Shown: positions 1-64,000 of the stretch, piece after piece
How the letters are laid out: each line of letters starts with the position of its first letter
Numbering within the stretch: position 1 is the stretch's first letter
Origin: an uncultured Roseiarcus sp.
Lineage (GTDB): Bacteria; Pseudomonadota; Alphaproteobacteria; Rhizobiales; Beijerinckiaceae
DNA: 64,000 bases
Assembly (NCBI GenBank): GCA_945957375.1
Contig: CAMFKX010000001.1
Location: 1 to 64,000 of the forward strand
Direction: 5' to 3'
Translations under genes and position numbers: made by a program
Notes under the pieces: model-generated
The model's database searches: none
What the model saw: the letters and a program-made list of their open reading frames with translations, nothing else
Told to the model about the DNA's origin: nothing

Positions 1-129
1 GTCTCCAAACGCTGCGTCGACGCGACTGTAGACGCGGTCGCCGACCGCGTCGGCTGCGCCGAACCCGAAGGCAAGCTGAACCGGCGCCTTCGCCCGGGAC
101 GCGGCCGTCGGGACGGATCAGCGTCTACG
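1..129. repeat. Left-flank copy (partial or decayed) of a ~128-bp palindrome-containing repeat
   Basis: TGTAGACGCGGTCGCCGACCGCGTC at 27-51 and CGCCCGGGACGCGG at ~92-104 match the array at 60117-60532; unit also shares GCGTCGACGCGAC and CGAAGGCAAG..ACCGGCG. Confidence 0.8.
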
Positions 130-1092
130 CCGGCTGGCGACGGCGCTGCTCATGATCAGCACGATTCCCCATACGGCTATCGCAAGGAAGGCGTTCAAAC
201 CCAGCACATTGAACGCTGACGCGATGACTTGCAGGATCGCCAGCGCCAGCACGACCCCGGTCATCCTGCCGAATCCTCCGTACGGATCGACCCCGCCGAG
301 CACGCAGGCCAGCACAGTCACGAGCAGATAGCTTCCGCCGTAGGACGCGTTGGCCGAGTTGAAGCGGGCCATCAGGATCACGCCCGCCACGCAGGCCAAG
401 AGGCTGGAAAGCACGTAGATCTTGACCAGAACGCGACGCGTGTCGACGCCGGAGAAATGGGCGGCTCGTTCGTTCGACCCGATCATCGCCATGGATAGGC
501 CAAAGGGCGAGCGCGTCAGCAAGATGGCGACAGGGATCGCGCAGGCGAGGAAGACCAGCAGCGGCATCGGAACGCCAAAGAACGTCCCGTTGCCAAGGAA
601 CACGATCGGCTCGGGAAAACCCGACACAATGTTCCCGCGCGTGACGCCAATCGCCAGACCCTTCAGCAGGGTCATCATGCCCAATGTTGCGAGGATCGGG
701 GAAACGCCGACGAACGCAATGATATAGCCCGTGACCAGACCGATCGCCGTGGCGACGACGAAGCCGGCCCCGATCGAAGCGGCGATAGCGAGGATCCAGA
801 GCGCGCCCGTCTGGTGCGCGGGGAGAATGGTTAGCAGCGAACCTATCGTTAGCGCGCAGATATTGGCTGTCGATACAATCGACAGATTGAGGCCGCCCGA
901 AATCATCGCCACCATCATCGCGAGCGAAAGGACGCCGAGTTCGGGCATCTCGTAGCCAAATGCCGAGGCCGTGCCCAGCGATAGAAAATTCGTACCGGCC
1001 AGCGTGGTAAACACTGCGATCAGCGCGATCAGAAGCGCCAGAAGCCCGACATTGATGCTGAAGGACCGGCGGCGCCAATGCGTCCACATCAA
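118..1092 (-). CDS. ABC transporter permease, RbsC/sugar-type
   Basis: Multi-TM protein with BPD_transp_2-like GGxNLSIVSTANICAL and ACVLGGVDPYGGFGRMTGVVLA; operon with second permease, ATPase and SBP. Confidence 0.88.
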   Translation of the reverse strand: MMWTHWRRRSFSINVGLLALLIALIAVFTTLAGTNFLSLGTASAFGYEMPELGVLSLAMMVAMISGGLNLSIVSTANICALTIGSLLTILPAHQTGALWILAIAASIGAGFVVATAIGLVTGYIIAFVGVSPILATLGMMTLLKGLAIGVTRGNIVSGFPEPIVFLGNGTFFGVPMPLLVFLACAIPVAILLTRSPFGLSMAMIGSNERAAHFSGVDTRRVLVKIYVLSSLLACVAGVILMARFNSANASYGGSYLLVTVLACVLGGVDPYGGFGRMTGVVLALAILQVIASAFNVLGLNAFLAIAVWGIVLIMSSAVASRRRR

Positions 1093-1102
1093 TGCGCCCC
1101 CG

Positions 1103-2089
1103 TCACGCGAGGGCCAACCGGTTGCCGACGCCCCGGCGCGCCGTTGCGGACACGGCGATCAGAATGACAATGCCTGTGGCGAAGTCCGACCAATATGACG
1201 AAACGCCGACCAGGATGAGGCCGTTCTCCAGGATCGCGATGAGGGTCACGCCAAGAACCGTTCCGAGGACCGAGCCGACTCCGCCAGCGAGGCTTGCTCC
1301 GCCCAGCACCACCGCCGCCAGCACGTCAAGTTCGCGGCCGACCAGAACCGTGGGCGCGATGGATTGCGCGAGCTGCGCCTGAGCCAAAGAGGCGATACCG
1401 GCGCACCAGCCCATCCAGGCGTAGACGAACAGCTGTATCCGCAGGATCGGGAGACCGACGCGCTCGGCAGCCTCCGGGTTGCCGCCGAAAGCGACAATCT
1501 GTCGTCCAAGCCGCATTCGACCAAGGATGAACCAGGCAATCCCGAGAACCAGCGCCGTCGAGATCATCTGGAAATTGAGCGAATAGTAATTCTCTGATTT
1601 GTCCTGAAATTCAAAGAAATTCATTCCCGCGTCGAACCAGTCCGGCAAAGTGTAAATGTAGTTTCCACGACAGAAAAATACCAACAATCCGTAAAAAGCG
1701 TTCAGCGTGCCGAGGGTGGCGATAATGCTGCGTACGTGGAAAACATGTATAATGAGACCGTTCACCAGGCCGAGCGCGATCCCGATCACCGACGCTATGA
1801 CGAGGACGCCAACCCAGCCCACATCATGAGCGTTTGCGATCGTCATGGCGATGTACTGGGCGACCGTAGCGGTGGCCGTGAAGGAAATATCGATTCCCCC
1901 AGAAATCAGCACCAGCAGAAGACCGGCCGCCATGATCGCCGTAAAAGCGTTGGCGGTTAGCAGGTCCTGGGCGTTTCGCAGTGTGAGAAAGGCGGGGCTG
2001 ACAACGGCTAACGCAGCCGCGAGGATTACGATGACGACGAACAGCCAGGTTTCGTGCTTCTGCGAGAGCCGGAGGAGCCACCTAGGCAT
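1103..2089 (-). CDS. ABC transporter permease, RbsC/sugar-type
   Basis: ISGGIDISFTATATVAQY and LAAVVLGGASLAGGVGSVLGT motifs. Confidence 0.9.
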   Translation of the reverse strand: MPRWLLRLSQKHETWLFVVIVILAAALAVVSPAFLTLRNAQDLLTANAFTAIMAAGLLLVLISGGIDISFTATATVAQYIAMTIANAHDVGWVGVLVIASVIGIALGLVNGLIIHVFHVRSIIATLGTLNAFYGLLVFFCRGNYIYTLPDWFDAGMNFFEFQDKSENYYSLNFQMISTALVLGIAWFILGRMRLGRQIVAFGGNPEAAERVGLPILRIQLFVYAWMGWCAGIASLAQAQLAQSIAPTVLVGRELDVLAAVVLGGASLAGGVGSVLGTVLGVTLIAILENGLILVGVSSYWSDFATGIVILIAVSATARRGVGNRLALA

Positions 2090-3566
2090 TGACCACCTCG
2101 GCGAGGTCCCTCTCGCTTGTCTCGGCGGAGACGAACTGCCTGACTTCCTTGCCCTGCCGCATCACCAGGACGCGGTGGCTATGGTGCAGGGCCTCGGGAA
2201 TCTCGTCCGATATGAGAATGATCGCCACGCCCTGCGCGGCCATGGTCGCGATAACGGCGTAGATGCCATCCTTTGCGCTGATGTCGACGCCGACAGTCGG
2301 ACTGTCGAGGATGAGGAGCTTCGGCTTGCGGGCCAACCACTTCGCCAATACGACCCGTTGTTGATTGCCGCCGGAGAGAGTCCGTACCGGCGAGTTGACG
2401 TCGGAAACCTTGATTGTGAGCCGTCGGATCCAGTCGGCCACGAGTCCATCGCGCGCCCGCGCGTCAAAAAGCCCGAACCAGCGGGTCAGCTGACGGAGCA
2501 GGGTCAGGACGAGATTGCCCGCGATCGGCTGCGGCAGGACCAGTCCGAGGGACAGCCGGTCCTCGGGCACATAGGCGACGCCGTTGGCCATGGCGTCGCG
2601 ATTGGATTTGAACCGCACCGGGCGCTGGTCGATCTCGATCGCTCCGGAGTCTGGCTGGGTAATCCCGAAGAGCGACAGAGCGAGTTCGGTCCGGCCCGAG
2701 CCGAGCAATCCCGTGATCGCGAAGATCTCGCGTGGACGAACGGAGAAACTGATGTCGCGGTACTCGCCGGCGCGCGTCAGGCGCGTGACCGAGACGACAG
2801 GCGGATCCTTTGAGAAATCTGCGCGCGGCGCCTCATAGTGGAACTCGGCTCCGGTCATGAGCCGGGACAGCATCGGCTTGCTGATCTCGCTCTTGCCGAA
2901 GGTTCCCAGGCTGCGCCCGTCGCGCAGGACGGTGACGCGCTCCGCGACTTCCAGAACCTCGTCGAGCCGATGGCTGACGAAAATGATGCTCACGCCCTCG
3001 CTCTTCAGCTGGGCGACCAGCCGCATGAGCGCGTCGACTTCGTGGCGGGTGAGCGACGCCGTGGGCTCGTCCATGATCACGAGCCGCGCTTTGGAGGCCA
3101 GGGCGCGGCAGATCGCCACAAGTTGCCGCTGGGCGATCGGCAGATCGCCGACCAGGTCGTCGAGGGCGAGGGTGGCGTTCACGCGCGCCATCGCCGTTGT
3201 TGCGACGGCTCGCGCTTCCCGCGCATCGAACAGGATGCCCCCCTCCGTCATCGCTTTGGCCGCGACGTTCTCCGCGACGGTCAAGTTCGGGAATAACGAG
3301 AAGTCCTGGTATATGACCTGAACGCCGTAAGCGGCGGCGCGCGCCGGGGTCAGACGTCCGACCCCGCGCCCTTCGATCGCAATCTCGCCGCCCGGTTCGG
3401 GTTGCTCGACCCCGCTGATGATTTTCACCAAGGTCGATTTGCCCGAACCATTTTCTCCCAACAAGCAGTGCACCTCGCCGACGGCCAAGCCGAAATCCAA
3501 GTCATGGAGTGCGGCGATCCCGCCGTAGAGCTTGGAGATGCGGCGAAGTGCGAGGAATTCGGCCAC
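2082..3566 (-). CDS. ABC transporter ATP-binding protein, tandem NBD (RbsA/MglA-type)
   Basis: GENGSGKST Walker A, LVIMDEPTASL, second NBD with LSGGNQQRVVLAKWL. Confidence 0.95.
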   Translation of the reverse strand: MAEFLALRRISKLYGGIAALHDLDFGLAVGEVHCLLGENGSGKSTLVKIISGVEQPEPGGEIAIEGRGVGRLTPARAAAYGVQVIYQDFSLFPNLTVAENVAAKAMTEGGILFDAREARAVATTAMARVNATLALDDLVGDLPIAQRQLVAICRALASKARLVIMDEPTASLTRHEVDALMRLVAQLKSEGVSIIFVSHRLDEVLEVAERVTVLRDGRSLGTFGKSEISKPMLSRLMTGAEFHYEAPRADFSKDPPVVSVTRLTRAGEYRDISFSVRPREIFAITGLLGSGRTELALSLFGITQPDSGAIEIDQRPVRFKSNRDAMANGVAYVPEDRLSLGLVLPQPIAGNLVLTLLRQLTRWFGLFDARARDGLVADWIRRLTIKVSDVNSPVRTLSGGNQQRVVLAKWLARKPKLLILDSPTVGVDISAKDGIYAVIATMAAQGVAIILISDEIPEALHHSHRVLVMRQGKEVRQFVSAETSERDLAEVVNA

Positions 3567-4561
3567 TAGATGCCCATTTTGAGAAGTTCGTCGATGGTAT
3601 CTTTGTTAACGCGCATGATCTTGTTGATCGCAATGGTCTTTGCATTCACGTCAACATGCGCTTTGCCCAACCCGGGCACTTCCATGCCATCTTCAAATTT
3701 GGCGCCGTCGGACATCAGCTTGGCCACGGCGACGATTGCGTAGCCCGTATCAAACGGGTTCCAGAGGAAGGTTTCGTGGATCGTCCCGTCGGCGATGAAG
3801 GGCTTGGCCTGGCTCGGGACCGAGGTGCCGACAATCTGGACCTTGCCCTGCCTGTGCGCCTGTCGGACCGCGTTCGCCGCGCCGATTGCGCCGTTGGAGC
3901 CATAGGCGACGATACCCTTGAGGTTCGGGTAGGCCTTCATCACATCGAGCGTCGTTTTCTGCGCCGTGTCGATCTCATCCGCGCCCGGATAGCGGTCGGC
4001 GACGAGATGCATGTCGGGATAGTGCGCTTTCTGGTACGCTATCGCCGCATCGGCCCACTGGTTGTGCAGCGGCGTGGTGAGCGTTCCGACATAGACGGCG
4101 TAGTCGCCTTTCTCCCCCATGGCCTTTGCGAGCGAAATCATCGTCTCTTCGCCAAAGCTCGTGTTGTTGACCAAGCCGACATCCCAATCCTTGCCAGGCT
4201 GGTCGGGACCTTCCTCCGTTATGACATGAATCCCTGCCGCCTTCGCCCGCTCGAGCACGGGCTGCATGACCTTCTCGTCTAGCGGCACAAGTCCGATGTA
4301 GTCGACCTTGCGCGCGATAAGGTCTTCGACGAGACGCACTTGCTGCGCGGGGTCAATGTTTGACGGACCGACCATGCTAACGTTCATGTTATACTCGGAT
4401 CCGGCCTTCTTTAGTCCTTGCTCGACAAGATTATACCATGGGATTCCGATGATCTTGACGACCATGACCATCGTCTTCTGCTGCTGAGCCTGGGCGGCCC
4501 ACGGGGTCAGGAGCATTGCGATCGCCGCTACGGCGAGCTTGAGGCTGTCGCGTCGATTCAT
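3566..4561 (-). CDS. Periplasmic sugar-type substrate-binding protein (RbsB family)
   Basis: Signal peptide MNRRDSLKLAVAAIAMLLTPWAAQA; Peripla_BP_4-like fold; 3' of transporter genes. Confidence 0.88.
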   Translation of the reverse strand: MNRRDSLKLAVAAIAMLLTPWAAQAQQQKTMVMVVKIIGIPWYNLVEQGLKKAGSEYNMNVSMVGPSNIDPAQQVRLVEDLIARKVDYIGLVPLDEKVMQPVLERAKAAGIHVITEEGPDQPGKDWDVGLVNNTSFGEETMISLAKAMGEKGDYAVYVGTLTTPLHNQWADAAIAYQKAHYPDMHLVADRYPGADEIDTAQKTTLDVMKAYPNLKGIVAYGSNGAIGAANAVRQAHRQGKVQIVGTSVPSQAKPFIADGTIHETFLWNPFDTGYAIVAVAKLMSDGAKFEDGMEVPGLGKAHVDVNAKTIAINKIMRVNKDTIDELLKMGI

Positions 4562-4606
4562 GAGCGTCTCCCTTGTCGGCGGGATTTCGGCCGCCAAATT
4601 TATTGA

Positions 4607-4643
4607 TTGTAGGACACAAATATTGTATTAGATTGTAGAACAA
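4607..4643. promoter_or_regulatory. Motif B operator candidates (TTGTAGGACAC 4607-4617, TTGTAGAACAA 4633-4643)
   Basis: 11-mers matching TTGTNNNACAA, 26 bp (2x13) apart, in divergent intergenic region. Confidence 0.55.
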
Positions 4644-4668
4644 TTTGTCAACCAGGGAGCGATCCGCC

Positions 4669-5100
4669 GTGGCCGAGAGGAATGTGCCATCCAAGAGCGC
4701 CGGCAGCGTGTATACGATCGTTCCCGAACCCGGGACCGCGCCCCGGGTCAGCAGGTCCGACGTCTCCCTCGCCGCCGTCCCCGAGATCGAGGGGCGCGCC
4801 AATTCGGATTTTTCGTACGGGGCGGTCTTCGAGGCTCCCGGTCACGGGCTGAACATCGCCCGTGGGCATTTCGGCCCGAACGGTCTGGTGACGCCGCACA
4901 AGACGCGCAACCTGTATGTCGTGTTCGTCATCCGGGGATCGGGCGTGCTCGTCCTGTTCGGCGACGATCACAAGACGACGCAAATTGATTTCGAGGCGGG
5001 CGACGTCATCGTTCTGCCGCCGGAGACGCTCCATCAGTGGCGCAACGGCGCCGAGGCGTTCGATTTCGTCGGCGTCGAATCATCGTCGCCGAGCGGCTAG
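4669..5100 (+). CDS. Cupin-domain protein
   Basis: GHFGPNGLVTPHKTRNLYVVFVIRGSGVLVLFGDDHKTTQIDFEAGDVIVLPPETLHQWRNG; GTG start with GGGAG upstream. Confidence 0.75.
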   Translation: MAERNVPSKSAGSVYTIVPEPGTAPRVSRSDVSLAAVPEIEGRANSDFSYGAVFEAPGHGLNIARGHFGPNGLVTPHKTRNLYVVFVIRGSGVLVLFGDDHKTTQIDFEAGDVIVLPPETLHQWRNGAEAFDFVGVESSSPSG

Positions 5101-5146
5101 CCAAGAATCGACCCAAAACCACATCACAACATCGGAGGAGGAAGCC

Positions 5147-5932
5147 ATGGGATTTGTCAGGACGAAGGATGAAGTTGCGCGCATTCGCGCGGTCCTGAAA
5201 CAACCGCGCTTTGTCGCGTCCGAGATGCTCATGGTCGAGTTTCTCACTCGGCCGGACATCATCAAAGCCGTGCTGCCGCCTGGTTTCGAACCCGTTGCGG
5301 AGCCCTTGGTCACGGCGATGGTGGGGCGATGGCGCTCAAACTGCGTCGGCGACTATTGCGGCGGCGCCATTTACGTGCCGGCCAAGTACCAGGGCATCGA
5401 GGCGCCCTATGTGCTCGCGATGTACATGGACGCAGACCACGCCATCATGCTGGGTCGCGATGTCTTCGGCGAGCCGAAGAAGCGAGCGACATCCAATCTC
5501 TACCACCGCGGCAACGCGATGCATGGTTATGTCGAACGCCTCGGCGTTCGTCTGATCGACATTCGGGCGGTGCTCGACAAGGACCTGGGGCCGGGAACCG
5601 CGTCCGGCGCCAACTTTAACATCAAGGCCACGCCTGCCGCCGACGGGACGAGTTGCGAGGACGACGCCGTGGTCACTCTGGCGGAATTCGACAATAACCT
5701 CACGGCGCGCCGCGAAGGCCGCGCGGAACTCACACTTGCCTCCAACCCGCACGATCCCATCGGCGACATCGAGATCGTAAAGATTCGGAGCGCCTCCTAC
5801 GTGGAAGGCGACCTGATCGCGCGCGCCCGTGCGATCGGGCGAATTCCCAAAGATGCATTCTTTCCTTATCTGCTCGGTCGAATGGACGATTGGTCGCTGC
5901 TCGACACCGAGACGGATCTCGCCATCAACTAG
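5147..5932 (+). CDS. Acetoacetate decarboxylase family protein (paralog of 15500-16285)
   Basis: GRDVFGEPKKRA Schiff-base-lysine-like motif; RBS GGAGGAGGAAGCC before ATG. Confidence 0.8.
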   Translation: MGFVRTKDEVARIRAVLKQPRFVASEMLMVEFLTRPDIIKAVLPPGFEPVAEPLVTAMVGRWRSNCVGDYCGGAIYVPAKYQGIEAPYVLAMYMDADHAIMLGRDVFGEPKKRATSNLYHRGNAMHGYVERLGVRLIDIRAVLDKDLGPGTASGANFNIKATPAADGTSCEDDAVVTLAEFDNNLTARREGRAELTLASNPHDPIGDIEIVKIRSASYVEGDLIARARAIGRIPKDAFFPYLLGRMDDWSLLDTETDLAIN

Positions 5933-6009
5933 CCAACGCTTTGCGGCGCCTTGCGCCGGCGTGACCGTCGCGCGCCTGAGCGCCGGCAACCCCGCATCGG
6001 AGGTAAAGA

Positions 6010-6807
6010 ATGTCGGATGTCAAGACGCCGGCGAAACTGAGTGATCATCGTATTCTCATCGTCAATGACGACGGCATCGAAGCGCACGGAATCAAGCAGC
6101 TCGAAGAAATTGCGCGGGAGTTTACCGATGACGTTTGGGTCGTCGCGCCCGACGAGGAGAAGTCCGGCTTCTCGCATTCCATCTCGATGACGGTTCCGAT
6201 CCGCGTGCGGAAGGTCGACGATCGCCATTTCGCCATAAAGGGCACGCCGACCGACTGCGCCTTGCTCGCCATCTATGAATTCATGGGCGGACGACCTCCA
6301 ACCGTGCTGCTCTCCGGGATCAATCGCGGAGCCAATCTCGCCGAGGACATTACCTACTCCGGAACGGCTGCGGCGGCGATGGAGGGGGCGCTGCTGGGCA
6401 TTCGGTCGATTGCGCTCAGTCAGGTGTTCGAGATCGGCGGTCAGGTGCACTGGTCGACGGCTCGCCGTTTCGCGCCTGCAATCCTGGCGCGCCTGCTCGC
6501 CTGCGATTGGGAGGAGGGGAGCTTCGTCAACGTCAACTTCCCGGATGCTCCGCCGGAACTTGTGCGCGGCACCCGGGTCACCCGTCAGGGCCGCCGTTTG
6601 CCCGGCTCCTTTCGGCCTGTCCGCCGCGTCGACGAGCGTGACTTTCCTTACTACTGGATAAAACTGACCTACAAGACCGCGGAGCTCGACGAGGGCACCG
6701 ATCTCAGGGCGATTCAGGAGAACGAGGTGTCGGTGACGCCGATGCATCTCGACTTCACCTCGAAGGCCTTCCGCCATGCGCTCGACCGGGCCTTCACCGA
6801 GGCGTGA
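6010..6807 (+). CDS. surE: SurE-like 5'/3'-nucleotidase
   Basis: ILIVNDDGIEAHGIKQL, VVAPDEEKSGFSHSIS, LLSGINRGANLAEDITYSGTAAAAMEG. Confidence 0.9.
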   Translation: MSDVKTPAKLSDHRILIVNDDGIEAHGIKQLEEIAREFTDDVWVVAPDEEKSGFSHSISMTVPIRVRKVDDRHFAIKGTPTDCALLAIYEFMGGRPPTVLLSGINRGANLAEDITYSGTAAAAMEGALLGIRSIALSQVFEIGGQVHWSTARRFAPAILARLLACDWEEGSFVNVNFPDAPPELVRGTRVTRQGRRLPGSFRPVRRVDERDFPYYWIKLTYKTAELDEGTDLRAIQENEVSVTPMHLDFTSKAFRHALDRAFTEA

Positions 6808-7579
6808 CGGGTTCGGTCAGCAGGTCGATCAATCGTCGCCGGTCGAATTCGGCGACGCCCAGCTCGCGCGTCAGATAGGCGTCGAAGGAGCCGTAGACGC
6901 GATCAATTTCGTCGAGCGCCGCTTCGAGATACTTCGGTTGCGCGGCGAGCAGGATCGTGACGACTTCCTCGGGTGTCTCCGGACCGAAAAGATGCGGAAC
7001 CGGGCGTCGATAGAGGTTGGTCAGGTTGTAGTCCTCGATCACGGTTTCGCGCGCGACGCCGAGCGCGAGCAGGAGCAGCGCCGCCGCGAACCCTGTCCGA
7101 TCTTTTCCGCTGGTGCAGTGAAGCAGCAGCGGATAGCTCCCGGGATCAAGGGCGACGGCGAAAGTCTGTCGATATTCGGGCGTATGATCGACGCAGAACA
7201 GCCGATATTGCGCGATGACCCGCCGTTCGAGCTCGGGCGACCGGATTGTTCCGGCCTTGACCTGCGCCAGCATTTCGAGCGTCCCGGCGGGAATGAAGCC
7301 CGCCTCCATCATCCGGATCGACGAGCCGGGCGGCAGCCGGTCGGGACTGGCTTCTCGCTCCATCGGTAGCCGAAAATCGATCAGCGCCCTCAGGCCCAGA
7401 CTTTCGAGGCGGGCAAGGTCGGCGTCGGTCAGACCGGCGAGATTGTCGGCGCGATAGACCCGTCCCCATCGGGTCCGCCGGTCGGCGCCGGCGGCGTAGC
7501 CGCCAAGGTCACGAAAATTGACGGCCCCTTCGAAGGGAATGCGTCGTCGATCGTCTGTCTGCATCCGCTTGGCTCCCAA
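6794..7579 (-). CDS. Tyrosine-protein phosphatase-like (Y_phosphatase3 type)
   Basis: HCTSGKDRTGFAAALLL P-loop; NFRDLGGY N-terminal motif; start may be 7564. Confidence 0.88.
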   Translation of the reverse strand: MGAKRMQTDDRRRIPFEGAVNFRDLGGYAAGADRRTRWGRVYRADNLAGLTDADLARLESLGLRALIDFRLPMEREASPDRLPPGSSIRMMEAGFIPAGTLEMLAQVKAGTIRSPELERRVIAQYRLFCVDHTPEYRQTFAVALDPGSYPLLLHCTSGKDRTGFAAALLLLALGVARETVIEDYNLTNLYRRPVPHLFGPETPEEVVTILLAAQPKYLEAALDEIDRVYGSFDAYLTRELGVAEFDRRRLIDLLTEPVTPR

Positions 7580-7600
7580 TGGGCTCTTCGCGCGTCGCGA

Positions 7601-8332
7601 TCAGAGCCGCGCGATGACCCGGCCTGCGGGCAGCATGATGTCGTATTCCATGTAGACCGCCTTGAGGATCTTTCTGACGGGGAAGCGGTCGACCGGGTCG
7701 AGAACGGAGCGGTCGGGAAACGAAATCGAGCCCGGGCCTTCCCAGGCTTCCCGGATCGTATGCTGGGTATCTGCGGCGACCAGTTCGGCGAGCGCCGGGC
7801 GCGTCTCGCCGGGCGTGGCGGAAGGAATGATCCTGAGGCCTGTCGTCGGACCGTTCGAGGAAAGCGGACCGGCCGGCTGCTCCGGCCGCATGATCGCTGT
7901 CGCAAGCCGCACGCCGCGAGGCCGCTCGAGCCAGCCGACCACCATGTCCTTGTCGCGCTCGAACCCGATGCTCGCGAGTTTCTTCGGATAGCCCCAGACC
8001 TCTCGCCCCGCGAGCATGGGCGGTTCGGTATCGACGAAAATCTGCGCAACATAGGTCAGCGGCTTGCCCTCGTGCCGCGCGTAGAGTCGAAGGATCGCCT
8101 CGTGATAGGGACCGAATGTGGTGAAGGGATACCAGTAGAACGACAGGTTCGCGGCGGCTGGCTCCATCAGTTCCAGCGGAGCTGGAAGGACGTCGAGCGC
8201 CGCCTCGGGATCGGTCTCGAACTTGATCGAGATCGCCTGCGCGTTCCGGTAATGATAGGGCGGCGCCTGGAAAGCCGGAGCGTCGGAAGGCATCGAATAG
8301 CCGAGCCTGTCGAGGGTCAGTCGCCCTTTCAT
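7601..8332 (-). CDS. Acetoacetate decarboxylase family protein
   Basis: FTTFGPYHEAIL...GREVWGYPKKLAS. Confidence 0.82.
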   Translation of the reverse strand: MKGRLTLDRLGYSMPSDAPAFQAPPYHYRNAQAISIKFETDPEAALDVLPAPLELMEPAAANLSFYWYPFTTFGPYHEAILRLYARHEGKPLTYVAQIFVDTEPPMLAGREVWGYPKKLASIGFERDKDMVVGWLERPRGVRLATAIMRPEQPAGPLSSNGPTTGLRIIPSATPGETRPALAELVAADTQHTIREAWEGPGSISFPDRSVLDPVDRFPVRKILKAVYMEYDIMLPAGRVIARL

Positions 8333-8354
8333 CGCCGAATCCCTTTCCCGTCCG

Positions 8355-9092
8355 CTAGATGATGTACTGGCCGCCGTTGACGAAGATCACCTGTCCCTGA
8401 ATCATCGACGCTTCCGGGCTGGCGAGAAAGGCGACGAGGCCCGTGTAGTCGTCGTGAGTGATGTTGCGGCCGCTCGGATTGCCGGCGGCTTCGCTGGCGA
8501 GGAAGGCGTCCGTGTCCTCGCCGAACAGATTGCGCACCGCTTCCGTGTCGAGGGTGCCGGGCGCAATACAATTGATGCGTACCCCGAGCGGAGCCAGTTC
8601 AGGCGCCAGATAGCGCGCGAGCGCCTCGGCGAGCGCTTTGCCGGCTCCGACGGCGCCATAGGCGGGCACGATCTGGCGGCTGCCGCGGCTGGAGAGGAAG
8701 ACGATGCTGCTGCCCGGCTTCAGCAGGCGCCGCGCGGCCTGCACCAGGAACACGAGCGAAGTCCCGTTGACCGTAATCGCATCGGCGAAAGCGTCCGGAT
8801 CCGCCTCGAGGATCGGGCCGACCAGCACTTTGACCGCGCCATGCACCACCAGGTCGAGCCGATCCACGATTGCGCTGACTTTCGTGATCAGGTCGCGGGC
8901 GCCTGTGGGCGTGCCGACGTCGGCTTTGATGGTGTGCGGACGAGCGCCGAGCGCGGCGATCTCGGAGCGTGCTGCGTCAGCGGATGCGTCGTCCTGCCTG
9001 TAGGCCATGACGATGTCGACGCCGGGTTTTGCGAAGCGCCTGGCGATGGCGAGGCCGATACCCTTCGTGCCGCCCGTGATGAGAACCGCCAT
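8355..9092 (-). CDS. FabL-like SDR (Y-x6-K) oxidoreductase
   Basis: TGGTKGIG; SSRGSRQIVPAYGAVGAGKALAEALARYLAPELAPLGVRIN. Confidence 0.78.
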   Translation of the reverse strand: MAVLITGGTKGIGLAIARRFAKPGVDIVMAYRQDDASADAARSEIAALGARPHTIKADVGTPTGARDLITKVSAIVDRLDLVVHGAVKVLVGPILEADPDAFADAITVNGTSLVFLVQAARRLLKPGSSIVFLSSRGSRQIVPAYGAVGAGKALAEALARYLAPELAPLGVRINCIAPGTLDTEAVRNLFGEDTDAFLASEAAGNPSGRNITHDDYTGLVAFLASPEASMIQGQVIFVNGGQYII

Positions 9093-9152
9093 CGCCGCTT
9101 CGCTCCCACTTGGACGGACCCAAAGGTCCGGACCCTTTGTCTTTCGGGCATT

Positions 9153-9176
9153 GTGTCCGACGTCTTTGTATGACAA
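9153..9176. promoter_or_regulatory. Motif B operator candidate (GTGTCCGACGT-CT-TTGTATGACAA)
   Basis: Two 11-mers at 13-bp spacing between divergent genes. Confidence 0.6.
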
Positions 9177-9222
9177 GAATTGCGACCGCGCCAGTCAGGG
9201 TCGTCGTATCGGCAGGAGAAAA

Positions 9223-10230
9223 ATGCGCGCCGTCGCCTATCTGAGACCGGTTCCGATCGAAGAGGAGCACGCGCTGGTCGATGTCGACGTCGATCGACCG
9301 AGACCGGCGGGCAGGGACCTTCTCGTTGCGATCAAGGCGGTGTCGGTCAATCCGGTCGACGTCAAGCGGCGCGGGCGGGATGATGCGCCAGGCCAGCCGA
9401 AGATCCTCGGCTACGACGCCGCGGGGATTGTCGTCGAGGCGGGGTCCGAAGCGAAGCTCTTCCGACCCGGAGACGCGGTGTTTTACGCCGGCGCCATTGG
9501 CCGGCCGGGAACCAACGCCGAATTTCACTTGGTCGATGAACGGATCGTCGGACGCAAGCCGGCTTCGCTGAGTTTTGCCGAAGCGGCCGCGCTGCCGCTC
9601 ACATCGCTGACGGCCTGGGAACTGATGTTCGAGCGGATCGGGGTCCGTCTCGATTGCGACCAGCGAACGCTCCTGATTGTGGGCGCAGCGGGAGGCGTGG
9701 GATCTGTCGCGATCCAGCTCGCGCGCAGACTGACCGGGCTGACCGTCATCGCGACGGCGTCAAGACCCGAATCGCGGGCGTGGTGCGAGGGACTCGGCGC
9801 CCATCATGTCATCGACCATTCCCAACCCTTGCAGCCGCAGCTGGAAGCGCTCCGCTTCCCGTTCGTCGACGTCATCCTGTCGCTGACGGCCAGCGATCGC
9901 CATCTTCCGGAACTCTGCCGGGTTCTTGCTCCCCAGGGGCATCTCGGCGTGATCGACGATCCCAAGGGCTTCGATTTCTCGGTGTTGCGCGGCAAGAGCG
10001 CGTCGGTCCATTTCGAATTCATGTTCTCGCGATCGGCCTTCGACACGCCCGACATCGCCAGACAACACGAGATCCTGGAAACGATCGCGGACCTAGTCGA
10101 CGCCGGCACGCTGCGCACGACAATGACGAACAATATCGGCCGCATCGACGCGGCCCATTTGCGCAAGGCGCATGCCCTTGTTGAAGGCGCCCGGACCCTC
10201 GGCAAGATCGTTCTCGAGGGCTTCGACTGA
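9223..10230 (+). CDS. Quinone-oxidoreductase-like / zinc-type medium-chain dehydrogenase
   Basis: MDR fold: GYDAAGIVVEAGSEAKLFRPGDAVFYAG, VGAAGGVGSVAIQLARRLTG. Confidence 0.88.
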   Translation: MRAVAYLRPVPIEEEHALVDVDVDRPRPAGRDLLVAIKAVSVNPVDVKRRGRDDAPGQPKILGYDAAGIVVEAGSEAKLFRPGDAVFYAGAIGRPGTNAEFHLVDERIVGRKPASLSFAEAAALPLTSLTAWELMFERIGVRLDCDQRTLLIVGAAGGVGSVAIQLARRLTGLTVIATASRPESRAWCEGLGAHHVIDHSQPLQPQLEALRFPFVDVILSLTASDRHLPELCRVLAPQGHLGVIDDPKGFDFSVLRGKSASVHFEFMFSRSAFDTPDIARQHEILETIADLVDAGTLRTTMTNNIGRIDAAHLRKAHALVEGARTLGKIVLEGFD

Positions 10231-10261
10231 CCCGGACGGACGTCCTATTTCGCGCCCGCTC

Positions 10262-11308
10262 TCAACTCCCGATGCGATAGGCGGTCGCGGCCGCGCCATA
10301 GAACAACGCGTGCTTTTCCTCCGGAGAGCAGCCCGCAGCGACCCGCTTGAACGCGTTCCACAGCACCGGGTAGCTGCATGCCCCCTTGTCGATAGGGAAG
10401 TTGCTCTCGAACATGCAACGTCTCGCGCCGAAAAGCTCGGTCGCCGTTTCGATATAGGGGCGAAAGGCCGCGGCGAGGACTTCCGACGTTGGCGGCAGAG
10501 CGTGGTCGGCGAAGTCGAACCCGCTGACCCGCATCGCCAGACCGCCCATCTTCACGAAGACGTTCGGGCATGCGGCAAGCTCGCCGAGCGATGTCTTCCA
10601 CGCCGCGAACACTTCCGTCCTTCGGTCCGCATAAGGGCCGACGCCGACGGGGCCTCCGAAGTGATCGAGGATGATCCGGGTGTCGGGAAAGGCGCGCGCG
10701 AGATCGCGGACTTCCCCGATCTGCGGGTGATAGACCCAGGCGTCGAACGACAGCCCCAACGGGCCCAAGGCCGCGAAGCCCCTGCGGAAGGCGCTGTCCG
10801 CGAGCAATCCCTCCGGCGGTATCGCCGAGGTCGTGCGAACGGCAGGGCTCGCATCGCGGGCCGCCGAATGCCGGATGCCCCTGAAGCGGCCGTTGCCGGC
10901 GGCAATGTGGGCCTCGAGCACGGGCCTGGCGCCATCGCCCAGCAAAAGGTCGACATGGCTCACGATCCCGGCGCAGGCCCGCGCCGGGCCATAGAGGCCG
11001 CTGGCGCTCATCGCGGCGCAGCCGTTGACGAACTCCGTTTCGCCGATCGGACGAAATTCGACCGGGCCTTCCGCGCGATACATCGCGGAGGCCTGTACGA
11101 AAACGGTCGCCTTGACGTTGTGGCCGGAATTCACGTCGGCAAGGAATTCCGGCAGGAGATAGTGATATTGCGGTCGATCCATCAGATGATGATGGGCGTC
11201 GATGATGGGCAGGTCCGGATCGATGATCTCTTCCTGCCGCTTTGCGAGCCACGCCTCGTTGATCGGCCAGTGAATGGTCGATCCGGCGACCCCGACCGGG
11301 CTGCTCAT
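10262..11308 (-). CDS. Amidohydrolase-2 family (TIM-barrel) hydrolase
   Basis: LPIIDAHHHLMDRPQYHYLLPEF; IILDHFGGP; C-terminal MFESNFPIDKG. Confidence 0.88.
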   Translation of the reverse strand: MSSPVGVAGSTIHWPINEAWLAKRQEEIIDPDLPIIDAHHHLMDRPQYHYLLPEFLADVNSGHNVKATVFVQASAMYRAEGPVEFRPIGETEFVNGCAAMSASGLYGPARACAGIVSHVDLLLGDGARPVLEAHIAAGNGRFRGIRHSAARDASPAVRTTSAIPPEGLLADSAFRRGFAALGPLGLSFDAWVYHPQIGEVRDLARAFPDTRIILDHFGGPVGVGPYADRRTEVFAAWKTSLGELAACPNVFVKMGGLAMRVSGFDFADHALPPTSEVLAAAFRPYIETATELFGARRCMFESNFPIDKGACSYPVLWNAFKRVAAGCSPEEKHALFYGAAATAYRIGS

Positions 11309-11386
11309 CGAAATGCCGTCCGTTCATTCCGCCGGTCTGCGCGGGAGACGCCGCCGGCTTTCAGGACATGCGCCATTATAGGCTCC

Positions 11387-12955
11387 TTATCGACCGGCGA
11401 GACCGCGCTCGATGTCGGCCCGCGTCAAGCTCGCTCCCCGCCCGGAAAGCACACGAGACTGCCGCTGGGCATGCCGATAAAGCTCCTGCGCGGCTGGCTC
11501 GGCGTGGTGATAGTTGAGCCAGTAGTCATCGAGGAACCGGTTCTCGTCGTTGCATGCCGAAGGCGTGAACGCCTGCGCCGCTTGATTGTACGCGTCCTGG
11601 TCGAGAAGCCCCTTCGAGGTGCGCCATTTGCCCGACTTCGCGCCGAGGATCGAACTGCCCGGAAAAAGCGGGCCCGAGGTCCTGGTGTAGTCGCCGGTGG
11701 CGAGGACACCGTAGGGAATCGGCGAGTAGATGCGATGCGGCCGGTTGGAATGCATCGACATCACGTAGTCGTGCGCCTGCTGGCTCGGCAGCGAAACCGG
11801 ACCGAGCATTTCGGTCAGGCAGTCGCGGCCGTATTCGTCGTTGAGCAGGGGAACGAAGCGGCGGGCGCGGTCGTCGATCTCCATCCAGTCGGACTGATCG
11901 TAGACGCCGGCGATGTGGGCCAACAAGGCCGGCGCGTTGTAGTAAACGAGGGCGCCCGCTTCGATCATTTCCGAGCGCGACCACTTCGCGAAACGCTCCC
12001 ACAATCTCGCCGTCGCATTGGCGAACAGGTCCTGCAGCTTGTTGAACGTGGCCGTGAGTTCAGCCGCGTCATTCATCGACACCGGAATATAGCCGTCGGT
12101 CAGCGGATCCGAAGTGTAGAGGCCGATGGCCACGATGCTCTCGGCGCGGAATTCCGGTTTCGACTCGAAACTTCCCCAGTCGTCGACGAGATAGAAGTGC
12201 GTGTCCTTGACGACGATGGGCATGGTCAGGTTGTTGTAGGGAATATCGTCTGCGACGCCGTCGAGCCAGGGAAAGTCGCACTGCGAGAGATCGACAAAGT
12301 CGCGAACGAGCATCTCGCGATCGCCGCCAAACTTGTAGGGACCCTCGTTGCAAATGCCCATGCGGCACTCGCAATGCGAAAGGAAGGAGAACTGCGAAAT
12401 CGTCGCCATGAACCTGACCGCCGCCGTGTGGAGCGGGTCGCCGGCGACGACCGGCAGCGCATCGGCTTCGAAAATCTGCAGCTGACGCTCCGGCTGCACC
12501 TGGCTTCGATGACCAAACTCGCGGGTCATGAGATGGCCGTCGTTGCGATGGTAAGCGAGTTGAAAGCGGCGCCAGAAATCGATGACGTACATCAAGTCCT
12601 CGACGGCGTCCTCCGGCCGAACAAGCCCCATGTTGATCAACAGCTCGCGACCATTGATGTAGTAGCCGGGCATGCACCAGCCCATATTGAGCAGCGTCGT
12701 CTTGGCGCCCATGTTGCGGGCGCGATCGCCGCATTCCTCCGCGCTCATCCGCGCTTCGATCTTCCGAAGCAAGGTCGGATAGCGGTAGTAGGCGTTGAAG
12801 AACGAGAGGAGCATATAGGCGAGCGGGAACAGCTTGGATTCCTGAGTGGTCCGCGTCACGCAGAGCCACCCGATCTCGTCCGACAGCACCTGAAGCGCGT
12901 TGTTGGTTTCAAGCAATTGACGATAGGTGACGGCGTCTGAGGTCATCGGGCGCAT
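11387..12955 (-). CDS. Uncharacterised ~520-aa protein, paralog of 38340-39899
   Basis: Co-linear similarity to second copy (TRTxQESKLFP, YYRYPTLLRKIE, FYLVDDWGSFESKPEF, LFPGSS); no family recognised. Confidence 0.85.
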   Translation of the reverse strand: MRPMTSDAVTYRQLLETNNALQVLSDEIGWLCVTRTTQESKLFPLAYMLLSFFNAYYRYPTLLRKIEARMSAEECGDRARNMGAKTTLLNMGWCMPGYYINGRELLINMGLVRPEDAVEDLMYVIDFWRRFQLAYHRNDGHLMTREFGHRSQVQPERQLQIFEADALPVVAGDPLHTAAVRFMATISQFSFLSHCECRMGICNEGPYKFGGDREMLVRDFVDLSQCDFPWLDGVADDIPYNNLTMPIVVKDTHFYLVDDWGSFESKPEFRAESIVAIGLYTSDPLTDGYIPVSMNDAAELTATFNKLQDLFANATARLWERFAKWSRSEMIEAGALVYYNAPALLAHIAGVYDQSDWMEIDDRARRFVPLLNDEYGRDCLTEMLGPVSLPSQQAHDYVMSMHSNRPHRIYSPIPYGVLATGDYTRTSGPLFPGSSILGAKSGKWRTSKGLLDQDAYNQAAQAFTPSACNDENRFLDDYWLNYHHAEPAAQELYRHAQRQSRVLSGRGASLTRADIERGLAGR

Positions 12956-12957
12956 TC

Positions 12958-13662
12958 CTAAACCAACTTCCACACTTCTGCCGGTTTCTCGACGCCGCTT
13001 TGATAGTCGTGAGCGGTCTTGGCGGAGGTCGACGTGTTCAGTTCGAGGCGGTCGCCGTTCTTGATTCCGCTGACCTTCGCGTTCATCAGGCAGGGAATGC
13101 CGAACTCCCTCGTCAGGATTCCGAGGTGCGAGCGCACCGTCCCGCCCATGCAGACGACGGCCTTGAAGCTTTCGAGAATCGGCGCGGTGAGCGTGCCGCC
13201 GGAGTCGTCGATGATCGCAATCGTGTCCTCCGGGACGCCATTGATCATCAGCTGGATCACGTCGTCAGCGGTATGGACATAGCGCGCCACGCCGACGACA
13301 TTATGGGGATAGGCGACGACGTTGTCGCCCTGGCCGACCTTGAGCTTGCCGTCTACGGCCTCGCTCGCGATCTCGTATTCGTCCTGCCCGCGCAGGGGCT
13401 TGTACTTTTCAGGCGCTTCTTTTGCGGAGACGGTCGCGGAAACGTCGAACCTGTAGCCGCTGGCCAGGAGATCCGACTCGATGACCTCGAAATCCTTCTG
13501 GGTGATCAGGTCGTAGCTTGATCCGAACACGAAGCTTCCCCAGTCGGCTCCTGACTCCATGAGGCGCCGCTTGACCAGCGCTCTTACCGCGGTGTGGAAG
13601 GCGCTCGGCACCGGGGTCGTTTCGGCGTGACCGAACTTCTTGCCTTCCCAGAATGCCTTCAC
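12958..13662 (-). CDS. PEP-utilizing-enzyme mobile (His swivel) domain protein, paralog of 37559-38302
   Basis: DTIAIIDDSGGTLTAPILESFKAVVCMGGTVRSHLGILTREFGIPCLMNAKVSG; GTG start with GGAGG upstream. Confidence 0.82.
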   Translation of the reverse strand: MKAFWEGKKFGHAETTPVPSAFHTAVRALVKRRLMESGADWGSFVFGSSYDLITQKDFEVIESDLLASGYRFDVSATVSAKEAPEKYKPLRGQDEYEIASEAVDGKLKVGQGDNVVAYPHNVVGVARYVHTADDVIQLMINGVPEDTIAIIDDSGGTLTAPILESFKAVVCMGGTVRSHLGILTREFGIPCLMNAKVSGIKNGDRLELNTSTSAKTAHDYQSGVEKPAEVWKLV

Positions 13663-13831
13663 CTGAAGGTTCCTCCGTGTTCCGAACGTCGCTTCTGATG
13701 GCGTAGCTTCAGGTCGATGCCGGTCGCCTCGAAGACGGCGTTGAAGGTCGCCGCGCACTCCAGATCCACCGGAACGTTTCGAGACCGCGAGAGCCGTCTC
13801 GAATGCCATGACGATATTTAATATGAACGTT

Positions 13832-13847
13832 TTAGTCAATTGCTTTA
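13832..13847. promoter_or_regulatory. Motif A operator candidate TTAGTCAATTGCTTTA
   Basis: 16-bp near-palindrome shared with three other promoters. Confidence 0.55.
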
Positions 13848-13898
13848 GTTGGCGCGAGCGGTCCCGAAGCCGCGTCGCTTGCGCATGGGCTGCGGCGG

Positions 13899-14699
13899 TC
13901 AACGCGCGGAATATCCGCCGTCGATCACCAGTTCGGCGCCGGTCATGAACGACGACTCGTCGGATGCGAGGTAGACGACCGCGGCGGCGATATCGTCCGC
14001 CGTTCCCATGCGGCCGAGCGGGTGGAGCGCGGTCAGCGCAGTGCGGATCGCCTCTTCGTCGGCCTCTGCGGACGCCATCCGTTTGACCGCCGACTGGACC
14101 ATCGGCGTCCAGGTGAAGCCCGGATGGATCGAATTGATACGGACGTCGTAGCCCTTTTCGGCGCACTCGAGCGCGGTCGACTTCGTCAGAAGCCGCACGC
14201 CGCCTTTGCTTGCGCTGTAGGCGGCGGTTTCCGCCATGCCGACCAGACCCAGAATTGACGACAGGTTGACGATCGATCCCGGTCTTTGCCGCGGTCGCGA
14301 GGGCAGGGATCGCATCGCCTCGACGCCCATGCGGACGCCGAGAAAGACGCCATCGAGATTGATGCGCATCACCCCATGCCAGTCCTCGAGGCTCGTCTCG
14401 AGCAGGGGCTTGCTTGGCCCGATCCCCGCATTGTTGACGAGAACATCCAGTCTGCCGAATTCGCTCACCGTGGCGTCGATCGCCGTGCGCCACTCGCCCT
14501 CGCGGCTGACGTCATGCTTGAGGGCGATCGCGCGACGGTTCGTCCGCCGGATTTCGTCGGCGACGCTCTCCGCGCCGTCGAGATCGATGTCTGTCGCGAT
14601 GACGTGAGCGCCTTCGTGGGCAAGGGCCAGCGCGGCGGCGCGTCCGATTCCGGACGCCGCGCCGGTGACCAGAGCGATCTTGTCAGCAACCCGAGCCAT
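13899..14699 (-). CDS. SDR family oxidoreductase
   Basis: TGAASGIG, NNAGIG, YSASKGG. Confidence 0.92.
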   Translation of the reverse strand: MARVADKIALVTGAASGIGRAAALALAHEGAHVIATDIDLDGAESVADEIRRTNRRAIALKHDVSREGEWRTAIDATVSEFGRLDVLVNNAGIGPSKPLLETSLEDWHGVMRINLDGVFLGVRMGVEAMRSLPSRPRQRPGSIVNLSSILGLVGMAETAAYSASKGGVRLLTKSTALECAEKGYDVRINSIHPGFTWTPMVQSAVKRMASAEADEEAIRTALTALHPLGRMGTADDIAAAVVYLASDESSFMTGAELVIDGGYSAR

Positions 14700-14702
14700 C
14701 GA

Positions 14703-15482
14703 TCAACTCACTGTAAAGCCGCCATCGAGAACAAAGACGGCGCCATGGATGTAGCGGGCGTCCTCCGACGCCAGGAAGGCGACCAGAGCCGCCACTTCCT
14801 CCGGCTCGCCGTAGCGAAGGGCCGGAATCATCGCGCTGAACTGGGCGCGCATCTGGTCGGCGTGTCCCGGCGACAGGCCCTCTTCGAGCGAGGTCATCAT
14901 CCGGGAGGCGATCGGGCCGGGGTTGATGGAGTTCACTCGAATGCCTCGGCCGCCCCATTCGGCGGCGGCGCTGCGCGTGAGTCCGATGACGGCATGCTTG
15001 CTCGCATTGTATGCGCAGATGCCCGGCGTGCCGGTCAGTCCCGCGACGCTGGAGGTGTTGATCACCGCTCCGCCGCCGCCTGCCGCCATGACCGGGATGA
15101 CATGCTTCAGGCCTAGGAAGACGCCGACGACATTGACGTCGAGCACGCGGCGAAAATCCTCCAGGGGATATTCGGCGATGGGGCGGACCGGCCCCTCGAC
15201 CCCCGCATTGTTGAAGAAAATGTCGATGCGGCCGGTGAGTTCACGCGCGCGCGCAACGAAGCCGGCGACCGAGCCTTCATCGGTGACGTCGCCCTCGACG
15301 GTTGAGAGGTTGGGCTCCGCTGCGAACGCGTCGTGGAGCCGCCGGAGGGCCTCCCGGTCCCGATCGACCGCCACGACGCGGGCGCCGTGGGCGATCATCA
15401 GCCTGACCGTCGCCGCGCCGATCGCCCCCGCCGCGCCGGTCACGAGCGCGATCTTTCCATCGAGCCGGTTGCTGTCGAGCAT
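14703..15482 (-). CDS. SDR family oxidoreductase
   Basis: TGAAGAIG, NNAGVEG, YNASKHA. Confidence 0.92.
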   Translation of the reverse strand: MLDSNRLDGKIALVTGAAGAIGAATVRLMIAHGARVVAVDRDREALRRLHDAFAAEPNLSTVEGDVTDEGSVAGFVARARELTGRIDIFFNNAGVEGPVRPIAEYPLEDFRRVLDVNVVGVFLGLKHVIPVMAAGGGGAVINTSSVAGLTGTPGICAYNASKHAVIGLTRSAAAEWGGRGIRVNSINPGPIASRMMTSLEEGLSPGHADQMRAQFSAMIPALRYGEPEEVAALVAFLASEDARYIHGAVFVLDGGFTVS

Positions 15483-15499
15483 GTCGCCAACCTCGGAGT

Positions 15500-16285
15500 T
15501 CAGCCGGCTTTCGGCAGGCTTTCGCTATCGAGCGCCGTCCAGTCGTCGAGGCGACCGTAGAGGTAGGGGACGAAAGCCTTGGCGGGTATCCGTGCAATCG
15601 TGCGCGCGCGGGCGATGAGATCGCCCTCGATGTAGCTCGCCTGGCGGAGCGTCACGACCGGAATGTCGCCGAGCGGGTCATGTACGGAAGAAGCCAGACG
15701 CAGCGACCCTGGCCCCTCCTTGCGCACCGAGAGGGCGTTGTCGAATTCCGCCAGCGTCAGAAAAGGGTCGTCCTCGCAGCCTTTGCCGTTGGACGCGGGA
15801 AAGGCCTTGATGTTGAAGTTGGCCCCGGAGGCGGTCCCCGGTCCGAGATCCTTGGACAGATCGGCGCGGATTTCGATCAGACGCACGCCGCAGCGATCGA
15901 GGTATCCGTGGATCGCGTGGCCGTTCCGCCGCAAGTCGCTGGTCGCGCGCTTCTTCGGCTCGCCGAAGAAGTCCCGCCCGAACATGATGGCATGATCGGC
16001 GTCCATGTACATGGCGAGCACGTAGGGCGCTTCGATGGCCCCGTGGCGCGCCAGCACATAGATGGCCCCGCCGGCATAATCGCCGACGCAATTCGAGCGC
16101 CAGCGGCCGACCATGGCTGTGACCAGAGGCTCGGACGCGGGTTCGAGACCGGGCGGCAGGACGGAAGCGACGAATTCGGGCGTCGTCAGGAAATCGATGG
16201 TGAGCATCTCGGAACCGACGAAGCGCGGTCGGCTCGTCACCTTTTCGATCCTGGCTATCTCCTCTGGAGTCTTTACGAATCCCAT
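15500..16285 (-). CDS. Acetoacetate decarboxylase family protein (paralog of 5147-5932)
   Basis: GRDFFGEPKKRAT; near co-linear identity with 5147-5932 product. Confidence 0.8.
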   Translation of the reverse strand: MGFVKTPEEIARIEKVTSRPRFVGSEMLTIDFLTTPEFVASVLPPGLEPASEPLVTAMVGRWRSNCVGDYAGGAIYVLARHGAIEAPYVLAMYMDADHAIMFGRDFFGEPKKRATSDLRRNGHAIHGYLDRCGVRLIEIRADLSKDLGPGTASGANFNIKAFPASNGKGCEDDPFLTLAEFDNALSVRKEGPGSLRLASSVHDPLGDIPVVTLRQASYIEGDLIARARTIARIPAKAFVPYLYGRLDDWTALDSESLPKAG

Positions 16286-16355
16286 GATGGGCTCCCTCCC
16301 CAGGCGGCTCTTTCGGCAGCCTGTTCTTGTGGCGCAGTCGCGTCCTGAGCCGACA

Positions 16356-16379
16356 TTGTCATACAAGAATGTAAGATGC
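16356..16379. promoter_or_regulatory. Motif B operator candidate (TTGTCATACAA-GA-ATGTAAGATGC)
   Basis: TTGTCATACAA is the exact reverse complement of TTGTATGACAA at 9166-9176. Confidence 0.55.
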
Positions 16380-16396
16380 AATCGCCGCTGGCGAAC

Positions 16397-16927
16397 TCAG
16401 ATCGGGCAGGCCGTGTCTTCGAGCTGCAAGATCGCGAGCACGCGTCCAAACCCGATGTATTGCCCGGTCATCATCATCAGCTCCAAAAGCTCTCCTTTCG
16501 AGAAGTGCTGCTGGAGTTCGCGGATTATCCGATCGTCGACGGCGAAGTGATCGACGGCCATCATTTCGGCGAGACGCAACGCTGCGCGCTCCCTCGGCGA
16601 AAATTGCGCCTCTCCGGCGCGGTCGACTTCGATCGCGGCCTCGCCTTCGCTCACATGGTCCGGGTCGAGCCGCGCCGCCTTGCAAGTCTTGCAGCCGTTC
16701 AGGGTCGCGATGCGCAGACGCACCAGTTCCTTCAGCCGCGAATCCAGGAGCCCCGCGGAGGAATGAAAGGGATAGTAGAACTCGAGATAGCGTTGGAGCA
16801 GCTCCGAATTGTCGGAGAAGGCGCGCGCGACACGACGGGTCGACCAGTCATCGGGCCTCGCGCCATCGTGCAAGTTCTGGAGATATGGGGGCAGGGACGA
16901 GCTTTCGGGCAATTCGACACGAGACAT
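16397..16927 (-). CDS. Carboxymuconolactone decarboxylase/AhpD-like protein
   Basis: LRIATLNGCKTCKAA CxxC; MMMTGQYIGFGRVLAILQLE. Confidence 0.82.
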   Translation of the reverse strand: MSRVELPESSSLPPYLQNLHDGARPDDWSTRRVARAFSDNSELLQRYLEFYYPFHSSAGLLDSRLKELVRLRIATLNGCKTCKAARLDPDHVSEGEAAIEVDRAGEAQFSPRERAALRLAEMMAVDHFAVDDRIIRELQQHFSKGELLELMMMTGQYIGFGRVLAILQLEDTACPI

Positions 16928-16961
16928 GTCTCTTCCTCCTTGGCGTGCGGCCTGATTGTCA

Positions 16962-17804
16962 TCAGACCTTGGCGTAGTGCGGTTTCCTCTTCTCGAGGAA
17001 GGCAGATAGGCCTTCGCGAAGATCGCCGTTCGCGGCGCAAAGACTCTGGTTGCGGTTTTCGAAGGCCAGCGCGATTTCCAGCGTCGGCGAGGCGAGAGCG
17101 GCCGTGAGACCCTCCTTCGTCAATCGCAATCCGAGCGGCGCGGCCCCGAGAAGCTCGCCGGCGAGGGTTTCGCCAGCCGAGCGCAGGTCCTCCGGGGCGA
17201 CGACCTGGGAGACAAGGCCGATGCGCTGCGCGCGCTCGGCATCGATGAAACGACCCGTCAGCATGAGCTCGGATGCGATCGAGCTTCCGACGAGGCGCGG
17301 CAACAGATAGCTGACCCCCACGTCGCAGGCCGAGAGGCCGACCTTGATAAATGCGGCGCTCATACGCGCGGTCGGGGTCGCAATTCGGATGTCGGAAGCG
17401 AGCGCGAGCGCAAATCCACCCCCTGCCGCGACGCCGTTGATCAGCGCCACAATCGGTTGCGGGCAGCGGCGCATGGCCAGAATGATTTCCGCCAGCCGGC
17501 GCTGGAAGTGGAAAATACGCTCGACGTCGTCGCTCGATTCGCGATCGAATTCCTTGATGTCGAGTCCTGCGCAAAATGCGCGACCGGCCCCGGTCAGCGC
17601 GACGACCCGCACCGACTCGTCGAACAACAACTCCTGAAAATAGCCGAGCAGCTCGTCGATCATCAGGGCTGTCAGGCTGTTCAGAGAGTCCGGTCGATTG
17701 AGCGTGATCGTATCGACGGGTCCGGCGCGGCTTATCCGCAGCGATCGAAACCGACGCGCTCTTGGCTTCGGAGCCGGGTCGCCCGACTTGCGTGCGGTCT
17801 TCAC
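16962..17804 (-). CDS. Enoyl-CoA hydratase/isomerase family
   Basis: TLNRPDSLNSLT, GAGRAFCAGLDIKEFD, INGVAAGGGFALALASDIRIA. Confidence 0.9.
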   Translation of the reverse strand: MKTARKSGDPAPKPRARRFRSLRISRAGPVDTITLNRPDSLNSLTALMIDELLGYFQELLFDESVRVVALTGAGRAFCAGLDIKEFDRESSDDVERIFHFQRRLAEIILAMRRCPQPIVALINGVAAGGGFALALASDIRIATPTARMSAAFIKVGLSACDVGVSYLLPRLVGSSIASELMLTGRFIDAERAQRIGLVSQVVAPEDLRSAGETLAGELLGAAPLGLRLTKEGLTAALASPTLEIALAFENRNQSLCAANGDLREGLSAFLEKRKPHYAKV

Positions 17805-19438
17805 GTCCGGGCTCTGTTCGCGATTTCACGGTCGCGCAGTTCCCGCCGCAGGATTTTGCCGGTCGCCGTCATCGGCAACGACGCGACGAACTCGATCTCC
17901 CGGGGATATTCATGGCGGGCGAGCCGGTCGCGCACCGACTCGCGAATTTCGTCGGCCAGCGCGTGCGTGGCCTCGCAGCCCGGCGCCAGCACGACAAAGG
18001 CCTTGATGATCTCGGTGCGTTCGGGATCGGGCGCCCCGATCACGGCGGCCAGCGCGACTTTGGGATGACGGACGATCGCGTCTTCGATTTCCGTGGGGCC
18101 GATCCGGTATCCGGAACTGCTGATGACGTCATCCTTGCGGCCACGAAACCACAAGTAGCCCTCGTCGTCGCTCTCCGCGAGATCGCCGGTAATCATCCAG
18201 TCGCCGACGAATTTCCCGCGGGTCGCTTCGGCGTCGCGCCAATACTCCAGCAGCATCACCGGATCCGGCCGCTTCAGCGCGAGATTGCCGACCTTGCCCG
18301 GCGAGAGCGGCGCCCCATCGTCGTCGACGATCGCGGCGACATGTCCGGGCAGCGACCGACCGAGCGAACCGTAACGGGTCGGCATGACGAGGGACGAATT
18401 GCCGATGATGCAATTCGCCTCGGTCTGCCCGAATCCTTCATTGATCGGGGCGCCGAGAGCCACCGCCATCTGCTCGTGCAGGTCCTGCCCAACCGCTTCC
18501 GAACCGCTAAGGACGACACGAAGGTCGATTGCGAAGCGGCGCTTCGCGTCTTTAACCTGACGGATCAGCTTGAGCATCGTGGGCGTCAGTAGCGTTGCGC
18601 GCACGCGGTGCTTGCCCATCATATGCAGCGCCCGCTCGGCGTCGAACGCGTTTGACCGGTACGTCAGCACCGGGAGTCCATGGAACCAGCCGGGCATCAG
18701 GATATCCATCAGGCCCGCCAGCCATGCCCAATCCGCCGGCGACCAGAGGATGTCGCCAGGCTGGGGCAGGAAGTCCATCAGGAATTCCAATCCAGGCATG
18801 TGGCCGAGCATCGAGCGGTGACCCTGCAACGCGCCTTTCGGCCAGCCGGTCGTTCCCGATGTGAAGTTGATGAAGGCGGGGGTGTCGGGAGTCAAAGACA
18901 GCGTCTCGAACGCGTCTGATGCTCGGTCAAGCGTCTCCCAGAAGGGCAGGCAACCCGGCTCCGCGCCGTCGATCAGCAGCACCTTTTCGAGGGTCGGCGC
19001 GCGTTCGCGGATTTCGGCCACTTTGGGATAGTTGGCGCGGTCGGTGATGAGCACCCGAGCTTCGGTGGTGCGGATCCGATATTCCAGGGCGTCCGCTCCG
19101 AACAACGTCGAAGTCGGGACCGAGATCATCCCCGCTTTCCAGCAGCCGACGTGGGCGACGCCGGTCGCCGGGTCTTGCCCAAGGAAAAGGACAACCCGAT
19201 CGCCGATCGCCAGGCCGCAATATTGCAGAAAGTTGGCGAACTGATTGGCCGAGCGTTGAATCTGAAGAAAGGTATAGGTCTGGACCGCCCCGTCGGCTCG
19301 CTCATGGATAAGCGCGACCCTCGTCGGGTCGCCGGCGTGTCGATCGCAAACGTCCGTTGCAATGTTGTAGCGCGCGGGCAGGCGCCATTCGAAGGCGTCG
19401 TAGACCTCCCGGTATGTGCTTCCTCGCGCGATCACCAT
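17801..19438 (-). CDS. AMP-dependent acyl-CoA synthetase (acetyl-CoA synthetase-like)
   Basis: INFTSGTTGWPKGALQGHRS; WFRGRKDDVISSSGYRIGPTEIE; TATGKILRRELR. Confidence 0.92.
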   Translation of the reverse strand: MVIARGSTYREVYDAFEWRLPARYNIATDVCDRHAGDPTRVALIHERADGAVQTYTFLQIQRSANQFANFLQYCGLAIGDRVVLFLGQDPATGVAHVGCWKAGMISVPTSTLFGADALEYRIRTTEARVLITDRANYPKVAEIRERAPTLEKVLLIDGAEPGCLPFWETLDRASDAFETLSLTPDTPAFINFTSGTTGWPKGALQGHRSMLGHMPGLEFLMDFLPQPGDILWSPADWAWLAGLMDILMPGWFHGLPVLTYRSNAFDAERALHMMGKHRVRATLLTPTMLKLIRQVKDAKRRFAIDLRVVLSGSEAVGQDLHEQMAVALGAPINEGFGQTEANCIIGNSSLVMPTRYGSLGRSLPGHVAAIVDDDGAPLSPGKVGNLALKRPDPVMLLEYWRDAEATRGKFVGDWMITGDLAESDDEGYLWFRGRKDDVISSSGYRIGPTEIEDAIVRHPKVALAAVIGAPDPERTEIIKAFVVLAPGCEATHALADEIRESVRDRLARHEYPREIEFVASLPMTATGKILRRELRDREIANRART

Positions 19439-19465
19439 GGTCGATCGAATTATCTCTTGGAGATT

Positions 19466-19481
19466 TAAGTCAAATGTTTTA
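19466..19481. promoter_or_regulatory. Motif A operator candidate TAAGTCAAATGTTTTA
   Basis: 16-bp near-palindrome upstream of 17801-19438, divergent to SurE/TetR operon. Confidence 0.6.
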
Positions 19482-19622
19482 GCATATCGCCTTAAATGTC
19501 AAGGCAGGATCTGGCGGATCGAATCAAGTCGAGCCTTGCGCGCCAGCAAGGATCGGCGCCCGTCGATTGCCGAGATCCGATCGCGCGAGTGATTTCGGGC
19601 GTTATTGCTAGGGAGGCGCAAC

Positions 19623-20414
19623 GTGGCTGGACCCCGCATTCTCATCACCAATGACGACGGCATCCACGCCCCCGGAATCGTGCTCCTCGAGAAAATCGCC
19701 GGGACGTTCAGCGACGATGTCTGGGTCGTCGCCCCTGAGGTCGAGAAGAGCGGCGCATCGCATTCCCTGTCGCTCGCCGACCCGATTCGCATGAGGGAGG
19801 CGGGGCCGCGACGATTCGCGATCCAGGGCACGCCAACCGATTGCGTCGTGATCGCCTGCAACCATCTGCTGAAGGAACGACAGCCCGACGTGCTGCTGTC
19901 GGGGATCAACCGTGGCCTCAACCTGGCGGAGGACATCGTCTATTCCGGAACCGTCGCCGCCGCCATGGAAGCAACGCTCCTGGGCATCAAGTCGATCGCG
20001 ATGAGCCAATGTTTTCCGCCGGGTTCGCCGGTGCCGTGGGAGACTGCGGAGCGGCACTTGCCCGGCGTCCTCCGGCATCTTGTCGACTTGCCGCTGCCCA
20101 AGGGCGTGCTGCTGAACGTCAATTTTCCTCCGGTCGCCCCGGATCAGGTCGCCGGCTTGCGAGTGACGCGGCAGGGTGTCCGCACCAAACTCGAGATTCG
20201 CGCGGACGATCGAATTGATGCGCGAGGGTTCCCGTACTTTTGGCTCAAGTTTCATCGTGAGGTCGGCGACCCCTGGTCTGACAGCGACCTCGCCGCAATC
20301 GAGGCGAACGCCGTGTCGGTAACGCCGTTGCACCTCGACCTGACCAACCATGAGACGATCCCGGCGTTGCGGAGCGCGCTCGCTGGACTCAAGCTTGACA
20401 ACGCGGGAGCCTGA
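19623..20414 (+). CDS. surE: SurE-like 5'/3'-nucleotidase (second copy)
   Basis: ILITNDDGIHAPGIVLL, LLSGINRGLNLAEDIVYSGTVAAAMEA; GTG start. Confidence 0.9.
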   Translation: MAGPRILITNDDGIHAPGIVLLEKIAGTFSDDVWVVAPEVEKSGASHSLSLADPIRMREAGPRRFAIQGTPTDCVVIACNHLLKERQPDVLLSGINRGLNLAEDIVYSGTVAAAMEATLLGIKSIAMSQCFPPGSPVPWETAERHLPGVLRHLVDLPLPKGVLLNVNFPPVAPDQVAGLRVTRQGVRTKLEIRADDRIDARGFPYFWLKFHREVGDPWSDSDLAAIEANAVSVTPLHLDLTNHETIPALRSALAGLKLDNAGA

Positions 20415-20452
20415 CCTTCGCATGGCGACCGAGAGGCATTCAGGGGACTCTA

Positions 20453-21163
20453 TTGAGGGGTGACGAAACTCGAACACGCATCAAGGTTGCGGCCCAGCGA
20501 CTGTTCGCACAACGCGGTATCGACGGGGTCACCGTGCGTGACATCGTGGCGGCGGCGGGTCAGCGCAACAACGGGTCATTGAACTACTATTTCCGGACCA
20601 AGGAAGCCCTTGTCCTCGAACTCATCGTCGAGGGCGGCCGCCTTATCGACGAGAGCCGTAACAAGCACCTCGATCAACTGGAGGCCGTGGGCGGCCCAAG
20701 GACCGTGAGGGAGGTCATCGAAGCGCTGGTGTGGCCAGCGATCGGCCTCGCTGAGGCGGATCAGGAGGAAAGCACCTACATCCGATTCATAACGATGCTG
20801 GAGATGAATCACCGGAAGCTGTTCCGCGGGCTGGTCGACAAGAAGTCGTCGAAATCCTGGAATTTGGGTTATCGGCGATGCCTCAAGCATTTGGTCCGCC
20901 TGATGCCGAACGTGCCGCTCGTCCTTTTGAACCAGCGCCTGGTGTTCCTAGGCGTGTACCTGAACGCCTCCCTGTCGGTGCGCGAGTCCGCTCTCGAGCA
21001 GGGAAAACAGCCTCACCACTTTTGGGGGGCCGATTATACCTTGCCCAATCTGATCGACACGATGCAGGCGATCATCGAGCAGCCGCCCTCCAGCCTGACC
21101 GTGACGGCCTTTGCGGCCGCCTCTCCCGCCGAAGTTGGCCAGGCGCTCGGCGTTCCGCCTTAG
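20453..21163 (+). CDS. TetR-family regulator
   Basis: TRTRIKVAAQRLFAQRGIDGVTVRDIVAAAGQRNNGSLNYYFRTKEAL HTH. Confidence 0.9.
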   Translation: MRGDETRTRIKVAAQRLFAQRGIDGVTVRDIVAAAGQRNNGSLNYYFRTKEALVLELIVEGGRLIDESRNKHLDQLEAVGGPRTVREVIEALVWPAIGLAEADQEESTYIRFITMLEMNHRKLFRGLVDKKSSKSWNLGYRRCLKHLVRLMPNVPLVLLNQRLVFLGVYLNASLSVRESALEQGKQPHHFWGADYTLPNLIDTMQAIIEQPPSSLTVTAFAAASPAEVGQALGVPP

Positions 21164-21173
21164 ACCAGCGGAG

Positions 21174-22343
21174 ATGGACATGACCGGTTCAATTCTGTTT
21201 TCGCCGCTCGCGCTCCGTGGCGTCACATTCCGCAATCGGATCATGGCGTCTCCGATGTGGCAGTATTCCGGACGCAATTTCTTTCCGACCGACTGGCACT
21301 TCATGCATCTGGGTCGGATGGCCGCGGGCGGCGTGGCGCTCGTGATGCAGGAAGGCACGGCCGTCGAGCGGCGCGGATGCGGTTCGGTGGCTGACCTCGG
21401 CATCTGGGACGACCGCTTTGTCGCGCCCTTGCGCCGGATAACCGATTTCATCCGATCGCTCGGAGCGGTTCCCGGAATTCAGCTCTTGCACTGCGGGCGC
21501 CGCGCGAAAATGGAGTTGCCATGGGGCGGCCGCAAAGCCCTCCGCATTGCGCCGGAGAACGTCGAGGATTTCGATCAGTGGGATGTCGTCGGCCCGAGCG
21601 CGGTCGCGCAGTCGGAAGAATACCACACGCCGCGCGCCCTTTCGCTCGCGGAGATCGGCGCAGTCGTCGAAGCCTGGGGAAGCGCAGCCGAACGGTCTTT
21701 GAGAGCTGGTTACGATGTCGTCGAGATTCACGCCGCGCACGGCTATCTCATCCACGAATTTCTCTCTCCTGCGGCCAATCGTCGGAACGATCGCTATGGC
21801 GGATCGCGCGAGAACCGATGCCGGCTCCTGATCGAAATCGTCGAGGCGGTGCGGGCGCGCTGGCCGGCCGACAAGCCTCTGCTCGTGCGCTTGTCGATCG
21901 AGGACGAGGCCGGGTGGACAATCGACGATTCCGTCGCTCTGGTTCGCGCTCTGCATCAAGCGGGCGTGGACGCGATCGACTGCACCGCCAGAGGCATCGC
22001 CGGTTCGCCGCTGCTCGCCAAGAACGCCGGAGACTATGGATACCAGGTTGATCTGGCCGAACGCGTCCGCGCGGAAACAGGCGTTCCGACGATCGCCGTC
22101 GGCCTGATCGTTCATGCCGACCAGGCCCAAGCGATCTTGAGAAACGGTCAGGCGGATATGGTCGCGATCGGTCGGGAGCTGCTTTACAATCCGAACTGGC
22201 CGCTCGACGCCGCGCAAAAGCTGGGCGCGGACCCAGGCTTTGCGCTGGCGCCGCTGCAGCACGGCTTCTATCTGGAACGCCGCGCAAGGTCTTTCGTGGG
22301 GAAGCCTTCGACGTATCAGGTCGGCATCGACCCGAAGCCGTAG
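21174..22343 (+). CDS. Old yellow enzyme-family NADH:flavin oxidoreductase
   Basis: HAAHGYLIHEFLSPAANRRNDRYGGSRENR. Confidence 0.93.
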   Translation: MDMTGSILFSPLALRGVTFRNRIMASPMWQYSGRNFFPTDWHFMHLGRMAAGGVALVMQEGTAVERRGCGSVADLGIWDDRFVAPLRRITDFIRSLGAVPGIQLLHCGRRAKMELPWGGRKALRIAPENVEDFDQWDVVGPSAVAQSEEYHTPRALSLAEIGAVVEAWGSAAERSLRAGYDVVEIHAAHGYLIHEFLSPAANRRNDRYGGSRENRCRLLIEIVEAVRARWPADKPLLVRLSIEDEAGWTIDDSVALVRALHQAGVDAIDCTARGIAGSPLLAKNAGDYGYQVDLAERVRAETGVPTIAVGLIVHADQAQAILRNGQADMVAIGRELLYNPNWPLDAAQKLGADPGFALAPLQHGFYLERRARSFVGKPSTYQVGIDPKP

Positions 22344-22356
22344 CGCGAAGGGAAAT

Positions 22357-23499
22357 TCACGCGATCGCCGCCGCCGCGCGCAGTTCGGCGATCTCGGCGG
22401 GAGAGAATCCCCAGTCGCGCAAGGCGGCCTCCGTGTGCTGACCCGCTTCTGGCGGCGGACACCCGACTTCGGGTTTGGTCCGGCTGAATCGCGGGGCGGG
22501 TCCGGGCTGCCGGATGCCCGCCACGGTCACATAGTTCCCGCGGGCCACGGCATGCGGATGCTCCGGCGCTTCCTCGAGCGCCAGGACCGGAGCGAAACAG
22601 ACATCGGTGCCCTCGAGCAATTCTGACCATTCATCGCGCGTTTTGGTGAGAAAGACCTCGCGCAGCCTCGCGCGCAAGGCGGGCCATCCGCTTCGCTCGA
22701 GTTGCTGCGGCAAGTCTTCCCCATCCAGACCCAGACGCCTCAGCAGGTCTTGATAGAAGCGTCCCTCGATGGCGCCGATCGATATGTGCTTGTGGTCGCT
22801 CGTCTCGTAGACGTCGTACCACGGGGCTCCGGAATCGAGCGCGTTTTCGCCCCGTTCGTCCTTCCACAAGCCGGCGCGCATCAGGCCATAGGCAAAGGTT
22901 AGCAGGGAGGCGGCGCCGTCGACGATCGCGGCGTCGACGACCTGCCCTTTTCCCGATTTTTGCGCCTCCAGCAGCGCGCACACAATTCCGAAGGCGAGAT
23001 ACATCGCGCCGCCTCCGAAATCTCCGACGAGATTGAGCGGCGGCACCGGGCCGCCGTCCTTTCGTCCGATCGAATGCAGGGCTCCAGTCAGCGCGATATA
23101 GTTGATGTCGTGGCCGGCGGCGCGAGCGAGCGGCCCCTCTTGCCCGAATCCGGTCATCCGTCCGAACACCAGTTTGGGATTGACGGCGAGACACGCCTCG
23201 GGGCCGAGCCCGAGACGCTCCATGACCCCCGGGCGAAAACCCTCGACCAGCGCATCGGCGCTTGCGATCAGGCGTTTCACCGCGGCGACTCCCTCAGGCG
23301 TCTTGAGATTGACGCCGACCGACCGCCGCCCTCGGTTGAGCACGTTGAACCTGGGCTCCATGACGATTCCGAGCTCGACGGAGTCGTTGCGGTCGACGCG
23401 AAGCACCTCCGCCCCCATGTCGGCCAGCATCATGCAACAGAAGGGTCCCGGCCCGATTCCGGCGATCTCGATGACCTTCACGCCCTGCAAGGGACCCAT
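22357..23499 (-). CDS. CaiB/BaiF family CoA-transferase (family III)
   Basis: LQGVKVIEIAGIGPGPFCCMMLADMGAEVLRVDR; NRGRRSVGVNLKTPEG. Confidence 0.94.
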   Translation of the reverse strand: MGPLQGVKVIEIAGIGPGPFCCMMLADMGAEVLRVDRNDSVELGIVMEPRFNVLNRGRRSVGVNLKTPEGVAAVKRLIASADALVEGFRPGVMERLGLGPEACLAVNPKLVFGRMTGFGQEGPLARAAGHDINYIALTGALHSIGRKDGGPVPPLNLVGDFGGGAMYLAFGIVCALLEAQKSGKGQVVDAAIVDGAASLLTFAYGLMRAGLWKDERGENALDSGAPWYDVYETSDHKHISIGAIEGRFYQDLLRRLGLDGEDLPQQLERSGWPALRARLREVFLTKTRDEWSELLEGTDVCFAPVLALEEAPEHPHAVARGNYVTVAGIRQPGPAPRFSRTKPEVGCPPPEAGQHTEAALRDWGFSPAEIAELRAAAAIA

Positions 23500-23540
23500 T
23501 CGTTTCCTCGTTTCGCTGCCCGCCGACCCGGTTGCGTATT

Positions 23541-23556
23541 TAAAGCATTTGTCTTA
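23541..23556. promoter_or_regulatory. Motif A operator candidate TAAAGCATTTGTCTTA
   Basis: Best copy of the 16-bp motif, between divergent operons. Confidence 0.62.
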
Positions 23557-23633
23557 TAACAACGGCCTAATTGTCAAGGGCGAGCTGCGCCCGGGCCACG
23601 GCGCGCTCGCCGCAGGCCAAAAATCGAGGCGTC

Positions 23634-24368
23634 ATGCCGCTGGATTTCACCGGGAAGACGGTTCTGGTCGTGGGCGGCTCGAGCGGCATCGGCAATGCGA
23701 CTGCGCAGGCTTTCCGCAAGTGCGGCGCTGCGGTTCATGTGTGGGGGACACGCGCTCGCGCAGAGGACTACGCTGAAGAGGAAGGCTCTGACCTTGCCGG
23801 GCTGGTCTACCGGCAGGTCGACATCACCGACGTCGAGGCGATCGAAGCGAACGACCCGGCGCTCGCGAAACTCGATGTCCTCGTCCAGTCTCAAGGCATC
23901 GCGCTCTATCAACGGCGTGAATTCCGCGTGCCCGACTTCCGGCGGGTGCTGGACGTCAACCTGACCAGCCTCATCGCCTGCGCAAACCGCTTTCATGATG
24001 CCTTGGCCGCGTCGCGCGGCTCGATGATCGTCATCAGCTCGACAGCCGCCTTCCACGCGACGCGCGGCAATCCCGCCTACAACGCCTCGAAGGCTGGAGC
24101 CGTCGGACTGACGCGGACTCTGGCGGAGGCCTGGGTGCGCGACGGCATCCGAATCAACGGGATCGCGCCTGGCTTCGTGCGCACCAAGCTTACCAAGGTG
24201 ACCACGGACAATCCCGAGCGGCGCGACGTTGCGCTGAAGCGGATTCCAATCGGGCGCTTCGGCCTGCCGGAAGAAATCGCGGGCGTGGCGCTCTTCCTGG
24301 CCTCGCCGCTCGCGTCCTATGTCGTCGGGCAGACGATCCCGGTGGATGGCGGCCTGCTTCTGCCTTGA
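23634..24368 (+). CDS. SDR family oxidoreductase
   Basis: GGSSGIG, STAAFHATRGNPAYNASKAG. Confidence 0.9.
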   Translation: MPLDFTGKTVLVVGGSSGIGNATAQAFRKCGAAVHVWGTRARAEDYAEEEGSDLAGLVYRQVDITDVEAIEANDPALAKLDVLVQSQGIALYQRREFRVPDFRRVLDVNLTSLIACANRFHDALAASRGSMIVISSTAAFHATRGNPAYNASKAGAVGLTRTLAEAWVRDGIRINGIAPGFVRTKLTKVTTDNPERRDVALKRIPIGRFGLPEEIAGVALFLASPLASYVVGQTIPVDGGLLLP

Positions 24369-24395
24369 TCGGGCGGGACCCTTGCGGAGACTTCT

Positions 24396-25685
24396 ATGTG
24401 GGACTTTGAGACCGATCCGGAATTCCAGACAAAACTCGATTGGGTCGACGCCTTCATTCGCGAGGAAGTCGAACCCCTCGATTTTGTTCTGGGACACCCT
24501 TGCGACGTCAAAGACGCTCGACGCAACAAGCTCGTCAAGCCGCTGCAACAGGAGGTGCGAAAGCAGAAGCTGTGGGCCTGCCATCTCGGCCCGGAACTCG
24601 GAGGGCAGGGGTACGGCCAGGTCAAGCTGGCGCTGCTCAACGAAATCCTCGGTCGCTCGAGTTTCGGCCCGACCGTGTTCGGTTGCCAGGCCCCGGACTC
24701 CGGCAACGCGGAAATCCTCGCCCATTACGGAACGGACGAACAAAAGCGGCGCTTTCTCGCTCCGCTCCTCGCCAACGACATTGTCTCCTGCTTCGCCATG
24801 ACCGAGCCTCAGGGCGGCGCCGATCCGAAGGTCTTCACCACCCGCGCCGAGCGACAGGGCGACTCCTGGGTCATCAACGGCGAAAAGTGGTTCGCGTCGC
24901 ACGCGCGCTACGCCGCCTTCTACATCGTCATGGCGGTCACCGATCCGGCGGCGAAACCCTATCAGCGCATGTCGATGTTCATCGTCCCGGCCGATACCCC
25001 TGGCGTCGAGATCGTTCGCAACGTCGGATTTCTGGCGGAGAAGCAGGCGGTGCATGCGTATTTGCGGTTCGTCGACGTTCGCGTTCCGGCTGATCACATG
25101 CTGGGCGAGCCGGGACAGGCCTTTGTCGTGGCGCAGACCCGACTCGGAGGTGGGCGGCTGCATCACGCGATGCGCACGATCGGACAGGCGCGCCGCATGC
25201 TGGACCATCTTTGCGAGCGCGCCGTCTCCCGCGAAACTCAGGGGGAAAAGCTTTCCCAGAAACAGATGGTGCAGGAAAAGATCGCGGATTCGTGGATCGA
25301 ACTGGAGCAATATCGCCTGCTCGTCCTGCGTACCGCGTGGCTCTGCGACAAGCACAAGGACTACAACAAGGTTCGAAAGGACATCTCCGCGGTGAAAGCC
25401 GCGATGCCGAAGGTCCTGCACGACATCGCGGCGCGCGCGCTGCAGGTGCACGGCTCCCTGGGCATTTCCGACGAGATGCCCTTTGCCGACCAGGTCTTGC
25501 AGAGCTTCCACATGGGCCTCGCCGACGGACCGGTCGAGGTTCACAAGGTGACCGTCGCCCGTCAGATTCTTCGCGGCTACCAGCCCGCCAATTCCCTGTT
25601 TCCCTCCTACCATCTGCTGGCGGCGCGCGAGCGCGCCCTAGAGAAGTACGGCGCCGATTTCGAAGAGCTTGAACAGGGGGCCTAG
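24396..25685 (+). CDS. Acyl-CoA dehydrogenase
   Basis: CFAMTEPQGGADPKVFTTRA, WVINGEKWF; C-terminal GSLGISDEMPFADQV. Confidence 0.92.
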   Translation: MWDFETDPEFQTKLDWVDAFIREEVEPLDFVLGHPCDVKDARRNKLVKPLQQEVRKQKLWACHLGPELGGQGYGQVKLALLNEILGRSSFGPTVFGCQAPDSGNAEILAHYGTDEQKRRFLAPLLANDIVSCFAMTEPQGGADPKVFTTRAERQGDSWVINGEKWFASHARYAAFYIVMAVTDPAAKPYQRMSMFIVPADTPGVEIVRNVGFLAEKQAVHAYLRFVDVRVPADHMLGEPGQAFVVAQTRLGGGRLHHAMRTIGQARRMLDHLCERAVSRETQGEKLSQKQMVQEKIADSWIELEQYRLLVLRTAWLCDKHKDYNKVRKDISAVKAAMPKVLHDIAARALQVHGSLGISDEMPFADQVLQSFHMGLADGPVEVHKVTVARQILRGYQPANSLFPSYHLLAARERALEKYGADFEELEQGA

Positions 25686-25729
25686 GCCGTGCCTCGCCGC
25701 GCGCTGGACCGCTCGAGAAGCGCCGACAA

Positions 25730-26791
25730 ATGAGCGGCGATCGCTGGCAGGCTCTGGTCGATCTCGATCGCCTTCGCGGATGGATGGACGATTGCGGCCT
25801 CGAAGCCGGACCGATCATCGAACCGAAGCCTTTGGCTGGCGGGACGCAGAACGTGCTCTTGCGCTTCCGTCGCGGCGACCGCGAGTTCGTTCTGCGCCGG
25901 CCGCCGAGCCATCCCTACATGGACGGAAGCGGGATCATGCGCCGCGAGGCGCGTGTGCTGAGGGCGCTGGCGGGGACCGAGGTGCCCCATCCCCGTCTTA
26001 TCCAGGCGTGCGACAAGGACGACGTGCTCGGCGCCGCGTTCTATCTGATGGAGCCGGTCGATGGCTTCAACGCTCATGTCGGCATGCTCGAACTTCATGC
26101 GAACTCGTCGACGATACGCCATGACATGGGCGTTTCGCTTGTCGACGGCCTGACCGCGCTGGGCCGGGTCGATCACGTCGCCGCGGGACTGGGCGATCTG
26201 GGCAAAATCGACGGATTCCTGGAAAGGCAGGCGTCGCGCTGGCGCTCGCAATTGGAGAAGTACCACGCCTATCCAGGGTGGCCGGGTCCCGGCGGCTTGC
26301 CCGGGATCGACGAGATCGAGGCCTGGCTCCGGCGAAATCAGCCGAAGGACTTCCGGCCGGGCCTCATGCACGGAGACTATCACCTCGCAAACGTGATGTT
26401 CCGCCGCGATGGGCCGGAGCTCGCGGCGATCGTCGATTGGGAGCTGACGACGATTGGCGACCCGCTCGTCGATCTGGGCTGGATGCTCGCCACCTGGCCC
26501 GACCCGACAGGCCTGACGATCGGCTCCGTGGGCGCGGTCCCCTGGGACGGATTTCCGAACTCGCTGGAGCTCGCCAGGCGCTATGCGTGGGGGTCGACCC
26601 GGGATCTCGGCGGGATCCGTTGGTATGCGGTGCTCGGATGCTACAAACTCGGCATCCTGCAGGAGGGCACTTATGCCCGGGCCTTCGCGGGCAAAGCCAC
26701 AATGGCCCAGGGCGAGAGATTGCACAAAGCGACCCTCGGCCTCCTCGAGCGGGCGCTGGACTGGATCCACTCGACGGCTCCCTTCGTCTAG
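25730..26791 (+). CDS. APH-family phosphotransferase (LvaA/ACAD10-11 kinase-like)
   Basis: GGTQNVLLRFRRGDREFVLRRPP, LMHGDYHLANVMF, AAIVDWELTTIGDPLVDLGWML; directly after an ACAD. Confidence 0.9.
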   Translation: MSGDRWQALVDLDRLRGWMDDCGLEAGPIIEPKPLAGGTQNVLLRFRRGDREFVLRRPPSHPYMDGSGIMRREARVLRALAGTEVPHPRLIQACDKDDVLGAAFYLMEPVDGFNAHVGMLELHANSSTIRHDMGVSLVDGLTALGRVDHVAAGLGDLGKIDGFLERQASRWRSQLEKYHAYPGWPGPGGLPGIDEIEAWLRRNQPKDFRPGLMHGDYHLANVMFRRDGPELAAIVDWELTTIGDPLVDLGWMLATWPDPTGLTIGSVGAVPWDGFPNSLELARRYAWGSTRDLGGIRWYAVLGCYKLGILQEGTYARAFAGKATMAQGERLHKATLGLLERALDWIHSTAPFV

Positions 26792-26817
26792 CTCCCTGAA
26801 CCGAAGTGGAGGATGCG

Positions 26818-27618
26818 ATGGCTGCTTCCGATGTTCTTGAACCCGGCCTCGTGCGGGTCGAATTCCCGCTTTCCGGTTGCGCGCTCGTAACGCTCAATCG
26901 GCCAACGGCCATGAACGCGCTGTCGCTCGCCATGCGAAAGCAGTTCGTCGTGACGATGGCGGGATTGCAGGATGACGACAGGGTTCGTGTCCTGATCCTG
27001 ACCGGCGCTGGCAAGGCGTTTTGCGCCGGCCTCGATCTCAAGGAACTGGGCGCCTCGGACGATCTTGCGTCGGCTCTGGAGCCGGCCGGGGATGCGGACC
27101 CTGTCGCTGCGCTGCTGCGCTTTGCCGGGCCGATCATCGGGGCGATCAATGGCGCAGCGATCACCGGCGGGTTTGAACTGGCTCTCGCTTGCGATCTGCT
27201 GATCGCCTCGGAGACCGCCCGGTTCGCCGACACGCACGCCCGCGTCGGCGTGATCCCGGGCTGGGGACTGTCGCAAAGGCTGCCGCGGTTGATCGGCGTC
27301 AGCCGCGCAAAAGAGCTCTCGTTGACCGGAAATTTTCTGTCCGCGCGGAAAGCCGAGCAGTGGGGCCTCGTCAACCGGGTGGTCGAACCCGACCGATTGC
27401 TCGATGTCGCCCTGGAGCTCGCAAGCGACATGCTCGGCGCAGCGCCCGGAATGCTGGTCGCGTTGAAGGGCCTGATCGACGAGGGCGCCGCCACCACGCT
27501 GGGTTGCGGCCTCGAAATCGAGCGCGAGCGTTCGCGCGCCTGGAGTATGCGCCTCGATCCGTCCGATATCGAGGCCAAGCGGCAGGGCGTCGTCTTGCGC
27601 GGGCGGGAAAGTCCCTAG
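26818..27618 (+). CDS. Enoyl-CoA hydratase/isomerase family
   Basis: TLNRPTAMNALS, GAGKAFCAGLDLKEL, INGAAITGGFELALACDLLIA. Confidence 0.93.
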   Translation: MAASDVLEPGLVRVEFPLSGCALVTLNRPTAMNALSLAMRKQFVVTMAGLQDDDRVRVLILTGAGKAFCAGLDLKELGASDDLASALEPAGDADPVAALLRFAGPIIGAINGAAITGGFELALACDLLIASETARFADTHARVGVIPGWGLSQRLPRLIGVSRAKELSLTGNFLSARKAEQWGLVNRVVEPDRLLDVALELASDMLGAAPGMLVALKGLIDEGAATTLGCGLEIERERSRAWSMRLDPSDIEAKRQGVVLRGRESP

Positions 27619-27626
27619 TTTCGCCG

Positions 27627-28625
27627 TCAGCGCCGTCGCATCGTCAGAAGGCCGGCGCTGAACAGCGCGATGATCAGCAGGACGCCCTGGACGATATATT
27701 GCCAATAGGTCGGGACCCCCATGATCGACAGGCCGTTGTTGATGATCCCGATCAGCATCACGCCGATGAAAGTGCCGATGATGTGAAACTTGCCCGGCCG
27801 CAAGGACGAGGCGCCGATGAAGACGGCCGCAAACGCATTGAGCAGGTAGGTGTCGCCCACGCCCTGAGGTCGGCCGGCGCCAAGAACCGACGCAGCCATC
27901 AGGCCGCCAAGCGCCGCGCAAACGGCGCAGATCGACAATGCGATCGGCGCGTATCGCTTGACCGCGATGCCGGACAAGCGCGAAGCCTCGGCGCTGCCGC
28001 CGATCGCGTACAAATGGCGGCCCAACTGGGTGTGCTCGAGCACCAGCCACAAGAGGACGCCGATCGCCAGCATGATCAGGATCGGATTCGAAACGCCAAA
28101 CACCGAGCCCTGTCCGATGATCAGGAATTCATCGGGAATGCCGGTAATGATGGTCTTCGAGTTCGAGATGCCCAACATCGCGCCGGTGATGATGGATCCG
28201 GTCGCCAGGGTGGCGATGAACGCCGAAATCCCGAGATAGCTGACGATAAGGCCGTTGAACACGCCGATGACCGCTGCGATCGCCAGCGAAATGAGAACCG
28301 CGACGGGCACGCTGATCGTGTCAGGATACTGAACGAGCAGAAACGTTGCGACATAGCCGCCGAGCGTGGCCATCGCCGCGATCGAAAGGTCGAACAGCCC
28401 CATCACGAGGCACACCGTGAGGCCGAAGGCCATCGTGCCCAGGATCGAAACCTGGTTCATGATGTTGAGCAGGTTGTCGACTGTCGGGAAGACGTCCGAA
28501 CGCGCGAACGAGAAGATAATCAGGAGGAGAGCGAGCGACGCGAGCGTGCCAAAGCGGGCGAGCCACGCCGGCAGGTCAAAGCCTGGCTTGCGCTCGGAAC
28601 CTTTCAGCTCGATACTAGCGCTCAT
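27627..28625 (-). CDS. ABC transporter permease, RbsC/sugar-type
   Basis: MGLFDLSIAAMATLGGYVA; GASSLRPGKFHIIGTFIGVMLIGIINNGL. Confidence 0.9.
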   Translation of the reverse strand: MSASIELKGSERKPGFDLPAWLARFGTLASLALLLIIFSFARSDVFPTVDNLLNIMNQVSILGTMAFGLTVCLVMGLFDLSIAAMATLGGYVATFLLVQYPDTISVPVAVLISLAIAAVIGVFNGLIVSYLGISAFIATLATGSIITGAMLGISNSKTIITGIPDEFLIIGQGSVFGVSNPILIMLAIGVLLWLVLEHTQLGRHLYAIGGSAEASRLSGIAVKRYAPIALSICAVCAALGGLMAASVLGAGRPQGVGDTYLLNAFAAVFIGASSLRPGKFHIIGTFIGVMLIGIINNGLSIMGVPTYWQYIVQGVLLIIALFSAGLLTMRRR

Positions 28626-30195
28626 CTTCGTCTCCGACGGCCAAATGCATGATGTTCGCCTCCGTAGCGGTTGCGCCGGATAATTCGCCGACGACAACTC
28701 CGTCACGGAAAATGATGACGCGATGGCAGACGCGCGGGAACTCCTCGACCTCCGTCGAGGTGAAGATCACGGCCGCGCCGGAAGCGGCGATCTCGCGGAT
28801 GAGATTGTAGATATCCGCCTTTGCGCCGATGTCGACTGCGGCCGTTGGCGAATTCAGCATGAAGATCTTCGCGCCGCTGGCGAGCCAGCGACCCAGAATC
28901 GCCTTTTGCTGGTTGCCGCCGCTGAGCGAGTCGATCGACGATTCGATGCCGGGCATCTTGATCGCCAATTTGGCGGCGACTCCCTGACTTTCTGCGCGCT
29001 CCCGGCCCCGGCGGATAAATCGGGCGAAAGGATCGGAGACAAAGCGGTCGAGATTGGGAAGCGAGATGTTTTCCCGCACGCTCGCTCCGGAGAGGAGACT
29101 CTCCGTGTGTCGGTTCTTTGGCACGAGCGCGATGCCCGCGGTCTTGGCGTCGCGAGGCGAGCGAAGCGTCAACGGCTTTCCATGCACCGTCAAATGGCCG
29201 CCCGCGACCGCCGAGCGGCCGAACAGAAGGTCGAGAGCCTCCTCGGCGCCGCTTCCCGGCAATCCGGCGAAGCCAAGGATCTCGCCGGAGCGCAATTCGA
29301 AGGTCAGATCCCGAACCTTTCCGCCCGCCAGGGCGGCGGCGGCGAAGACGGATTCGCCGTAGGCGATCCGACTGACGTCGGTCTCCTCGATCCACGGCTT
29401 GTCGCCGCCGACAATGGCCTTGATGATGGCCTTGCGCGACATCTCCTCGCGCGTCCAGGCGCCGGCTCTCCGGCCGTCCCTGAGCACGGTCACGCGATCG
29501 GCGATTTCGAAGACTTCCGTCAAACGATGGCTCACATAGAGGAACGAGTGGCCCTCGGTGGCCAGGCGGCGCATGTGTCCGAACAGGATCGATACTTCCG
29601 CCGGCAAGAGCGCCGAGGTCGGCTCGTCAAGAATGACGATCCGCGCGTCGCTGCCGATCGCCTTTGCGATGGCGACCATGGCGCTCTCGTCGGGTCTGAG
29701 CTTGCTGACTTCGGTCCATGGATCGATGTTGAGCCCGACGCGCTCCAGAAGCTTCTTCGCGCGCCGTCCGATGACGCTCCAATTGACGAACACCCCCATC
29801 CGACGCGGCAGCGTCTGGGACAAGAACAGGTTTTCCGCCACCGACAGCTGAGGCACCAGATTGAAGTGCTGATGCACGACCGCGATGCCGAGATCTTGAG
29901 CCTCTTGCGGCGAGTTCAGTTCTACCGGTCGCCCGTCGATAAATATCTGTCCGGCGGTCGGCCGGCTCGCGCCGCAGATCGATCGGATCAGCGTCGATTT
30001 GCCTGCGCCGTTCTCGCCGAGCAGCGCATGAATCTCCCCCTGACGGATCTCGATATCGACGCCGTCGAGGGCGCGGGTGCCCGGGTACTCCTTGACGAGC
30101 CCCTTGACCTCGAGAACCACCCCGGGGCGCTCGCGAGCGTTTGAGGTCGCCTCGTCGCGCGTTGGCGAGGCGACCCCGACCTTATTCGAAGACAC
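28615..30195 (-). CDS. ABC transporter ATP-binding protein, tandem NBD (RbsA/MglA-type)
   Basis: GENGAGKSTLIRSICG; LSGGNQQKAILGRWLASG. Confidence 0.95.
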   Translation of the reverse strand: MSSNKVGVASPTRDEATSNARERPGVVLEVKGLVKEYPGTRALDGVDIEIRQGEIHALLGENGAGKSTLIRSICGASRPTAGQIFIDGRPVELNSPQEAQDLGIAVVHQHFNLVPQLSVAENLFLSQTLPRRMGVFVNWSVIGRRAKKLLERVGLNIDPWTEVSKLRPDESAMVAIAKAIGSDARIVILDEPTSALLPAEVSILFGHMRRLATEGHSFLYVSHRLTEVFEIADRVTVLRDGRRAGAWTREEMSRKAIIKAIVGGDKPWIEETDVSRIAYGESVFAAAALAGGKVRDLTFELRSGEILGFAGLPGSGAEEALDLLFGRSAVAGGHLTVHGKPLTLRSPRDAKTAGIALVPKNRHTESLLSGASVRENISLPNLDRFVSDPFARFIRRGRERAESQGVAAKLAIKMPGIESSIDSLSGGNQQKAILGRWLASGAKIFMLNSPTAAVDIGAKADIYNLIREIAASGAAVIFTSTEVEEFPRVCHRVIIFRDGVVVGELSGATATEANIMHLAVGDEDER

Positions 30196-30227
30196 GGTCT
30201 GATCCCGCTGTCTTCATTTTGCGGCCC

Positions 30228-31217
30228 TCACTTCTTTCCGACGTCAGCCGAATAGAGCGCGCAGGTCTTGAAGTCGGGCAACTGGCCCTTGGGCGGCACA
30301 GTGTCCTTGGTGATCATGCAGGGCTTCTTGAAAATCTGGCGCTCCGCAAAGGTCTTGCCGTCGACCGATTCCGCAACCGCCTCGACCGCCTGGACGCCCA
30401 TGCCGCGAACGTCATAGGCGATTGTCAGGATCAGCGGCGTGCCGTCCCGGATCAGATCATACGCTGCGTCATTGCCGTCCATGCTGACCACGAAGGGCTT
30501 CTGCTCGAGGTGGGACTGCTGCACGGCGCGGGCGGCGGCGACGCCGACCTCATCCCAGCCCATCCAGATCGCCTTCACGTTCTTGTGGCCGGTCAGGTAG
30601 TCGGTGATCTTGTTGAAGGAGTCGTCGACCTGACCCGGGACCTTGATTTCCATCTCGGTCACCTTGATCTTCTTGTATTCGTTCATGACGGCGTGAAAGC
30701 CGGCGTCGCGTTCCTGCAGCGCCGGGAGCACGGTCCAGTTCATCTTCAGCACTTCGCCTTCGCCGTTGATGCGCGCAGCCAGTTCCGAAGCGGAAAACAC
30801 GCCGTCGGCGACATTGTTCGAGCCGATGTCCACCGTGATGCCCGGCACCATGCCCGAGAACGTCGAGACAAACGGAATCTTGGCCTTGGCGGCGTTGGCG
30901 ATCACGCCGCCCATCTGATTGTTGTCGGAGGCGATATTGATCAGCGCGTCGAACCCGCGGGTGATGAAGGTGTTGGCCTGGTTGTTGGTCGCGACCTGAT
31001 CGCCGTTGCCGTCATAGGTCTCGACCGTCCAGCCGCGCGCTTTGGCGGCTTCGGTCGCCGATTCAATCATCGTGTGGATCGTGGGGGACGCCCCGTTCAC
31101 CGAGAAAATTGCGACCTTGAGCGGTCCCTTGGACTTGTCCGCCGCCCAGGTCGAGCCCGCGGTGAGCGCCAGCATCGACGTCGCCAACGCGAAACCGGCC
31201 ATCTTGATTGAAGTCAT
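30228..31217 (-). CDS. Periplasmic sugar-type substrate-binding protein
   Basis: Signal peptide; FDALINIASDNNQMGGVIANAAKAKIPFVSTFSG; adjacent to transporter genes. Confidence 0.88.
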   Translation of the reverse strand: MTSIKMAGFALATSMLALTAGSTWAADKSKGPLKVAIFSVNGASPTIHTMIESATEAAKARGWTVETYDGNGDQVATNNQANTFITRGFDALINIASDNNQMGGVIANAAKAKIPFVSTFSGMVPGITVDIGSNNVADGVFSASELAARINGEGEVLKMNWTVLPALQERDAGFHAVMNEYKKIKVTEMEIKVPGQVDDSFNKITDYLTGHKNVKAIWMGWDEVGVAAARAVQQSHLEQKPFVVSMDGNDAAYDLIRDGTPLILTIAYDVRGMGVQAVEAVAESVDGKTFAERQIFKKPCMITKDTVPPKGQLPDFKTCALYSADVGKK

Positions 31218-31440
31218 GTTTTCCTCCCTCGATGATTGTTGGAGCGACTTTGCGACCGGAATTCACGCCCGCCTTCGCCAAGGCGAGCCCGCCGCCGCCG
31301 CCTGTATGCCAGGGACCGGTTTTCGATCGGTGTGTTGCGATCCTCGGCCCATGAACCGTTTCCTCATCCTGCCGCGCGCTTTTTAAATGCCGCGGTCCGG
31401 AGAATGCAGAGTAGACGGGCTCCGCGTTTTGGTCAACAAT

Positions 31441-31464
31441 GTGGAGAACATTTTTGTCGGACAA
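31441..31464. promoter_or_regulatory. Motif B operator candidate (GTGGAGAACAT-TT-TTGTCGGACAA)
   Basis: Two 11-mers at 13-bp spacing in divergent intergenic region. Confidence 0.55.
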
Positions 31465-31543
31465 AATCGCGGGACCGACCGACTTGGCGGTTTGCAGCGA
31501 CGGCGCGGACGGCCGATCGTGGTCGCCGCAAGGGGAGGGGACA

Positions 31544-31861
31544 ATGATTTCGGTTGTCGTGCTGTATCCGAACAAGGTCGGTTCGAAGTTCGACCTCGAC
31601 TATTACGTACATAAGCACCTTCCGCTGGTTCGTGACCGGCTTGAGCCGATGGGAATGCGGTCGCTGACCTACAGTGTTGAGCGCGCCATGGACCCGTCGG
31701 CCCCGTTGCAAGTCTACAGATTGTCGGCCGAGCTTCGCTTCGACGACATGGACAGCGCGATGCGCGCTTTGCAGGCGCACGGTCCGGAAACGCAGGCCGA
31801 CATTCCCAACTTCACCGACGTTGCGCCGGTGATTCTGATCGGCGAGGTCCATCAAAGCTAG
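31544..31861 (+). CDS. EthD-family small protein
   Basis: VVLYPNKVGSKFDLDYYVHKHLPLVRDRLEPMGM; RBS AGGGGAGGGG. Confidence 0.82.
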   Translation: MISVVVLYPNKVGSKFDLDYYVHKHLPLVRDRLEPMGMRSLTYSVERAMDPSAPLQVYRLSAELRFDDMDSAMRALQAHGPETQADIPNFTDVAPVILIGEVHQS

Positions 31862-31886
31862 TCGGCCCCTTCCGCAATTTCGTGCT

Positions 31887-32678
31887 TCAACCCGCTGGCT
31901 TGCTGGCTTCGAAAAGTCCCTCGGCGAGATAGTCTTTGACGACTTCGCCGAGCGGAAGGCTGAAGTCGGTCGTGTGGACGTGCCCCGTCAGAATCTTGAG
32001 CGGCGCGAGCCGGCTCCAGGGGTCGACCTCGCTCGGCGAGTCCATCGTCACCGACGCGCGTCCGGCCCAGAGAAGCGGGCCGAGGCCTGGCGATTCATGC
32101 AAGGCGCCGGTCGGGTCGAGCCGGACCAACTCGGCGGCGGCTGGAGGCCGCTTGGGATCCGACGGCGGGAGGTAGCGGAGCGAAAGCACCGGCAACCCTT
32201 CGACCTCATCCGCCTTGGCGATCCTGTCGCGCGTCATGGCGAAGGTCGCGATTCTCTTGCCCAGGGGCCGCTCGATGGTGAAAATGATTTGCTCGGCTTC
32301 CTCCCGCCACTGCAGGTCCGCAAGCTTCTTGGCGAAGCCCCAGATCTCGCGCCCCGCAGCAAGCGCGGGCTCGCGATTGGTGAAGATCACCGGCTGATAC
32401 CAGTAGCGGACGCCGTCGACCCGGACCCGCACCATGACGAAAGCTTCGAGATAGGGGCCAAAGGTCGTGGACGGGTAGTCGCACACCCAGAGCTGGCAGA
32501 TGGGCGGATCGCTGTCAGGATCGACGCCTGGCGGCAGCATCGATCGAACCTTGTCGCCGTCGGCTTCGTACGTGGCCCAGGCTTGGCGGGCTCCATGAAA
32601 ATGATGCGGCGGGGCGGGATAGAGCGAGCCTCCAAGGGGCATCGAAAATCCCGAACGTCCCCCCAAATCGAGCGCCAT
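31887..32678 (-). CDS. Acetoacetate decarboxylase family protein
   Basis: YPSTTFGPYLEAFVMVRV, GREIWGFAKKLADLQW. Confidence 0.82.
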   Translation of the reverse strand: MALDLGGRSGFSMPLGGSLYPAPPHHFHGARQAWATYEADGDKVRSMLPPGVDPDSDPPICQLWVCDYPSTTFGPYLEAFVMVRVRVDGVRYWYQPVIFTNREPALAAGREIWGFAKKLADLQWREEAEQIIFTIERPLGKRIATFAMTRDRIAKADEVEGLPVLSLRYLPPSDPKRPPAAAELVRLDPTGALHESPGLGPLLWAGRASVTMDSPSEVDPWSRLAPLKILTGHVHTTDFSLPLGEVVKDYLAEGLFEASKPAG

Positions 32679-32758
32679 TCTCTCCTCCTCCCGGGCGGCT
32701 GCGGTTTTCCCCGCTGGCCCGTCCCGCAACGCCAAAGCGACGCGCTCGAAATGAAACC

Positions 32759-33574
32759 TTAGAGGGCAAAATCGAATGCCGAGTCCATGCGCTCCCAGCG
32801 CCGCTTTACGTATTGTCGAGCCTCGCTGTGGGTATGGATATAGAGGCGGTTCTCTCGAATGGCCTCGACGACCAGGTCCGCCACTTGCGCGGCGCCCAAT
32901 TCTCGTCCCTGCAGGGCCGCTCGTTCTTCTTCGGTGTAGGTGCGGTTCGCGGCCGGACCTCCAAGGTCTGTCGGCCGGTTGCGGAAGCTGAAGTCGATTC
33001 GCGAGGTCACCCGCATCGGGCATAGGACGGATACGCCGATGCCGCTCGAGCGGAGGTCCTTTTGGAGGCATTCGGCCAGCGCCACGACCCCGAATTTCGT
33101 GACGCAATAGGGACCCAACTCGCGATTTGGCACCAGTCCGGCGAAGCTCGCGGTAAACAGGATGTGGCCGCCGTGCTTCTCCTCGACCATCCGCTGCGCA
33201 AACGCCTCGACGCCGTGGATCGGACCCCAGAGGTTGACGCGGATCGACCAGTCCCAATCCGAATGGGTCATGGTCTGCGTCGGTCCGAACACGGCGACGC
33301 CGGCGTTGTTGAAAAGGATGTCGACCCGACCGAATTCGCTCCACGCCTTTTCAGCGAGCGCGCTGACCGAAGCCCGGTCCCCGACGTCGGTCCGGACCCC
33401 AATCACCTTCGCGCCAGCGCTGCCGAGATCGGCCACGGCCGACGCCAGAGCATCGCTCTCGATGTCGGCCAGAACGATGCGGGCGCCCAGTTTCGCCAGG
33501 GCTTGCGCCGTGGCAAGGCCAATCCCGCTGGCGCCCCCGGTGATGACCGCAACTTTGTCGCGGAAATCTTTCAT
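32759..33574 (-). CDS. SDR family oxidoreductase
   Basis: TGGASGIG, NNAGVAVFG, YCVTKFGVVAL. Confidence 0.92.
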   Translation of the reverse strand: MKDFRDKVAVITGGASGIGLATAQALAKLGARIVLADIESDALASAVADLGSAGAKVIGVRTDVGDRASVSALAEKAWSEFGRVDILFNNAGVAVFGPTQTMTHSDWDWSIRVNLWGPIHGVEAFAQRMVEEKHGGHILFTASFAGLVPNRELGPYCVTKFGVVALAECLQKDLRSSGIGVSVLCPMRVTSRIDFSFRNRPTDLGGPAANRTYTEEERAALQGRELGAAQVADLVVEAIRENRLYIHTHSEARQYVKRRWERMDSAFDFAL

Positions 33575-33605
33575 CGGCTCTTTCCTTGCAATTAGGTCAT
33601 GATAC

Positions 33606-33621
33606 TAAAGCAAACAACTTA
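33606..33621. promoter_or_regulatory. Motif A operator candidate TAAAGCAAACAACTTA
   Basis: On the minus strand lies between a TTGACA -35 and TAGTAT -10 reading toward 33574. Confidence 0.5.
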
Positions 33622-33784
33622 GATGTCAATCGGAGGCGACGACGCCTGAAGGCTCCGTCCGCCGGGAACCCGCTGTGGACAAGGCTGTTCAACACAACCT
33701 TTCGCGAAGATTGCGTTCGGCGCGGTGCGCCCTGGCGCTCGGAAGACCCGGTTGGCGCGGCGGCGCAATGGTCGAGGATATGGG

Positions 33785-34471
33785 ATGAGCAACGCGCAAA
33801 CTTCAGGTCTATCGCTCGAGCAGGCGATCCGGCGCAGGCGTTCGGTGCGCGCGTTTCTGAGCGACGAGGTCGAGGACGCCGTTCTGAGAAGCGCCCTGGA
33901 GCTCGCTCAATTCGCGCCTTCGAATTGCAACGCCCAGCCCTGGGTCCCGTATGTCGTTTCCGGCGAAGCGCTGAATCGAATGAGGGCCGAACTCATCGAC
34001 GCGGCGACGCGCGGCGACGCGTCGACCCCCGATTGGCCTCTCATCGACAGATATTCCGGCGTCTATCGCGAAAGGCAGATCGACGCCGCCGCGCAACTCT
34101 ACCGCGCCATGGGCGTCGAGCGTGGCGACCTCGTCGGGCGCAAGCGCGCGCTCCTCCGCAATTTCGCGTTCTTCGATGCGCCGCATGTGATGTTCATTTT
34201 CATGTCCGAGCCGTTTGGCGCCCGCGAGGCGTCCGACGTGGGAATGTACGCGCAGACCTTCATGCTGGCGCTTGCGGCGCAGGGCGTCGCATCCTGTGCG
34301 CAGGCCGCGCTGGCGTTATTCCCGGACTTGGTTCGCCGTCATCTCGGCGTCGCGCCCAGCGAAAGGCTGCTTTTCGGCGTCTCGTTTGGTTACGAAGACC
34401 CGTCGGCGAAAGCCAACCAATCGCGCGTGGGAAGGGCGAAGGTCGAGGACGTCGTCCGGTTTCGCCGTTGA
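33785..34471 (+). CDS. Nitroreductase-family flavoprotein
   Basis: IRRRRSVRAFLSDEVE, LAQFAPSNCNAQPWVPYVVSG, GVSFGYEDPSAKANQSRVGRA. Confidence 0.9.
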   Translation: MSNAQTSGLSLEQAIRRRRSVRAFLSDEVEDAVLRSALELAQFAPSNCNAQPWVPYVVSGEALNRMRAELIDAATRGDASTPDWPLIDRYSGVYRERQIDAAAQLYRAMGVERGDLVGRKRALLRNFAFFDAPHVMFIFMSEPFGAREASDVGMYAQTFMLALAAQGVASCAQAALALFPDLVRRHLGVAPSERLLFGVSFGYEDPSAKANQSRVGRAKVEDVVRFRR

Positions 34472-34605
34472 AGGAAGATCGTCGGTCGTGCGGCGACTGG
34501 AGTTCGGCCGCAGGCGGGTAATCGCAGTGCGGGGCTGACGCAGGTCGGCGGCGGCGCGAATTCCGACCTGGCGTCTTCGGGCCTTGCAAGGTCGCCTTTT
34601 CGGGA

Positions 34606-34629
34606 ACATGCTACAAAAACGTAGGACAA
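34606..34629. promoter_or_regulatory. Motif B operator candidate (ACATGCTACAA-AA-ACGTAGGACAA)
   Basis: Two 11-mers, 13-bp spacing, just upstream of 34660. Confidence 0.62.
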
Positions 34630-34659
34630 ACCAAGACCTACCCCAGGAGGAAACTCGAC

Positions 34660-35904
34660 ATGCGGGAAACCTGCATCGTCGGCGTCGGCATGACCCGCTT
34701 CGGCCGCTTCCTCGAGCGCTCGCTCGGCGATCTCGCCGCCGAGGCGGCGCGCGACGCGCTCGCCGACGCCGGCGCAGCTCCGGGGCTTGCGCAGGCGATC
34801 GTGTTCGCCAACGCGACCCAGGGGGCGCTCGAGGGGCAGCACGGGATCCGCGGCCAGGCCGCGCTCGACGGCTGCGGATTTGGCAACGCCCCGGTGATCA
34901 ACGTCGAGAACGCTTGCGCCTCCGCGACGACCGCCCTGAACCTCGCGCATGTTCTCGTCGGCTCCGGCGCATACGACTGCGTTCTGGCGATCGGCGCGGA
35001 AAAGATGGTCATGACCGACCCTGCGAGGTCGATGGCCGCCTTCGAAGGCAGCTGGGACCTTTCACGCCGCGAGGAGACGATCGCCGGGCTTTTGGCTATG
35101 GGCCACGGCGTCGCGCCGCCGCCGAACGCCGAACCGGAAGGCCCTCATAGTGTGTTCATGGATGTCTACGCCGCCTTCTGCCGCCACCACATGGCCAGGT
35201 TCGGCACGACCCAGCGTCAGATGGCGGCGGTCAGCGCCAAGAATCACAAACAGTCGGTCGAGAACACGCGCGCCCAATACCGGCGCGCGTTCACGGTCGA
35301 CGAGGTGATGGCGGCGCGGCCGATCGTCTGGCCGCTCACGCTGCCGATGTGCAGCCCGATCAGCGACGGCGCGGCGGCGGCGCTGGTGTGCGCGCCGGAG
35401 GTCGCCCAAAGGCTCGGGAACGCCGACCGCGCCGCGCGGATCCGCGCCAGCGTCCTCATGTCCGGCGACCATCGCGATCCGGACCGGCTCGAAGACCATG
35501 TCGCGCGCAAGGCCGCGCGCCGGGCGTACGACCTCGCCGGGCTCGGGCCCGAAGACGTCGACGTCGTCGAGTGCCACGACGCGACCGCGTTCGGCGAAAT
35601 CCTGCAAAGCGAGATGCTCGGCTTCTTCGGCTTCGGCGACGGCGGTCCCGCCGCCGAACGCGGCGACACCGCTCTCGGAGGCCGGATTCCGTTCAACCCC
35701 TCGGGCGGCCTCGAATCGAAGGGTCATCCGATCGGCGCGACCGGACTCGGACAGATTTTCGAAATCGTCACGCAATTGCGCGGAGAGGCTGGCTCCAGGC
35801 AGGTCGGGGGCGCCCGCATCGGCCTTGTGGAGAATGGCGGCGGCCTGCGCGGAGTCGAGGAAGCCGCCGTCGCGATCACGATCCTGGAGCGGGCGCGCCG
35901 ATGA
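34660..35904 (+). CDS. SCP-x/thiolase-like acyltransferase
   Basis: VENACASATTALNLA; NPSGGLESKGHPIGATG. Confidence 0.9.
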   Translation: MRETCIVGVGMTRFGRFLERSLGDLAAEAARDALADAGAAPGLAQAIVFANATQGALEGQHGIRGQAALDGCGFGNAPVINVENACASATTALNLAHVLVGSGAYDCVLAIGAEKMVMTDPARSMAAFEGSWDLSRREETIAGLLAMGHGVAPPPNAEPEGPHSVFMDVYAAFCRHHMARFGTTQRQMAAVSAKNHKQSVENTRAQYRRAFTVDEVMAARPIVWPLTLPMCSPISDGAAAALVCAPEVAQRLGNADRAARIRASVLMSGDHRDPDRLEDHVARKAARRAYDLAGLGPEDVDVVECHDATAFGEILQSEMLGFFGFGDGGPAAERGDTALGGRIPFNPSGGLESKGHPIGATGLGQIFEIVTQLRGEAGSRQVGGARIGLVENGGGLRGVEEAAVAITILERARR

Positions 35905-37418
35905 ACCTTGCGCTCCTGCTGGACGCCGCGGCGCGAAGTTTCCCGCGCATGCCGGCGCTCTCGGTCGCCGACCGACCGATCTACGACTATGCGGCCTATG
36001 GGGCGCTCGCCGCGCGTCTGGCCGGCGGCCTCGAGGCGCTCGCCCTTGCGCCGGGCGACCGGGTCGTGCTGGCGATGACCAACAACGCCGAATATCTGGC
36101 CGCCCTGTTCGCGATCTGGCGCGCCGGGCTCGTGGCCGCGCCGGCCAACGCCAAATTGCACGCCCGCGAGATCGCCTTCATGGCCGCCGACTGCGCAGCG
36201 AAGCTGTGCCTCGCGACGCCCGATCTCGCCGAGGGGCTTGCCCGCGAACTCGCGCCGCCGACCCGTCTCGTCGTGCTGGGAGACGACGACTGGCGCCGAA
36301 TGGCGCAGGCCGAGCCGGGCCGGATCGCCGCCTCTAGAGGCGACGACCTCGCCTGGCTCTTCTACACCAGCGGCACCACCGGCCGCCCGAAGGGCGCGAT
36401 GCTCAGCCATCGCAATCTGATGACGATGGCGACGCTCTATCTTGCCGACGTCGACGCGCTCGCCCCGGGCGACACCCACCTTCACCTCGCGGCGCAATCG
36501 CACGCGACGGGCCTGTTCGGCCTTTCCCACATCGCCAAGGCGACCCATCAGGTTCTGCCCGCGAGCGGCGGCTTCTCGCCCGGCGAACTCGCCGACCTCC
36601 TCCGGCTGCATGCGCGCGCGAGCTTCTTCGTGCCGCCGACCGGCCTCAGGCGGATGCTGCGCGATCCCGCATTCCGCGACGCCCCGCTCGAAAACATCCG
36701 CACCGTGCTGCTCGGCGCGGCCCCGGTCTACGCGGCCGATCTGAAGGCGGGGTACGCGGCGCTCGGGCCGCGGCTGTGGAACGGCTACGGCCAGGGCGAA
36801 AGCCCTTGCACCATCACCGCAATGCCGAAGAGCCTGCTGGCTGCGGCGATCGCCGCCGGCGACGAGGCGCGGATGGTGAGCGTCGGGCTGGCGCGGACCG
36901 GTATCGAGGTCGCCGTCGTCGATCCCGACGACCGACCGCTGCCGCCAGGGGAAGTCGGCGAAGTGGCGGTGCGCGGCGACACCGTGATGGCGGGCTACTG
37001 GAACCTGCCGGAAGCGACGGCGACGGCGCTGCGCGGCGGCTGGCTGCACACCGGCGATCTCGGCGCGCTGGACGCCGAGGGCTTCCTGAGCCTGCTCGAC
37101 CGGTCCAAAGACCTCGTCATCTCCGGCGGCTCCAACATCTATCCGCGCGAAATCGAAGACGTGCTGCTCGAACACCCCTCGGTCGCCGAAGCGGCCGTCA
37201 TCGGCGCGCCGGATCCCGAATGGGGCGAGAGCGTCGTCGCGTTCGTCGTGCCGCTTGACGGTCGCATCGACGTCGCCGCGCTCGACGCCCTCTGCCTGCA
37301 GCGGATCGCGCGATACAAGCGACCCAAGCACTGGCGGGTGGTCGACAGTCTGCCGAAGAACGGCGCCGGCAAGGTGCTGAAGCGCGCGTTGCGGGAGCTT
37401 TACGAAACCGCAGACTGA
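35901..37418 (+). CDS. AMP-dependent acyl-CoA ligase
   Basis: FYTSGTTGRPKGAMLSHRN; ATGA overlap with upstream CDS. Confidence 0.94.
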   Translation: MNLALLLDAAARSFPRMPALSVADRPIYDYAAYGALAARLAGGLEALALAPGDRVVLAMTNNAEYLAALFAIWRAGLVAAPANAKLHAREIAFMAADCAAKLCLATPDLAEGLARELAPPTRLVVLGDDDWRRMAQAEPGRIAASRGDDLAWLFYTSGTTGRPKGAMLSHRNLMTMATLYLADVDALAPGDTHLHLAAQSHATGLFGLSHIAKATHQVLPASGGFSPGELADLLRLHARASFFVPPTGLRRMLRDPAFRDAPLENIRTVLLGAAPVYAADLKAGYAALGPRLWNGYGQGESPCTITAMPKSLLAAAIAAGDEARMVSVGLARTGIEVAVVDPDDRPLPPGEVGEVAVRGDTVMAGYWNLPEATATALRGGWLHTGDLGALDAEGFLSLLDRSKDLVISGGSNIYPREIEDVLLEHPSVAEAAVIGAPDPEWGESVVAFVVPLDGRIDVAALDALCLQRIARYKRPKHWRVVDSLPKNGAGKVLKRALRELYETAD

Positions 37419-37425
37419 CGGGCTT

Positions 37426-37449
37426 ATGTCCTACATTATTGTCCTAAGA
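37426..37449. promoter_or_regulatory. Motif B operator candidate (ATGTCCTACAT-TA-TTGTCCTAAGA)
   Basis: Two 11-mers, 13-bp spacing, upstream of swivel gene. Confidence 0.6.
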
Positions 37450-37558
37450 TGTTGTTGACACCGCCGGGCGTTGCCGGCATCCTGACATCAACGAGGGGGA
37501 AATCGGCCAGGCCGCAATCCCCGTCTCAGAGCGCCTCAGTCAGGCCAGGGAGGATAAC

Positions 37559-38302
37559 GTGGCCAAGCTTCTCGTGGACAACGACAAGTACGCCGAACCG
37601 AACACGTCGGTCGTGGTGGACGCTTACCACGCGGCGATCCACGACCTGATTCGGCGCAAGCTCGATGACGTGGGCGGCGACTGGGCCAGCTTCGTGTTCG
37701 ACAAATCCTACGACCTGGTCACGGCCGCTGAATTCGCGGCGATCGAAAAGCGGCTCCTGGCGACCGGCCACCGCTTCGACTGGTCGGCGATGATCTCGGT
37801 GCGCGAGCGCCCCGAGGCCTACAAGCCCGCGACCGGCCTTGGCGAGGACATCAAGACCTTCTCCTTCGAGCACCCGGACGCCGTCGTCGCGCCGGCCGAC
37901 GAAAACGGCCGCGAACAGCGTGGAATTGGCGACAACGTCGTCAAGCTCTCGACCAATCTGGTCGGCATCGCGCGCTACATCCGATCGAGCGATCGTGTGC
38001 TCGACCTTCTGACGTCCGGCGTTCCCGCCGATACCGTCGCGGTGATCGACGACAGCGGCGGCACGCTGACCGCTCCGATCCTCGAACAATTCAAGGGCGT
38101 GATCTGCGCCGGCGGCACGGTGCGCTCGCACCTCGGCATCCTCACTCGCGAATACGGCATTCCCTGTCTGATGAATGCGAAAATCAGCGGCATCCGGGAG
38201 GGCGACCGCGTGGAAATCGAATCCACCGCCGCCGCCAAGACCGCCGAAGCCTACCAGACCGGCGTGGAGATGACCGCCAGGATTTGGCGGCTCGCCAAAT
38301 AA
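37559..38302 (+). CDS. Stand-alone PEP-utilizing-enzyme mobile (His swivel) domain protein
   Basis: DTVAVIDDSGGTLTAPILEQFKGVICAGGTVRSHLGILTREYGIPCLMNAKISGIREGDRVEIE. Confidence 0.87.
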   Translation: MAKLLVDNDKYAEPNTSVVVDAYHAAIHDLIRRKLDDVGGDWASFVFDKSYDLVTAAEFAAIEKRLLATGHRFDWSAMISVRERPEAYKPATGLGEDIKTFSFEHPDAVVAPADENGREQRGIGDNVVKLSTNLVGIARYIRSSDRVLDLLTSGVPADTVAVIDDSGGTLTAPILEQFKGVICAGGTVRSHLGILTREYGIPCLMNAKISGIREGDRVEIESTAAAKTAEAYQTGVEMTARIWRLAK

Positions 38303-38339
38303 ACCCGCTCAGACTCAAGCTTCCGGGGAGAATCGACCG

Positions 38340-39899
38340 ATGGGATCGAGCCGCATCAGCTATTCGCAGCTTCTCGAGACCAATAATCTCATCCAGGCCA
38401 ACGCCGATGAGACCTATTGGCTCTGCGTGACGCGCACCGTTCAGGAATCGAAACTGTTTCCCGTGCCGGCCTACATGATGCTGTCCTACATGATGGCCTA
38501 CTACCGCTATCCCTCGCTCTTGCGCAAAATCGAGCAGAGCCTGTCGGCGGAGGAGATCGGCGACCGGGCGCGCAACGCCGGCATCAAGATCCAGAATCCC
38601 TCGATGGGATGGGCGCTGCCGGGGTTCTATCTGCTCGGGCGCGAGTGGCTGATCTCGCTGGGCCTGATCCGGCCGCAGGACGCCCTCGAAGACCTGGTCT
38701 ACCTGATGGACTTCTGGAAGCGCTTCCAGCTGTCGTGGCACCGCAACAACGGCCACATCACCAACAAGGAATTCGGACATCGCGGCCAGTTCCTGCCGGA
38801 ACGGACGGTGCAGGTCTTTCACGCCGACATGTACGACTGCAAGCAGGGCGACGACCTGCACGAGGCGGCGCAGGCCTTCATGGCCGCGGCGTCGCAGTAC
38901 GGCTTCCTGATCTCCTGCGAGAGCCGCATCAGCCTGCACAATTCCGGTCCGTACAAGATCGCCGAAGATCGCGAAATGATCGTGCGCGATTTCATGGACC
39001 TCTCGGAGAGCGATTTCCCGTGGCTGGACGGCGTCGCGGCCGACGTGCCTTACAACAACATCACCGTGACGATGGCGGTGAAGGACTGCCACTTCTACCT
39101 GGTGGACGACTGGGGCAGCTTCGAGTCGAAGCCCGAGTTCACCGCGGACAAGCTCGTCGGGGTCGGCCTCTACACCTCGGACACGCTCTCGGATGGCTAC
39201 GTGCCGGTGGCGATGGGCTCGCGCGAGGAACTGACCGCCTGCTTCAAGAACCTGACCGAGAAGGTGAAGGACGCCACCAACAAGCTCTGGCGCCGGCTCG
39301 CCGGCTGGTCGCGCGACCAGATGATCGACGCCGGCGCGATCACCTACTTCTCGATCGTCAAGGACCTCGCTCATGTCGCCGGCGTCTACGACGTCGACGA
39401 CTGGATGATGGTCGACGAGCGCGCCGAGCGCTTCCGACCGCTGTTCAACGACGAGTACAGCCGCGACGCGCTGGTCGGCCTGTGCATCGGCACGCACACC
39501 TCGCATCGCCTGAGCGAATACACGATGATGCAGCACTCGAACGGACCGCAGCGCCTCTATTCGCTGATCCCCTATTCCGTCCTGCAGGGCGACAGCTACA
39601 CGACGTCGTGCGGACCGGTCTATCCGGGAACGAGCCACCTGCCTGCGAAGGTCGACCGCTACAATACCACCCGCGGAATCATCGGCCTCGAAGAGTACAA
39701 CCGGCTTGCGCGCGAGGTGCGGCCGCCTGCGCTCGACCCGAAATACCGTCACCTTTGCGAGACGTGGGTCAAATACCACGCGGGCGAACCGCTCGCGGAC
39801 GAGCTCTACAAGATCGAGCAGGCGAACTCGCGCCTTCTGCGAGGCAAGGGCTCCGGCCTTCGGCGCGCGGATGTCGAGAAGCTCCGGAACGTGCGCTGA
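38340..39899 (+). CDS. Uncharacterised ~520-aa protein, paralog of 11387-12955
   Basis: Good RBS (GGGGAG), conserved paralog, no domain recognised. Confidence 0.88.
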   Translation: MGSSRISYSQLLETNNLIQANADETYWLCVTRTVQESKLFPVPAYMMLSYMMAYYRYPSLLRKIEQSLSAEEIGDRARNAGIKIQNPSMGWALPGFYLLGREWLISLGLIRPQDALEDLVYLMDFWKRFQLSWHRNNGHITNKEFGHRGQFLPERTVQVFHADMYDCKQGDDLHEAAQAFMAAASQYGFLISCESRISLHNSGPYKIAEDREMIVRDFMDLSESDFPWLDGVAADVPYNNITVTMAVKDCHFYLVDDWGSFESKPEFTADKLVGVGLYTSDTLSDGYVPVAMGSREELTACFKNLTEKVKDATNKLWRRLAGWSRDQMIDAGAITYFSIVKDLAHVAGVYDVDDWMMVDERAERFRPLFNDEYSRDALVGLCIGTHTSHRLSEYTMMQHSNGPQRLYSLIPYSVLQGDSYTTSCGPVYPGTSHLPAKVDRYNTTRGIIGLEEYNRLAREVRPPALDPKYRHLCETWVKYHAGEPLADELYKIEQANSRLLRGKGSGLRRADVEKLRNVR

Positions 39900-39917
39900 T
39901 CTCGAGGGGCGAGCGCC

Positions 39918-41429
39918 ATGCAGATCGGCAGTCTGATACGTCGCGCCGCTGTTCACTTTGGCGACGCTCCGTGTCTTGTCGAAGGGGACCGGGTCGTCTC
40001 CTTCCGCGAGTTCGACCGCTTGACTGACCGGCTTGGAAACGCGCTGCTCGAAGCGGGTTTCACGCCCGGCGATCGCATCGGCGTGCTGTTGCCCAACGGG
40101 ATCGATTGTCTCGTCGCCTATTACGCGCTGGCCAAGTCGGGCCTGGTGCGGGTCGGCATGAATACCCGGGAGACGATCGCCAACCACGCCTTCAAACTTG
40201 CCGATAGCGGCAGCCGCGGCGTGATCCATGACATGACCGATCCGATCGCCATCGCGCGGCTCGGCGTCGAGCGGGCGATCGGCGCGCAGGAGCTCGTCGC
40301 GCTCGGCGCGGCCGGATCGGAAACGCCCTGCGCGGTCGATCGGGCTCTCGATGCCCCCTATCGCCTCGGCTACACGGGCGGGACGACGGGGCGTTCAAAG
40401 GCGGTGACGCTGACCACGCGCGGCGAGCTTTCGGAGCTTTCCGCCTTTCTCACCGACCTCACGCCCGACCTGCGGCGCGGCGAGACTTTCCTGCACGCGG
40501 CGCCCATCGCTCACGCTTCGGGGGCGTTTTTCCTGCCCTCGCTGGTCCGCGGGGTCCGCTCGCTGGTTATGTCCAAGTTCGACCCGGCGGGGTTCATCGC
40601 CATCGCGTCCCGCGAGCAATGCGAGCACACGTTCCTCGTCCCCACCATGCTTGCGATGATCCTCGAAGCGGACGGAATCGACGGCGCGACCTTTGCGCTG
40701 CGGACGATCGCCTACGGCGCCTCGCCGATGGCGCCCGCCCTGTTGAATCGGGCGGAGAAGCGGTTCGGCCGCGTCTTTGCGCAGAGCTACGGCCAGGCCG
40801 AGAGTCCGATGGTGATCACCTGCCTCAAGCCGGAGGACCATGACCGCATCGGCTCGTGCGGACGCCCCTTCACCATCGTCGACGTCGCCGTCTTCGACGA
40901 GAACGACAAGCCGCTGGGGCCTGGCGAGCGCGGCGAGATCGTCTGCCGCGGCCCGCAAACGATGGCCTACTACTGGAACAATCCCGAGGCGACGGAGACA
41001 GCGTTCCGCAACGGCTGGCTGCACACCGGCGACATCGGCTACCAGGACGCCGACGGCTTCTTCTACCTGGTCGACCGCAAGAACGACATGTTGATATCGG
41101 GCGGCTACAACGTCTATCCGCGCGAGGTCGAGGACGTTCTGCTCGCCTGCGAAGGGGTCGTCGAAGCCGCTGTCGTCGGCCTGCCGGACGAGAAATGGGG
41201 CGACCGGGTGTTCGCCGTCGTCTCGGGCCGGCCGGGCCTCGACCCCGAGCGCGTCCTCGCTCATGCGCGCGAGAGACTGGCCAGCTACAAACGCCCCAAA
41301 GGCGTCGAGATCTGGCCGGAACTGCCGAAGACCTCCGCCAACAAGATCCTGCGCCGCGCCGTGAAAGATCAGCTCGTCGAGCGGGCGAGACACGAAGCCG
41401 CTGGGGCCCATGAGGAGACGCCAACGTGA
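39918..41429 (+). CDS. AMP-dependent acyl-CoA ligase
   Basis: GYTGGTTGRSKAVTLT; YLVDRKNDMLISGGYNVYPREVEDVL. Confidence 0.93.
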   Translation: MQIGSLIRRAAVHFGDAPCLVEGDRVVSFREFDRLTDRLGNALLEAGFTPGDRIGVLLPNGIDCLVAYYALAKSGLVRVGMNTRETIANHAFKLADSGSRGVIHDMTDPIAIARLGVERAIGAQELVALGAAGSETPCAVDRALDAPYRLGYTGGTTGRSKAVTLTTRGELSELSAFLTDLTPDLRRGETFLHAAPIAHASGAFFLPSLVRGVRSLVMSKFDPAGFIAIASREQCEHTFLVPTMLAMILEADGIDGATFALRTIAYGASPMAPALLNRAEKRFGRVFAQSYGQAESPMVITCLKPEDHDRIGSCGRPFTIVDVAVFDENDKPLGPGERGEIVCRGPQTMAYYWNNPEATETAFRNGWLHTGDIGYQDADGFFYLVDRKNDMLISGGYNVYPREVEDVLLACEGVVEAAVVGLPDEKWGDRVFAVVSGRPGLDPERVLAHARERLASYKRPKGVEIWPELPKTSANKILRRAVKDQLVERARHEAAGAHEETPT

Positions 41430-42028
41430 ACGACATGCATCTGGTCATGCACGGGCTCGCCATCAAGAAACACGCGACGCCCGAGGACATCGCGAGCGGG
41501 ATCGGACTTGACCTCGGCTCGGTGCGCGAAACGCTGGAAAAGCTCGTCGCCGCGCGCCGCGTCGTGGAAGCCAAGGGCCGGTATCTCCTTGCGCCGGCGG
41601 CCCGCATGCTGCTCGACGCCGACTATTCGCGCTATTACGAATCCGTTCGCGCAGACCCCGCGTTCCAGGCCGGCTACGCCGGCTTCGAGCGGCTCAATGC
41701 GACCCTGAAACAGCTCATCACCGATTGGCAGACCACCACCGTGCGCGGCCAGCGCGTGTCGAACGACCACAGCGACAAGGACTACGACGCCAAGATCATC
41801 GACCGCCTCGGCGACCTGCACGAGCGTTCGGAGGAGCCGCTGGGGAAACTCGCCGCCGCCCTGCCTCGCCTGGCGATCTATCGCGACAAGCTCGAGGCGG
41901 CGCTGGACAAGGTCGAGAAGGGGTCGATCGCCTGGGTCAGCGACGCCAAGATCGAGAGCTATCATACGGTCTGGTACGAATTGCACGAAGACCTTCTGCG
42001 CCTGATGCGCCGCGAACGCACCGAATAG
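41426..42028 (+). CDS. ~200-aa protein with HTH-like N-terminus, unknown C-terminal domain
   Basis: 4-bp ATGA overlap with 39918-41429; HATPEDIASGIGLDLGSVRETLEKLVAARRVVEAKGRYLLAP resembles a winged-HTH. Confidence 0.8.
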   Translation: MNDMHLVMHGLAIKKHATPEDIASGIGLDLGSVRETLEKLVAARRVVEAKGRYLLAPAARMLLDADYSRYYESVRADPAFQAGYAGFERLNATLKQLITDWQTTTVRGQRVSNDHSDKDYDAKIIDRLGDLHERSEEPLGKLAAALPRLAIYRDKLEAALDKVEKGSIAWVSDAKIESYHTVWYELHEDLLRLMRRERTE

Positions 42029-42039
42029 CGGCGACAGAG

Positions 42040-43824
42040 ATGACCCACGCCTTCGGACAATGGACGCTCGGACTCGAAGGCGGCGAACCGCCGTCGCGCG
42101 ACTTGATCGGCGGCAAGGCCTGGTCGGTCGCGCGCATGCAAGCGCTCGGCCTGAGCGTGCCGGCGGCCTTTGTCGTGACAACCGCGGCGTGCAGGGCCTT
42201 CCTCGCCTCCGGTAACGAGCCGCCCGGCCTCGAAGCGGAAATCGACGACGGCGTTCGCTGGCTGGAGGCGAAGACCGGGCGCGCTTTCGGCCGCGGGCCG
42301 CATCCGCTGCTCGTGTCGGTGCGCTCGGGGGCGCCGGTCTCCATGCCCGGCATGATGGACACGGTGCTCAATCTCGGCACGAACGACGTGACCGAGGCGG
42401 CGCTGGCCGCCGAGTGCGGCGATCCGGCCTTCGCGCGGAACACCCACAAGCGGTTTCTCGACCTCTATTCGCATATCGTGCTGCGCGCGACGGCGCCCCT
42501 GTTCGATGAGACCAAGAGCCCTGCGGAGTGGCGCGCCGCGATCGCTGCGGATTGCGGCGTCGAGGCCCCGAGCGACGTGCGCGAGCAATTGCGCAGGGCG
42601 GTCAGGGCGGTGTTCGAGTCGTGGAACTCGCGCCGGGCCCGCCGTTATCGACAGCATCACGACATTCCGGACGACCTTGGCACCGCCGTCACCGTGCAGG
42701 CGATGGTGTTCGGCAATCTTGACGCGCGGTCTGGCACGGGCGTGCTGTTCTCGCGTAACCCGACGACCGGCGCCCGCGAGCCCTATGGAGAATATCTGCC
42801 CAGGGCGCAGGGCGAAGATGTCGTCTCCGGGAAGTTCACGCCCGAGCCCCTGTCAACGCTCGGAACGCAGATGCCGGAAGCGCTCGACGGCCTGCTGAAG
42901 GCTGCGCACATGCTCGAACAGGTCGGGCGCGACGCGCAGGACATCGAGTTCACGGTCGAGCGCGGCAAGCTCTATTTCCTTCAGTCGCGTCCGGCCAAGC
43001 TCGCGCCGCACGCGGCCGCGCACATTGCGGTCGACCTCGCGCGCGAGGGGCTGATCGACGAGAGGGCGGCGGTGATGCGCCTCTCGCCCGACCAGGTGCG
43101 AATCCTGCTCAGCCCGCATGTTCGCGAGGGCGGACTGGAGAACGCGCATCTGCTGGCTTCCGGCGAGCCTGCCTCGCCGGGCGTCGGCATAGGTTTGGTC
43201 GTGACGGATTCCGACGAGGCCGAGCGTCGGGCGCACGGCGGCGAAGCGGTCGTCCTCATGCGGCCGACCACCAGTCCGGAAGACCTTCACGGAATGATCG
43301 CGGCGCGCGCCGTCGTCACCGAACAGGGCGGCAGCACCTCGCATGCCGCCGTCGTCGGACGCGCGCTGGGGATTCCGTGCGTCGTCGGCTGCGGAAAGGG
43401 CGCGCTCGACTCGCTCGCCGGTCGCACGGTGACCGTCGACGGCGGGTCGGGCAAGATCTACTCGGGCGCGCTCGAAATCGAGGCGCCGGACGAGGCCGAC
43501 CACGAAGCCCTGGCGCAGTTGACGGTCTGGGCCGCGAGGTTTTCGCCGCTTCGCGTCGTTTCGCCGTCCGCGCCCGAGGCCGCCGCGGCGGCGGATCTGA
43601 CCGCCAACGACGACGCGGCCAACCCCGAGAAGATCGGGGAGGTGCTTCGGGATTTGAAGGGCGCGCGCGGCGCGCGCGGAGGCATTCTCGCTTCCGACGA
43701 GGGCGTGCGCGCGGCTCTTAAGGCCGGACTCGAATTCATCGTGGCCGATCCGGTTCTGCCGCCTCTGCTTGCCGCCGTCCGCGCGACTGAAGCCGGGGTC
43801 TCCATCGAGGTCGAGGACAAATGA
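42040..43824 (+). CDS. Truncated pyruvate-phosphate-dikinase-like protein (ATP-grasp + His swivel; no PEP/pyruvate barrel)
   Basis: LLVSVRSGAPVSMPGMMDTVLNLGTND; EPYGEYLPRAQGEDVVSGKFTPEPL; QDIEFTVERGKLYFLQSR; GGSTSHAAVVGRALGIPCVVG. Confidence 0.92.
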   Translation: MTHAFGQWTLGLEGGEPPSRDLIGGKAWSVARMQALGLSVPAAFVVTTAACRAFLASGNEPPGLEAEIDDGVRWLEAKTGRAFGRGPHPLLVSVRSGAPVSMPGMMDTVLNLGTNDVTEAALAAECGDPAFARNTHKRFLDLYSHIVLRATAPLFDETKSPAEWRAAIAADCGVEAPSDVREQLRRAVRAVFESWNSRRARRYRQHHDIPDDLGTAVTVQAMVFGNLDARSGTGVLFSRNPTTGAREPYGEYLPRAQGEDVVSGKFTPEPLSTLGTQMPEALDGLLKAAHMLEQVGRDAQDIEFTVERGKLYFLQSRPAKLAPHAAAHIAVDLAREGLIDERAAVMRLSPDQVRILLSPHVREGGLENAHLLASGEPASPGVGIGLVVTDSDEAERRAHGGEAVVLMRPTTSPEDLHGMIAARAVVTEQGGSTSHAAVVGRALGIPCVVGCGKGALDSLAGRTVTVDGGSGKIYSGALEIEAPDEADHEALAQLTVWAARFSPLRVVSPSAPEAAAAADLTANDDAANPEKIGEVLRDLKGARGARGGILASDEGVRAALKAGLEFIVADPVLPPLLAAVRATEAGVSIEVEDK

Positions 43825-44312
43825 GCGACATCAAGCCCAGAGACATCGAGGCGCTTCTGGAAACCTTCGAGGCTTCCGACTGGAGCGAAATGAAGCTCAA
43901 GATCGACGGCCTCGAGATGTTTGTGTCCAAGTCGCCCGACGGGCGCCCTGCGTCCGGTCCCGGCGACTGCGCAACCCCGGCAGCGCCGCTTGTCGCGTCG
44001 TCCGCGTCGACGCCCGCCCTGTCGCCCGCCGCGGTCGGCGTGACGCGGGCAGGCGCGCCCCCCGACCATTGGATCACGGTGCGCGCGCCAAACCTCGGCA
44101 CATTCTATCGCTCGCCGAAGCCGGGCGCTCCGCCCTACGTCAAGATTGGCCAGCACGTCGACTCGGACGACGAAGTCTGCCTGATCGAAGTGATGAAACT
44201 GTTCACCACCGTGCTCGCAGGCGCCTCGGGAGTCGTTCGTCAGGTGTTGGTCGAGGACGCCGAGCTCGTCGAATTCGATCAGGCGCTCTTTCTGTTAGAA
44301 CCCGCCGCCTGA
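43821..44312 (+). CDS. Biotin carboxyl carrier protein (AccB-like)
   Basis: Biotinylation motif CLIEVMKLFTTV; Pro/Ala linker; ATGA overlap upstream. Confidence 0.93.
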   Translation: MSDIKPRDIEALLETFEASDWSEMKLKIDGLEMFVSKSPDGRPASGPGDCATPAAPLVASSASTPALSPAAVGVTRAGAPPDHWITVRAPNLGTFYRSPKPGAPPYVKIGQHVDSDDEVCLIEVMKLFTTVLAGASGVVRQVLVEDAELVEFDQALFLLEPAA

Positions 44313-44313
44313 G

Positions 44314-45681
44314 ATGCCCCTCAGCCGAGTCCTCGTCGCCAACCGGGGCGAAATCGCCCTGCGCATCGTGCGCGCAGCAAAGAGCCTCGGCGTGGAGACG
44401 GTGCTCGCGGCGTCGGTTGCGGATCGGGAAAGTCTCGCGGCGCGGGAGGCGGACCGCGTGGTGACGCTCGGCCCCGCGCCGGCGCGCGCCTCTTATCTCG
44501 ACGCCAATCTTGTCGTGCATGCCGCGAAGGCCACAGGCTGCGACGCCCTGCATCCGGGCTATGGTTTTCTGTCCGAACGCGCTGCGCTCGCCAGGCTTTG
44601 CGAGGATCACGGCATCGCCTTCGTGGGTCCGGCCTCCGCCTCGATCGAGGCGGTCGGCGACAAGCTCGCCGCCCGCCGTCTCGCCAAGAGCGCGGGCGTG
44701 CCGATGACGCCGGGCAGCGCGAAGCTGGCAAGCGCCCAGGAAGCCGTCGCCTTCGCGTCGGAGGTCGGATTTCCGGTCGTCACCAAGGCTTCGGCCGGCG
44801 GCGGCGGGCGCGGAATGGTTGTCGCACGCGACGCGAAGTCGCTCGCCGCCGGTTTCGAGCGCGCCTCCACCGAAGCCAAGGAAGCCTTCGGCGACGGCAC
44901 GCTCTACCTCGAGCGCTACGTTGAGCGCGCGCGCCATGTCGAAGTGCAGGTGCTGGGCCTCGGCGACGGCCGCGTGCTGCATTTCGGCGAGCGCGACTGC
45001 TCGATGCAGCGCCGCTATCAGAAGATGATCGAAGAGGCGCCCGCGGCCGCGATGCCCAACGCGACGCGGGCGCGCCTGCACAAGGCGGCCGTCGAACTCC
45101 TGTCGTCGATCCGCTACCGCAACGCCGGGACGGTCGAGTTCCTGTACGACGTCGAGCGCGACGACTTCTATTTCATGGAGGTCAACGCGCGCATCCAGGT
45201 CGAGCATCCGGTCTCGGAGATGACGTCCGGCGTCGATCTGGTCAAACTTCAACTCGAAGTCGCCGGAGGCGTGTTGCCGCCGGTCACGCAGCGCGACATC
45301 GTTCCGCACGGCCACGCAATCGAGGCGCGCATCCTTGCCGAGGATCCCCGGCGCGGCTTCCTGCCGTGCCCCGGACGCGTCACCCGATGGCGGCCGCCCC
45401 ACGGCGAAGGCGTTCGGATCGACACGGCGATCGAAGAAGGCACGCTCGTTCCGCCTTACTACGACAGCATGATCGCCAAGCTGATCGTGCACGCGCCCGA
45501 TAGGCCGCACGCGGTCCGGCGTTTGCGCGATGCGCTGGACGCGTTCGAAATCGAGGGCGTGGCGACGAATATCGAGTTGCTGCGCGCCGTCGCCGCGCAT
45601 CCCGACTTTTTCGAGAACCGCCTGGACACGCGCTGGCTCGAGACCGTTTTCCTTCCGCATTACGGCCAGCAAGAGGGGTAG
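44314..45681 (+). CDS. Biotin carboxylase (AccC-like)
   Basis: VLVANRGEIALRIVRAAKSLG, ALHPGYGFLSERAAL, KASAGGGGRGMVVA, FMEVNARIQVEHPVSEM. Confidence 0.95.
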   Translation: MPLSRVLVANRGEIALRIVRAAKSLGVETVLAASVADRESLAAREADRVVTLGPAPARASYLDANLVVHAAKATGCDALHPGYGFLSERAALARLCEDHGIAFVGPASASIEAVGDKLAARRLAKSAGVPMTPGSAKLASAQEAVAFASEVGFPVVTKASAGGGGRGMVVARDAKSLAAGFERASTEAKEAFGDGTLYLERYVERARHVEVQVLGLGDGRVLHFGERDCSMQRRYQKMIEEAPAAAMPNATRARLHKAAVELLSSIRYRNAGTVEFLYDVERDDFYFMEVNARIQVEHPVSEMTSGVDLVKLQLEVAGGVLPPVTQRDIVPHGHAIEARILAEDPRRGFLPCPGRVTRWRPPHGEGVRIDTAIEEGTLVPPYYDSMIAKLIVHAPDRPHAVRRLRDALDAFEIEGVATNIELLRAVAAHPDFFENRLDTRWLETVFLPHYGQQEG

Positions 45682-45683
45682 TT

Positions 45684-47147
45684 ATGGCCCATATCGAATT
45701 TCTCGACGAGACAATGCGCGACGGCCAGCAGAGTCTCTGGGGCATGCGCATGCAGGCCGGCATGGCGCTGCCGGTGGCGCCGCTGATCGACCGCAGCGGT
45801 TTCCGCGTCATCGATCTCGCCGGCTCGTCGCTGTTCGAGGTGATGATCCGCACCTGTCGGGAAAATCCCTGGGAGGGGCTCGACCTGCTCGTTCAGGCGA
45901 TGCCGCGCACCCGCATCCGCGGCGGCATGCGCTCGAACGCGTCCGTCACATTCGGCGTGACGCCGGATTCTCTGATGGACGCGTGGATGCGCCAGCTCAA
46001 CCGACACGGCTGCCGCAGCTTCTGGATCTATGACGTCCTGTTCAACATCGACAAGATGCACCGCCTCGCCAAGGTCGCGAAGGAGTTCGGCTCGGAGGTC
46101 GCCGGCGCGATCATGTTCGCGCTGTCCCCCGTTCACACCGACGCCTACTACGCCGACAAGGCCGACAAGCTTTCGGCTTCGCCCGACATCGACACGCTGC
46201 TGCTCTACGACACCGCCGGAGTGCTGGACAAGGAAAGGCTGCAGACGCTTGTGCCGGCCATCAAGGCCAGCGCACGCGGCAAGCCGATCGAATTTCACGC
46301 CAACAACATCCTTGGCCAGTCCGCAAAGGCCTATCTCGACGCCATCGATCTCGGCGTGTCGATCCTGCATACGGCGAGCCGTCCCATGGCGAACGGCCCG
46401 TCGGTGCCTTCGACCGAGATCATGCTTCACAACGTCGAACTGCTGGGCCACACCCACAGCATCGACAAGTCGCTGCTGCCGCCGGTCGCCGAGCATTTCG
46501 AGAAGGTCGGGAAGGCTGCAGGATTTCTCGTCAACCAGCACAACGAATACGACGTGCTGTCGATCCGTCATCAGATTCCGGGAGGCATGACCGGGACGCT
46601 GAAGGCGCAGCTCGCGCAGCACAACATGACCGACAAGCTCGACGAGGTGCTGCGCGAGACCGCCGAGGTCCGTCGCGACCTCGGCTATCCCGGCATGGCG
46701 ACTCCGTTCAGCCAGCTTGTCGGTATCCAGGCCGTGCTCAACGTCGTCACCGGCGAGCGCTACAGCATCGTCCCGGACGAGGTGATCCAGTACGCCGCAG
46801 GCTTCTATGGAGAGACGGTCGCGCCGATCGATCCCAACGTGCTGGACAAGATCATGAGTTCGCCGCGGGCGAGGCCAGTGGTCGCGAACCCGCCCGAGCA
46901 GCCGACCATCGAGGAGCTGCGCAAGCGCTACGGGACAGACAACGACGACGAGCTCATCCTGCGCGCGTTGGTTCCCGAGCCGGACCTCGAGAAGATGCGA
47001 GCGGCCGGTGCGGTCAAGCGCGATTATCCGACCCTCTCGTCGCCGGAGCTCGAGCAGGTGCAGAAGCTGATGCGCGCAGCCCGGTCGCCGGTCGTGCAGC
47101 TGCGCACGGCGACGATGTCGCTGGAACTCCATCGCCAGGCCGGCTAG
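45684..47147 (+). CDS. PycB/OadA-like carboxyltransferase with divergent active site
   Basis: EFLDETMRDGQQSLWGMRM; TPFSQLVGIQAVLNV; biotin carboxylase and BCCP adjacent. Confidence 0.88.
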   Translation: MAHIEFLDETMRDGQQSLWGMRMQAGMALPVAPLIDRSGFRVIDLAGSSLFEVMIRTCRENPWEGLDLLVQAMPRTRIRGGMRSNASVTFGVTPDSLMDAWMRQLNRHGCRSFWIYDVLFNIDKMHRLAKVAKEFGSEVAGAIMFALSPVHTDAYYADKADKLSASPDIDTLLLYDTAGVLDKERLQTLVPAIKASARGKPIEFHANNILGQSAKAYLDAIDLGVSILHTASRPMANGPSVPSTEIMLHNVELLGHTHSIDKSLLPPVAEHFEKVGKAAGFLVNQHNEYDVLSIRHQIPGGMTGTLKAQLAQHNMTDKLDEVLRETAEVRRDLGYPGMATPFSQLVGIQAVLNVVTGERYSIVPDEVIQYAAGFYGETVAPIDPNVLDKIMSSPRARPVVANPPEQPTIEELRKRYGTDNDDELILRALVPEPDLEKMRAAGAVKRDYPTLSSPELEQVQKLMRAARSPVVQLRTATMSLELHRQAG

Positions 47148-47163
47148 GTCCGAGGACAACGCC

Positions 47164-48357
47164 ATGCGCAGAGCCGTCATGGTCGATGTCGTGCGGTCGC
47201 CATTCGGGCGCGGCCGGGCAGGCGGCGCGCTGTCGACATTGCACCCGGTCGACCTTTACGCCGCGGTGTTGCGAGCCCTGATCGCCCGAACCGGCGTCGA
47301 CCCGGCGTTGATCGAGGACGTGATCACCGGCTGCGTCATCCAGGTGGCCGAGCAGTCGGGCAACATTGGGCGGCAGGCCGTCCTTGCAGCCGGGCTTCCC
47401 GAGAGCGTGCCGGCCGTCACGCTCGACCGCAAGTGCGGTTCCGCGCAGCAGGCGGTCGACTTCGCGGCGCAGGGCGTCATCGCAGGCGCCTACGACTGCG
47501 TGATCGCCGGAGGCGTGGAGATGATGAGTCTCGTGCCGATGAAGATCAACCGCATGGGGAAGGACAATGAGGGCCCCCTGTTTCATCGACGCTATCCAGA
47601 CGGCATGGTGCGACAGGGAATCTCGGCCGAGTTGATCGCGGCGCGCTGGAGCGTCGGCCGAGATGAGATGGACGCCTTCGCCCTGGACTCGCACAGGCGC
47701 GCGCTCGCGGCCGAGGACGCGGGCGTCACGCAGCGCGCCCTGGCGCCTGTCGAGGCGCCGCTGCCGGATGGGGGCTTTGTGCGCGTGGAGCGCGACGAGG
47801 GTCCGCGGCGCGACACCTCGCTCGAAAGGCTCGCCTCGTTGAAGCCCGCCTTCGAGGACCCGGCGGCCGCGGCGCGCTTTCCGCAGATCCGCTGGAGCGT
47901 CACCGCGGGCAATGCGAGCCAGGTCACCGACGGCTCCTCGGCCATTCTGATCGCCGAGGAGGCCTTCGCGCTCCGGCACGGCCTGAAGCCGCGCGCGGCG
48001 ATCACCCATTTCGCAGTCGCGGGCGATGATCCGATCCTGATGCTGACCGCGGTCATTCCGGCGACGCGCAAGCTTCTTCAGCGAGCCGGGCTCGGGATCG
48101 ACCGGATCGACGCCTTCGAAGTCAACGAAGCCTTCGCTTCGGTCGTGCTCGCCTGGATGCGCGAGACCGGCGCCGATCCGGCGCGGGTCAACCCCTATGG
48201 CGGCGCCATCGCGCTCGGTCATCCCGTCGGGGCCTCGGGCGGCCGTCTGCTTGCGAATCTGCTTGCGCGGCTCGAAGAGAGCGGCGGCCGCTACGGCCTC
48301 CAGACGATGTGCGAGTCCGGCGGCATGGCGAACGCGACGCTGATCGAGCGGCTTTGA
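47164..48357 (+). CDS. Thiolase (acetyl-CoA C-acyltransferase)
   Basis: VTLDRKCGSAQQAV active Cys; NPYGGAIALGHPVGASG; CESGGMANATL. Confidence 0.94.
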   Translation: MRRAVMVDVVRSPFGRGRAGGALSTLHPVDLYAAVLRALIARTGVDPALIEDVITGCVIQVAEQSGNIGRQAVLAAGLPESVPAVTLDRKCGSAQQAVDFAAQGVIAGAYDCVIAGGVEMMSLVPMKINRMGKDNEGPLFHRRYPDGMVRQGISAELIAARWSVGRDEMDAFALDSHRRALAAEDAGVTQRALAPVEAPLPDGGFVRVERDEGPRRDTSLERLASLKPAFEDPAAAARFPQIRWSVTAGNASQVTDGSSAILIAEEAFALRHGLKPRAAITHFAVAGDDPILMLTAVIPATRKLLQRAGLGIDRIDAFEVNEAFASVVLAWMRETGADPARVNPYGGAIALGHPVGASGGRLLANLLARLEESGGRYGLQTMCESGGMANATLIERL

Positions 48358-48364
48358 CCGGCGG

Positions 48365-49105
48365 TCAGGCGCTCAGGTTCGCGCCGCCGTTGACGAACAT
48401 CACCTGTCCCTGAACGAACTCCGCCTCCGGCGAGGCGAGCCAGCGCATCAGGTTTGTGTAGTCGCTGTCGACGACGCCTCGACCGGAGGGATTGTGGCTT
48501 GCCGACGCGCGCACCACCTCGCCGGCGCCGGGGCCGAACAATGCGCGCACGGCGTCGGTCTCGACGATCGCGGGCGCAATGGCGTTGATCCGTATGCCTT
48601 TCGGCGCGAGCTCGACGGCGAGGTAGCGGATGAGGCTCTCCGCCAGCGCTTTCGCGACTCCGACCGCCGCGTAATTGGGAACGACAATGCGGCCGCCGCG
48701 GCTCGTCAGGTAGAACACGGTCGAGCCGCGCTGCATCAGCGGCAACGCCGCCTGGACGAGAAAGAGCAAGCTCGTGCCGTTTGTCGTCACGGCGCGCGTG
48801 AAGCGCGCGGCGTCCGCGTCGAGCGCCGTGGTCGCATAGGCGTCCACCGCACAGTGGACGAGCTGGTCGATCGTGCAGCCTTTCGCGCGCGCCGCCTCGA
48901 CCAGCGCGCCGCAGCCCTCGGGCGTTCCCGCATCGGCTTTGACCAGATGGGGCCGTCCGCCCGCCGCCGCGACCGCCTCGGCGGCGTGGGCGGCGGCGGC
49001 TTCGTCGCTGTGGTAGCCAAGAAAGACATCGCCGGAGTCGCGCGCGAACGCCTTTGCGATCGCCAGCCCGATGCCCTTGGTTCCGCCGGCGATCACAATC
49101 GTCAT
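48365..49105 (-). CDS. FabL-like SDR (Y-x6-K) oxidoreductase
   Basis: AGGTKGIG; TSRGGRIVVPNYAAVGVAKALAESLIRYLAVELAPKGIRIN. Confidence 0.8.
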   Translation of the reverse strand: MTIVIAGGTKGIGLAIAKAFARDSGDVFLGYHSDEAAAAHAAEAVAAAGGRPHLVKADAGTPEGCGALVEAARAKGCTIDQLVHCAVDAYATTALDADAARFTRAVTTNGTSLLFLVQAALPLMQRGSTVFYLTSRGGRIVVPNYAAVGVAKALAESLIRYLAVELAPKGIRINAIAPAIVETDAVRALFGPGAGEVVRASASHNPSGRGVVDSDYTNLMRWLASPEAEFVQGQVMFVNGGANLSA

Positions 49106-49108
49106 GAG

Positions 49109-49843
49109 TTACTCCGTTGCGCGCACGGCGGGGAAGGCTTCGTCCGGCAGGCGCATCAAACTCAGGCGCGTGCGCCGGATGTGCAGCGACGCGACCTTTG
49201 CCGCCCTCAGGCCATCGCCCGACAGGATCGTGTCCGTGATCGTCTGGTATTCCTTGAACTGCGTTTCTCGATCTCGCGGCGTAATATAGGCCTGGAACTG
49301 CATCCGGAGCAGATGGATCTGCATCAACGGCAACATTCGCAGCAGTTCGTGATTGCCGCCGATCTGCAGGATCGCGTCATAGAAGCTGCGACGCTCGTCG
49401 AGAAACGCGGCGGTGCCCCCGTCGTTTCGAAACGCGAGCAGACGGCGGAAGGCGTCCCGCATTTGCTCCGCGTTATCGCCTTCGGAGATGCGCTTGGCTG
49501 CGAGCTTGGCCATCAGGCCGACCAGCACTTCCAGCACCATCAGGCTGTCGTGGACCTCCGCGCGCGACAGCGCCCGGACATAGGCCCCGCGGTGGCGCGT
49601 GAGCGCCAGGACGCCTTCGGCGGCCAACCGCTTGAGCGCCTCGCGCACCGGGCCGCGGCTCACCTGATAGTCGCGCGTGAGGTCGGCTTCGATCAAACGC
49701 TGGCCCGGCACGTAAACGCCTGCGCGAATGGCTCTGACGATCGAGTCCACTACCCGGTCGGGCGAGGTCATGCCGGCCCGCTCGGCGGCCTCAGCCTTGG
49801 CGTCTCGCCTGGCCGGCGCGCCGACGCGGGTATCCATGTCCAT
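49109..49843 (-). CDS. GntR-family (FCD type) regulator
   Basis: SIVRAIRAGVYVPGQRLIEADLTRDYQVSRGPVREALKRLAAEGVL; ORF can extend to 49936. Confidence 0.92.
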   Translation of the reverse strand: MDMDTRVGAPARRDAKAEAAERAGMTSPDRVVDSIVRAIRAGVYVPGQRLIEADLTRDYQVSRGPVREALKRLAAEGVLALTRHRGAYVRALSRAEVHDSLMVLEVLVGLMAKLAAKRISEGDNAEQMRDAFRRLLAFRNDGGTAAFLDERRSFYDAILQIGGNHELLRMLPLMQIHLLRMQFQAYITPRDRETQFKEYQTITDTILSGDGLRAAKVASLHIRRTRLSLMRLPDEAFPAVRATE

Positions 49844-49958
49844 TCGACCCTGTTCCCTTTTTCCACCAGTCAATTTCTGGATGAGAAAGAATTCCCGGGC
49901 TCCATAGTCGTCTACCCCGGAGCCATCAAGCAACATTCGTGCCCTACAAGCTCGTCAA

Positions 49959-50996
49959 TTAGTCGTTGGGGCGCACCATCACCTTGATCTGGGTTTCCGG
50001 CTTTCGCAGCGCTTCAAAGGCCGCGGGCAGCGCGTCGAGACCGACGATGTCCGTAATCATCGGTCTGGGATCGACTCGGCCGGATTCGAGCAGGTCGAGC
50101 ACCAGACGCCAGTCGGGCCGACCGTATCCCAGAACGTAATGAATGTTCGCCTCTTTGAAGATCGCCGACATAGGGATCGCGGTATCCTCGACCATGCAGA
50201 CGCCCACGACCACGATGCGGCCCCAGGTTCGCGAGAGGTCGATCGCCTTCTGGATCATGCCAGGAACGCCGACGCATTCGAAGATGACGTCGGGCGGGCC
50301 TCCCGCCAGGTGGGCGAAGGCTTCGCCGACCTCTTCCTTCGACGGATCGATCACGCCTGTTGCGCCCATCGCGCCTGCCGCCTCGCGCCGAGCCGGGGCA
50401 TATTCGCTGACGATCACGTCCCGGGCGCCGGCGAGCTTCGCAAAGGTGGCGGTCGCCAGTCCGATCGGGCCCCCGCCCAGGATCAGAACGCGCTCGCCCA
50501 GCGCCACCTTGCCGCGGTTTACCGCATGGAGCCCGACCGCGAGCGGTTCGACCGCCGCGCCCTCGCGGCTCTTGACGGCGGACGGCAGTCGCAAGGCTTC
50601 CGTACAGCTGAACTTCACATACTCCGCGTAGCCGCCCTGGAACGAAGGATGGAATCCCGTCAGCGTGTTCTTCGGACACATGATTCCCATGTCGTCCTTG
50701 CATTTCATCAGGCCGATCTTGCGGCAGTCGTCACAGGCGTTGTTCGGAAGCGCGGTCGCCATCTCGCCGACCTTCCAGTCCGGGGAGCCCGACTCGACGA
50801 TTTCGCCGGCGAATTCGTGGCCGAGAATGGTGCCGTCGGGGACCACGAACACGCCGGGGTGGGTCGAGTGCAGATCGGAGCCGCAAATTCCGCAATAGTG
50901 GACTTTGAGCACGATCTCGCCACGCGCCGCCTGGGGCTTGGCGACCGTCTCGATCTGCAGCGGCTTGCCCAATTCGTGAAAGACGGCGGCTCGCAT
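49959..50996 (-). CDS. Zinc-dependent alcohol dehydrogenase (MDR)
   Basis: CGICGSDLHSTHPGVF, GHEFAGEIVESG, GGGPIGLATATFAKLAGA. Confidence 0.94.
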   Translation of the reverse strand: MRAAVFHELGKPLQIETVAKPQAARGEIVLKVHYCGICGSDLHSTHPGVFVVPDGTILGHEFAGEIVESGSPDWKVGEMATALPNNACDDCRKIGLMKCKDDMGIMCPKNTLTGFHPSFQGGYAEYVKFSCTEALRLPSAVKSREGAAVEPLAVGLHAVNRGKVALGERVLILGGGPIGLATATFAKLAGARDVIVSEYAPARREAAGAMGATGVIDPSKEEVGEAFAHLAGGPPDVIFECVGVPGMIQKAIDLSRTWGRIVVVGVCMVEDTAIPMSAIFKEANIHYVLGYGRPDWRLVLDLLESGRVDPRPMITDIVGLDALPAAFEALRKPETQIKVMVRPND

Positions 50997-51045
50997 GGTT
51001 GTCTCCTTCCCTTGGCGTCTGGAACTGGCGGATTTTTCCGCTTCC

Positions 51046-51069
51046 ATGTCCTACAACTTTTTCATACAA
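51046..51069. promoter_or_regulatory. Motif B operator candidate (ATGTCCTACAA-CT-TTTTCATACAA)
   Basis: Two 11-mers at 13-bp spacing in divergent intergenic region. Confidence 0.6.
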
Positions 51070-51128
51070 TAACGTCAGGCGACAAGAATGTCCAGACACG
51101 GACACACTGTCGACCCAGGGAGGAACCA

Positions 51129-51911
51129 ATGGACCGGGTGAAAGGCAAGATTGCGCTCATCACAGGTGCGGGAACCGGCGTCGGTCGGGCGTGCATGAAA
51201 TTGTTTGCGCAGGAAGGCGCAAAGGTCGTCGGCGTCTCGCGCACGCAGAGCAATCTCGACGAAACGCTCGCCCAGGTGAAGGCGGCCGGCGGCGAGGGCG
51301 CGGTCGTCGCGGCGGATCTTGCAACCTCCGCCGGCGCGGAAAAGGCGGTCGCTGCGGCGCTCGCGGCGTACGGCCGGATCGACATTCTCGTCAATTGCGC
51401 CGGCGTCGGCTATTCCTGGCTGGACAAGAGCCCGGGTTCGATGGGGCCGGTCGACGACACGACCCCCGAGAAGTGGGCCGAGGTGATGGCGATCAATCTC
51501 GACTCGCTCTTTCACATGTGCCGGCTGACGATCCCGCAGATGAAGAAGCAGGGCGGCGGCGCGATCGTCAACGTGACCAGCATTTCCGGCATCCAGGGCC
51601 TCCCCGTCGCCCACACCTACACCGCGGCCAAGGGCGGCGCGATCAATCTCACCCGCTCGATCGCGATCACCTATTGCGACGACAACATCCGTTGCAATTG
51701 CATCGCGCCCGGCTTCATCGCCACGCCGATGGTCGCCTCCGTGCTCGGCATGTTCGACGACCCGCAGATGGCCGATCGCCTGACGCCGATGAAGCGGCCG
51801 GGCACGCCGGAAGAGATGGCCTACGCCTGCCTCTATCTCGGCTCGGACGAGTCGACCTATTGCCAGGGCGCGGTTCTGGTCGTGGACGGCGGCACGACGG
51901 CGCGGCAGTAG
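51129..51911 (+). CDS. SDR family oxidoreductase
   Basis: TGAGTGVG, NCAGVGYSW, YTAAKGG; RBS GGGAGG. Confidence 0.93.
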   Translation: MDRVKGKIALITGAGTGVGRACMKLFAQEGAKVVGVSRTQSNLDETLAQVKAAGGEGAVVAADLATSAGAEKAVAAALAAYGRIDILVNCAGVGYSWLDKSPGSMGPVDDTTPEKWAEVMAINLDSLFHMCRLTIPQMKKQGGGAIVNVTSISGIQGLPVAHTYTAAKGGAINLTRSIAITYCDDNIRCNCIAPGFIATPMVASVLGMFDDPQMADRLTPMKRPGTPEEMAYACLYLGSDESTYCQGAVLVVDGGTTARQ

Positions 51912-51944
51912 CGTTCGTTCGCGGATCGAAGGGACCACAACGCC

Positions 51945-52820
51945 ATGAGCGCATTTCAAAACATCGGAGTCGTCGGCGCCGGCATGATGGGCTCCGAAAT
52001 CGCGCTCGTCTTCGCGCTGGGCGGCCATCCGACGCTGATCTCCGACCAGAGCCGGGACGCCGCGGAGCGCGCCGTCGAGCGCCTCCATGGCGTGCTCGAC
52101 CGCGGCCTGCCGCGCGGCTTCTGGACGGCGGAAGCGGCGGAAGGCGCCCGGCGCAACCTGACCGTCGTCGACGGGCTGGACGCCTATGGCGACCGGGATC
52201 TCGTGATCGAGGCGGTGTTCGAGGACGAGGCCATGAAGCGCGGGGTGTTCCAGCGCCTGGACGCGATTCTCGCCCCTCGAGCCGGGATCGCCTCGAACAC
52301 GTCGTCAATCTCGATCACGACGCTCAGCGCCGCGGTTTCCGAGACGCGCCGCCAGCGCTTCGTCGGCACGCATTTCTTCTCGCCGGTGTCGCGCATGCGC
52401 CTCGTCGAGGTCATTCCTGCGGCGGACAGCGACCCCGGTTTTGTCCAGGCGGTCTCGGATGCGCTGATCGCGATCGGCAAGGGGCCCATCCGGGTGAAGG
52501 ATGTCGTCGGATTTGCCGTCAATCGCCTGCTGCACGCGCTGGTGATCGAGTCGATCCGGCTGGTCGAGGAAGGCGTCTGCTCACCCGCCGACATCGACCA
52601 GGCATGCAAACTCGGCCTCGGGCACCCCATTGGCCCGTTCGAACTGATGGACAACACGCAAAACTCGCTGTCGCTCAGCGTCCACGAGATCCTGCATCGG
52701 GCCTACGGGGAGCGCTTCCTGCCGCAGCCGCTGCTGCGCCAGATGGTGGCGGCCGGCTACAACGGCCGCAAGGCCGGGCGCGGCTGGCATCGCTACGGCG
52801 AGAACGGCAAACGCATCTGA
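51945..52820 (+). CDS. 3-hydroxyacyl-CoA dehydrogenase (stand-alone)
   Basis: GAGMMGSEIA, SNTSSISI, FVGTHFFSPVSRMRLVEVIP. Confidence 0.94.
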   Translation: MSAFQNIGVVGAGMMGSEIALVFALGGHPTLISDQSRDAAERAVERLHGVLDRGLPRGFWTAEAAEGARRNLTVVDGLDAYGDRDLVIEAVFEDEAMKRGVFQRLDAILAPRAGIASNTSSISITTLSAAVSETRRQRFVGTHFFSPVSRMRLVEVIPAADSDPGFVQAVSDALIAIGKGPIRVKDVVGFAVNRLLHALVIESIRLVEEGVCSPADIDQACKLGLGHPIGPFELMDNTQNSLSLSVHEILHRAYGERFLPQPLLRQMVAAGYNGRKAGRGWHRYGENGKRI

Positions 52821-52821
52821 A

Positions 52822-52858
52822 GCGAGGGCGCCCTTCGCGCCCTCGCCGGCGGGGTTTT
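52822..52858 (+). terminator. Rho-independent terminator candidate
   Basis: GCGAGGGCGC-CCTTC-GCGCCCTCGC perfect 10-bp stem, then GGGGTTTT, between convergent genes. Confidence 0.75.
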
Positions 52859-53346
52859 CAGGGGAGGAGGGTGTGATGCGTATCGCCGAACGACATCACG
52901 TCGATCTTCCATTTGCCGTCCTGCTTGTTGAGGACGAAGGTCCAGTCGGCGGACACGCTTTGCGGCTTGCCCCCGAGCATGAACGGGAACGAGGCGGGGA
53001 TGATCGCCTCCGCCCGCGTGTCGGTGGCGAACAGATAGCGCGGCGTCTGGCGCTGGAAACGCCAGTCGGTGATCTTGTACTGCGTCAGAACCGCCTGCAG
53101 GTCATGCGCATAGGTGGCGACCGCGGACTTGCCGCTCCAGGCGAAGGGCGCGAAATCGTCGACGATCGCGGCCGGCGACTCCGTGAACACCGCCTGCAAA
53201 TCCGCCGCCGAGCTGGAATTGATGGCGGCGATCGCAGCGTCGATGGTCGCAAGGATCGCGGGGTCGGCGTCCGCGGCCAGGGCGGGCGCGGCGGCGATCG
53301 TGATCGCAACAGCCATCGACCCGAAGACTCGGTTGAGCAGGCTCAT
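52858..53346 (-). CDS. Exported SnoaL/DUF4440-like (NTF2 fold) protein
   Basis: Signal peptide MSLLNRVFGSMAVAITIAAAPALAAD; WTFVLNKQDGKWKIDVMSFGDTH. Confidence 0.7.
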   Translation of the reverse strand: MSLLNRVFGSMAVAITIAAAPALAADADPAILATIDAAIAAINSSSAADLQAVFTESPAAIVDDFAPFAWSGKSAVATYAHDLQAVLTQYKITDWRFQRQTPRYLFATDTRAEAIIPASFPFMLGGKPQSVSADWTFVLNKQDGKWKIDVMSFGDTHHTLLP

Positions 53347-53441
53347 CGTGTGTTCCTCCCTTATTGCCGCCTTGTCTGCCTTCCCCGTCTTTGGCGGCGT
53401 CGAAACGGGTGGACCGGAAATCGGTGGCTTTCGGGCGATTT

Positions 53442-53465
53442 TCGTCCTACAATTTTGAAGGACGA
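53442..53465. promoter_or_regulatory. Motif B operator candidate TCGTCCTACAA-TT-TTGAAGGACGA
   Basis: 24-bp inverted repeat with perfect TCGTCCT/AGGACGA arms. Confidence 0.65.
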
Positions 53466-53544
53466 TATCGCGGCGAGATTTCTCTGTCAATGACGCAGGG
53501 TCGCCCGGCGAGTCCTCGTCCGGCGCCGCAACCAGGAGATTCAG

Positions 53545-54849
53545 GTGGACATCACGCAGAGCGCCCGCAGCCTGGAGCTTGCCTCGCGCATCGAAAGCTT
53601 CATGGCGGAGCACATCTATCCGAACGAACGGCGCTACTATCAGGAGGCCGAGCGGCTCGGACCCTGGAAGACGCACCCGATCGTCGAGGCGCTGAAGCCG
53701 ATCGCGCGCGCAGCCGGTCTCTGGAATCTCTTTCTGCCGGCACACGCTGAAGGCCTGACCAATCTCGAATATGCGCCGCTATGCGAGATCATGGGCCGTT
53801 CCCATCTCGCCCCCGAAGTCTTCAATTGCAGCGCTCCCGACACCGGCAACATGGAGACCATCCTGCGCTACGGGACGGAGGCGCAGAAGGAACAATGGCT
53901 GAGGCCCTTGCTTGCCGGCGAGATCCGTTCCGCCTTCGCGATGACGGAACCGGACGTGGCGTCCTCCGACGCCACCAACGTCGAAAGCTCGATCACGCGC
54001 GACGGCGACGACTACGTCATCAACGGCCGCAAGTGGTACACGACGGGCGCGACCGATCCGCGCTGCAAGATCATCATCTTCATGGGCCAGACGGACCCGG
54101 CCAATCCCGACCGCCATCGGCGCCAGTCGATGATTCTGGTGCCCAAAGACACCCCGGGCGTCCGCGTCGTCCGATCGCTGCCGGTTCTCGGCTTCTATGG
54201 CGTGCCGGACCGCGCCTCCGAGGTCAGCTTCACCAATGTCCGCGTGCCCGCCGACAACATCCTGCTCGGCGAGGGGCGCGGTTTCGAGATCGCGCAAGGC
54301 CGGCTCGGGCCAGGCCGGATCCACCATTGCATGCGCCTCATCGGCCTGAGCGAGCGCACGCTCGAGCGGATGTGCCGGCGGGCGGAGAACCGCGTCGCTT
54401 TCGGCAAGCCGATATCCGAGCAGACGGTGACGCTGGAGCGCATCGCCGAGGCGCGCATCATGATCGAGCAGGCGCGCCTGCTCACGCTCAAGGCGGCCTA
54501 CATGATGGACACCGTCGGCAACAAGGCGGCCCGGCAGGAAATCGCGATGATCAAGGTGATCGCGCCGAGCATGGCGCAGAAGATCGTCGACTGGGCGATC
54601 CAGGTCTTCGGCGGCGGCGGCACCAACAACGACCACTTCCTGGCGGCCGCGTTTGCGACCACGCGGCTCTTGCGCCTGGCCGACGGTCCCGATGAGGTGC
54701 ATCGCAACCAGATCGGTCGCCTGGAGCTTCGTCGCTATCGCAACACCGATCCTTCGCGGTCGGGCGGAAGCGGCGCGCCCCTGCCGCTCGACGAGTCCGC
54801 CGCATGGGCCGAGGGCGGTCTCTGGCCGCGTCCGGCCGACTTCGCTTGA
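53545..54849 (+). CDS. Acyl-CoA dehydrogenase, ACAD10/11-like
   Basis: [44 protein letters not shown] start. Confidence 0.92.
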
Positions 54850-55000
54850 CGAACGGGCGCCGTGACGGCCAGTTCGCAGTCCAGCGCCGAGGGCGGCGGC
54901 GCCGGTCGACGGCCATGCCGTCTAGCCGTTCCGACTCTCGCGCGTCGCCTCGCGACCGGGGCCTGCCGGACGATCTCGTCAACGGCCGTGAGGAAATCCT

Positions 55001-56794
55001 ATGGACTTGATCGCACGAGAGGATATCGAGTTTCTTCTGTTCGATTGGCTCGATGTGACGGGTCTTGCCCGGTTGGACCGTTTCTCGGGACAGACCGCGG
55101 AGGACTATCGCGCCATTCTCGATCTCGGCGAGCGGATCGCTCGCGAGGCGTTCTTGCCGGCATACAAGATCGGCGATCGCGAGGAACCGCGCCTGGCCGA
55201 GGACGGGCGCGTGGTCGTCCAGCCCCAGATCGCGAGCGCGGTCCGCGCCTTCCTCGACGCCGGGCTGCAACTCGCGACGGTCGATGCGGAGCACGGCGGT
55301 CTCCAGCTGCCCGTGACCATCGCGACCGCGGTCACTGCAAATGTCATGGCCGCCAATATCGCCGCCTCCGGCTTCGCCATGCTCTCGACCGGCAACGCGC
55401 GCGTCCTGACGAGTTTCGGTACGCCGGCGCAGATCGAAGCTTTCGCCGCACCGCAATTCGCGGGCAGGGCGCTGGGGACCATGTGCCTGTCCGAGCCTGA
55501 CGCCGGCTCGTCGCTCGGCGACATCGTCACCCGCGCGGAGCCGGACGGCGAGGACGCGCTGGGACGCCGCTATCGGCTCAAAGGCCGGAAGATGTGGATA
55601 TCCGGCGGCGGACAGGACGTCGTCGGCAATACGATCCATCTCGTACTGGCGAAGGTTCCCGGCCCCGATGGTCGGCTTCCCTCCGGCGCCAAGGCCAACT
55701 CGCTCTTCGTGGTTCCGGCCGTGTTGCCCGAAACGATCGGCGGCGCGCGCAATGACGTCGTCGTGGCGGGCCTCAACCACAAGATGGGCTACCGCGGCAT
55801 CCCCAACTGTCTCCTGAATTTTGGCGAGGGAGGAGAAGGCGCGCTCGGCTGGCTGATCGGCGAGGCGGGCGACGGCATGCGGATCATGTTCCAGATGATG
55901 AACGAGGCCCGCATCAACGTGGGGCTCGGCGCCGCCGCGCTGGCCTACCGCGGCTACCGCCAGTCGCGCGCCTACGCCGCCGAGCGCCGGCAGGGCCGGC
56001 CGCTCGGCCGCAAGACCGAGGGCCCGCCCGTCGCGATTTTCCAGCATCCCGACGTGCGGCGGATGGTGCTCGCGCAAAAGGCGATTGCGGAGGGGGCTCT
56101 GGCGTTGTGCCTCTACTCGGCGAAACTCGTCGACCTTGCCGAGCAGGGCGCCAAGGATGTGACCCGAACCCGAGCGAAGGCGCTCCTCGACCTCCTGACC
56201 CCCGTGACGAAGACCTGGCCGTCGGAAATGGGGCTCGCCGCCAACCACTTGGCGATCCAGGTTCACGGCGGCTACGGATACACCCGCGACTTCGACGTCG
56301 AGCAGATCTATCGCGACAGCCGCCTCAACCCTATCCACGAGGGCACGACCGGCATCCAGGCGCTCGACCTGCTCGGGCGCAAGATGCTGTTCGACAATTT
56401 CCGTTCGTTCGATGTGTTCATGGAGGAACTGCGCGGGACGGCGGCGGAGGCGGCGAAAGTCGCGGGCCTCGAACCGTTCGCCGCCATCCTTCTCGCCCAG
56501 GCCGAGCGCATCGAAGCCCTGGCGCGGGCGGAGGCTGGGTCGGGGGACCCGGTGCGGGCGCTCGGCAACGCCACGCCCTTCCTGTTCGCCTTCGGGCATC
56601 TGACAGTCGGCTGGCTCTGGCTCGACATGGCCCGCGCGGCCGCCTCGTCCGAAGGCGATGATCCGGTCCGTCGAGGCAAACGCATCGCCTGCCGATACTT
56701 CTACGAATACGAGATGCCGATGATCGAGGCCTGGCTTGCGCCGCTCGGCAGCCGCAGCGACCTCACGGCGTCAGTCGACGAGAGCCTGCTTTGA
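55001..56794 (+). CDS. Acyl-CoA dehydrogenase with C-terminal extension
   Basis: GTMCLSEPDAGSSLGDIVTRAEP, VHGGYGYTRDFDVEQIYRDSRLNPIHEGTTGIQALDLLGRK. Confidence 0.93.
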   Translation: MDLIAREDIEFLLFDWLDVTGLARLDRFSGQTAEDYRAILDLGERIAREAFLPAYKIGDREEPRLAEDGRVVVQPQIASAVRAFLDAGLQLATVDAEHGGLQLPVTIATAVTANVMAANIAASGFAMLSTGNARVLTSFGTPAQIEAFAAPQFAGRALGTMCLSEPDAGSSLGDIVTRAEPDGEDALGRRYRLKGRKMWISGGGQDVVGNTIHLVLAKVPGPDGRLPSGAKANSLFVVPAVLPETIGGARNDVVVAGLNHKMGYRGIPNCLLNFGEGGEGALGWLIGEAGDGMRIMFQMMNEARINVGLGAAALAYRGYRQSRAYAAERRQGRPLGRKTEGPPVAIFQHPDVRRMVLAQKAIAEGALALCLYSAKLVDLAEQGAKDVTRTRAKALLDLLTPVTKTWPSEMGLAANHLAIQVHGGYGYTRDFDVEQIYRDSRLNPIHEGTTGIQALDLLGRKMLFDNFRSFDVFMEELRGTAAEAAKVAGLEPFAAILLAQAERIEALARAEAGSGDPVRALGNATPFLFAFGHLTVGWLWLDMARAAASSEGDDPVRRGKRIACRYFYEYEMPMIEAWLAPLGSRSDLTASVDESLL

Positions 56795-56920
56795 GCTGCG
56801 CACGCCCACTGCGGAGCGTGGCGCGCTTGTTGACGCTTGAGTCCGCCGCCGACCTTCAAACCGAACGGATCTCATCGTTCGCGGCCGGATGCTGGACACC
56901 ACGGACGGGGAGAGACGAGT

Positions 56921-58852
56921 ATGCCGAAGCGGGCCGAGCTGATCCGGGAAGGAGACCTCGGCGTCCTGAGGATCGACAATCCTCCGGTCAACGCGCTGTC
57001 CCCTGAGACGGTGGTCGACATCGCCGCCGCGTTCGAGGCCTTCGAGGCAGACCAGAGCCTCGTCGGACTCGTGATCGAATGCGCTGGCCGCACATTCGTC
57101 GCGGGCGGCGATATCGCGTCGTTCGACCAGCCGTCCTTCTCGACCGCGCCATTCAACACCCTGCTGGCGCGAATCGAGGCGGCCGGGCGGCCGGTCGCGG
57201 CGGCGCTGTTCGGCACTGTGCTGGGCGGAGGGGTGGAGCTGGCTCTCGCCTGCCACATCCGGATCGCGCTCCCGGGCGCCCGGTTCGGTATGCCCGAGAT
57301 AACTCTGGGATTGCTCCCAGGCTCGCTGGGCACGCAACGCCTTCCGCGTCTGATCGGCGTCGAGGCCGCCGCCGTCATGATCTCCGGCGGGAAATCGATC
57401 GCCTCGGACGAGGCGCATGCGCTCGGGCTCGTCGACGCCCTCGCGGACAATCCGGGCGCAGCGGCGCGCGAGGCCGTTCGCCACGCCGCGGAATCCGGCG
57501 CGCCCCTGCGCCGGCTGAGCGCGCTTTCGCCTCCGGACGCGGCGGCGGCCGAGGCGCGTCTCGCTCAGATGAAGGCCGATGCGGCGCGACGCCCGCACCT
57601 GCCGGCCCTGGCGGCGATCGCCGCCAGTCTCGACGCCGCCGTGCACAGGCCGTTCGCCGAGGGCGAGGCGGTCGAAGCCTCGGCGTTTCGAGCCCTACTG
57701 GCGAGTCCCGCGTCTCGAGCCCTGCGTCATGTCTTCTTCGCCGAACGCGCGGCGCGGCGCATCCCGGGCCTGCCTGAGGGCGCGCGCCCCCGCGGCGTTC
57801 TCCAGGTGGGCGTCCTCGGCGCCGGAGAGATGGGTACGGAAATGTCCATCGCCTTCGCCAACGCGAACATCTCGGTGACGATGGTCGACGCGGCGGACGC
57901 CGCCTTGGCGCGCGCGCGCGCCGCGATCGACGAGACCCTTGCGACAGAGGTTTCGCGCGGACGGCTGAGCGAAGCGGAGGCGGCGCTGCGCTCCGGCCTG
58001 GTCAGGGGGACGAAACACGTCTCGGAGCTGGCCGACGCGGACATCGTGTTCGAAGCCGTGTCCGAGGACATGCCGCTCAAGCTCGACGTCGCGTGCAAGC
58101 TCGGCGTCGTTTGCAAGGCCGGCGCCATCATCGCGACCAGCGCCTCGACGCTCGACGTCAATCGGATCGCCGCGGCGACCGGACGGCCGCGGGACTGTCT
58201 CGGCGTAAACGCCTCCAGTCCGACCCACGGCCTTCTGGAAGTGGTGCGCGGCGCGGAGACCGCCGCCGACGCCCTGCAGACCGTCGTGCATCTCGCGTCG
58301 CGCATCGGCAAGACCGCTGTCGTCTCCGGGGTTTGCCACGGCTTCATCGGCGCCCGGATGGCCGAGGTCTACGCGCGGGAGAACGACGCGCTCCAGCTCG
58401 ACGGCGCGACGCCCGAGCAGATCGACGGCGTCGCGGAGAACCCGCAGTGGATCGGCATGAAGATGGGTCCGAGCGGGATGCTGACGGCGGCCCGAACCGC
58501 GCTCGCAATCGAACTCGCAGGGCGGCATGGCGTGGCCCGTCGGGCCTCGATCCCCGACCGCGAGATCTTCGAGCGTCTGCTCTATCCGATGATCAACGAG
58601 GCGGCGGAGATCCTTGCGGAAGGAATCGCCTGGCGTCCGGGCGACATCGATGTCGTCTGGACGGCGGGCTACGGCTTCCCGGCGTGGCGCGGCGGCCCGG
58701 TGTTCATGGCCGACGAGATCGGACTTCGGGAGGTCGTCGCGCGCCTCGACCATTACGCTCGCCTGCGGAACGACTGGCGGGTGTCGCCGCTCATGCGCCG
58801 GCTGGCGGAGCGCGGCGAACGACTGAGCGACTGGCGACGGGACAAGATTTGA
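56921..58852 (+). CDS. Fused enoyl-CoA hydratase / 3-hydroxyacyl-CoA dehydrogenase (FadB/MFE-like), atypical HADH active site
   Basis: GGGVELALACHIRIA, FGMPEITLGLLPGSLGTQRLPRLIG, VLGAGEMGTEMSIAFA. Confidence 0.92.
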   Translation: MPKRAELIREGDLGVLRIDNPPVNALSPETVVDIAAAFEAFEADQSLVGLVIECAGRTFVAGGDIASFDQPSFSTAPFNTLLARIEAAGRPVAAALFGTVLGGGVELALACHIRIALPGARFGMPEITLGLLPGSLGTQRLPRLIGVEAAAVMISGGKSIASDEAHALGLVDALADNPGAAAREAVRHAAESGAPLRRLSALSPPDAAAAEARLAQMKADAARRPHLPALAAIAASLDAAVHRPFAEGEAVEASAFRALLASPASRALRHVFFAERAARRIPGLPEGARPRGVLQVGVLGAGEMGTEMSIAFANANISVTMVDAADAALARARAAIDETLATEVSRGRLSEAEAALRSGLVRGTKHVSELADADIVFEAVSEDMPLKLDVACKLGVVCKAGAIIATSASTLDVNRIAAATGRPRDCLGVNASSPTHGLLEVVRGAETAADALQTVVHLASRIGKTAVVSGVCHGFIGARMAEVYARENDALQLDGATPEQIDGVAENPQWIGMKMGPSGMLTAARTALAIELAGRHGVARRASIPDREIFERLLYPMINEAAEILAEGIAWRPGDIDVVWTAGYGFPAWRGGPVFMADEIGLREVVARLDHYARLRNDWRVSPLMRRLAERGERLSDWRRDKI

Positions 58853-58865
58853 CAAGGAGTTTCGC

Positions 58866-60053
58866 ATGAGAGAAGCGGTCATCGTCAGCACGGCGCGAAC
58901 CGGAATAGCCAAGGCCCACCGGGGAGCGCTGAACGCGATCCGATCGCCGACGCTGACGGCGCACGTCCTCGGTCACGCCATCCAGCGCTCGGGAGTCGAC
59001 CCGGGCGAGATCGAGGACTTCGTCCTGGGAACGGTGCTGGGCGCGGGCACGGCGGGAATGAACCTCGCCCGAACCTCCCTGTTCGCGGCGGGCGCGCCGC
59101 TCTCGATCGCCGGACAGACCGTGGACCGGCAATGCGCTTCGGGCCTCATGGCGGTCGCGACGGCCGCCAAACAGATCATCGCCGACGGCATGGACGTCGT
59201 CGCGGCCGGGGGGCAGGAGAACATCTCCGCAGTGCAGGACCGCTACTTCGCCTGGGTCGGCGAAGACGCCGATCCCAACGTCGCCGCCAGGGTCCCGCAT
59301 GGCTACATGCCGATGCTCCGCACCGCGGAGTTCGTGGCGAGCAAATACGCCATCGGTCGCGACGCGCAGGACGCCTACGCCCTGCAGTCGCAACAGCAGA
59401 CCGCGGTCGCCCAGAAGGCGGGGCGTTTCGACGCCGAGATCGTCCCGATCGAAGCGGTGATGCGCATCAAGGACAAGGCGACCGGCGCGGTGTCCGAAAA
59501 GCCGGTAACGCTCGACCGCGACGAGTGCTCCCGTCCCTCCACGACGCTGGACGATCTCATGAAGCTCAATCCGGTCCTCGAGGGCGGCACGGTTACCGCC
59601 GGCAACGCCAGCCAGCTGTCCGACGGCGCTTCGGCCTGCGTCCTGATGGAGGCCAAGCTCGCAGAAAAGCGCGGCCTCGAGCCGCTCGGCGTCTATCGCG
59701 GCCTTGCGGTGGCGGGTTGCCCGCCCGAAGAAATGGGGATCGGTCCGATCTACGCGATCCCGAAACTCCTCGCCCGCCACGGACTGACAGTCGGAGACGT
59801 CGGGCTCTGGGAGCTCAACGAGGCTTTCGCGGTTCAGGCGCTCTATTGCCGCGACCACCTCGGCATCGATCCCGATCGCTACAATGTCGACGGCGGCGGC
59901 ATTTCCGTCGGCCATCCCTACGGGATGACCGGCGCGCGCCTGGTCGGGCACGCCCTGCTCGAGGGCCGCCGCCGCGGCGTCCGCTACGTGGTGGTCACCA
60001 TGTGCGTCGGCGGCGGAATGGGCGCCGCGGGTCTGTTCGAGGTGAACCCTTGA
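58866..60053 (+). CDS. Thiolase (acetyl-CoA C-acyltransferase)
   Basis: TVDRQCASGLMAV; NVDGGGISVGHPYGMTGARLVGH; MCVGGGMGAAG. Confidence 0.94.
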   Translation: MREAVIVSTARTGIAKAHRGALNAIRSPTLTAHVLGHAIQRSGVDPGEIEDFVLGTVLGAGTAGMNLARTSLFAAGAPLSIAGQTVDRQCASGLMAVATAAKQIIADGMDVVAAGGQENISAVQDRYFAWVGEDADPNVAARVPHGYMPMLRTAEFVASKYAIGRDAQDAYALQSQQQTAVAQKAGRFDAEIVPIEAVMRIKDKATGAVSEKPVTLDRDECSRPSTTLDDLMKLNPVLEGGTVTAGNASQLSDGASACVLMEAKLAEKRGLEPLGVYRGLAVAGCPPEEMGIGPIYAIPKLLARHGLTVGDVGLWELNEAFAVQALYCRDHLGIDPDRYNVDGGGISVGHPYGMTGARLVGHALLEGRRRGVRYVVVTMCVGGGMGAAGLFEVNP

Positions 60054-60116
60054 TCCAAGCGGCGTACAGGCCGGGTCATCGTGTGTTGGTCGACGGCGTC
60101 CCGGCAAGCGCGCCCC

Positions 60117-60532
60117 TGTAGACGCGGTCGCCGACCGCGTCTACAGCCGCGGGTATGGCGTCGGCGCGACTGTAGACGCGGTCGCTGACCGCGTCGGCCG
60201 CGCCGCACCCGAAGGCACGAACCGGCCGCCTTCGCCGCCCCTTTCGCCCGGGACGCGGTCATCGACCGCGTCTACACACGCGGATGGCGTCGACGCGACT
60301 GTAGACGCGGTCGCTGACCGCGTCGCCCGCGCCGCACCTGAGGGCAAGAACCGGCGCTTTCGCCGCCCCTTCGCCCGGGACGCGGTCGCCGACCGCGTCT
60401 ACACACGCCGATGGCGTCGACGCGACTGTAGACGCGGTCGCCGACCGCGTCGGCCGCGCCGCACTCGAAGGCACGAACCGGCCGCCTTCGCCGCCTCCTT
60501 AGCGCGGGACGCGGTCGTCGACCGCGTCTACA
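60117..60532. repeat. Tandem array of ~128-bp GC-rich units, seven copies of a GACGCGGTCGNCGACCGCGTC-type palindrome
   Basis: Palindromes at 60117-60145 (14-bp arms), 60171-60195, 60252-60276, 60300-60324, 60379-60403, 60427-60451, 60508-60532. Confidence 0.95.
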
Positions 60533-60589
60533 CGCGCCCCGGGCGCGGTCCCGTGCTATGAGGCTCCCGCGACACCGGAGTCTTCCTTC

Positions 60590-61003
60590 GTGCAAATCGG
60601 CGCCCTGTTCATCGACGAAAGCGAAATCGTCGAAACTTTCGTCCGCGCCTCCGGGCCGGGCGGGCAGAACGTCAACAAGGTCGCGACCGCGGTCGAGCTG
60701 CGCTTCGACGCGCGCCGCAGCCCGGGCCTGCCCGACGACGTGCGGGCGCGTCTCCTCAAGCTCGCCGGCGCCCGCGCCACGCTCGACGGCGTGATCGTCA
60801 TCTTCGCCCAGCGTTTCTCGAGCCAGCCGCGTAACCGCGAGGACGCGCGCGAACGGCTCGCGGCGCTGATCCTGAAGGCGCAGGAGCGCCAGAAGCCGCG
60901 CCGTCCGACCAAGCCGACCCGGGGCTCGCAGCTCCGCCGCCTCGACGAAAAGAGCCGGCGCGGCGAGATCAAGGCGATGCGCGGAAAGGGCGGGCCGGAC
61001 TAG
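60590..61003 (+). CDS. arfB: ArfB/YaeJ-like peptidyl-tRNA hydrolase (RF-1 GGQ domain)
   Basis: RASGPGGQNVNKVATAVELRFDARRSPGLP; basic C-terminal tail; GTG start. Confidence 0.9.
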   Translation: MQIGALFIDESEIVETFVRASGPGGQNVNKVATAVELRFDARRSPGLPDDVRARLLKLAGARATLDGVIVIFAQRFSSQPRNREDARERLAALILKAQERQKPRRPTKPTRGSQLRRLDEKSRRGEIKAMRGKGGPD

Positions 61004-61351
61004 CGCTTGGGCGAAAAGTGTTGCGGAAAAACAGAAACGAGGATACGCTTCCTGCATGGGGACGCCGGGCGAACATGGAGCGTCCGGAGTCGCCGTCGCG
61101 ATGCGAGGGGATGTCGATGCTAGATCCGGAACGATCCGTGGGACGGCCGAGGGCGGGCTTGCCGCAAGGGCGCCGGCGATGACCGAAAAAAGCCACGGGG
61201 CGTGCGCGTAACCCCTTGAAAAGGCCCGTTTCGGACGAGAGAATCCAAGACTTTCCAAGACCCTTCCGACGCCTCGGACCGCCCTTTCGCGGAGCCCGGG
61301 CGCCGTCCTGCGGAAGGACAAGAGAATCCAAATCCCGAAGAGCGAGCAACC

Positions 61352-62182
61352 ATGACCGTTTCCCCCACCCTCGACGCCGTCGTCGCCGCCCATGCGGCGC
61401 TGCGCGCGAAACATCCGCTCGTGCAGGCGCTGACCAACAGCGTCTCGGTCAATTTCGTCGCCAACGTGCTGCTGTCCGCGGGCGCCGCGCCGGCCATGGT
61501 CGACAACCCGGAGGAGGCGGCGCTGTTCGCCGGGATCGCCGACGCGGTGCTGATCAACCTCGGCACGCCGACCGCCGCGCAGGTCGAATCGATGCGCCTC
61601 GCCGCCGCCGCGGCGCAGAAGGCCGGCAAGCCCTGGGTGCTCGACCCGATCGCGGCCGGCGCGTTGCCGTGGCGCGGCGCGGTCGCGGCGGAGCTCCTGC
61701 AGTTCAAGCCGGCGATCGTGCGCGGCAACGCTTCCGAGATCATCGGTCTCGCCGGGCTCGGCGGCGGCGGTCGCGGCGTCGATTCGTCGGCCGATCCCGC
61801 CGCCGCCGTCCCGGCCGCGGTCGATCTGCTCGCCCATGCCGCCGCGGTCTCGGCGTCCGGGCCGGTCGATCATGCGGTCGGGCGGGTCGCCGGCGCGGTC
61901 GTTCTGGTGAAGATCGGCGGCGGCGACGTGCTGCTGACCCGGGTCACCGCGACCGGCTGCGCGCTCGGCGCGCTCGCTGCAGCCTACGCTTCGGTCGCGC
62001 CGGACCCGCTGACCGGCCTCGTCGCGGCGCACGTCCATTTCGCCGTCGCCGCCGAGATCGCCGCGTCCAAGGCCCGCGGTCCGGGCAGCTTCGCGGTGGC
62101 TTTCGTCGACGCGCTCGACGCCGTCGACGAAGCGGCGTTGCGGGAGCGCGCCAAGATCGAGCCGGCGGTCCCGGTCGGCTGA
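61352..62182 (+). CDS. thiM: Hydroxyethylthiazole kinase
   Basis: PLVQALTNSVSVNFVANVLLSAGAAPAMVDNPEEA; GNASEIIGLAG; VTATGCALGALAAAY. Confidence 0.93.
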   Translation: MTVSPTLDAVVAAHAALRAKHPLVQALTNSVSVNFVANVLLSAGAAPAMVDNPEEAALFAGIADAVLINLGTPTAAQVESMRLAAAAAQKAGKPWVLDPIAAGALPWRGAVAAELLQFKPAIVRGNASEIIGLAGLGGGGRGVDSSADPAAAVPAAVDLLAHAAAVSASGPVDHAVGRVAGAVVLVKIGGGDVLLTRVTATGCALGALAAAYASVAPDPLTGLVAAHVHFAVAAEIAASKARGPGSFAVAFVDALDAVDEAALRERAKIEPAVPVG

Positions 62183-62186
62183 TCCG

Positions 62187-63005
62187 TCAGCCGCGGCAGG
62201 CCGCGAACTCGACCGGGTCGTGCGACGAGATCAGCCGGATCTCGTCGCCGCGCTCGCGGTTCAGCGTCTTCAACCGCAGCTGGTTGGCGAGCCGCGCCGC
62301 CCTGTCGACGTTGACCAGGGATTCGAACACACGGATTCCCCCCGGCGCCCGGCCGCCCGCGGGCGCGACTTCGGCGCGGTGAAAATAGGCGTCGCCGCAA
62401 TGGAGGAGCCAGCCGGCTTCGGTCCGCACCGCCACCCCGCAATGGCCGCGCGAATGGCCGGGAAGGGGGACGAGGAGCACGTCGTCGCGCCCGCCCGGCA
62501 ATGCGCGCACGGACTCGAAGCCGAACCAGCGGTCGCCGCCGACCGTGATCGGGTCCCACTTGGCGACCCGCGACAGCTGGGCGTGGCGATAGCGCTCGCG
62601 CTCGCGAAAGGTCGGCTCCTTGGCGGCGCGCAATTCGACCGCGTGAACGTGCACGGTCGCGGCGGGAAAATCGGCGAGCCCGCCGGCGTGATCCATGTCG
62701 AGGTGGGTCGGCACGATGTGGCGGACGTCGTCGATGCGGAAGCCGAGGTCGGCGATCTGGCGCAGCGCCGTCTCGCCGATCTGCAGCCGCGGCCGGGTCA
62801 GCGCGGTGAACAGGAACCCGAGGCGGCTCGGATCGGCGACGTCGTCGACGCCGATGCCGCTGTCGACCAGGACGAGCCCGTCGTCGCTTTCGATCAGCAG
62901 GCAGTGGCAGCACATCGGCGCCGTCGCCCATGGGCCGCCCTTGCCGCCGAACCATGCCCCGCCGCGCGGGCACATGGTGCCGCAATTGAGATGATGGATG
63001 CGCAT
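62187..63005 (-). CDS. MBL-fold metallo-hydrolase (lactonase-like)
   Basis: IVPTHLDMDHAGGLADF; PLPGHSRGHCGV; LLHCGDAYFHRAEV. Confidence 0.9.
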   Translation of the reverse strand: MRIHHLNCGTMCPRGGAWFGGKGGPWATAPMCCHCLLIESDDGLVLVDSGIGVDDVADPSRLGFLFTALTRPRLQIGETALRQIADLGFRIDDVRHIVPTHLDMDHAGGLADFPAATVHVHAVELRAAKEPTFRERERYRHAQLSRVAKWDPITVGGDRWFGFESVRALPGGRDDVLLVPLPGHSRGHCGVAVRTEAGWLLHCGDAYFHRAEVAPAGGRAPGGIRVFESLVNVDRAARLANQLRLKTLNRERGDEIRLISSHDPVEFAACRG

Positions 63006-63177
63006 AGCCGCGGTCTTAGCCCAGCGCCGCCGCCGGGCCTAGCGCCGCGCGGGCTTTCGCCGGAGCGGCGCTGTCTTGAGACCGGCTCCTGGACTCGCTC
63101 CTTCATCCCGGAGCAGCCGGCTTGCGGCGCCGGCGCTCGACGCGACGTCCATGGATGGAACAGGCCAAACCCGTTGG

Positions 63178-64000
63178 TCAGCTCCGGAAATAGTAGGGGT
63201 TGTCGAGGTCGGCGATCAGACCCGGCCCGGTCGGCGCCCAGCCGAGCCGCTCGCGGGTCAGCGCGCTCGACGCGGGCATGTCCATGCCGGCGAACATCGC
63301 GATCCAGCCGAAATGGTCGGCGGCCTTCTCGGGCGCGACGCTCACGACCGGCAGCCCGAGCCGTCGGCCGATCACCGCGGCGATATCCCGCATCGGCACG
63401 CCGTCTTCGGCGACCGCGTGGTATTGCGCGCCCGTCGTCCCGTTCTCGATCGCCAGCCGGTAGAGGCGCGCGGCGTCGCGTCGATGAACCGCGGGCCAGC
63501 GGTTGAGGCCGTCGCCGACGTAGGCTGCGGCCCCCTTCGCGCGGGCGATCGCGACCAGCTGCGGGACGAAACCGTGATCGCCGTCGCCATGAACCGTCGG
63601 CGCGAGCCGGACCGCCATGGCGCGCACGCCGCTCGGCGCAAGGGCCAGAGCCGCCTGTTCCGACACGCGGGGAAAGGAGCCTCCGGTCTCGCGCACGATC
63701 TCCTCGGTCGCGACCGCGCCTGGCCGCAGCAGCGCGACGCCCGAAGTGGCGATCAGCGGCCGGCCCGAGCCCTTGAGCGTCGCGCCCATGACCTCGATGG
63801 CGCGCCGATCGACGGCACTGTTCTCCGCCATTCTGGAAAAGTCGTGAATGAAGGCGCAATGGATGACGCCGTCGGCGCCGGCGGCGCCGCTTTCCAACGA
63901 CTCGAGATCCTCGAGCGCGCCGCGATGGACCTCTGCGCCCAGAGCCGAGAGTGTCTCTGCGTTGGCCTCCGAGCGGGCGAGGCCGACGACGGAGTGTCCG
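63178..64000 (-). CDS. NAD-dependent epimerase/dehydratase-type SDR (5' end beyond window)
   Basis: Frame stays open to window end (GHSVVGLARSEANAETLSALGAEVHRGALEDLESLESG...VIHCAFIHDFS). Confidence 0.82.
   Translation of the reverse strand, partial: GHSVVGLARSEANAETLSALGAEVHRGALEDLESLESGAAGADGVIHCAFIHDFSRMAENSAVDRRAIEVMGATLKGSGRPLIATSGVALLRPGAVATEEIVRETGGSFPRVSEQAALALAPSGVRAMAVRLAPTVHGDGDHGFVPQLVAIARAKGAAAYVGDGLNRWPAVHRRDAARLYRLAIENGTTGAQYHAVAEDGVPMRDIAAVIGRRLGLPVVSVAPEKAADHFGWIAMFAGMDMPASSALTRERLGWAPTGPGLIADLDNPYYFRS

Follow-up and report, generated by a model that had tools for sequence, protein, structure and literature searches.

The window analysed here, a stretch of 64,000 nucleotides from an uncultured Roseiarcus sp., contains an operon that more probably than otherwise encodes a catabolic route built on the plan of the Hpe and Acv pathways, with a kinase of a different make. 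The plan itself is already known from the breakdown of phenolic ketones derived from lignin; what is new is the make-up of the kinase, which consists partly of unknown parts. In a preliminary description of the sequence, the combination of genes was matched to no described pathway, yet the same sequence of steps reportedly operates in the Acv pathway of Sphingobium SYK-6 (2022), in which a hydroxyphenyl ketone is phosphorylated, carboxylated by a biotin enzyme and dephosphorylated. In Rhodococcus rhodochrous GD02, the Hpe pathway (hpeHICBADEF, 2022) treats a hydroxyphenyl ketone in the same way, and its carboxylase HpeCBA, homologous to the BCCP, BC and CT of the window, acts on the phosphorylated ketone only (PMC9618137).

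The operon comprises eight genes (positions 37559-47147, all on the + strand) for SW, SB, a CoA ligase (CL), HT, PK, BCCP, BC and CT (Table 1). This gene content is as initially described, and the domains are borne out by Pfam. The tight junctions are likewise confirmed, with a GTGA overlap at 41426, an ATGA overlap at 43821, and gaps of 1 bp before 44314 and 2 bp before 45684; HT and PK are separated by 11 bp. The operon runs past 47147 into the thiolase gene TH, and probably starts with the upstream SCP-type thiolase and CL0 genes, whose order is also found in Roseiarcus fermentans (locus L028).

Table 1. Genes of the operon and related genes in the window.
Feature	Position	Strand	Description
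SurE-family phosphatase	6010..6807	+	PF01975; likely pathway phosphatase, displaced in window
Y_phosphatase3 tyrosine-phosphatase-like protein	6794..7579	-	PF13350; alternative phosphatase
SB2	11387..12946	-	Second SB copy, 55% identity
SW2	12958..13662	-	Second swivel copy, GGTVRSH
SCP-type thiolase	34660..35904	+	PF22691; upstream part of cluster; 34/38 long loci
CL0	35901..37418	+	Second AMP-forming acyl-CoA ligase, overlaps SCP thiolase gene; PF00501
SW	37559..38302	+	247 aa, GTG start; stand-alone phospho-His swivel; PF00391, E=2e-7
SB	38340..39899	+	519 aa, family unknown; proposed acceptor-substrate subunit of kinase
CL	39918..41429	+	AMP-forming acyl-CoA ligase; PF00501/PF13193; 35/38 long loci
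HT	41426..42028	+	200 aa, winged helix and helical part; proposed kinase subunit
PK	42040..43824	+	Short PPDK-type: ATP-grasp and own swivel; PF01326, PF00391
BCCP	43821..44312	+	EVMKL; PF00364 (Biotin_lipoyl); TIGR00531, 116 bits
BC	44314..45681	+	Biotin carboxylase; PF00289, PF02786, PF02785 (Biotin_carb_N/CPSase_L_D2/Biotin_carb_C)
CT	45684..47147	+	PycB/HpeB-like carboxyltransferase; PF02436 (PYC_OADA)
TH	47164..48357	+	Thiolase, acetyl-CoA C-acetyltransferase family; PF00108/PF02803; 23/38 long loci
SDR oxidoreductase	51129..51911	+	Recurs near cluster; possibly ketone-forming

The ATP-grasp domain and swivel His that are hallmarks of the HpeHI, CreHI, PpsAB and RPH dikinases are both found here (PF01326, PF00391), with their residues conserved. 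In PK, the ATP-grasp residue K26 is present in 48/48 aligned homologues, R95, D301, E303, Q315 and R317 in 49/49, and His435 of the swivel motif TSH in 49/49, while His191 in the GGTVRSH motif of SW is invariant (75/75 homologues). Judged by sequence, PK is derived from PPDK: it matches NCBIfam NF004531 above the cut-off (707 bits), and its similarity to PPDK (E 1e-121) far exceeds that to HpeI (9goj, E 7e-4). It is homologous to PPDK and the short PPDK family PRK05878/NF004531 across the ATP-grasp and swivel domains, but differs in its partners SW, SB and HT and in having no pyruvate/PEP-binding barrel (PF02896), which Pfam detected neither in PK nor in the rest of the operon. An ordinary PPDK is thereby ruled out, and the label ‘PPDK’ on PK is very probably a misannotation.

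SB has no match by sequence in Pfam, NCBIfam or, by profile search, the PDB, and a Pfam search over 44 of its homologues found no family. Its AF2 model is confident (pLDDT 89.6, pTM 0.91), and a Foldseek comparison with the PDB, in which RPH structures are included, gave no fold match (best E 0.53), so that the substrate-binding fold of the RPH/HpeH type was not found. Because SB is without a known fold, its proposed role in binding the acceptor is drawn from its position and from a 794-aa Rhodococcus opacus B4 protein in which SW, SB and HT are fused. HT has no Pfam family, and a PDB profile search with it gave chance matches; its AF2 model has a pLDDT of 95.8. The N-terminal winged helix of HT resembles MarR/PcaR-type regulators, but its near-invariant residues lie mostly outside it, in the C-terminal helical half. 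This distribution and the fusion to SW and SB indicate that HT, initially listed as a small HTH-like protein, is most likely part of the kinase and unlikely to be a regulator.

The biotin-dependent components are related to the Hpe-type set of R. leguminosarum, with identities of 48.5% for BC, 35% for BCCP and 38% for CT. In a phylogenetic tree, CT forms a clade of its own beside the Hpe CT clade. The canonical carbamylated Lys and HxH metal ligands of the pyruvate carboxylase and oxaloacetate decarboxylase carboxyltransferases are not found together in CT: the column of the carbamylated Lys is occupied by Tyr (50/57) or Glu (7/57) and never by Lys (0/57), and the second metal His is mostly Asn, with D13 and H205 retained. 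Because of the missing Lys and, mostly, His, the chemistry of CT may differ. The same genome contains a separate Hpe-type cluster on another contig (C2), which rules out that the window operon is the Hpe cluster of this organism.

A scan with SB recovered 147 relatives, and linkage was counted on the best 38 loci of at least 19 kb. Among these, SB has nearby genes for CT in 37/38, HT in 36/38, a thiolase in 35/38, a phosphatase in 32/38 (SurE in 28/38) and PK in 30/38, and it is almost always accompanied by SW. The loci span Alpha-, Beta- and Gammaproteobacteria and Actinomycetota. Conserved in dozens of species, and in the same order in Rhodococcus, the linkage far exceeds chance; the neighbourhood comparison proposed in the preliminary description thus found the association conserved in most of these best 38 loci. 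Thiolase, SurE, GntR and SDR genes recur in the neighbour analysis, and none of the recurrent genes encodes a substrate-revealing enzyme. Orthologues of the SDR oxidoreductase with at least 50% identity occur in 14 loci. In R. fermentans L028, a SurE gene lies immediately upstream of the cluster, and the Y_phosphatase3 protein, also present in Rhodococcus operons, adjoins SurE and the operon. SurE and tyrosine phosphatases are both broad families. A Tm-1-like protein occurs in two of the loci (L023 and L024).

The distribution of partial clusters suggests a division of labor. Some loci carry a tyrosine phosphatase-SW-SB-HT-CT cassette without PK, BCCP or BC, which ties the kinase to the carboxylase, and in 9/10 genomes where the locus lacks PK, a full PK (54-64% identical) is encoded at another site, suggesting that SW, SB, HT and CT act as a substrate-specific half and PK as an energising half, to which BC and BCCP may by inference also belong. 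In Actinobacteria, a single PK is common to several SW/SB pairs, and one locus contains three tandem CTs. Tentatively, and with less confidence than in the route as a whole, the system may represent a new class of ATP-driven, four-part dikinase, in which the PK swivel would serve SW and, through it, exchangeable SBs of a new fold, each with its own CT of the new clade. The analogy is with the PTS (EI and substrate-specific EII), in which one phosphoryl donor likewise serves several substrate-specific partners through two phospho-His in series. It is an analogy only, as the system here is an ATP-driven intracellular small-molecule kinase, and homology is confined to the swivel domain.

In the proposed route, the PK ATP-grasp domain would form phospho-His on its own swivel His435, and the phosphate would pass to His191 of SW in a His-to-His relay between the two swivels. 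SW would then transfer this phosphate onto a hydroxyl group of a substrate, probably a hydroxylated ketone, bound by SB and HT. BC would load CO2 on the biotin of BCCP, CT would carboxylate the carbon adjacent to the keto group of the phosphorylated substrate, and a SurE- or tyrosine-phosphatase-type enzyme would strip the phosphate. A CoA ligase would activate the resulting beta-keto acid, and a thiolase would split it into acyl-CoA and acetyl-CoA, although the presence of two CoA ligases and two thiolases leaves the end of the route ambiguous. The route is supported by the homology of BCCP, BC and CT to the Hpe-type set and by the action of HpeCBA on a phosphorylated ketone only.

Literature searches found nothing on this operon variant. 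The Hpe and Acv pathways share with it the plan of dikinase, BCCP, CT, BC, phosphatase and CoA ligase, including a kinase with a phospho-His swivel and homologous biotin-dependent components. By contrast with Hpe, the kinase here combines an SB with no detectable relation to HpeH, a protein of substrate domain and swivel (hhalign probability 0.2%), a PPDK-type PK with its own swivel, HT and a second swivel, SW; the phosphatase is of the SurE or tyrosine phosphatase type instead of the HAD phosphatase HpeD, no window protein having a significant match to the HAD protein; thiolases are present instead of an HpeF-type hydrolase; and CT, in its own clade, has altered metal ligands. PpsABC (Thauera) and CreHI (Corynebacterium), which phosphorylate phenols, are also multi-subunit dikinases with a swivel His and belong to the same mechanism class. 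SB, however, does not resemble the PpsA/CreH/HpeH family, and there is no homology between phenylphosphate carboxylase and HpeCBA (PMC9618137). The dikinase-like and carboxylase genes belong together, as was originally suggested, and phosphorylation followed by carboxylation is the best reading, but the proposed precedent of a split phenylphosphate synthase does not hold in its simple form: SB is unlike HpeH by profile and lacks an RPH fold match, and PK is far closer to PPDKs than to HpeI. As cited in PMC13101465, MarK of Novosphingobium aromaticivorans is a single-component kinase in a pathway of the same type, showing that the kinase slot can be filled by different enzymes, with one component there and several here.

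In another reading of the operon, the kinase and carboxylase could serve one catabolic programme at different intermediates, for example with a tertiary or secondary alcohol trapped or activated by phosphorylation and an unphosphorylated ketone carboxylated later; related SW/SB/HT/PK modules do lie without a carboxylase near P450s, alcohol/aldehyde dehydrogenases, dioxygenases or, in Methylibium, cobalamin-dependent mutase genes, but the SW-SB-HT-CT cassettes lacking PK or BC bind this kinase type closely to the CT clade, and we consider such a separation unlikely. Less likely still is that the kinase makes the enol phosphate of a ketone for carboxylation, as PPDK converts pyruvate to PEP. The PPDK-derived sequence of PK would suit this, an enolate being the natural acceptor of PPDK, but the pyruvate/PEP-binding barrel is missing, the homologous Hpe system carries phosphate on a phenol oxygen, and a separate biotin carboxylase and phosphatase are hard to account for, since carboxylation of an enol phosphate itself frees phosphate. 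Between the hydroxyl and the enol initially put forward as phosphorylation sites, the hydroxyl is therefore the likelier.

It is very improbable that the dikinase-like genes are regulatory, with HT as a transcription factor, SW and PK conveying a phospho-signal, and an ordinary ketone or acyl-CoA carboxylase beside them. The MarR/PcaR-like start of HT prompts this reading, against which stand the fusion of HT, SW and SB in a single protein, the location of the near-invariant HT residues, the retention of every tested ATP-grasp residue in PK, and the presence of distinct GntR-family genes near the clusters.

The strategy of phosphorylation, carboxylation and dephosphorylation has so far been described in few strains, with hydroxyphenyl ketones as substrates throughout. 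The cluster indicates that the same strategy is used, through an independent kinase, in far more and highly diverse bacteria, and it provides a hypothesis of function for genes usually annotated as hypothetical protein, PEP-utilizing enzyme or pyruvate phosphate dikinase. SB offers a protein without known fold, and the question of the two phospho-His can be tested with a few purified proteins. Related PK/HT modules of mycobacteria and streptomycetes, likewise labelled PPDK, may merit the same re-reading.

All eight genes named in the preliminary description were found, in the order and with the tight junctions claimed. They encode a 247-aa stand-alone PEP-utiliser swivel protein (SW), a 594-aa PPDK-type protein (PK) with PPDK_N and swivel domains and no PEP-binding barrel (PF02896), an acyl-CoA ligase (CL), and the biotin carboxyl carrier protein, biotin carboxylase and PycB-like carboxyltransferase (BCCP, BC and CT), all three recognised by Pfam, together with a 519-aa protein (SB) and a 200-aa HTH-like protein (HT) that had no family match in Pfam or NCBIfam. 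Because PK scores 707 bits against the NCBIfam model NF004531 'pyruvate, phosphate dikinase' (cut-off 456), automatic annotation will name it 'PPDK'. Short 'PPDK' genes adjoin an HT homologue on mycobacterial and Streptomyces plasmids (L108, L110 and L111), with a PEP-utilizing enzyme also alongside in L108 and L111; these are probably misannotated kinases of the same class.

The dikinase-like genes and the carboxylase form a real unit, as had been proposed, with co-occurrence kept across species. By tblastn against plasmids, the operon turned up with its gene order unchanged in Rhodococcus pyridinivorans P23 and R. oxybenzonivorans S2-17, and rearranged in Novosphingobium resinovorum SA1. Scanning 85,462 species genomes with an SB alignment gave 147 relatives, and the loci of the best 80 belong to Alpha-, Beta- and Gammaproteobacteria and Actinomycetota; the SB of R. 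fermentans is 97% identical to that of the window, whose DNA comes from a Roseiarcus relative. Among the 38 loci that span 19 kb or more, SB is accompanied by SW (37), CT (37), HT (36), BCCP (36), CL (35), thiolase (35), BC (34), a phosphatase (32) and PK (30), counts that do not represent independent events, since these loci were picked as the best SB matches with related species included. In several PK-free loci the sequence ends before PK would come.

Gammaproteobacterial loci (L066 and L069, also L068 on a shorter contig) carry a cassette of TyrP (a Y_phosphatase3-type phosphatase), SW, SB, HT and CT, without PK, BCCP or BC at the locus. Among ten genomes with a PK-less SB locus (cassette, partial or cut), nine encode a PK at another site, complete or almost so and 54-64% identical. 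In actinobacterial loci, a single PK lies downstream of three SW/SB pairs, and three CTs stand in tandem in L086. This pattern of cassettes, shared PK and tandem CTs argues against the carboxylase being an ordinary enzyme unrelated to the kinase genes: the two belong to one system. Most simply read, SW, SB, HT and CT would be the substrate-specific parts, and PK and, by inference, BC/BCCP would supply phosphate and CO2. The second SW/SB pair of the window would use the operon's PK and HT; its closer relatives lie inside complete or nearly complete operons (L086, L095).

Features of the window, of other contigs of the same genome and of one plasmid locus
Feature	Position	Remarks
Ribose-type ABC transporters, two, complete	window 118-4597 and 27627-31217 (-)	flank catabolic island
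Acetoacetate-decarboxylase-like (ADC) proteins, four	window 4916-5932, 7601-8332, 15500-16381, 31887-32690	one island
Second SW/SB pair	window 11387-13662 (-)	SB2 55% identical to SB; no own PK, HT or CT nearby
Altered metal-ligand positions of CT	residues 175 and 205-208 of CT (window 45684-47147)	throughout CT clade
Oxidoreductase (SDR)	window 51129-51911	
Hpe-type cluster	contig C2 (L113) 5536-11730	HpeH, HpeI, BCCP, BC, CT; canonical CT metal ligands
Distant paralogous set	contig C239 (L116) 4507-8516	swivel, 469-aa SB-like, HT, PK; no carboxylase on contig
SB-, swivel- and HT-like genes	L020 (Methylibium petroleiphilum PM1 plasmid) 8761-11650	immediately upstream of genes for a cobalamin-dependent mutase and MeaB

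The preliminary description knew of no published pathway with this combination, a view that must be given up, since the Hpe pathway is known and its carboxylase is homologous. In Rhodococcus rhodochrous GD02, HpeHI phosphorylates 4-hydroxyacetophenone or acetovanillone, the three-part biotin enzyme HpeCBA carboxylates the phosphorylated ketone and ignores the free ketone, HpeD dephosphorylates, and cleavage via a CoA ester by HpeEF is proposed; in Sphingobium SYK-6, the homologues, in syntenic arrangement, are the acv genes (PMC9618137). Against the Hpe-type cluster found in R. leguminosarum BT01, the reference set for our comparisons, the window BC, CT and BCCP are 48.5%, 38% and 35% identical. 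The plan of kinase, biotin carboxylase and phosphatase is thus shared, and this pathway logic has been known since 2022, although the phosphatase is SurE or Y_phosphatase3 in the window system and HAD in Hpe. By contrast, nothing found in the open-licence literature describes this kinase architecture, SB fold or CT clade.

The kinase parts are unlike HpeI and HpeH. PK matches HpeI (PDB 9GOJ) only at E 7e-4, against 1e-121 for PPDKs, and hhalign found no relation between SB and the HpeH reference. The confident AlphaFold model of SB (pLDDT 89.6, pTM 0.91) had no fold match in the PDB below E 0.53, the RPH structure, which matches HpeH (PMC12167813), being among the entries. The window system also has two swivel domains, SW and PK's own. 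Their histidines are invariant (SW His191 in 75/75 sequences, PK His435 in 49/49) and the ATP-grasp residues tested in PK are conserved, suggesting a phospho relay between them. In R. opacus B4, a single 794-aa protein fuses SW (16-144), SB (228-548) and HT (609-790); the near-invariant residues of HT lie mostly outside its N-terminal winged helix. The mutase and MeaB genes adjoining the L020 set suggest that it encodes a kinase of tertiary-alcohol metabolism.

CT has Tyr or Glu at the carbamylated-Lys position of pyruvate-carboxylase-type enzymes, and its second metal His is usually Asn, whereas Lys and HxH are retained in the Hpe-type and Tm-1-associated CTs examined and, by alignment, in solved PycB and OadA chains. 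In a quick tree, whose deeper placements are uncertain owing to some long branches, the window-type CTs and one R. opacus CT form one branch (SH-aLRT 98), separate from Hpe/Tm-1 (SH-aLRT 100) and from OadA. In P. putida YC-AE1 (L023) and Sphingomonas bisphenolicum AO1 (L024), a Tm-1-like ATP-binding protein, perhaps a MarK-type kinase, occupies the kinase position before BCCP-BC-CT-HAD; an unannotated Novosphingobium humi locus (L025) has a related CT.

What the sequences show directly is gene content, its conservation, the fusion and the cassettes; all the pathway reactions are inferred. From ATP, phosphate would pass to PK-His435, then to SW-His191 and on to a hydroxyl group of a substrate held by SB; BC/BCCP/CT would carboxylate the carbon alpha to a ketone, SurE/TyrP would remove the phosphate, and CoA ligation and then thiolysis would follow. 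The recurrent SDR, with an identity of 50% or more in 14 loci, could produce the ketone from an alcohol. ADC homologues recur beside several of the window-type operons.

The C2 cluster is 58% (HpeH), 53% (HpeI), 42% (BCCP), 58% (BC) and 57% (CT) identical to the R. leguminosarum set, and contig C38 (L114) has a second HpeHI-like pair. As the genome has its own Hpe-type genes, the window operon is a second system beside them and presumably serves a different substrate; a methyl or ethyl ketone that carries a hydroxyl, whether aromatic or of the terpenoid/steroid type, would fit the logic.

Follow-up and report, generated by a model that had tools for sequence, protein, structure and literature searches.

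A PPDK-type protein without the PEP/pyruvate barrel: candidate ATP-side subunit of a four-component small-molecule dikinase beside a biotin-dependent carboxylase

Genes and domains at the locus

The 64-kb window, by which we mean the whole stretch of DNA analysed here, carries an apparent operon extending from about 34660 to 48357, in which genes for an SCP2-type thiolase, a CoA ligase, a stand-alone swivel (swivel247), a 519-residue protein (p519), a further CoA ligase and a 200-residue protein (p200) lead up to a gene for a PPDK-type protein of 594 residues (PPDK594), followed in turn by those for a biotin carboxyl carrier protein, a biotin carboxylase, a carboxyltransferase and a thiolase (Table 1). 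On translation PPDK594 begins with ATG and runs without an internal stop, its start codon lying 11 nt beyond the stop codon of the upstream gene, which ends at 42028.

Table 1. Positions of the features in the window, with the roles proposed for them
Feature	Position	Strand
Y_phosphatase3 family phosphatase, proposed phosphate removal after carboxylation	6794..7564	-
p522, second p519 family member (522 aa), paired with swivelB	11387..12955	-
swivelB, second stand-alone swivel	12958..13662	-
Sugar-type ABC transporter: permease, ATPase, RbsB-like binding protein	27627..31217	-
SCP2-type thiolase-like protein, start of apparent operon	34660..35904	+
Second acyl-CoA ligase	35949..37418	+
swivel247, stand-alone PEP-utilizers swivel, His191 (RSHLxILxRE), proposed phosphocarrier	37559..38302	+
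p519 (519 aa), proposed substrate/phosphoryl acceptor binding protein	38340..39899	+
AMP-forming acyl-CoA ligase	39918..41429	+
p200 (200 aa), winged-helix N-terminal part and helical part, proposed docking subunit	41426..42028	+
Barrel-less PPDK (PPDK594), ATP-grasp and swivel with His435, proposed ATP-dependent phosphoryl donor	42040..43824	+
Biotin carboxyl carrier protein (BCCP), EVMKL biotin site	43821..44312	+
Biotin carboxylase (BC)	44314..45681	+
Carboxyltransferase (CT), pyruvate carboxylase/OadA type, altered metal site	45684..47147	+
Thiolase, proposed beta-ketoacyl-CoA cleavage	47164..48357	+
SDR dehydrogenase, type found beside kinase genes in 20/48 loci	51129..51911	+

The first-pass annotation had described PPDK594 as a protein with the ATP-grasp motifs and phospho-His swivel of a pyruvate, phosphate dikinase (PPDK) that ends behind the swivel with no C-terminal barrel, and this description is borne out. 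Pfam models recognise the ATP-grasp part (PF01326, PPDK_N, 2e-42) and the swivel (PF00391, PEP-utilizers, residues 402-471, 2.5e-23), and the model of the PEP/pyruvate barrel, PF02896, finds no match in the protein. Only residues 7-513 align with solved PPDKs (phmmer, E about 1e-121), in comparison with which the motifs GGK, SVRSGA, GEYL...AQGEDVV, QDiEFT and LQxR are retained, and the catalytic histidine of the swivel is His435 in GGSTSHAAV, which is kept in orthologs. Thus, of the parts that make up a PPDK (EC 2.7.9.1), the ATP-grasp with its nucleotide motifs and the swivel with its catalytic histidine are present and the C-terminal barrel is absent. Behind the swivel there is a weakly conserved tail of about 120 residues; the idea that this tail is a remnant of the last barrel unit was rejected, since most shuffle tests against the PPDK barrel were non-significant.

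Judged from its sequence, PPDK594 is a conserved family and neither a truncation artefact nor a broken gene, because there are 22 full orthologs of 569-603 aa with the identical layout. A canonical PPDK (41% identical to PPDK594), its barrel intact, is encoded on a different contig of the same genome, and PPDK594 is therefore not the housekeeping enzyme. Database names are of little help here. The NCBIfam equivalog NF004531 ('pyruvate, phosphate dikinase', PRK05878.1), a model of 534 positions, matches PPDK594 nearly end to end with 706 bits against a cut-off of 456 bits, but full-length PPDKs, at about 500-545 bits, exceed the cut-off too; the name is therefore unreliable for PPDK594, and the model was rejected as a proof of a barrel-less PPDK, the call being based instead on domain content and ORF length. 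As it takes in both full-length PPDKs and barrel-less proteins, annotations made with it mix functions, and members of the families discussed here at present go by the names 'pyruvate, phosphate dikinase', 'hypothetical protein' or 'MarR family transcriptional regulator'.

The histidine of swivel247 (His191) is invariant among 44 sequences of close relatives, and divergent stand-alone swivels have it as well; profile comparison matches swivel247 to the swivel of an HpeH-like (Hpe-type) protein with a probability of 93%. For p519 no significant sequence match was obtained in Pfam, NCBIfam or the PDB. Its AF2 model (pLDDT 88, pTM 0.90) gave nothing below E 1.8 in a Foldseek search of the PDB and weak rows only, with no confident PDB fold match, in VIA-align, and hhalign found no match between p519 and the HpeH-like protein. 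No kinship with the HpeH substrate domain or with a known fold was accordingly assumed, a missing match being no proof of a new fold. In p200, the C-terminal part is the best conserved, and the helical part contains an invariant SxHxxW...HE; from a second AF2 model only the p200 part was used, its p519 part being poor, and an alignment in which p519 and p200 rows were combined with a fusion (A3) was discarded as misaligned. The first-pass annotation had allowed for a PEP barrel hidden elsewhere in the operon. Among the operon products scanned with Pfam there is no PF02896 domain, the p519 model has a secondary structure unlike that of a TIM barrel, and the sole other protein of TIM-barrel type is the biotin carboxyltransferase.

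That carboxyltransferase is 37% identical to the CT of an Hpe-like cluster from Rhizobium and 28% identical to OadA. Of the metal site of pyruvate carboxylase (Asp, carbamylated Lys, HxH), it has the carbamylated lysine replaced by tyrosine and HxH by HxN, a change conserved in the main clade and not found in the Hpe-like CT. Roseiarcus fermentans DSM 24875 has a p519 that is 97% identical to the one described here. Elsewhere in the window p522 is 56% identical to p519, and the two swivel/p519 pairs of the window stand against a single close set of PPDK594 and p200 in the genome. A divergent quartet of PPDK, swivel, p519 and p200 genes lies on contig C239 of the same genome, adjoined by an ORF that, from our own reading of its sequence, we take to be HAD-like. 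Near the swivelB/p522 pair and the phosphatase there is a further sugar-type ABC transporter (118-4516, minus strand), and the window holds four genes of the acetoacetate decarboxylase family (5147-5932 on the plus strand; 7601-8332, 15500-16207 and 31887-32642 on the minus strand).

Linkage, fusions and the barrels of sister proteins

Searching 84,980 species genomes with p519 yielded 48 loci. The system as a whole extends over Alphaproteobacteria, Gammaproteobacteria and Actinomycetota, and Methylibium has divergent relatives of it. The swivel adjoins p519 in 45 of the 48, the p200 gene lies immediately 5' of the PPDK gene in every one of the 26 loci holding both, PPDK is followed by BCCP in 20 of 23, 26 of the 48 have a Y_phosphatase3 homolog in the vicinity of the kinase genes, and homologs of the sugar-type ABC transporter occur near the operon in 9-10 loci. 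When 16 genomes whose trio locus (swivel, p519 and p200) had no full linked copy of PPDK594 were searched, 12 proved to have a close ortholog elsewhere; one (G008) gave a partial match only and three (G005, G009, G016) none, possibly as a result of incomplete assemblies. Among 240 alphaproteobacteria drawn evenly, p200 occurs in six, our genome included, always next to a PPDK-type gene, and in the other five swivel and p519 are alongside. Where the trio sits elsewhere, PPDK594 stays beside the carboxylase genes (L087, L088, L090). Some trio loci have no linked carboxylase, and no CT, BC or BCCP gene was found beside the divergent quartets examined.

The components also occur fused. On pROB02 of Rhodococcus opacus B4, swivel, p519 and p200 form one chain of 793 aa, after its gene comes one for a tyrosine-type phosphatase, and a short PPDK is encoded about 7 kb away; p519 and p200 form a single ORF in four loci (L022, L046, L039, L112); and swivel-p519 fusions occur in R. 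oxybenzonivorans (pRB98) and R. pyridinivorans P23, both of which have a complete contiguous cluster including carboxylase and phosphatase, such that all parts, with the thiolase among them, can be found in one contiguous Rhodococcus cluster. On a plasmid of Methylibium petroleiphilum PM1 (L097, 9761-12650) the genes for a p519-like protein, a swivel and p200 (annotated as MarR) lie a few kb upstream of genes for a cobalamin-dependent mutase of the 2-hydroxyisobutyrate type. Hydantoinase A/B genes, of the acetone/acetophenone carboxylase superfamily, are found near the trio in five gammaproteobacterial loci (L017, L024, L026, L029, L047); a role for them as substitute for the biotin carboxylase was considered and dropped, as one such genome also has a biotin carboxylase beside PPDK594.

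The PPDKs of three divergent quartets (L085, L103, L104) retain a barrel, in which four or five of the six PEP-site positions compared have lost their residue. In the numbering of the Clostridium symbiosum enzyme, none of the three proteins keeps the equivalents of E745, N768, D769 and C831, and that of R561 is changed in two of them; R617 and the swivel histidine are retained. The seven full-length PPDKs compared keep all of these residues. In a tree built on the ATP-grasp and swivel region, a branch with 100/99 support separates 16 of 17 trio-linked PPDKs from the full-length PPDKs, and the dead-barrel and no-barrel subgroups are each well supported, the trio-linked PPDK of R. opacus being a long branch that could not be placed. 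Both the barrel decay and the tree pattern are what would be expected if the trio had taken over the role of phosphoryl acceptor from the barrel, as it probably did.

A putative kinase-carboxylase pathway and its alternatives

Given the domain content, catalytic motifs, gene adjacency, fusions, decayed sister barrels and tree, we consider it probable that PPDK594 serves as ATP-side subunit in a small-molecule dikinase of PPDK type that has four components and feeds the biotin carboxylase. The first-pass annotation had placed the phosphoryl acceptor in another protein or in a small molecule bound elsewhere, probably involving the stand-alone swivel or the 520-aa protein; adjacency, fusions and the loss of PEP-site residues in sister proteins support this, so that its interpretation appears largely right and can be made more precise, the comparative evidence adding p200, which it had not named. 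In the scheme that we infer, the phosphoryl group of ATP would pass to the swivel histidine of PPDK594, giving AMP as in PPDK, p200 would dock PPDK594 to the acceptor unit, and a His-to-His relay through the histidine of swivel247 would carry the phosphoryl group on to a substrate held by p519. The substrate is probably a ketone made from an alcohol, a conversion that the SDR could perform upstream of phosphorylation; the SDRs hint at the alcohol precursor, and the sugar-type ABC transporter near the operon at a polar compound. BCCP, BC and CT would then carboxylate the phosphorylated ketone at the carbon next to the carbonyl, the tyrosine-type phosphatase would strip the phosphate, and the resulting beta-keto acid would be activated by a CoA ligase and cleaved by a thiolase. 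The carboxylation part is suggested by the layout of carboxylase, ligase and phosphatase genes, which parallels that of the proven Hpe pathway, and by the contiguous Rhodococcus cluster.

Several observations go against this scheme. Two swivels with invariant histidines are unusual, HpeHI having one, and in the window the phosphatase gene is 35 kb from PPDK594. With two metal ligands gone and an identity of 37% to an Hpe-type CT, the CT may act on something other than an Hpe-like ketone, and since there are trio loci and divergent quartets without linked carboxylase, carboxylation is not the only possible context of the kinase. The occurrence of two swivel/p519 pairs with one close PPDK594 and p200 set could, more tentatively, point to a soluble phosphorelay resembling the PTS, in which PPDK594 and p200 would serve as common donor, the PPDK594 swivel histidine passing the phosphoryl group to the histidines of interchangeable stand-alone swivels and hence to several substrates, each swivel having as its partner a substrate-binding protein (p519, p522) whose fold is as yet unsolved.

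Other readings of the locus concern chiefly what is phosphorylated. The dikinase and trio might act on some other metabolite, such as a tertiary alcohol or a compound resembling a sugar, the carboxylase being a separate step of the same pathway. The sugar-type ABC transporters near the operon would suit such a substrate, as would the trios of Methylibium PM1 and R. opacus B4 and the divergent quartets, at which no biotin carboxylase is in view; this is nevertheless unlikely, for BCCP so regularly follows PPDK594 (the 20 of 23 loci mentioned) and PPDK594 keeps company with carboxylase genes even at the three loci where the trio lies elsewhere. A reaction modelled on the ATP-dependent acetone or acetophenone carboxylases, in which the dikinase would phosphorylate the enol oxygen of the ketone and the phosphate would leave during carboxylation, has the attraction of requiring no second hydroxyl on the substrate, and the altered metal site of the CT suggests an unusual formation of the enolate. 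Yet it would need no phosphatase, whereas a Y_phosphatase3 gene accompanies the trio in 26 of the 48 loci and a phosphatase gene follows the fused trio gene of R. opacus, and we rate this route as quite improbable.

Two further proposals concern the proteins themselves. The winged-helix part and conserved histidines of p200 are reminiscent of a transcription factor, which phosphorylation by the pair of swivel and PPDK might control in the manner of PTS-controlled regulators; but p200 is fused to p519 or swivel-p519 in several lineages, and it is the C-terminal part that is best conserved, which makes a regulator very improbable. That PPDK594 should still be a pyruvate, phosphate dikinase or a PEP synthase, borrowing a PEP barrel in trans, would agree with its NCBIfam equivalog name and its intact ATP-grasp and swivel, but is hardly credible when the operon products yield no such barrel, the sister proteins that have one have lost most of its PEP-site residues and the genome already possesses a canonical PPDK.

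If PPDK594 and the trio do form a four-component dikinase, a PPDK-derived branch would be added to the small-molecule dikinases, and it would illustrate how an enzyme of central metabolism could take on a new architecture through loss of its PEP site and recruitment of separate acceptor proteins. It would also provide concrete candidate genes for the degradation of alcohols and ketones through phosphorylation and biotin-dependent carboxylation.

Comparison with known dikinases and carboxylases

No description of the four-gene kinase was found in the open-access literature. PPDK itself has homologous ATP-grasp and swivel parts, of which the nucleotide-side motifs are kept here, but its barrel is absent from PPDK594 or mostly altered in the sister genes. 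Rifampin phosphotransferase (RPH) and related single-chain dikinases likewise combine ATP-grasp, swivel and a separate acceptor-binding part, in one chain as opposed to the separate proteins found here, and no match of p519 to RPH structures was seen. Phenylphosphate synthase (PpsAB) and 4-methylbenzyl phosphate synthase (CreHI) are also multi-protein dikinases with a small-molecule acceptor and a catalytic-His swivel; here, by contrast, there are four proteins, the ATP-grasp is of PPDK type and p519 has no detected relation to the HpeH-type substrate domain. In two-component dikinases (HpeHI, CreHI, PpsAB) the ATP-grasp protein is devoid of a swivel, whereas PPDK594 carries one; the catalytic-His swivel on the acceptor side has its equivalent in swivel247 with His191. 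With the CT of pyruvate carboxylase and oxaloacetate decarboxylase the carboxyltransferase shares a homologous barrel and PYC_OADA domain, from which the main clade departs by the substitution of the metal-site lysine by tyrosine and of the second metal histidine by asparagine.

The closest systems are Hpe (Rhodococcus rhodochrous GD02: HpeHI, HpeCBA, HpeD, HpeEF), Acv (Sphingobium SYK-6) and Xcc (Aromatoleum EbN1). In the Hpe pathway the two-component dikinase HpeHI phosphorylates 4-hydroxyacetophenone (PMC9618137, PMC12167813), HpeCBA carboxylates only the phosphorylated ketone (PMC9618137), and HpeD dephosphorylates the carboxylated product, a ligase and a hydrolase being proposed to finish (PMC9618137, PMC12167813); the logic of all three systems is to phosphorylate, carboxylate, dephosphorylate, activate with CoA and cleave (PMC9618137, PMC12167813). 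Related arrangements were also seen at other loci. On pRlBT01c of R. leguminosarum (L101, 246-10596) there is a complete Hpe/Acv-like cluster comprising two PEP-synthase-like kinase parts, BCCP, BC, CT, a HAD protein, an acetoacetate-CoA ligase and an amidohydrolase. On pBAR1 of S. bisphenolicum (L098) and a plasmid of P. putida YC-AE1 (L100), the place of the PEP-synthase-type kinase beside an Hpe-type biotin carboxylase and a HAD hydrolase is taken by a Tm-1-like ATP-binding protein, which may be a third kinase serving this strategy.

The present genes have in common with Hpe, Acv and Xcc a linked ATP-dependent dikinase, a three-gene biotin carboxylase, a phosphatase, a CoA ligase and enzymes for beta-keto acid cleavage, as well as a swivel with a catalytic-type histidine; the kinase genes are linked to those for BCCP, BC and CT, contiguously in R. 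oxybenzonivorans, and a phosphatase gene belongs to the cluster in the loci counted above. They differ in that the kinase is of PPDK type with its own swivel, accompanied by a separate swivel, p519 and p200, as against the RPH-like HpeHI, that thiolases take the place of the hydrolase, and that the phosphatase is of the Y_phosphatase3 family instead of a HAD protein (HpeD). The strategy proposed here is thus one already known from Hpe, Acv and Xcc, the architecture of the kinase and the family of the phosphatase being what sets the present genes apart.
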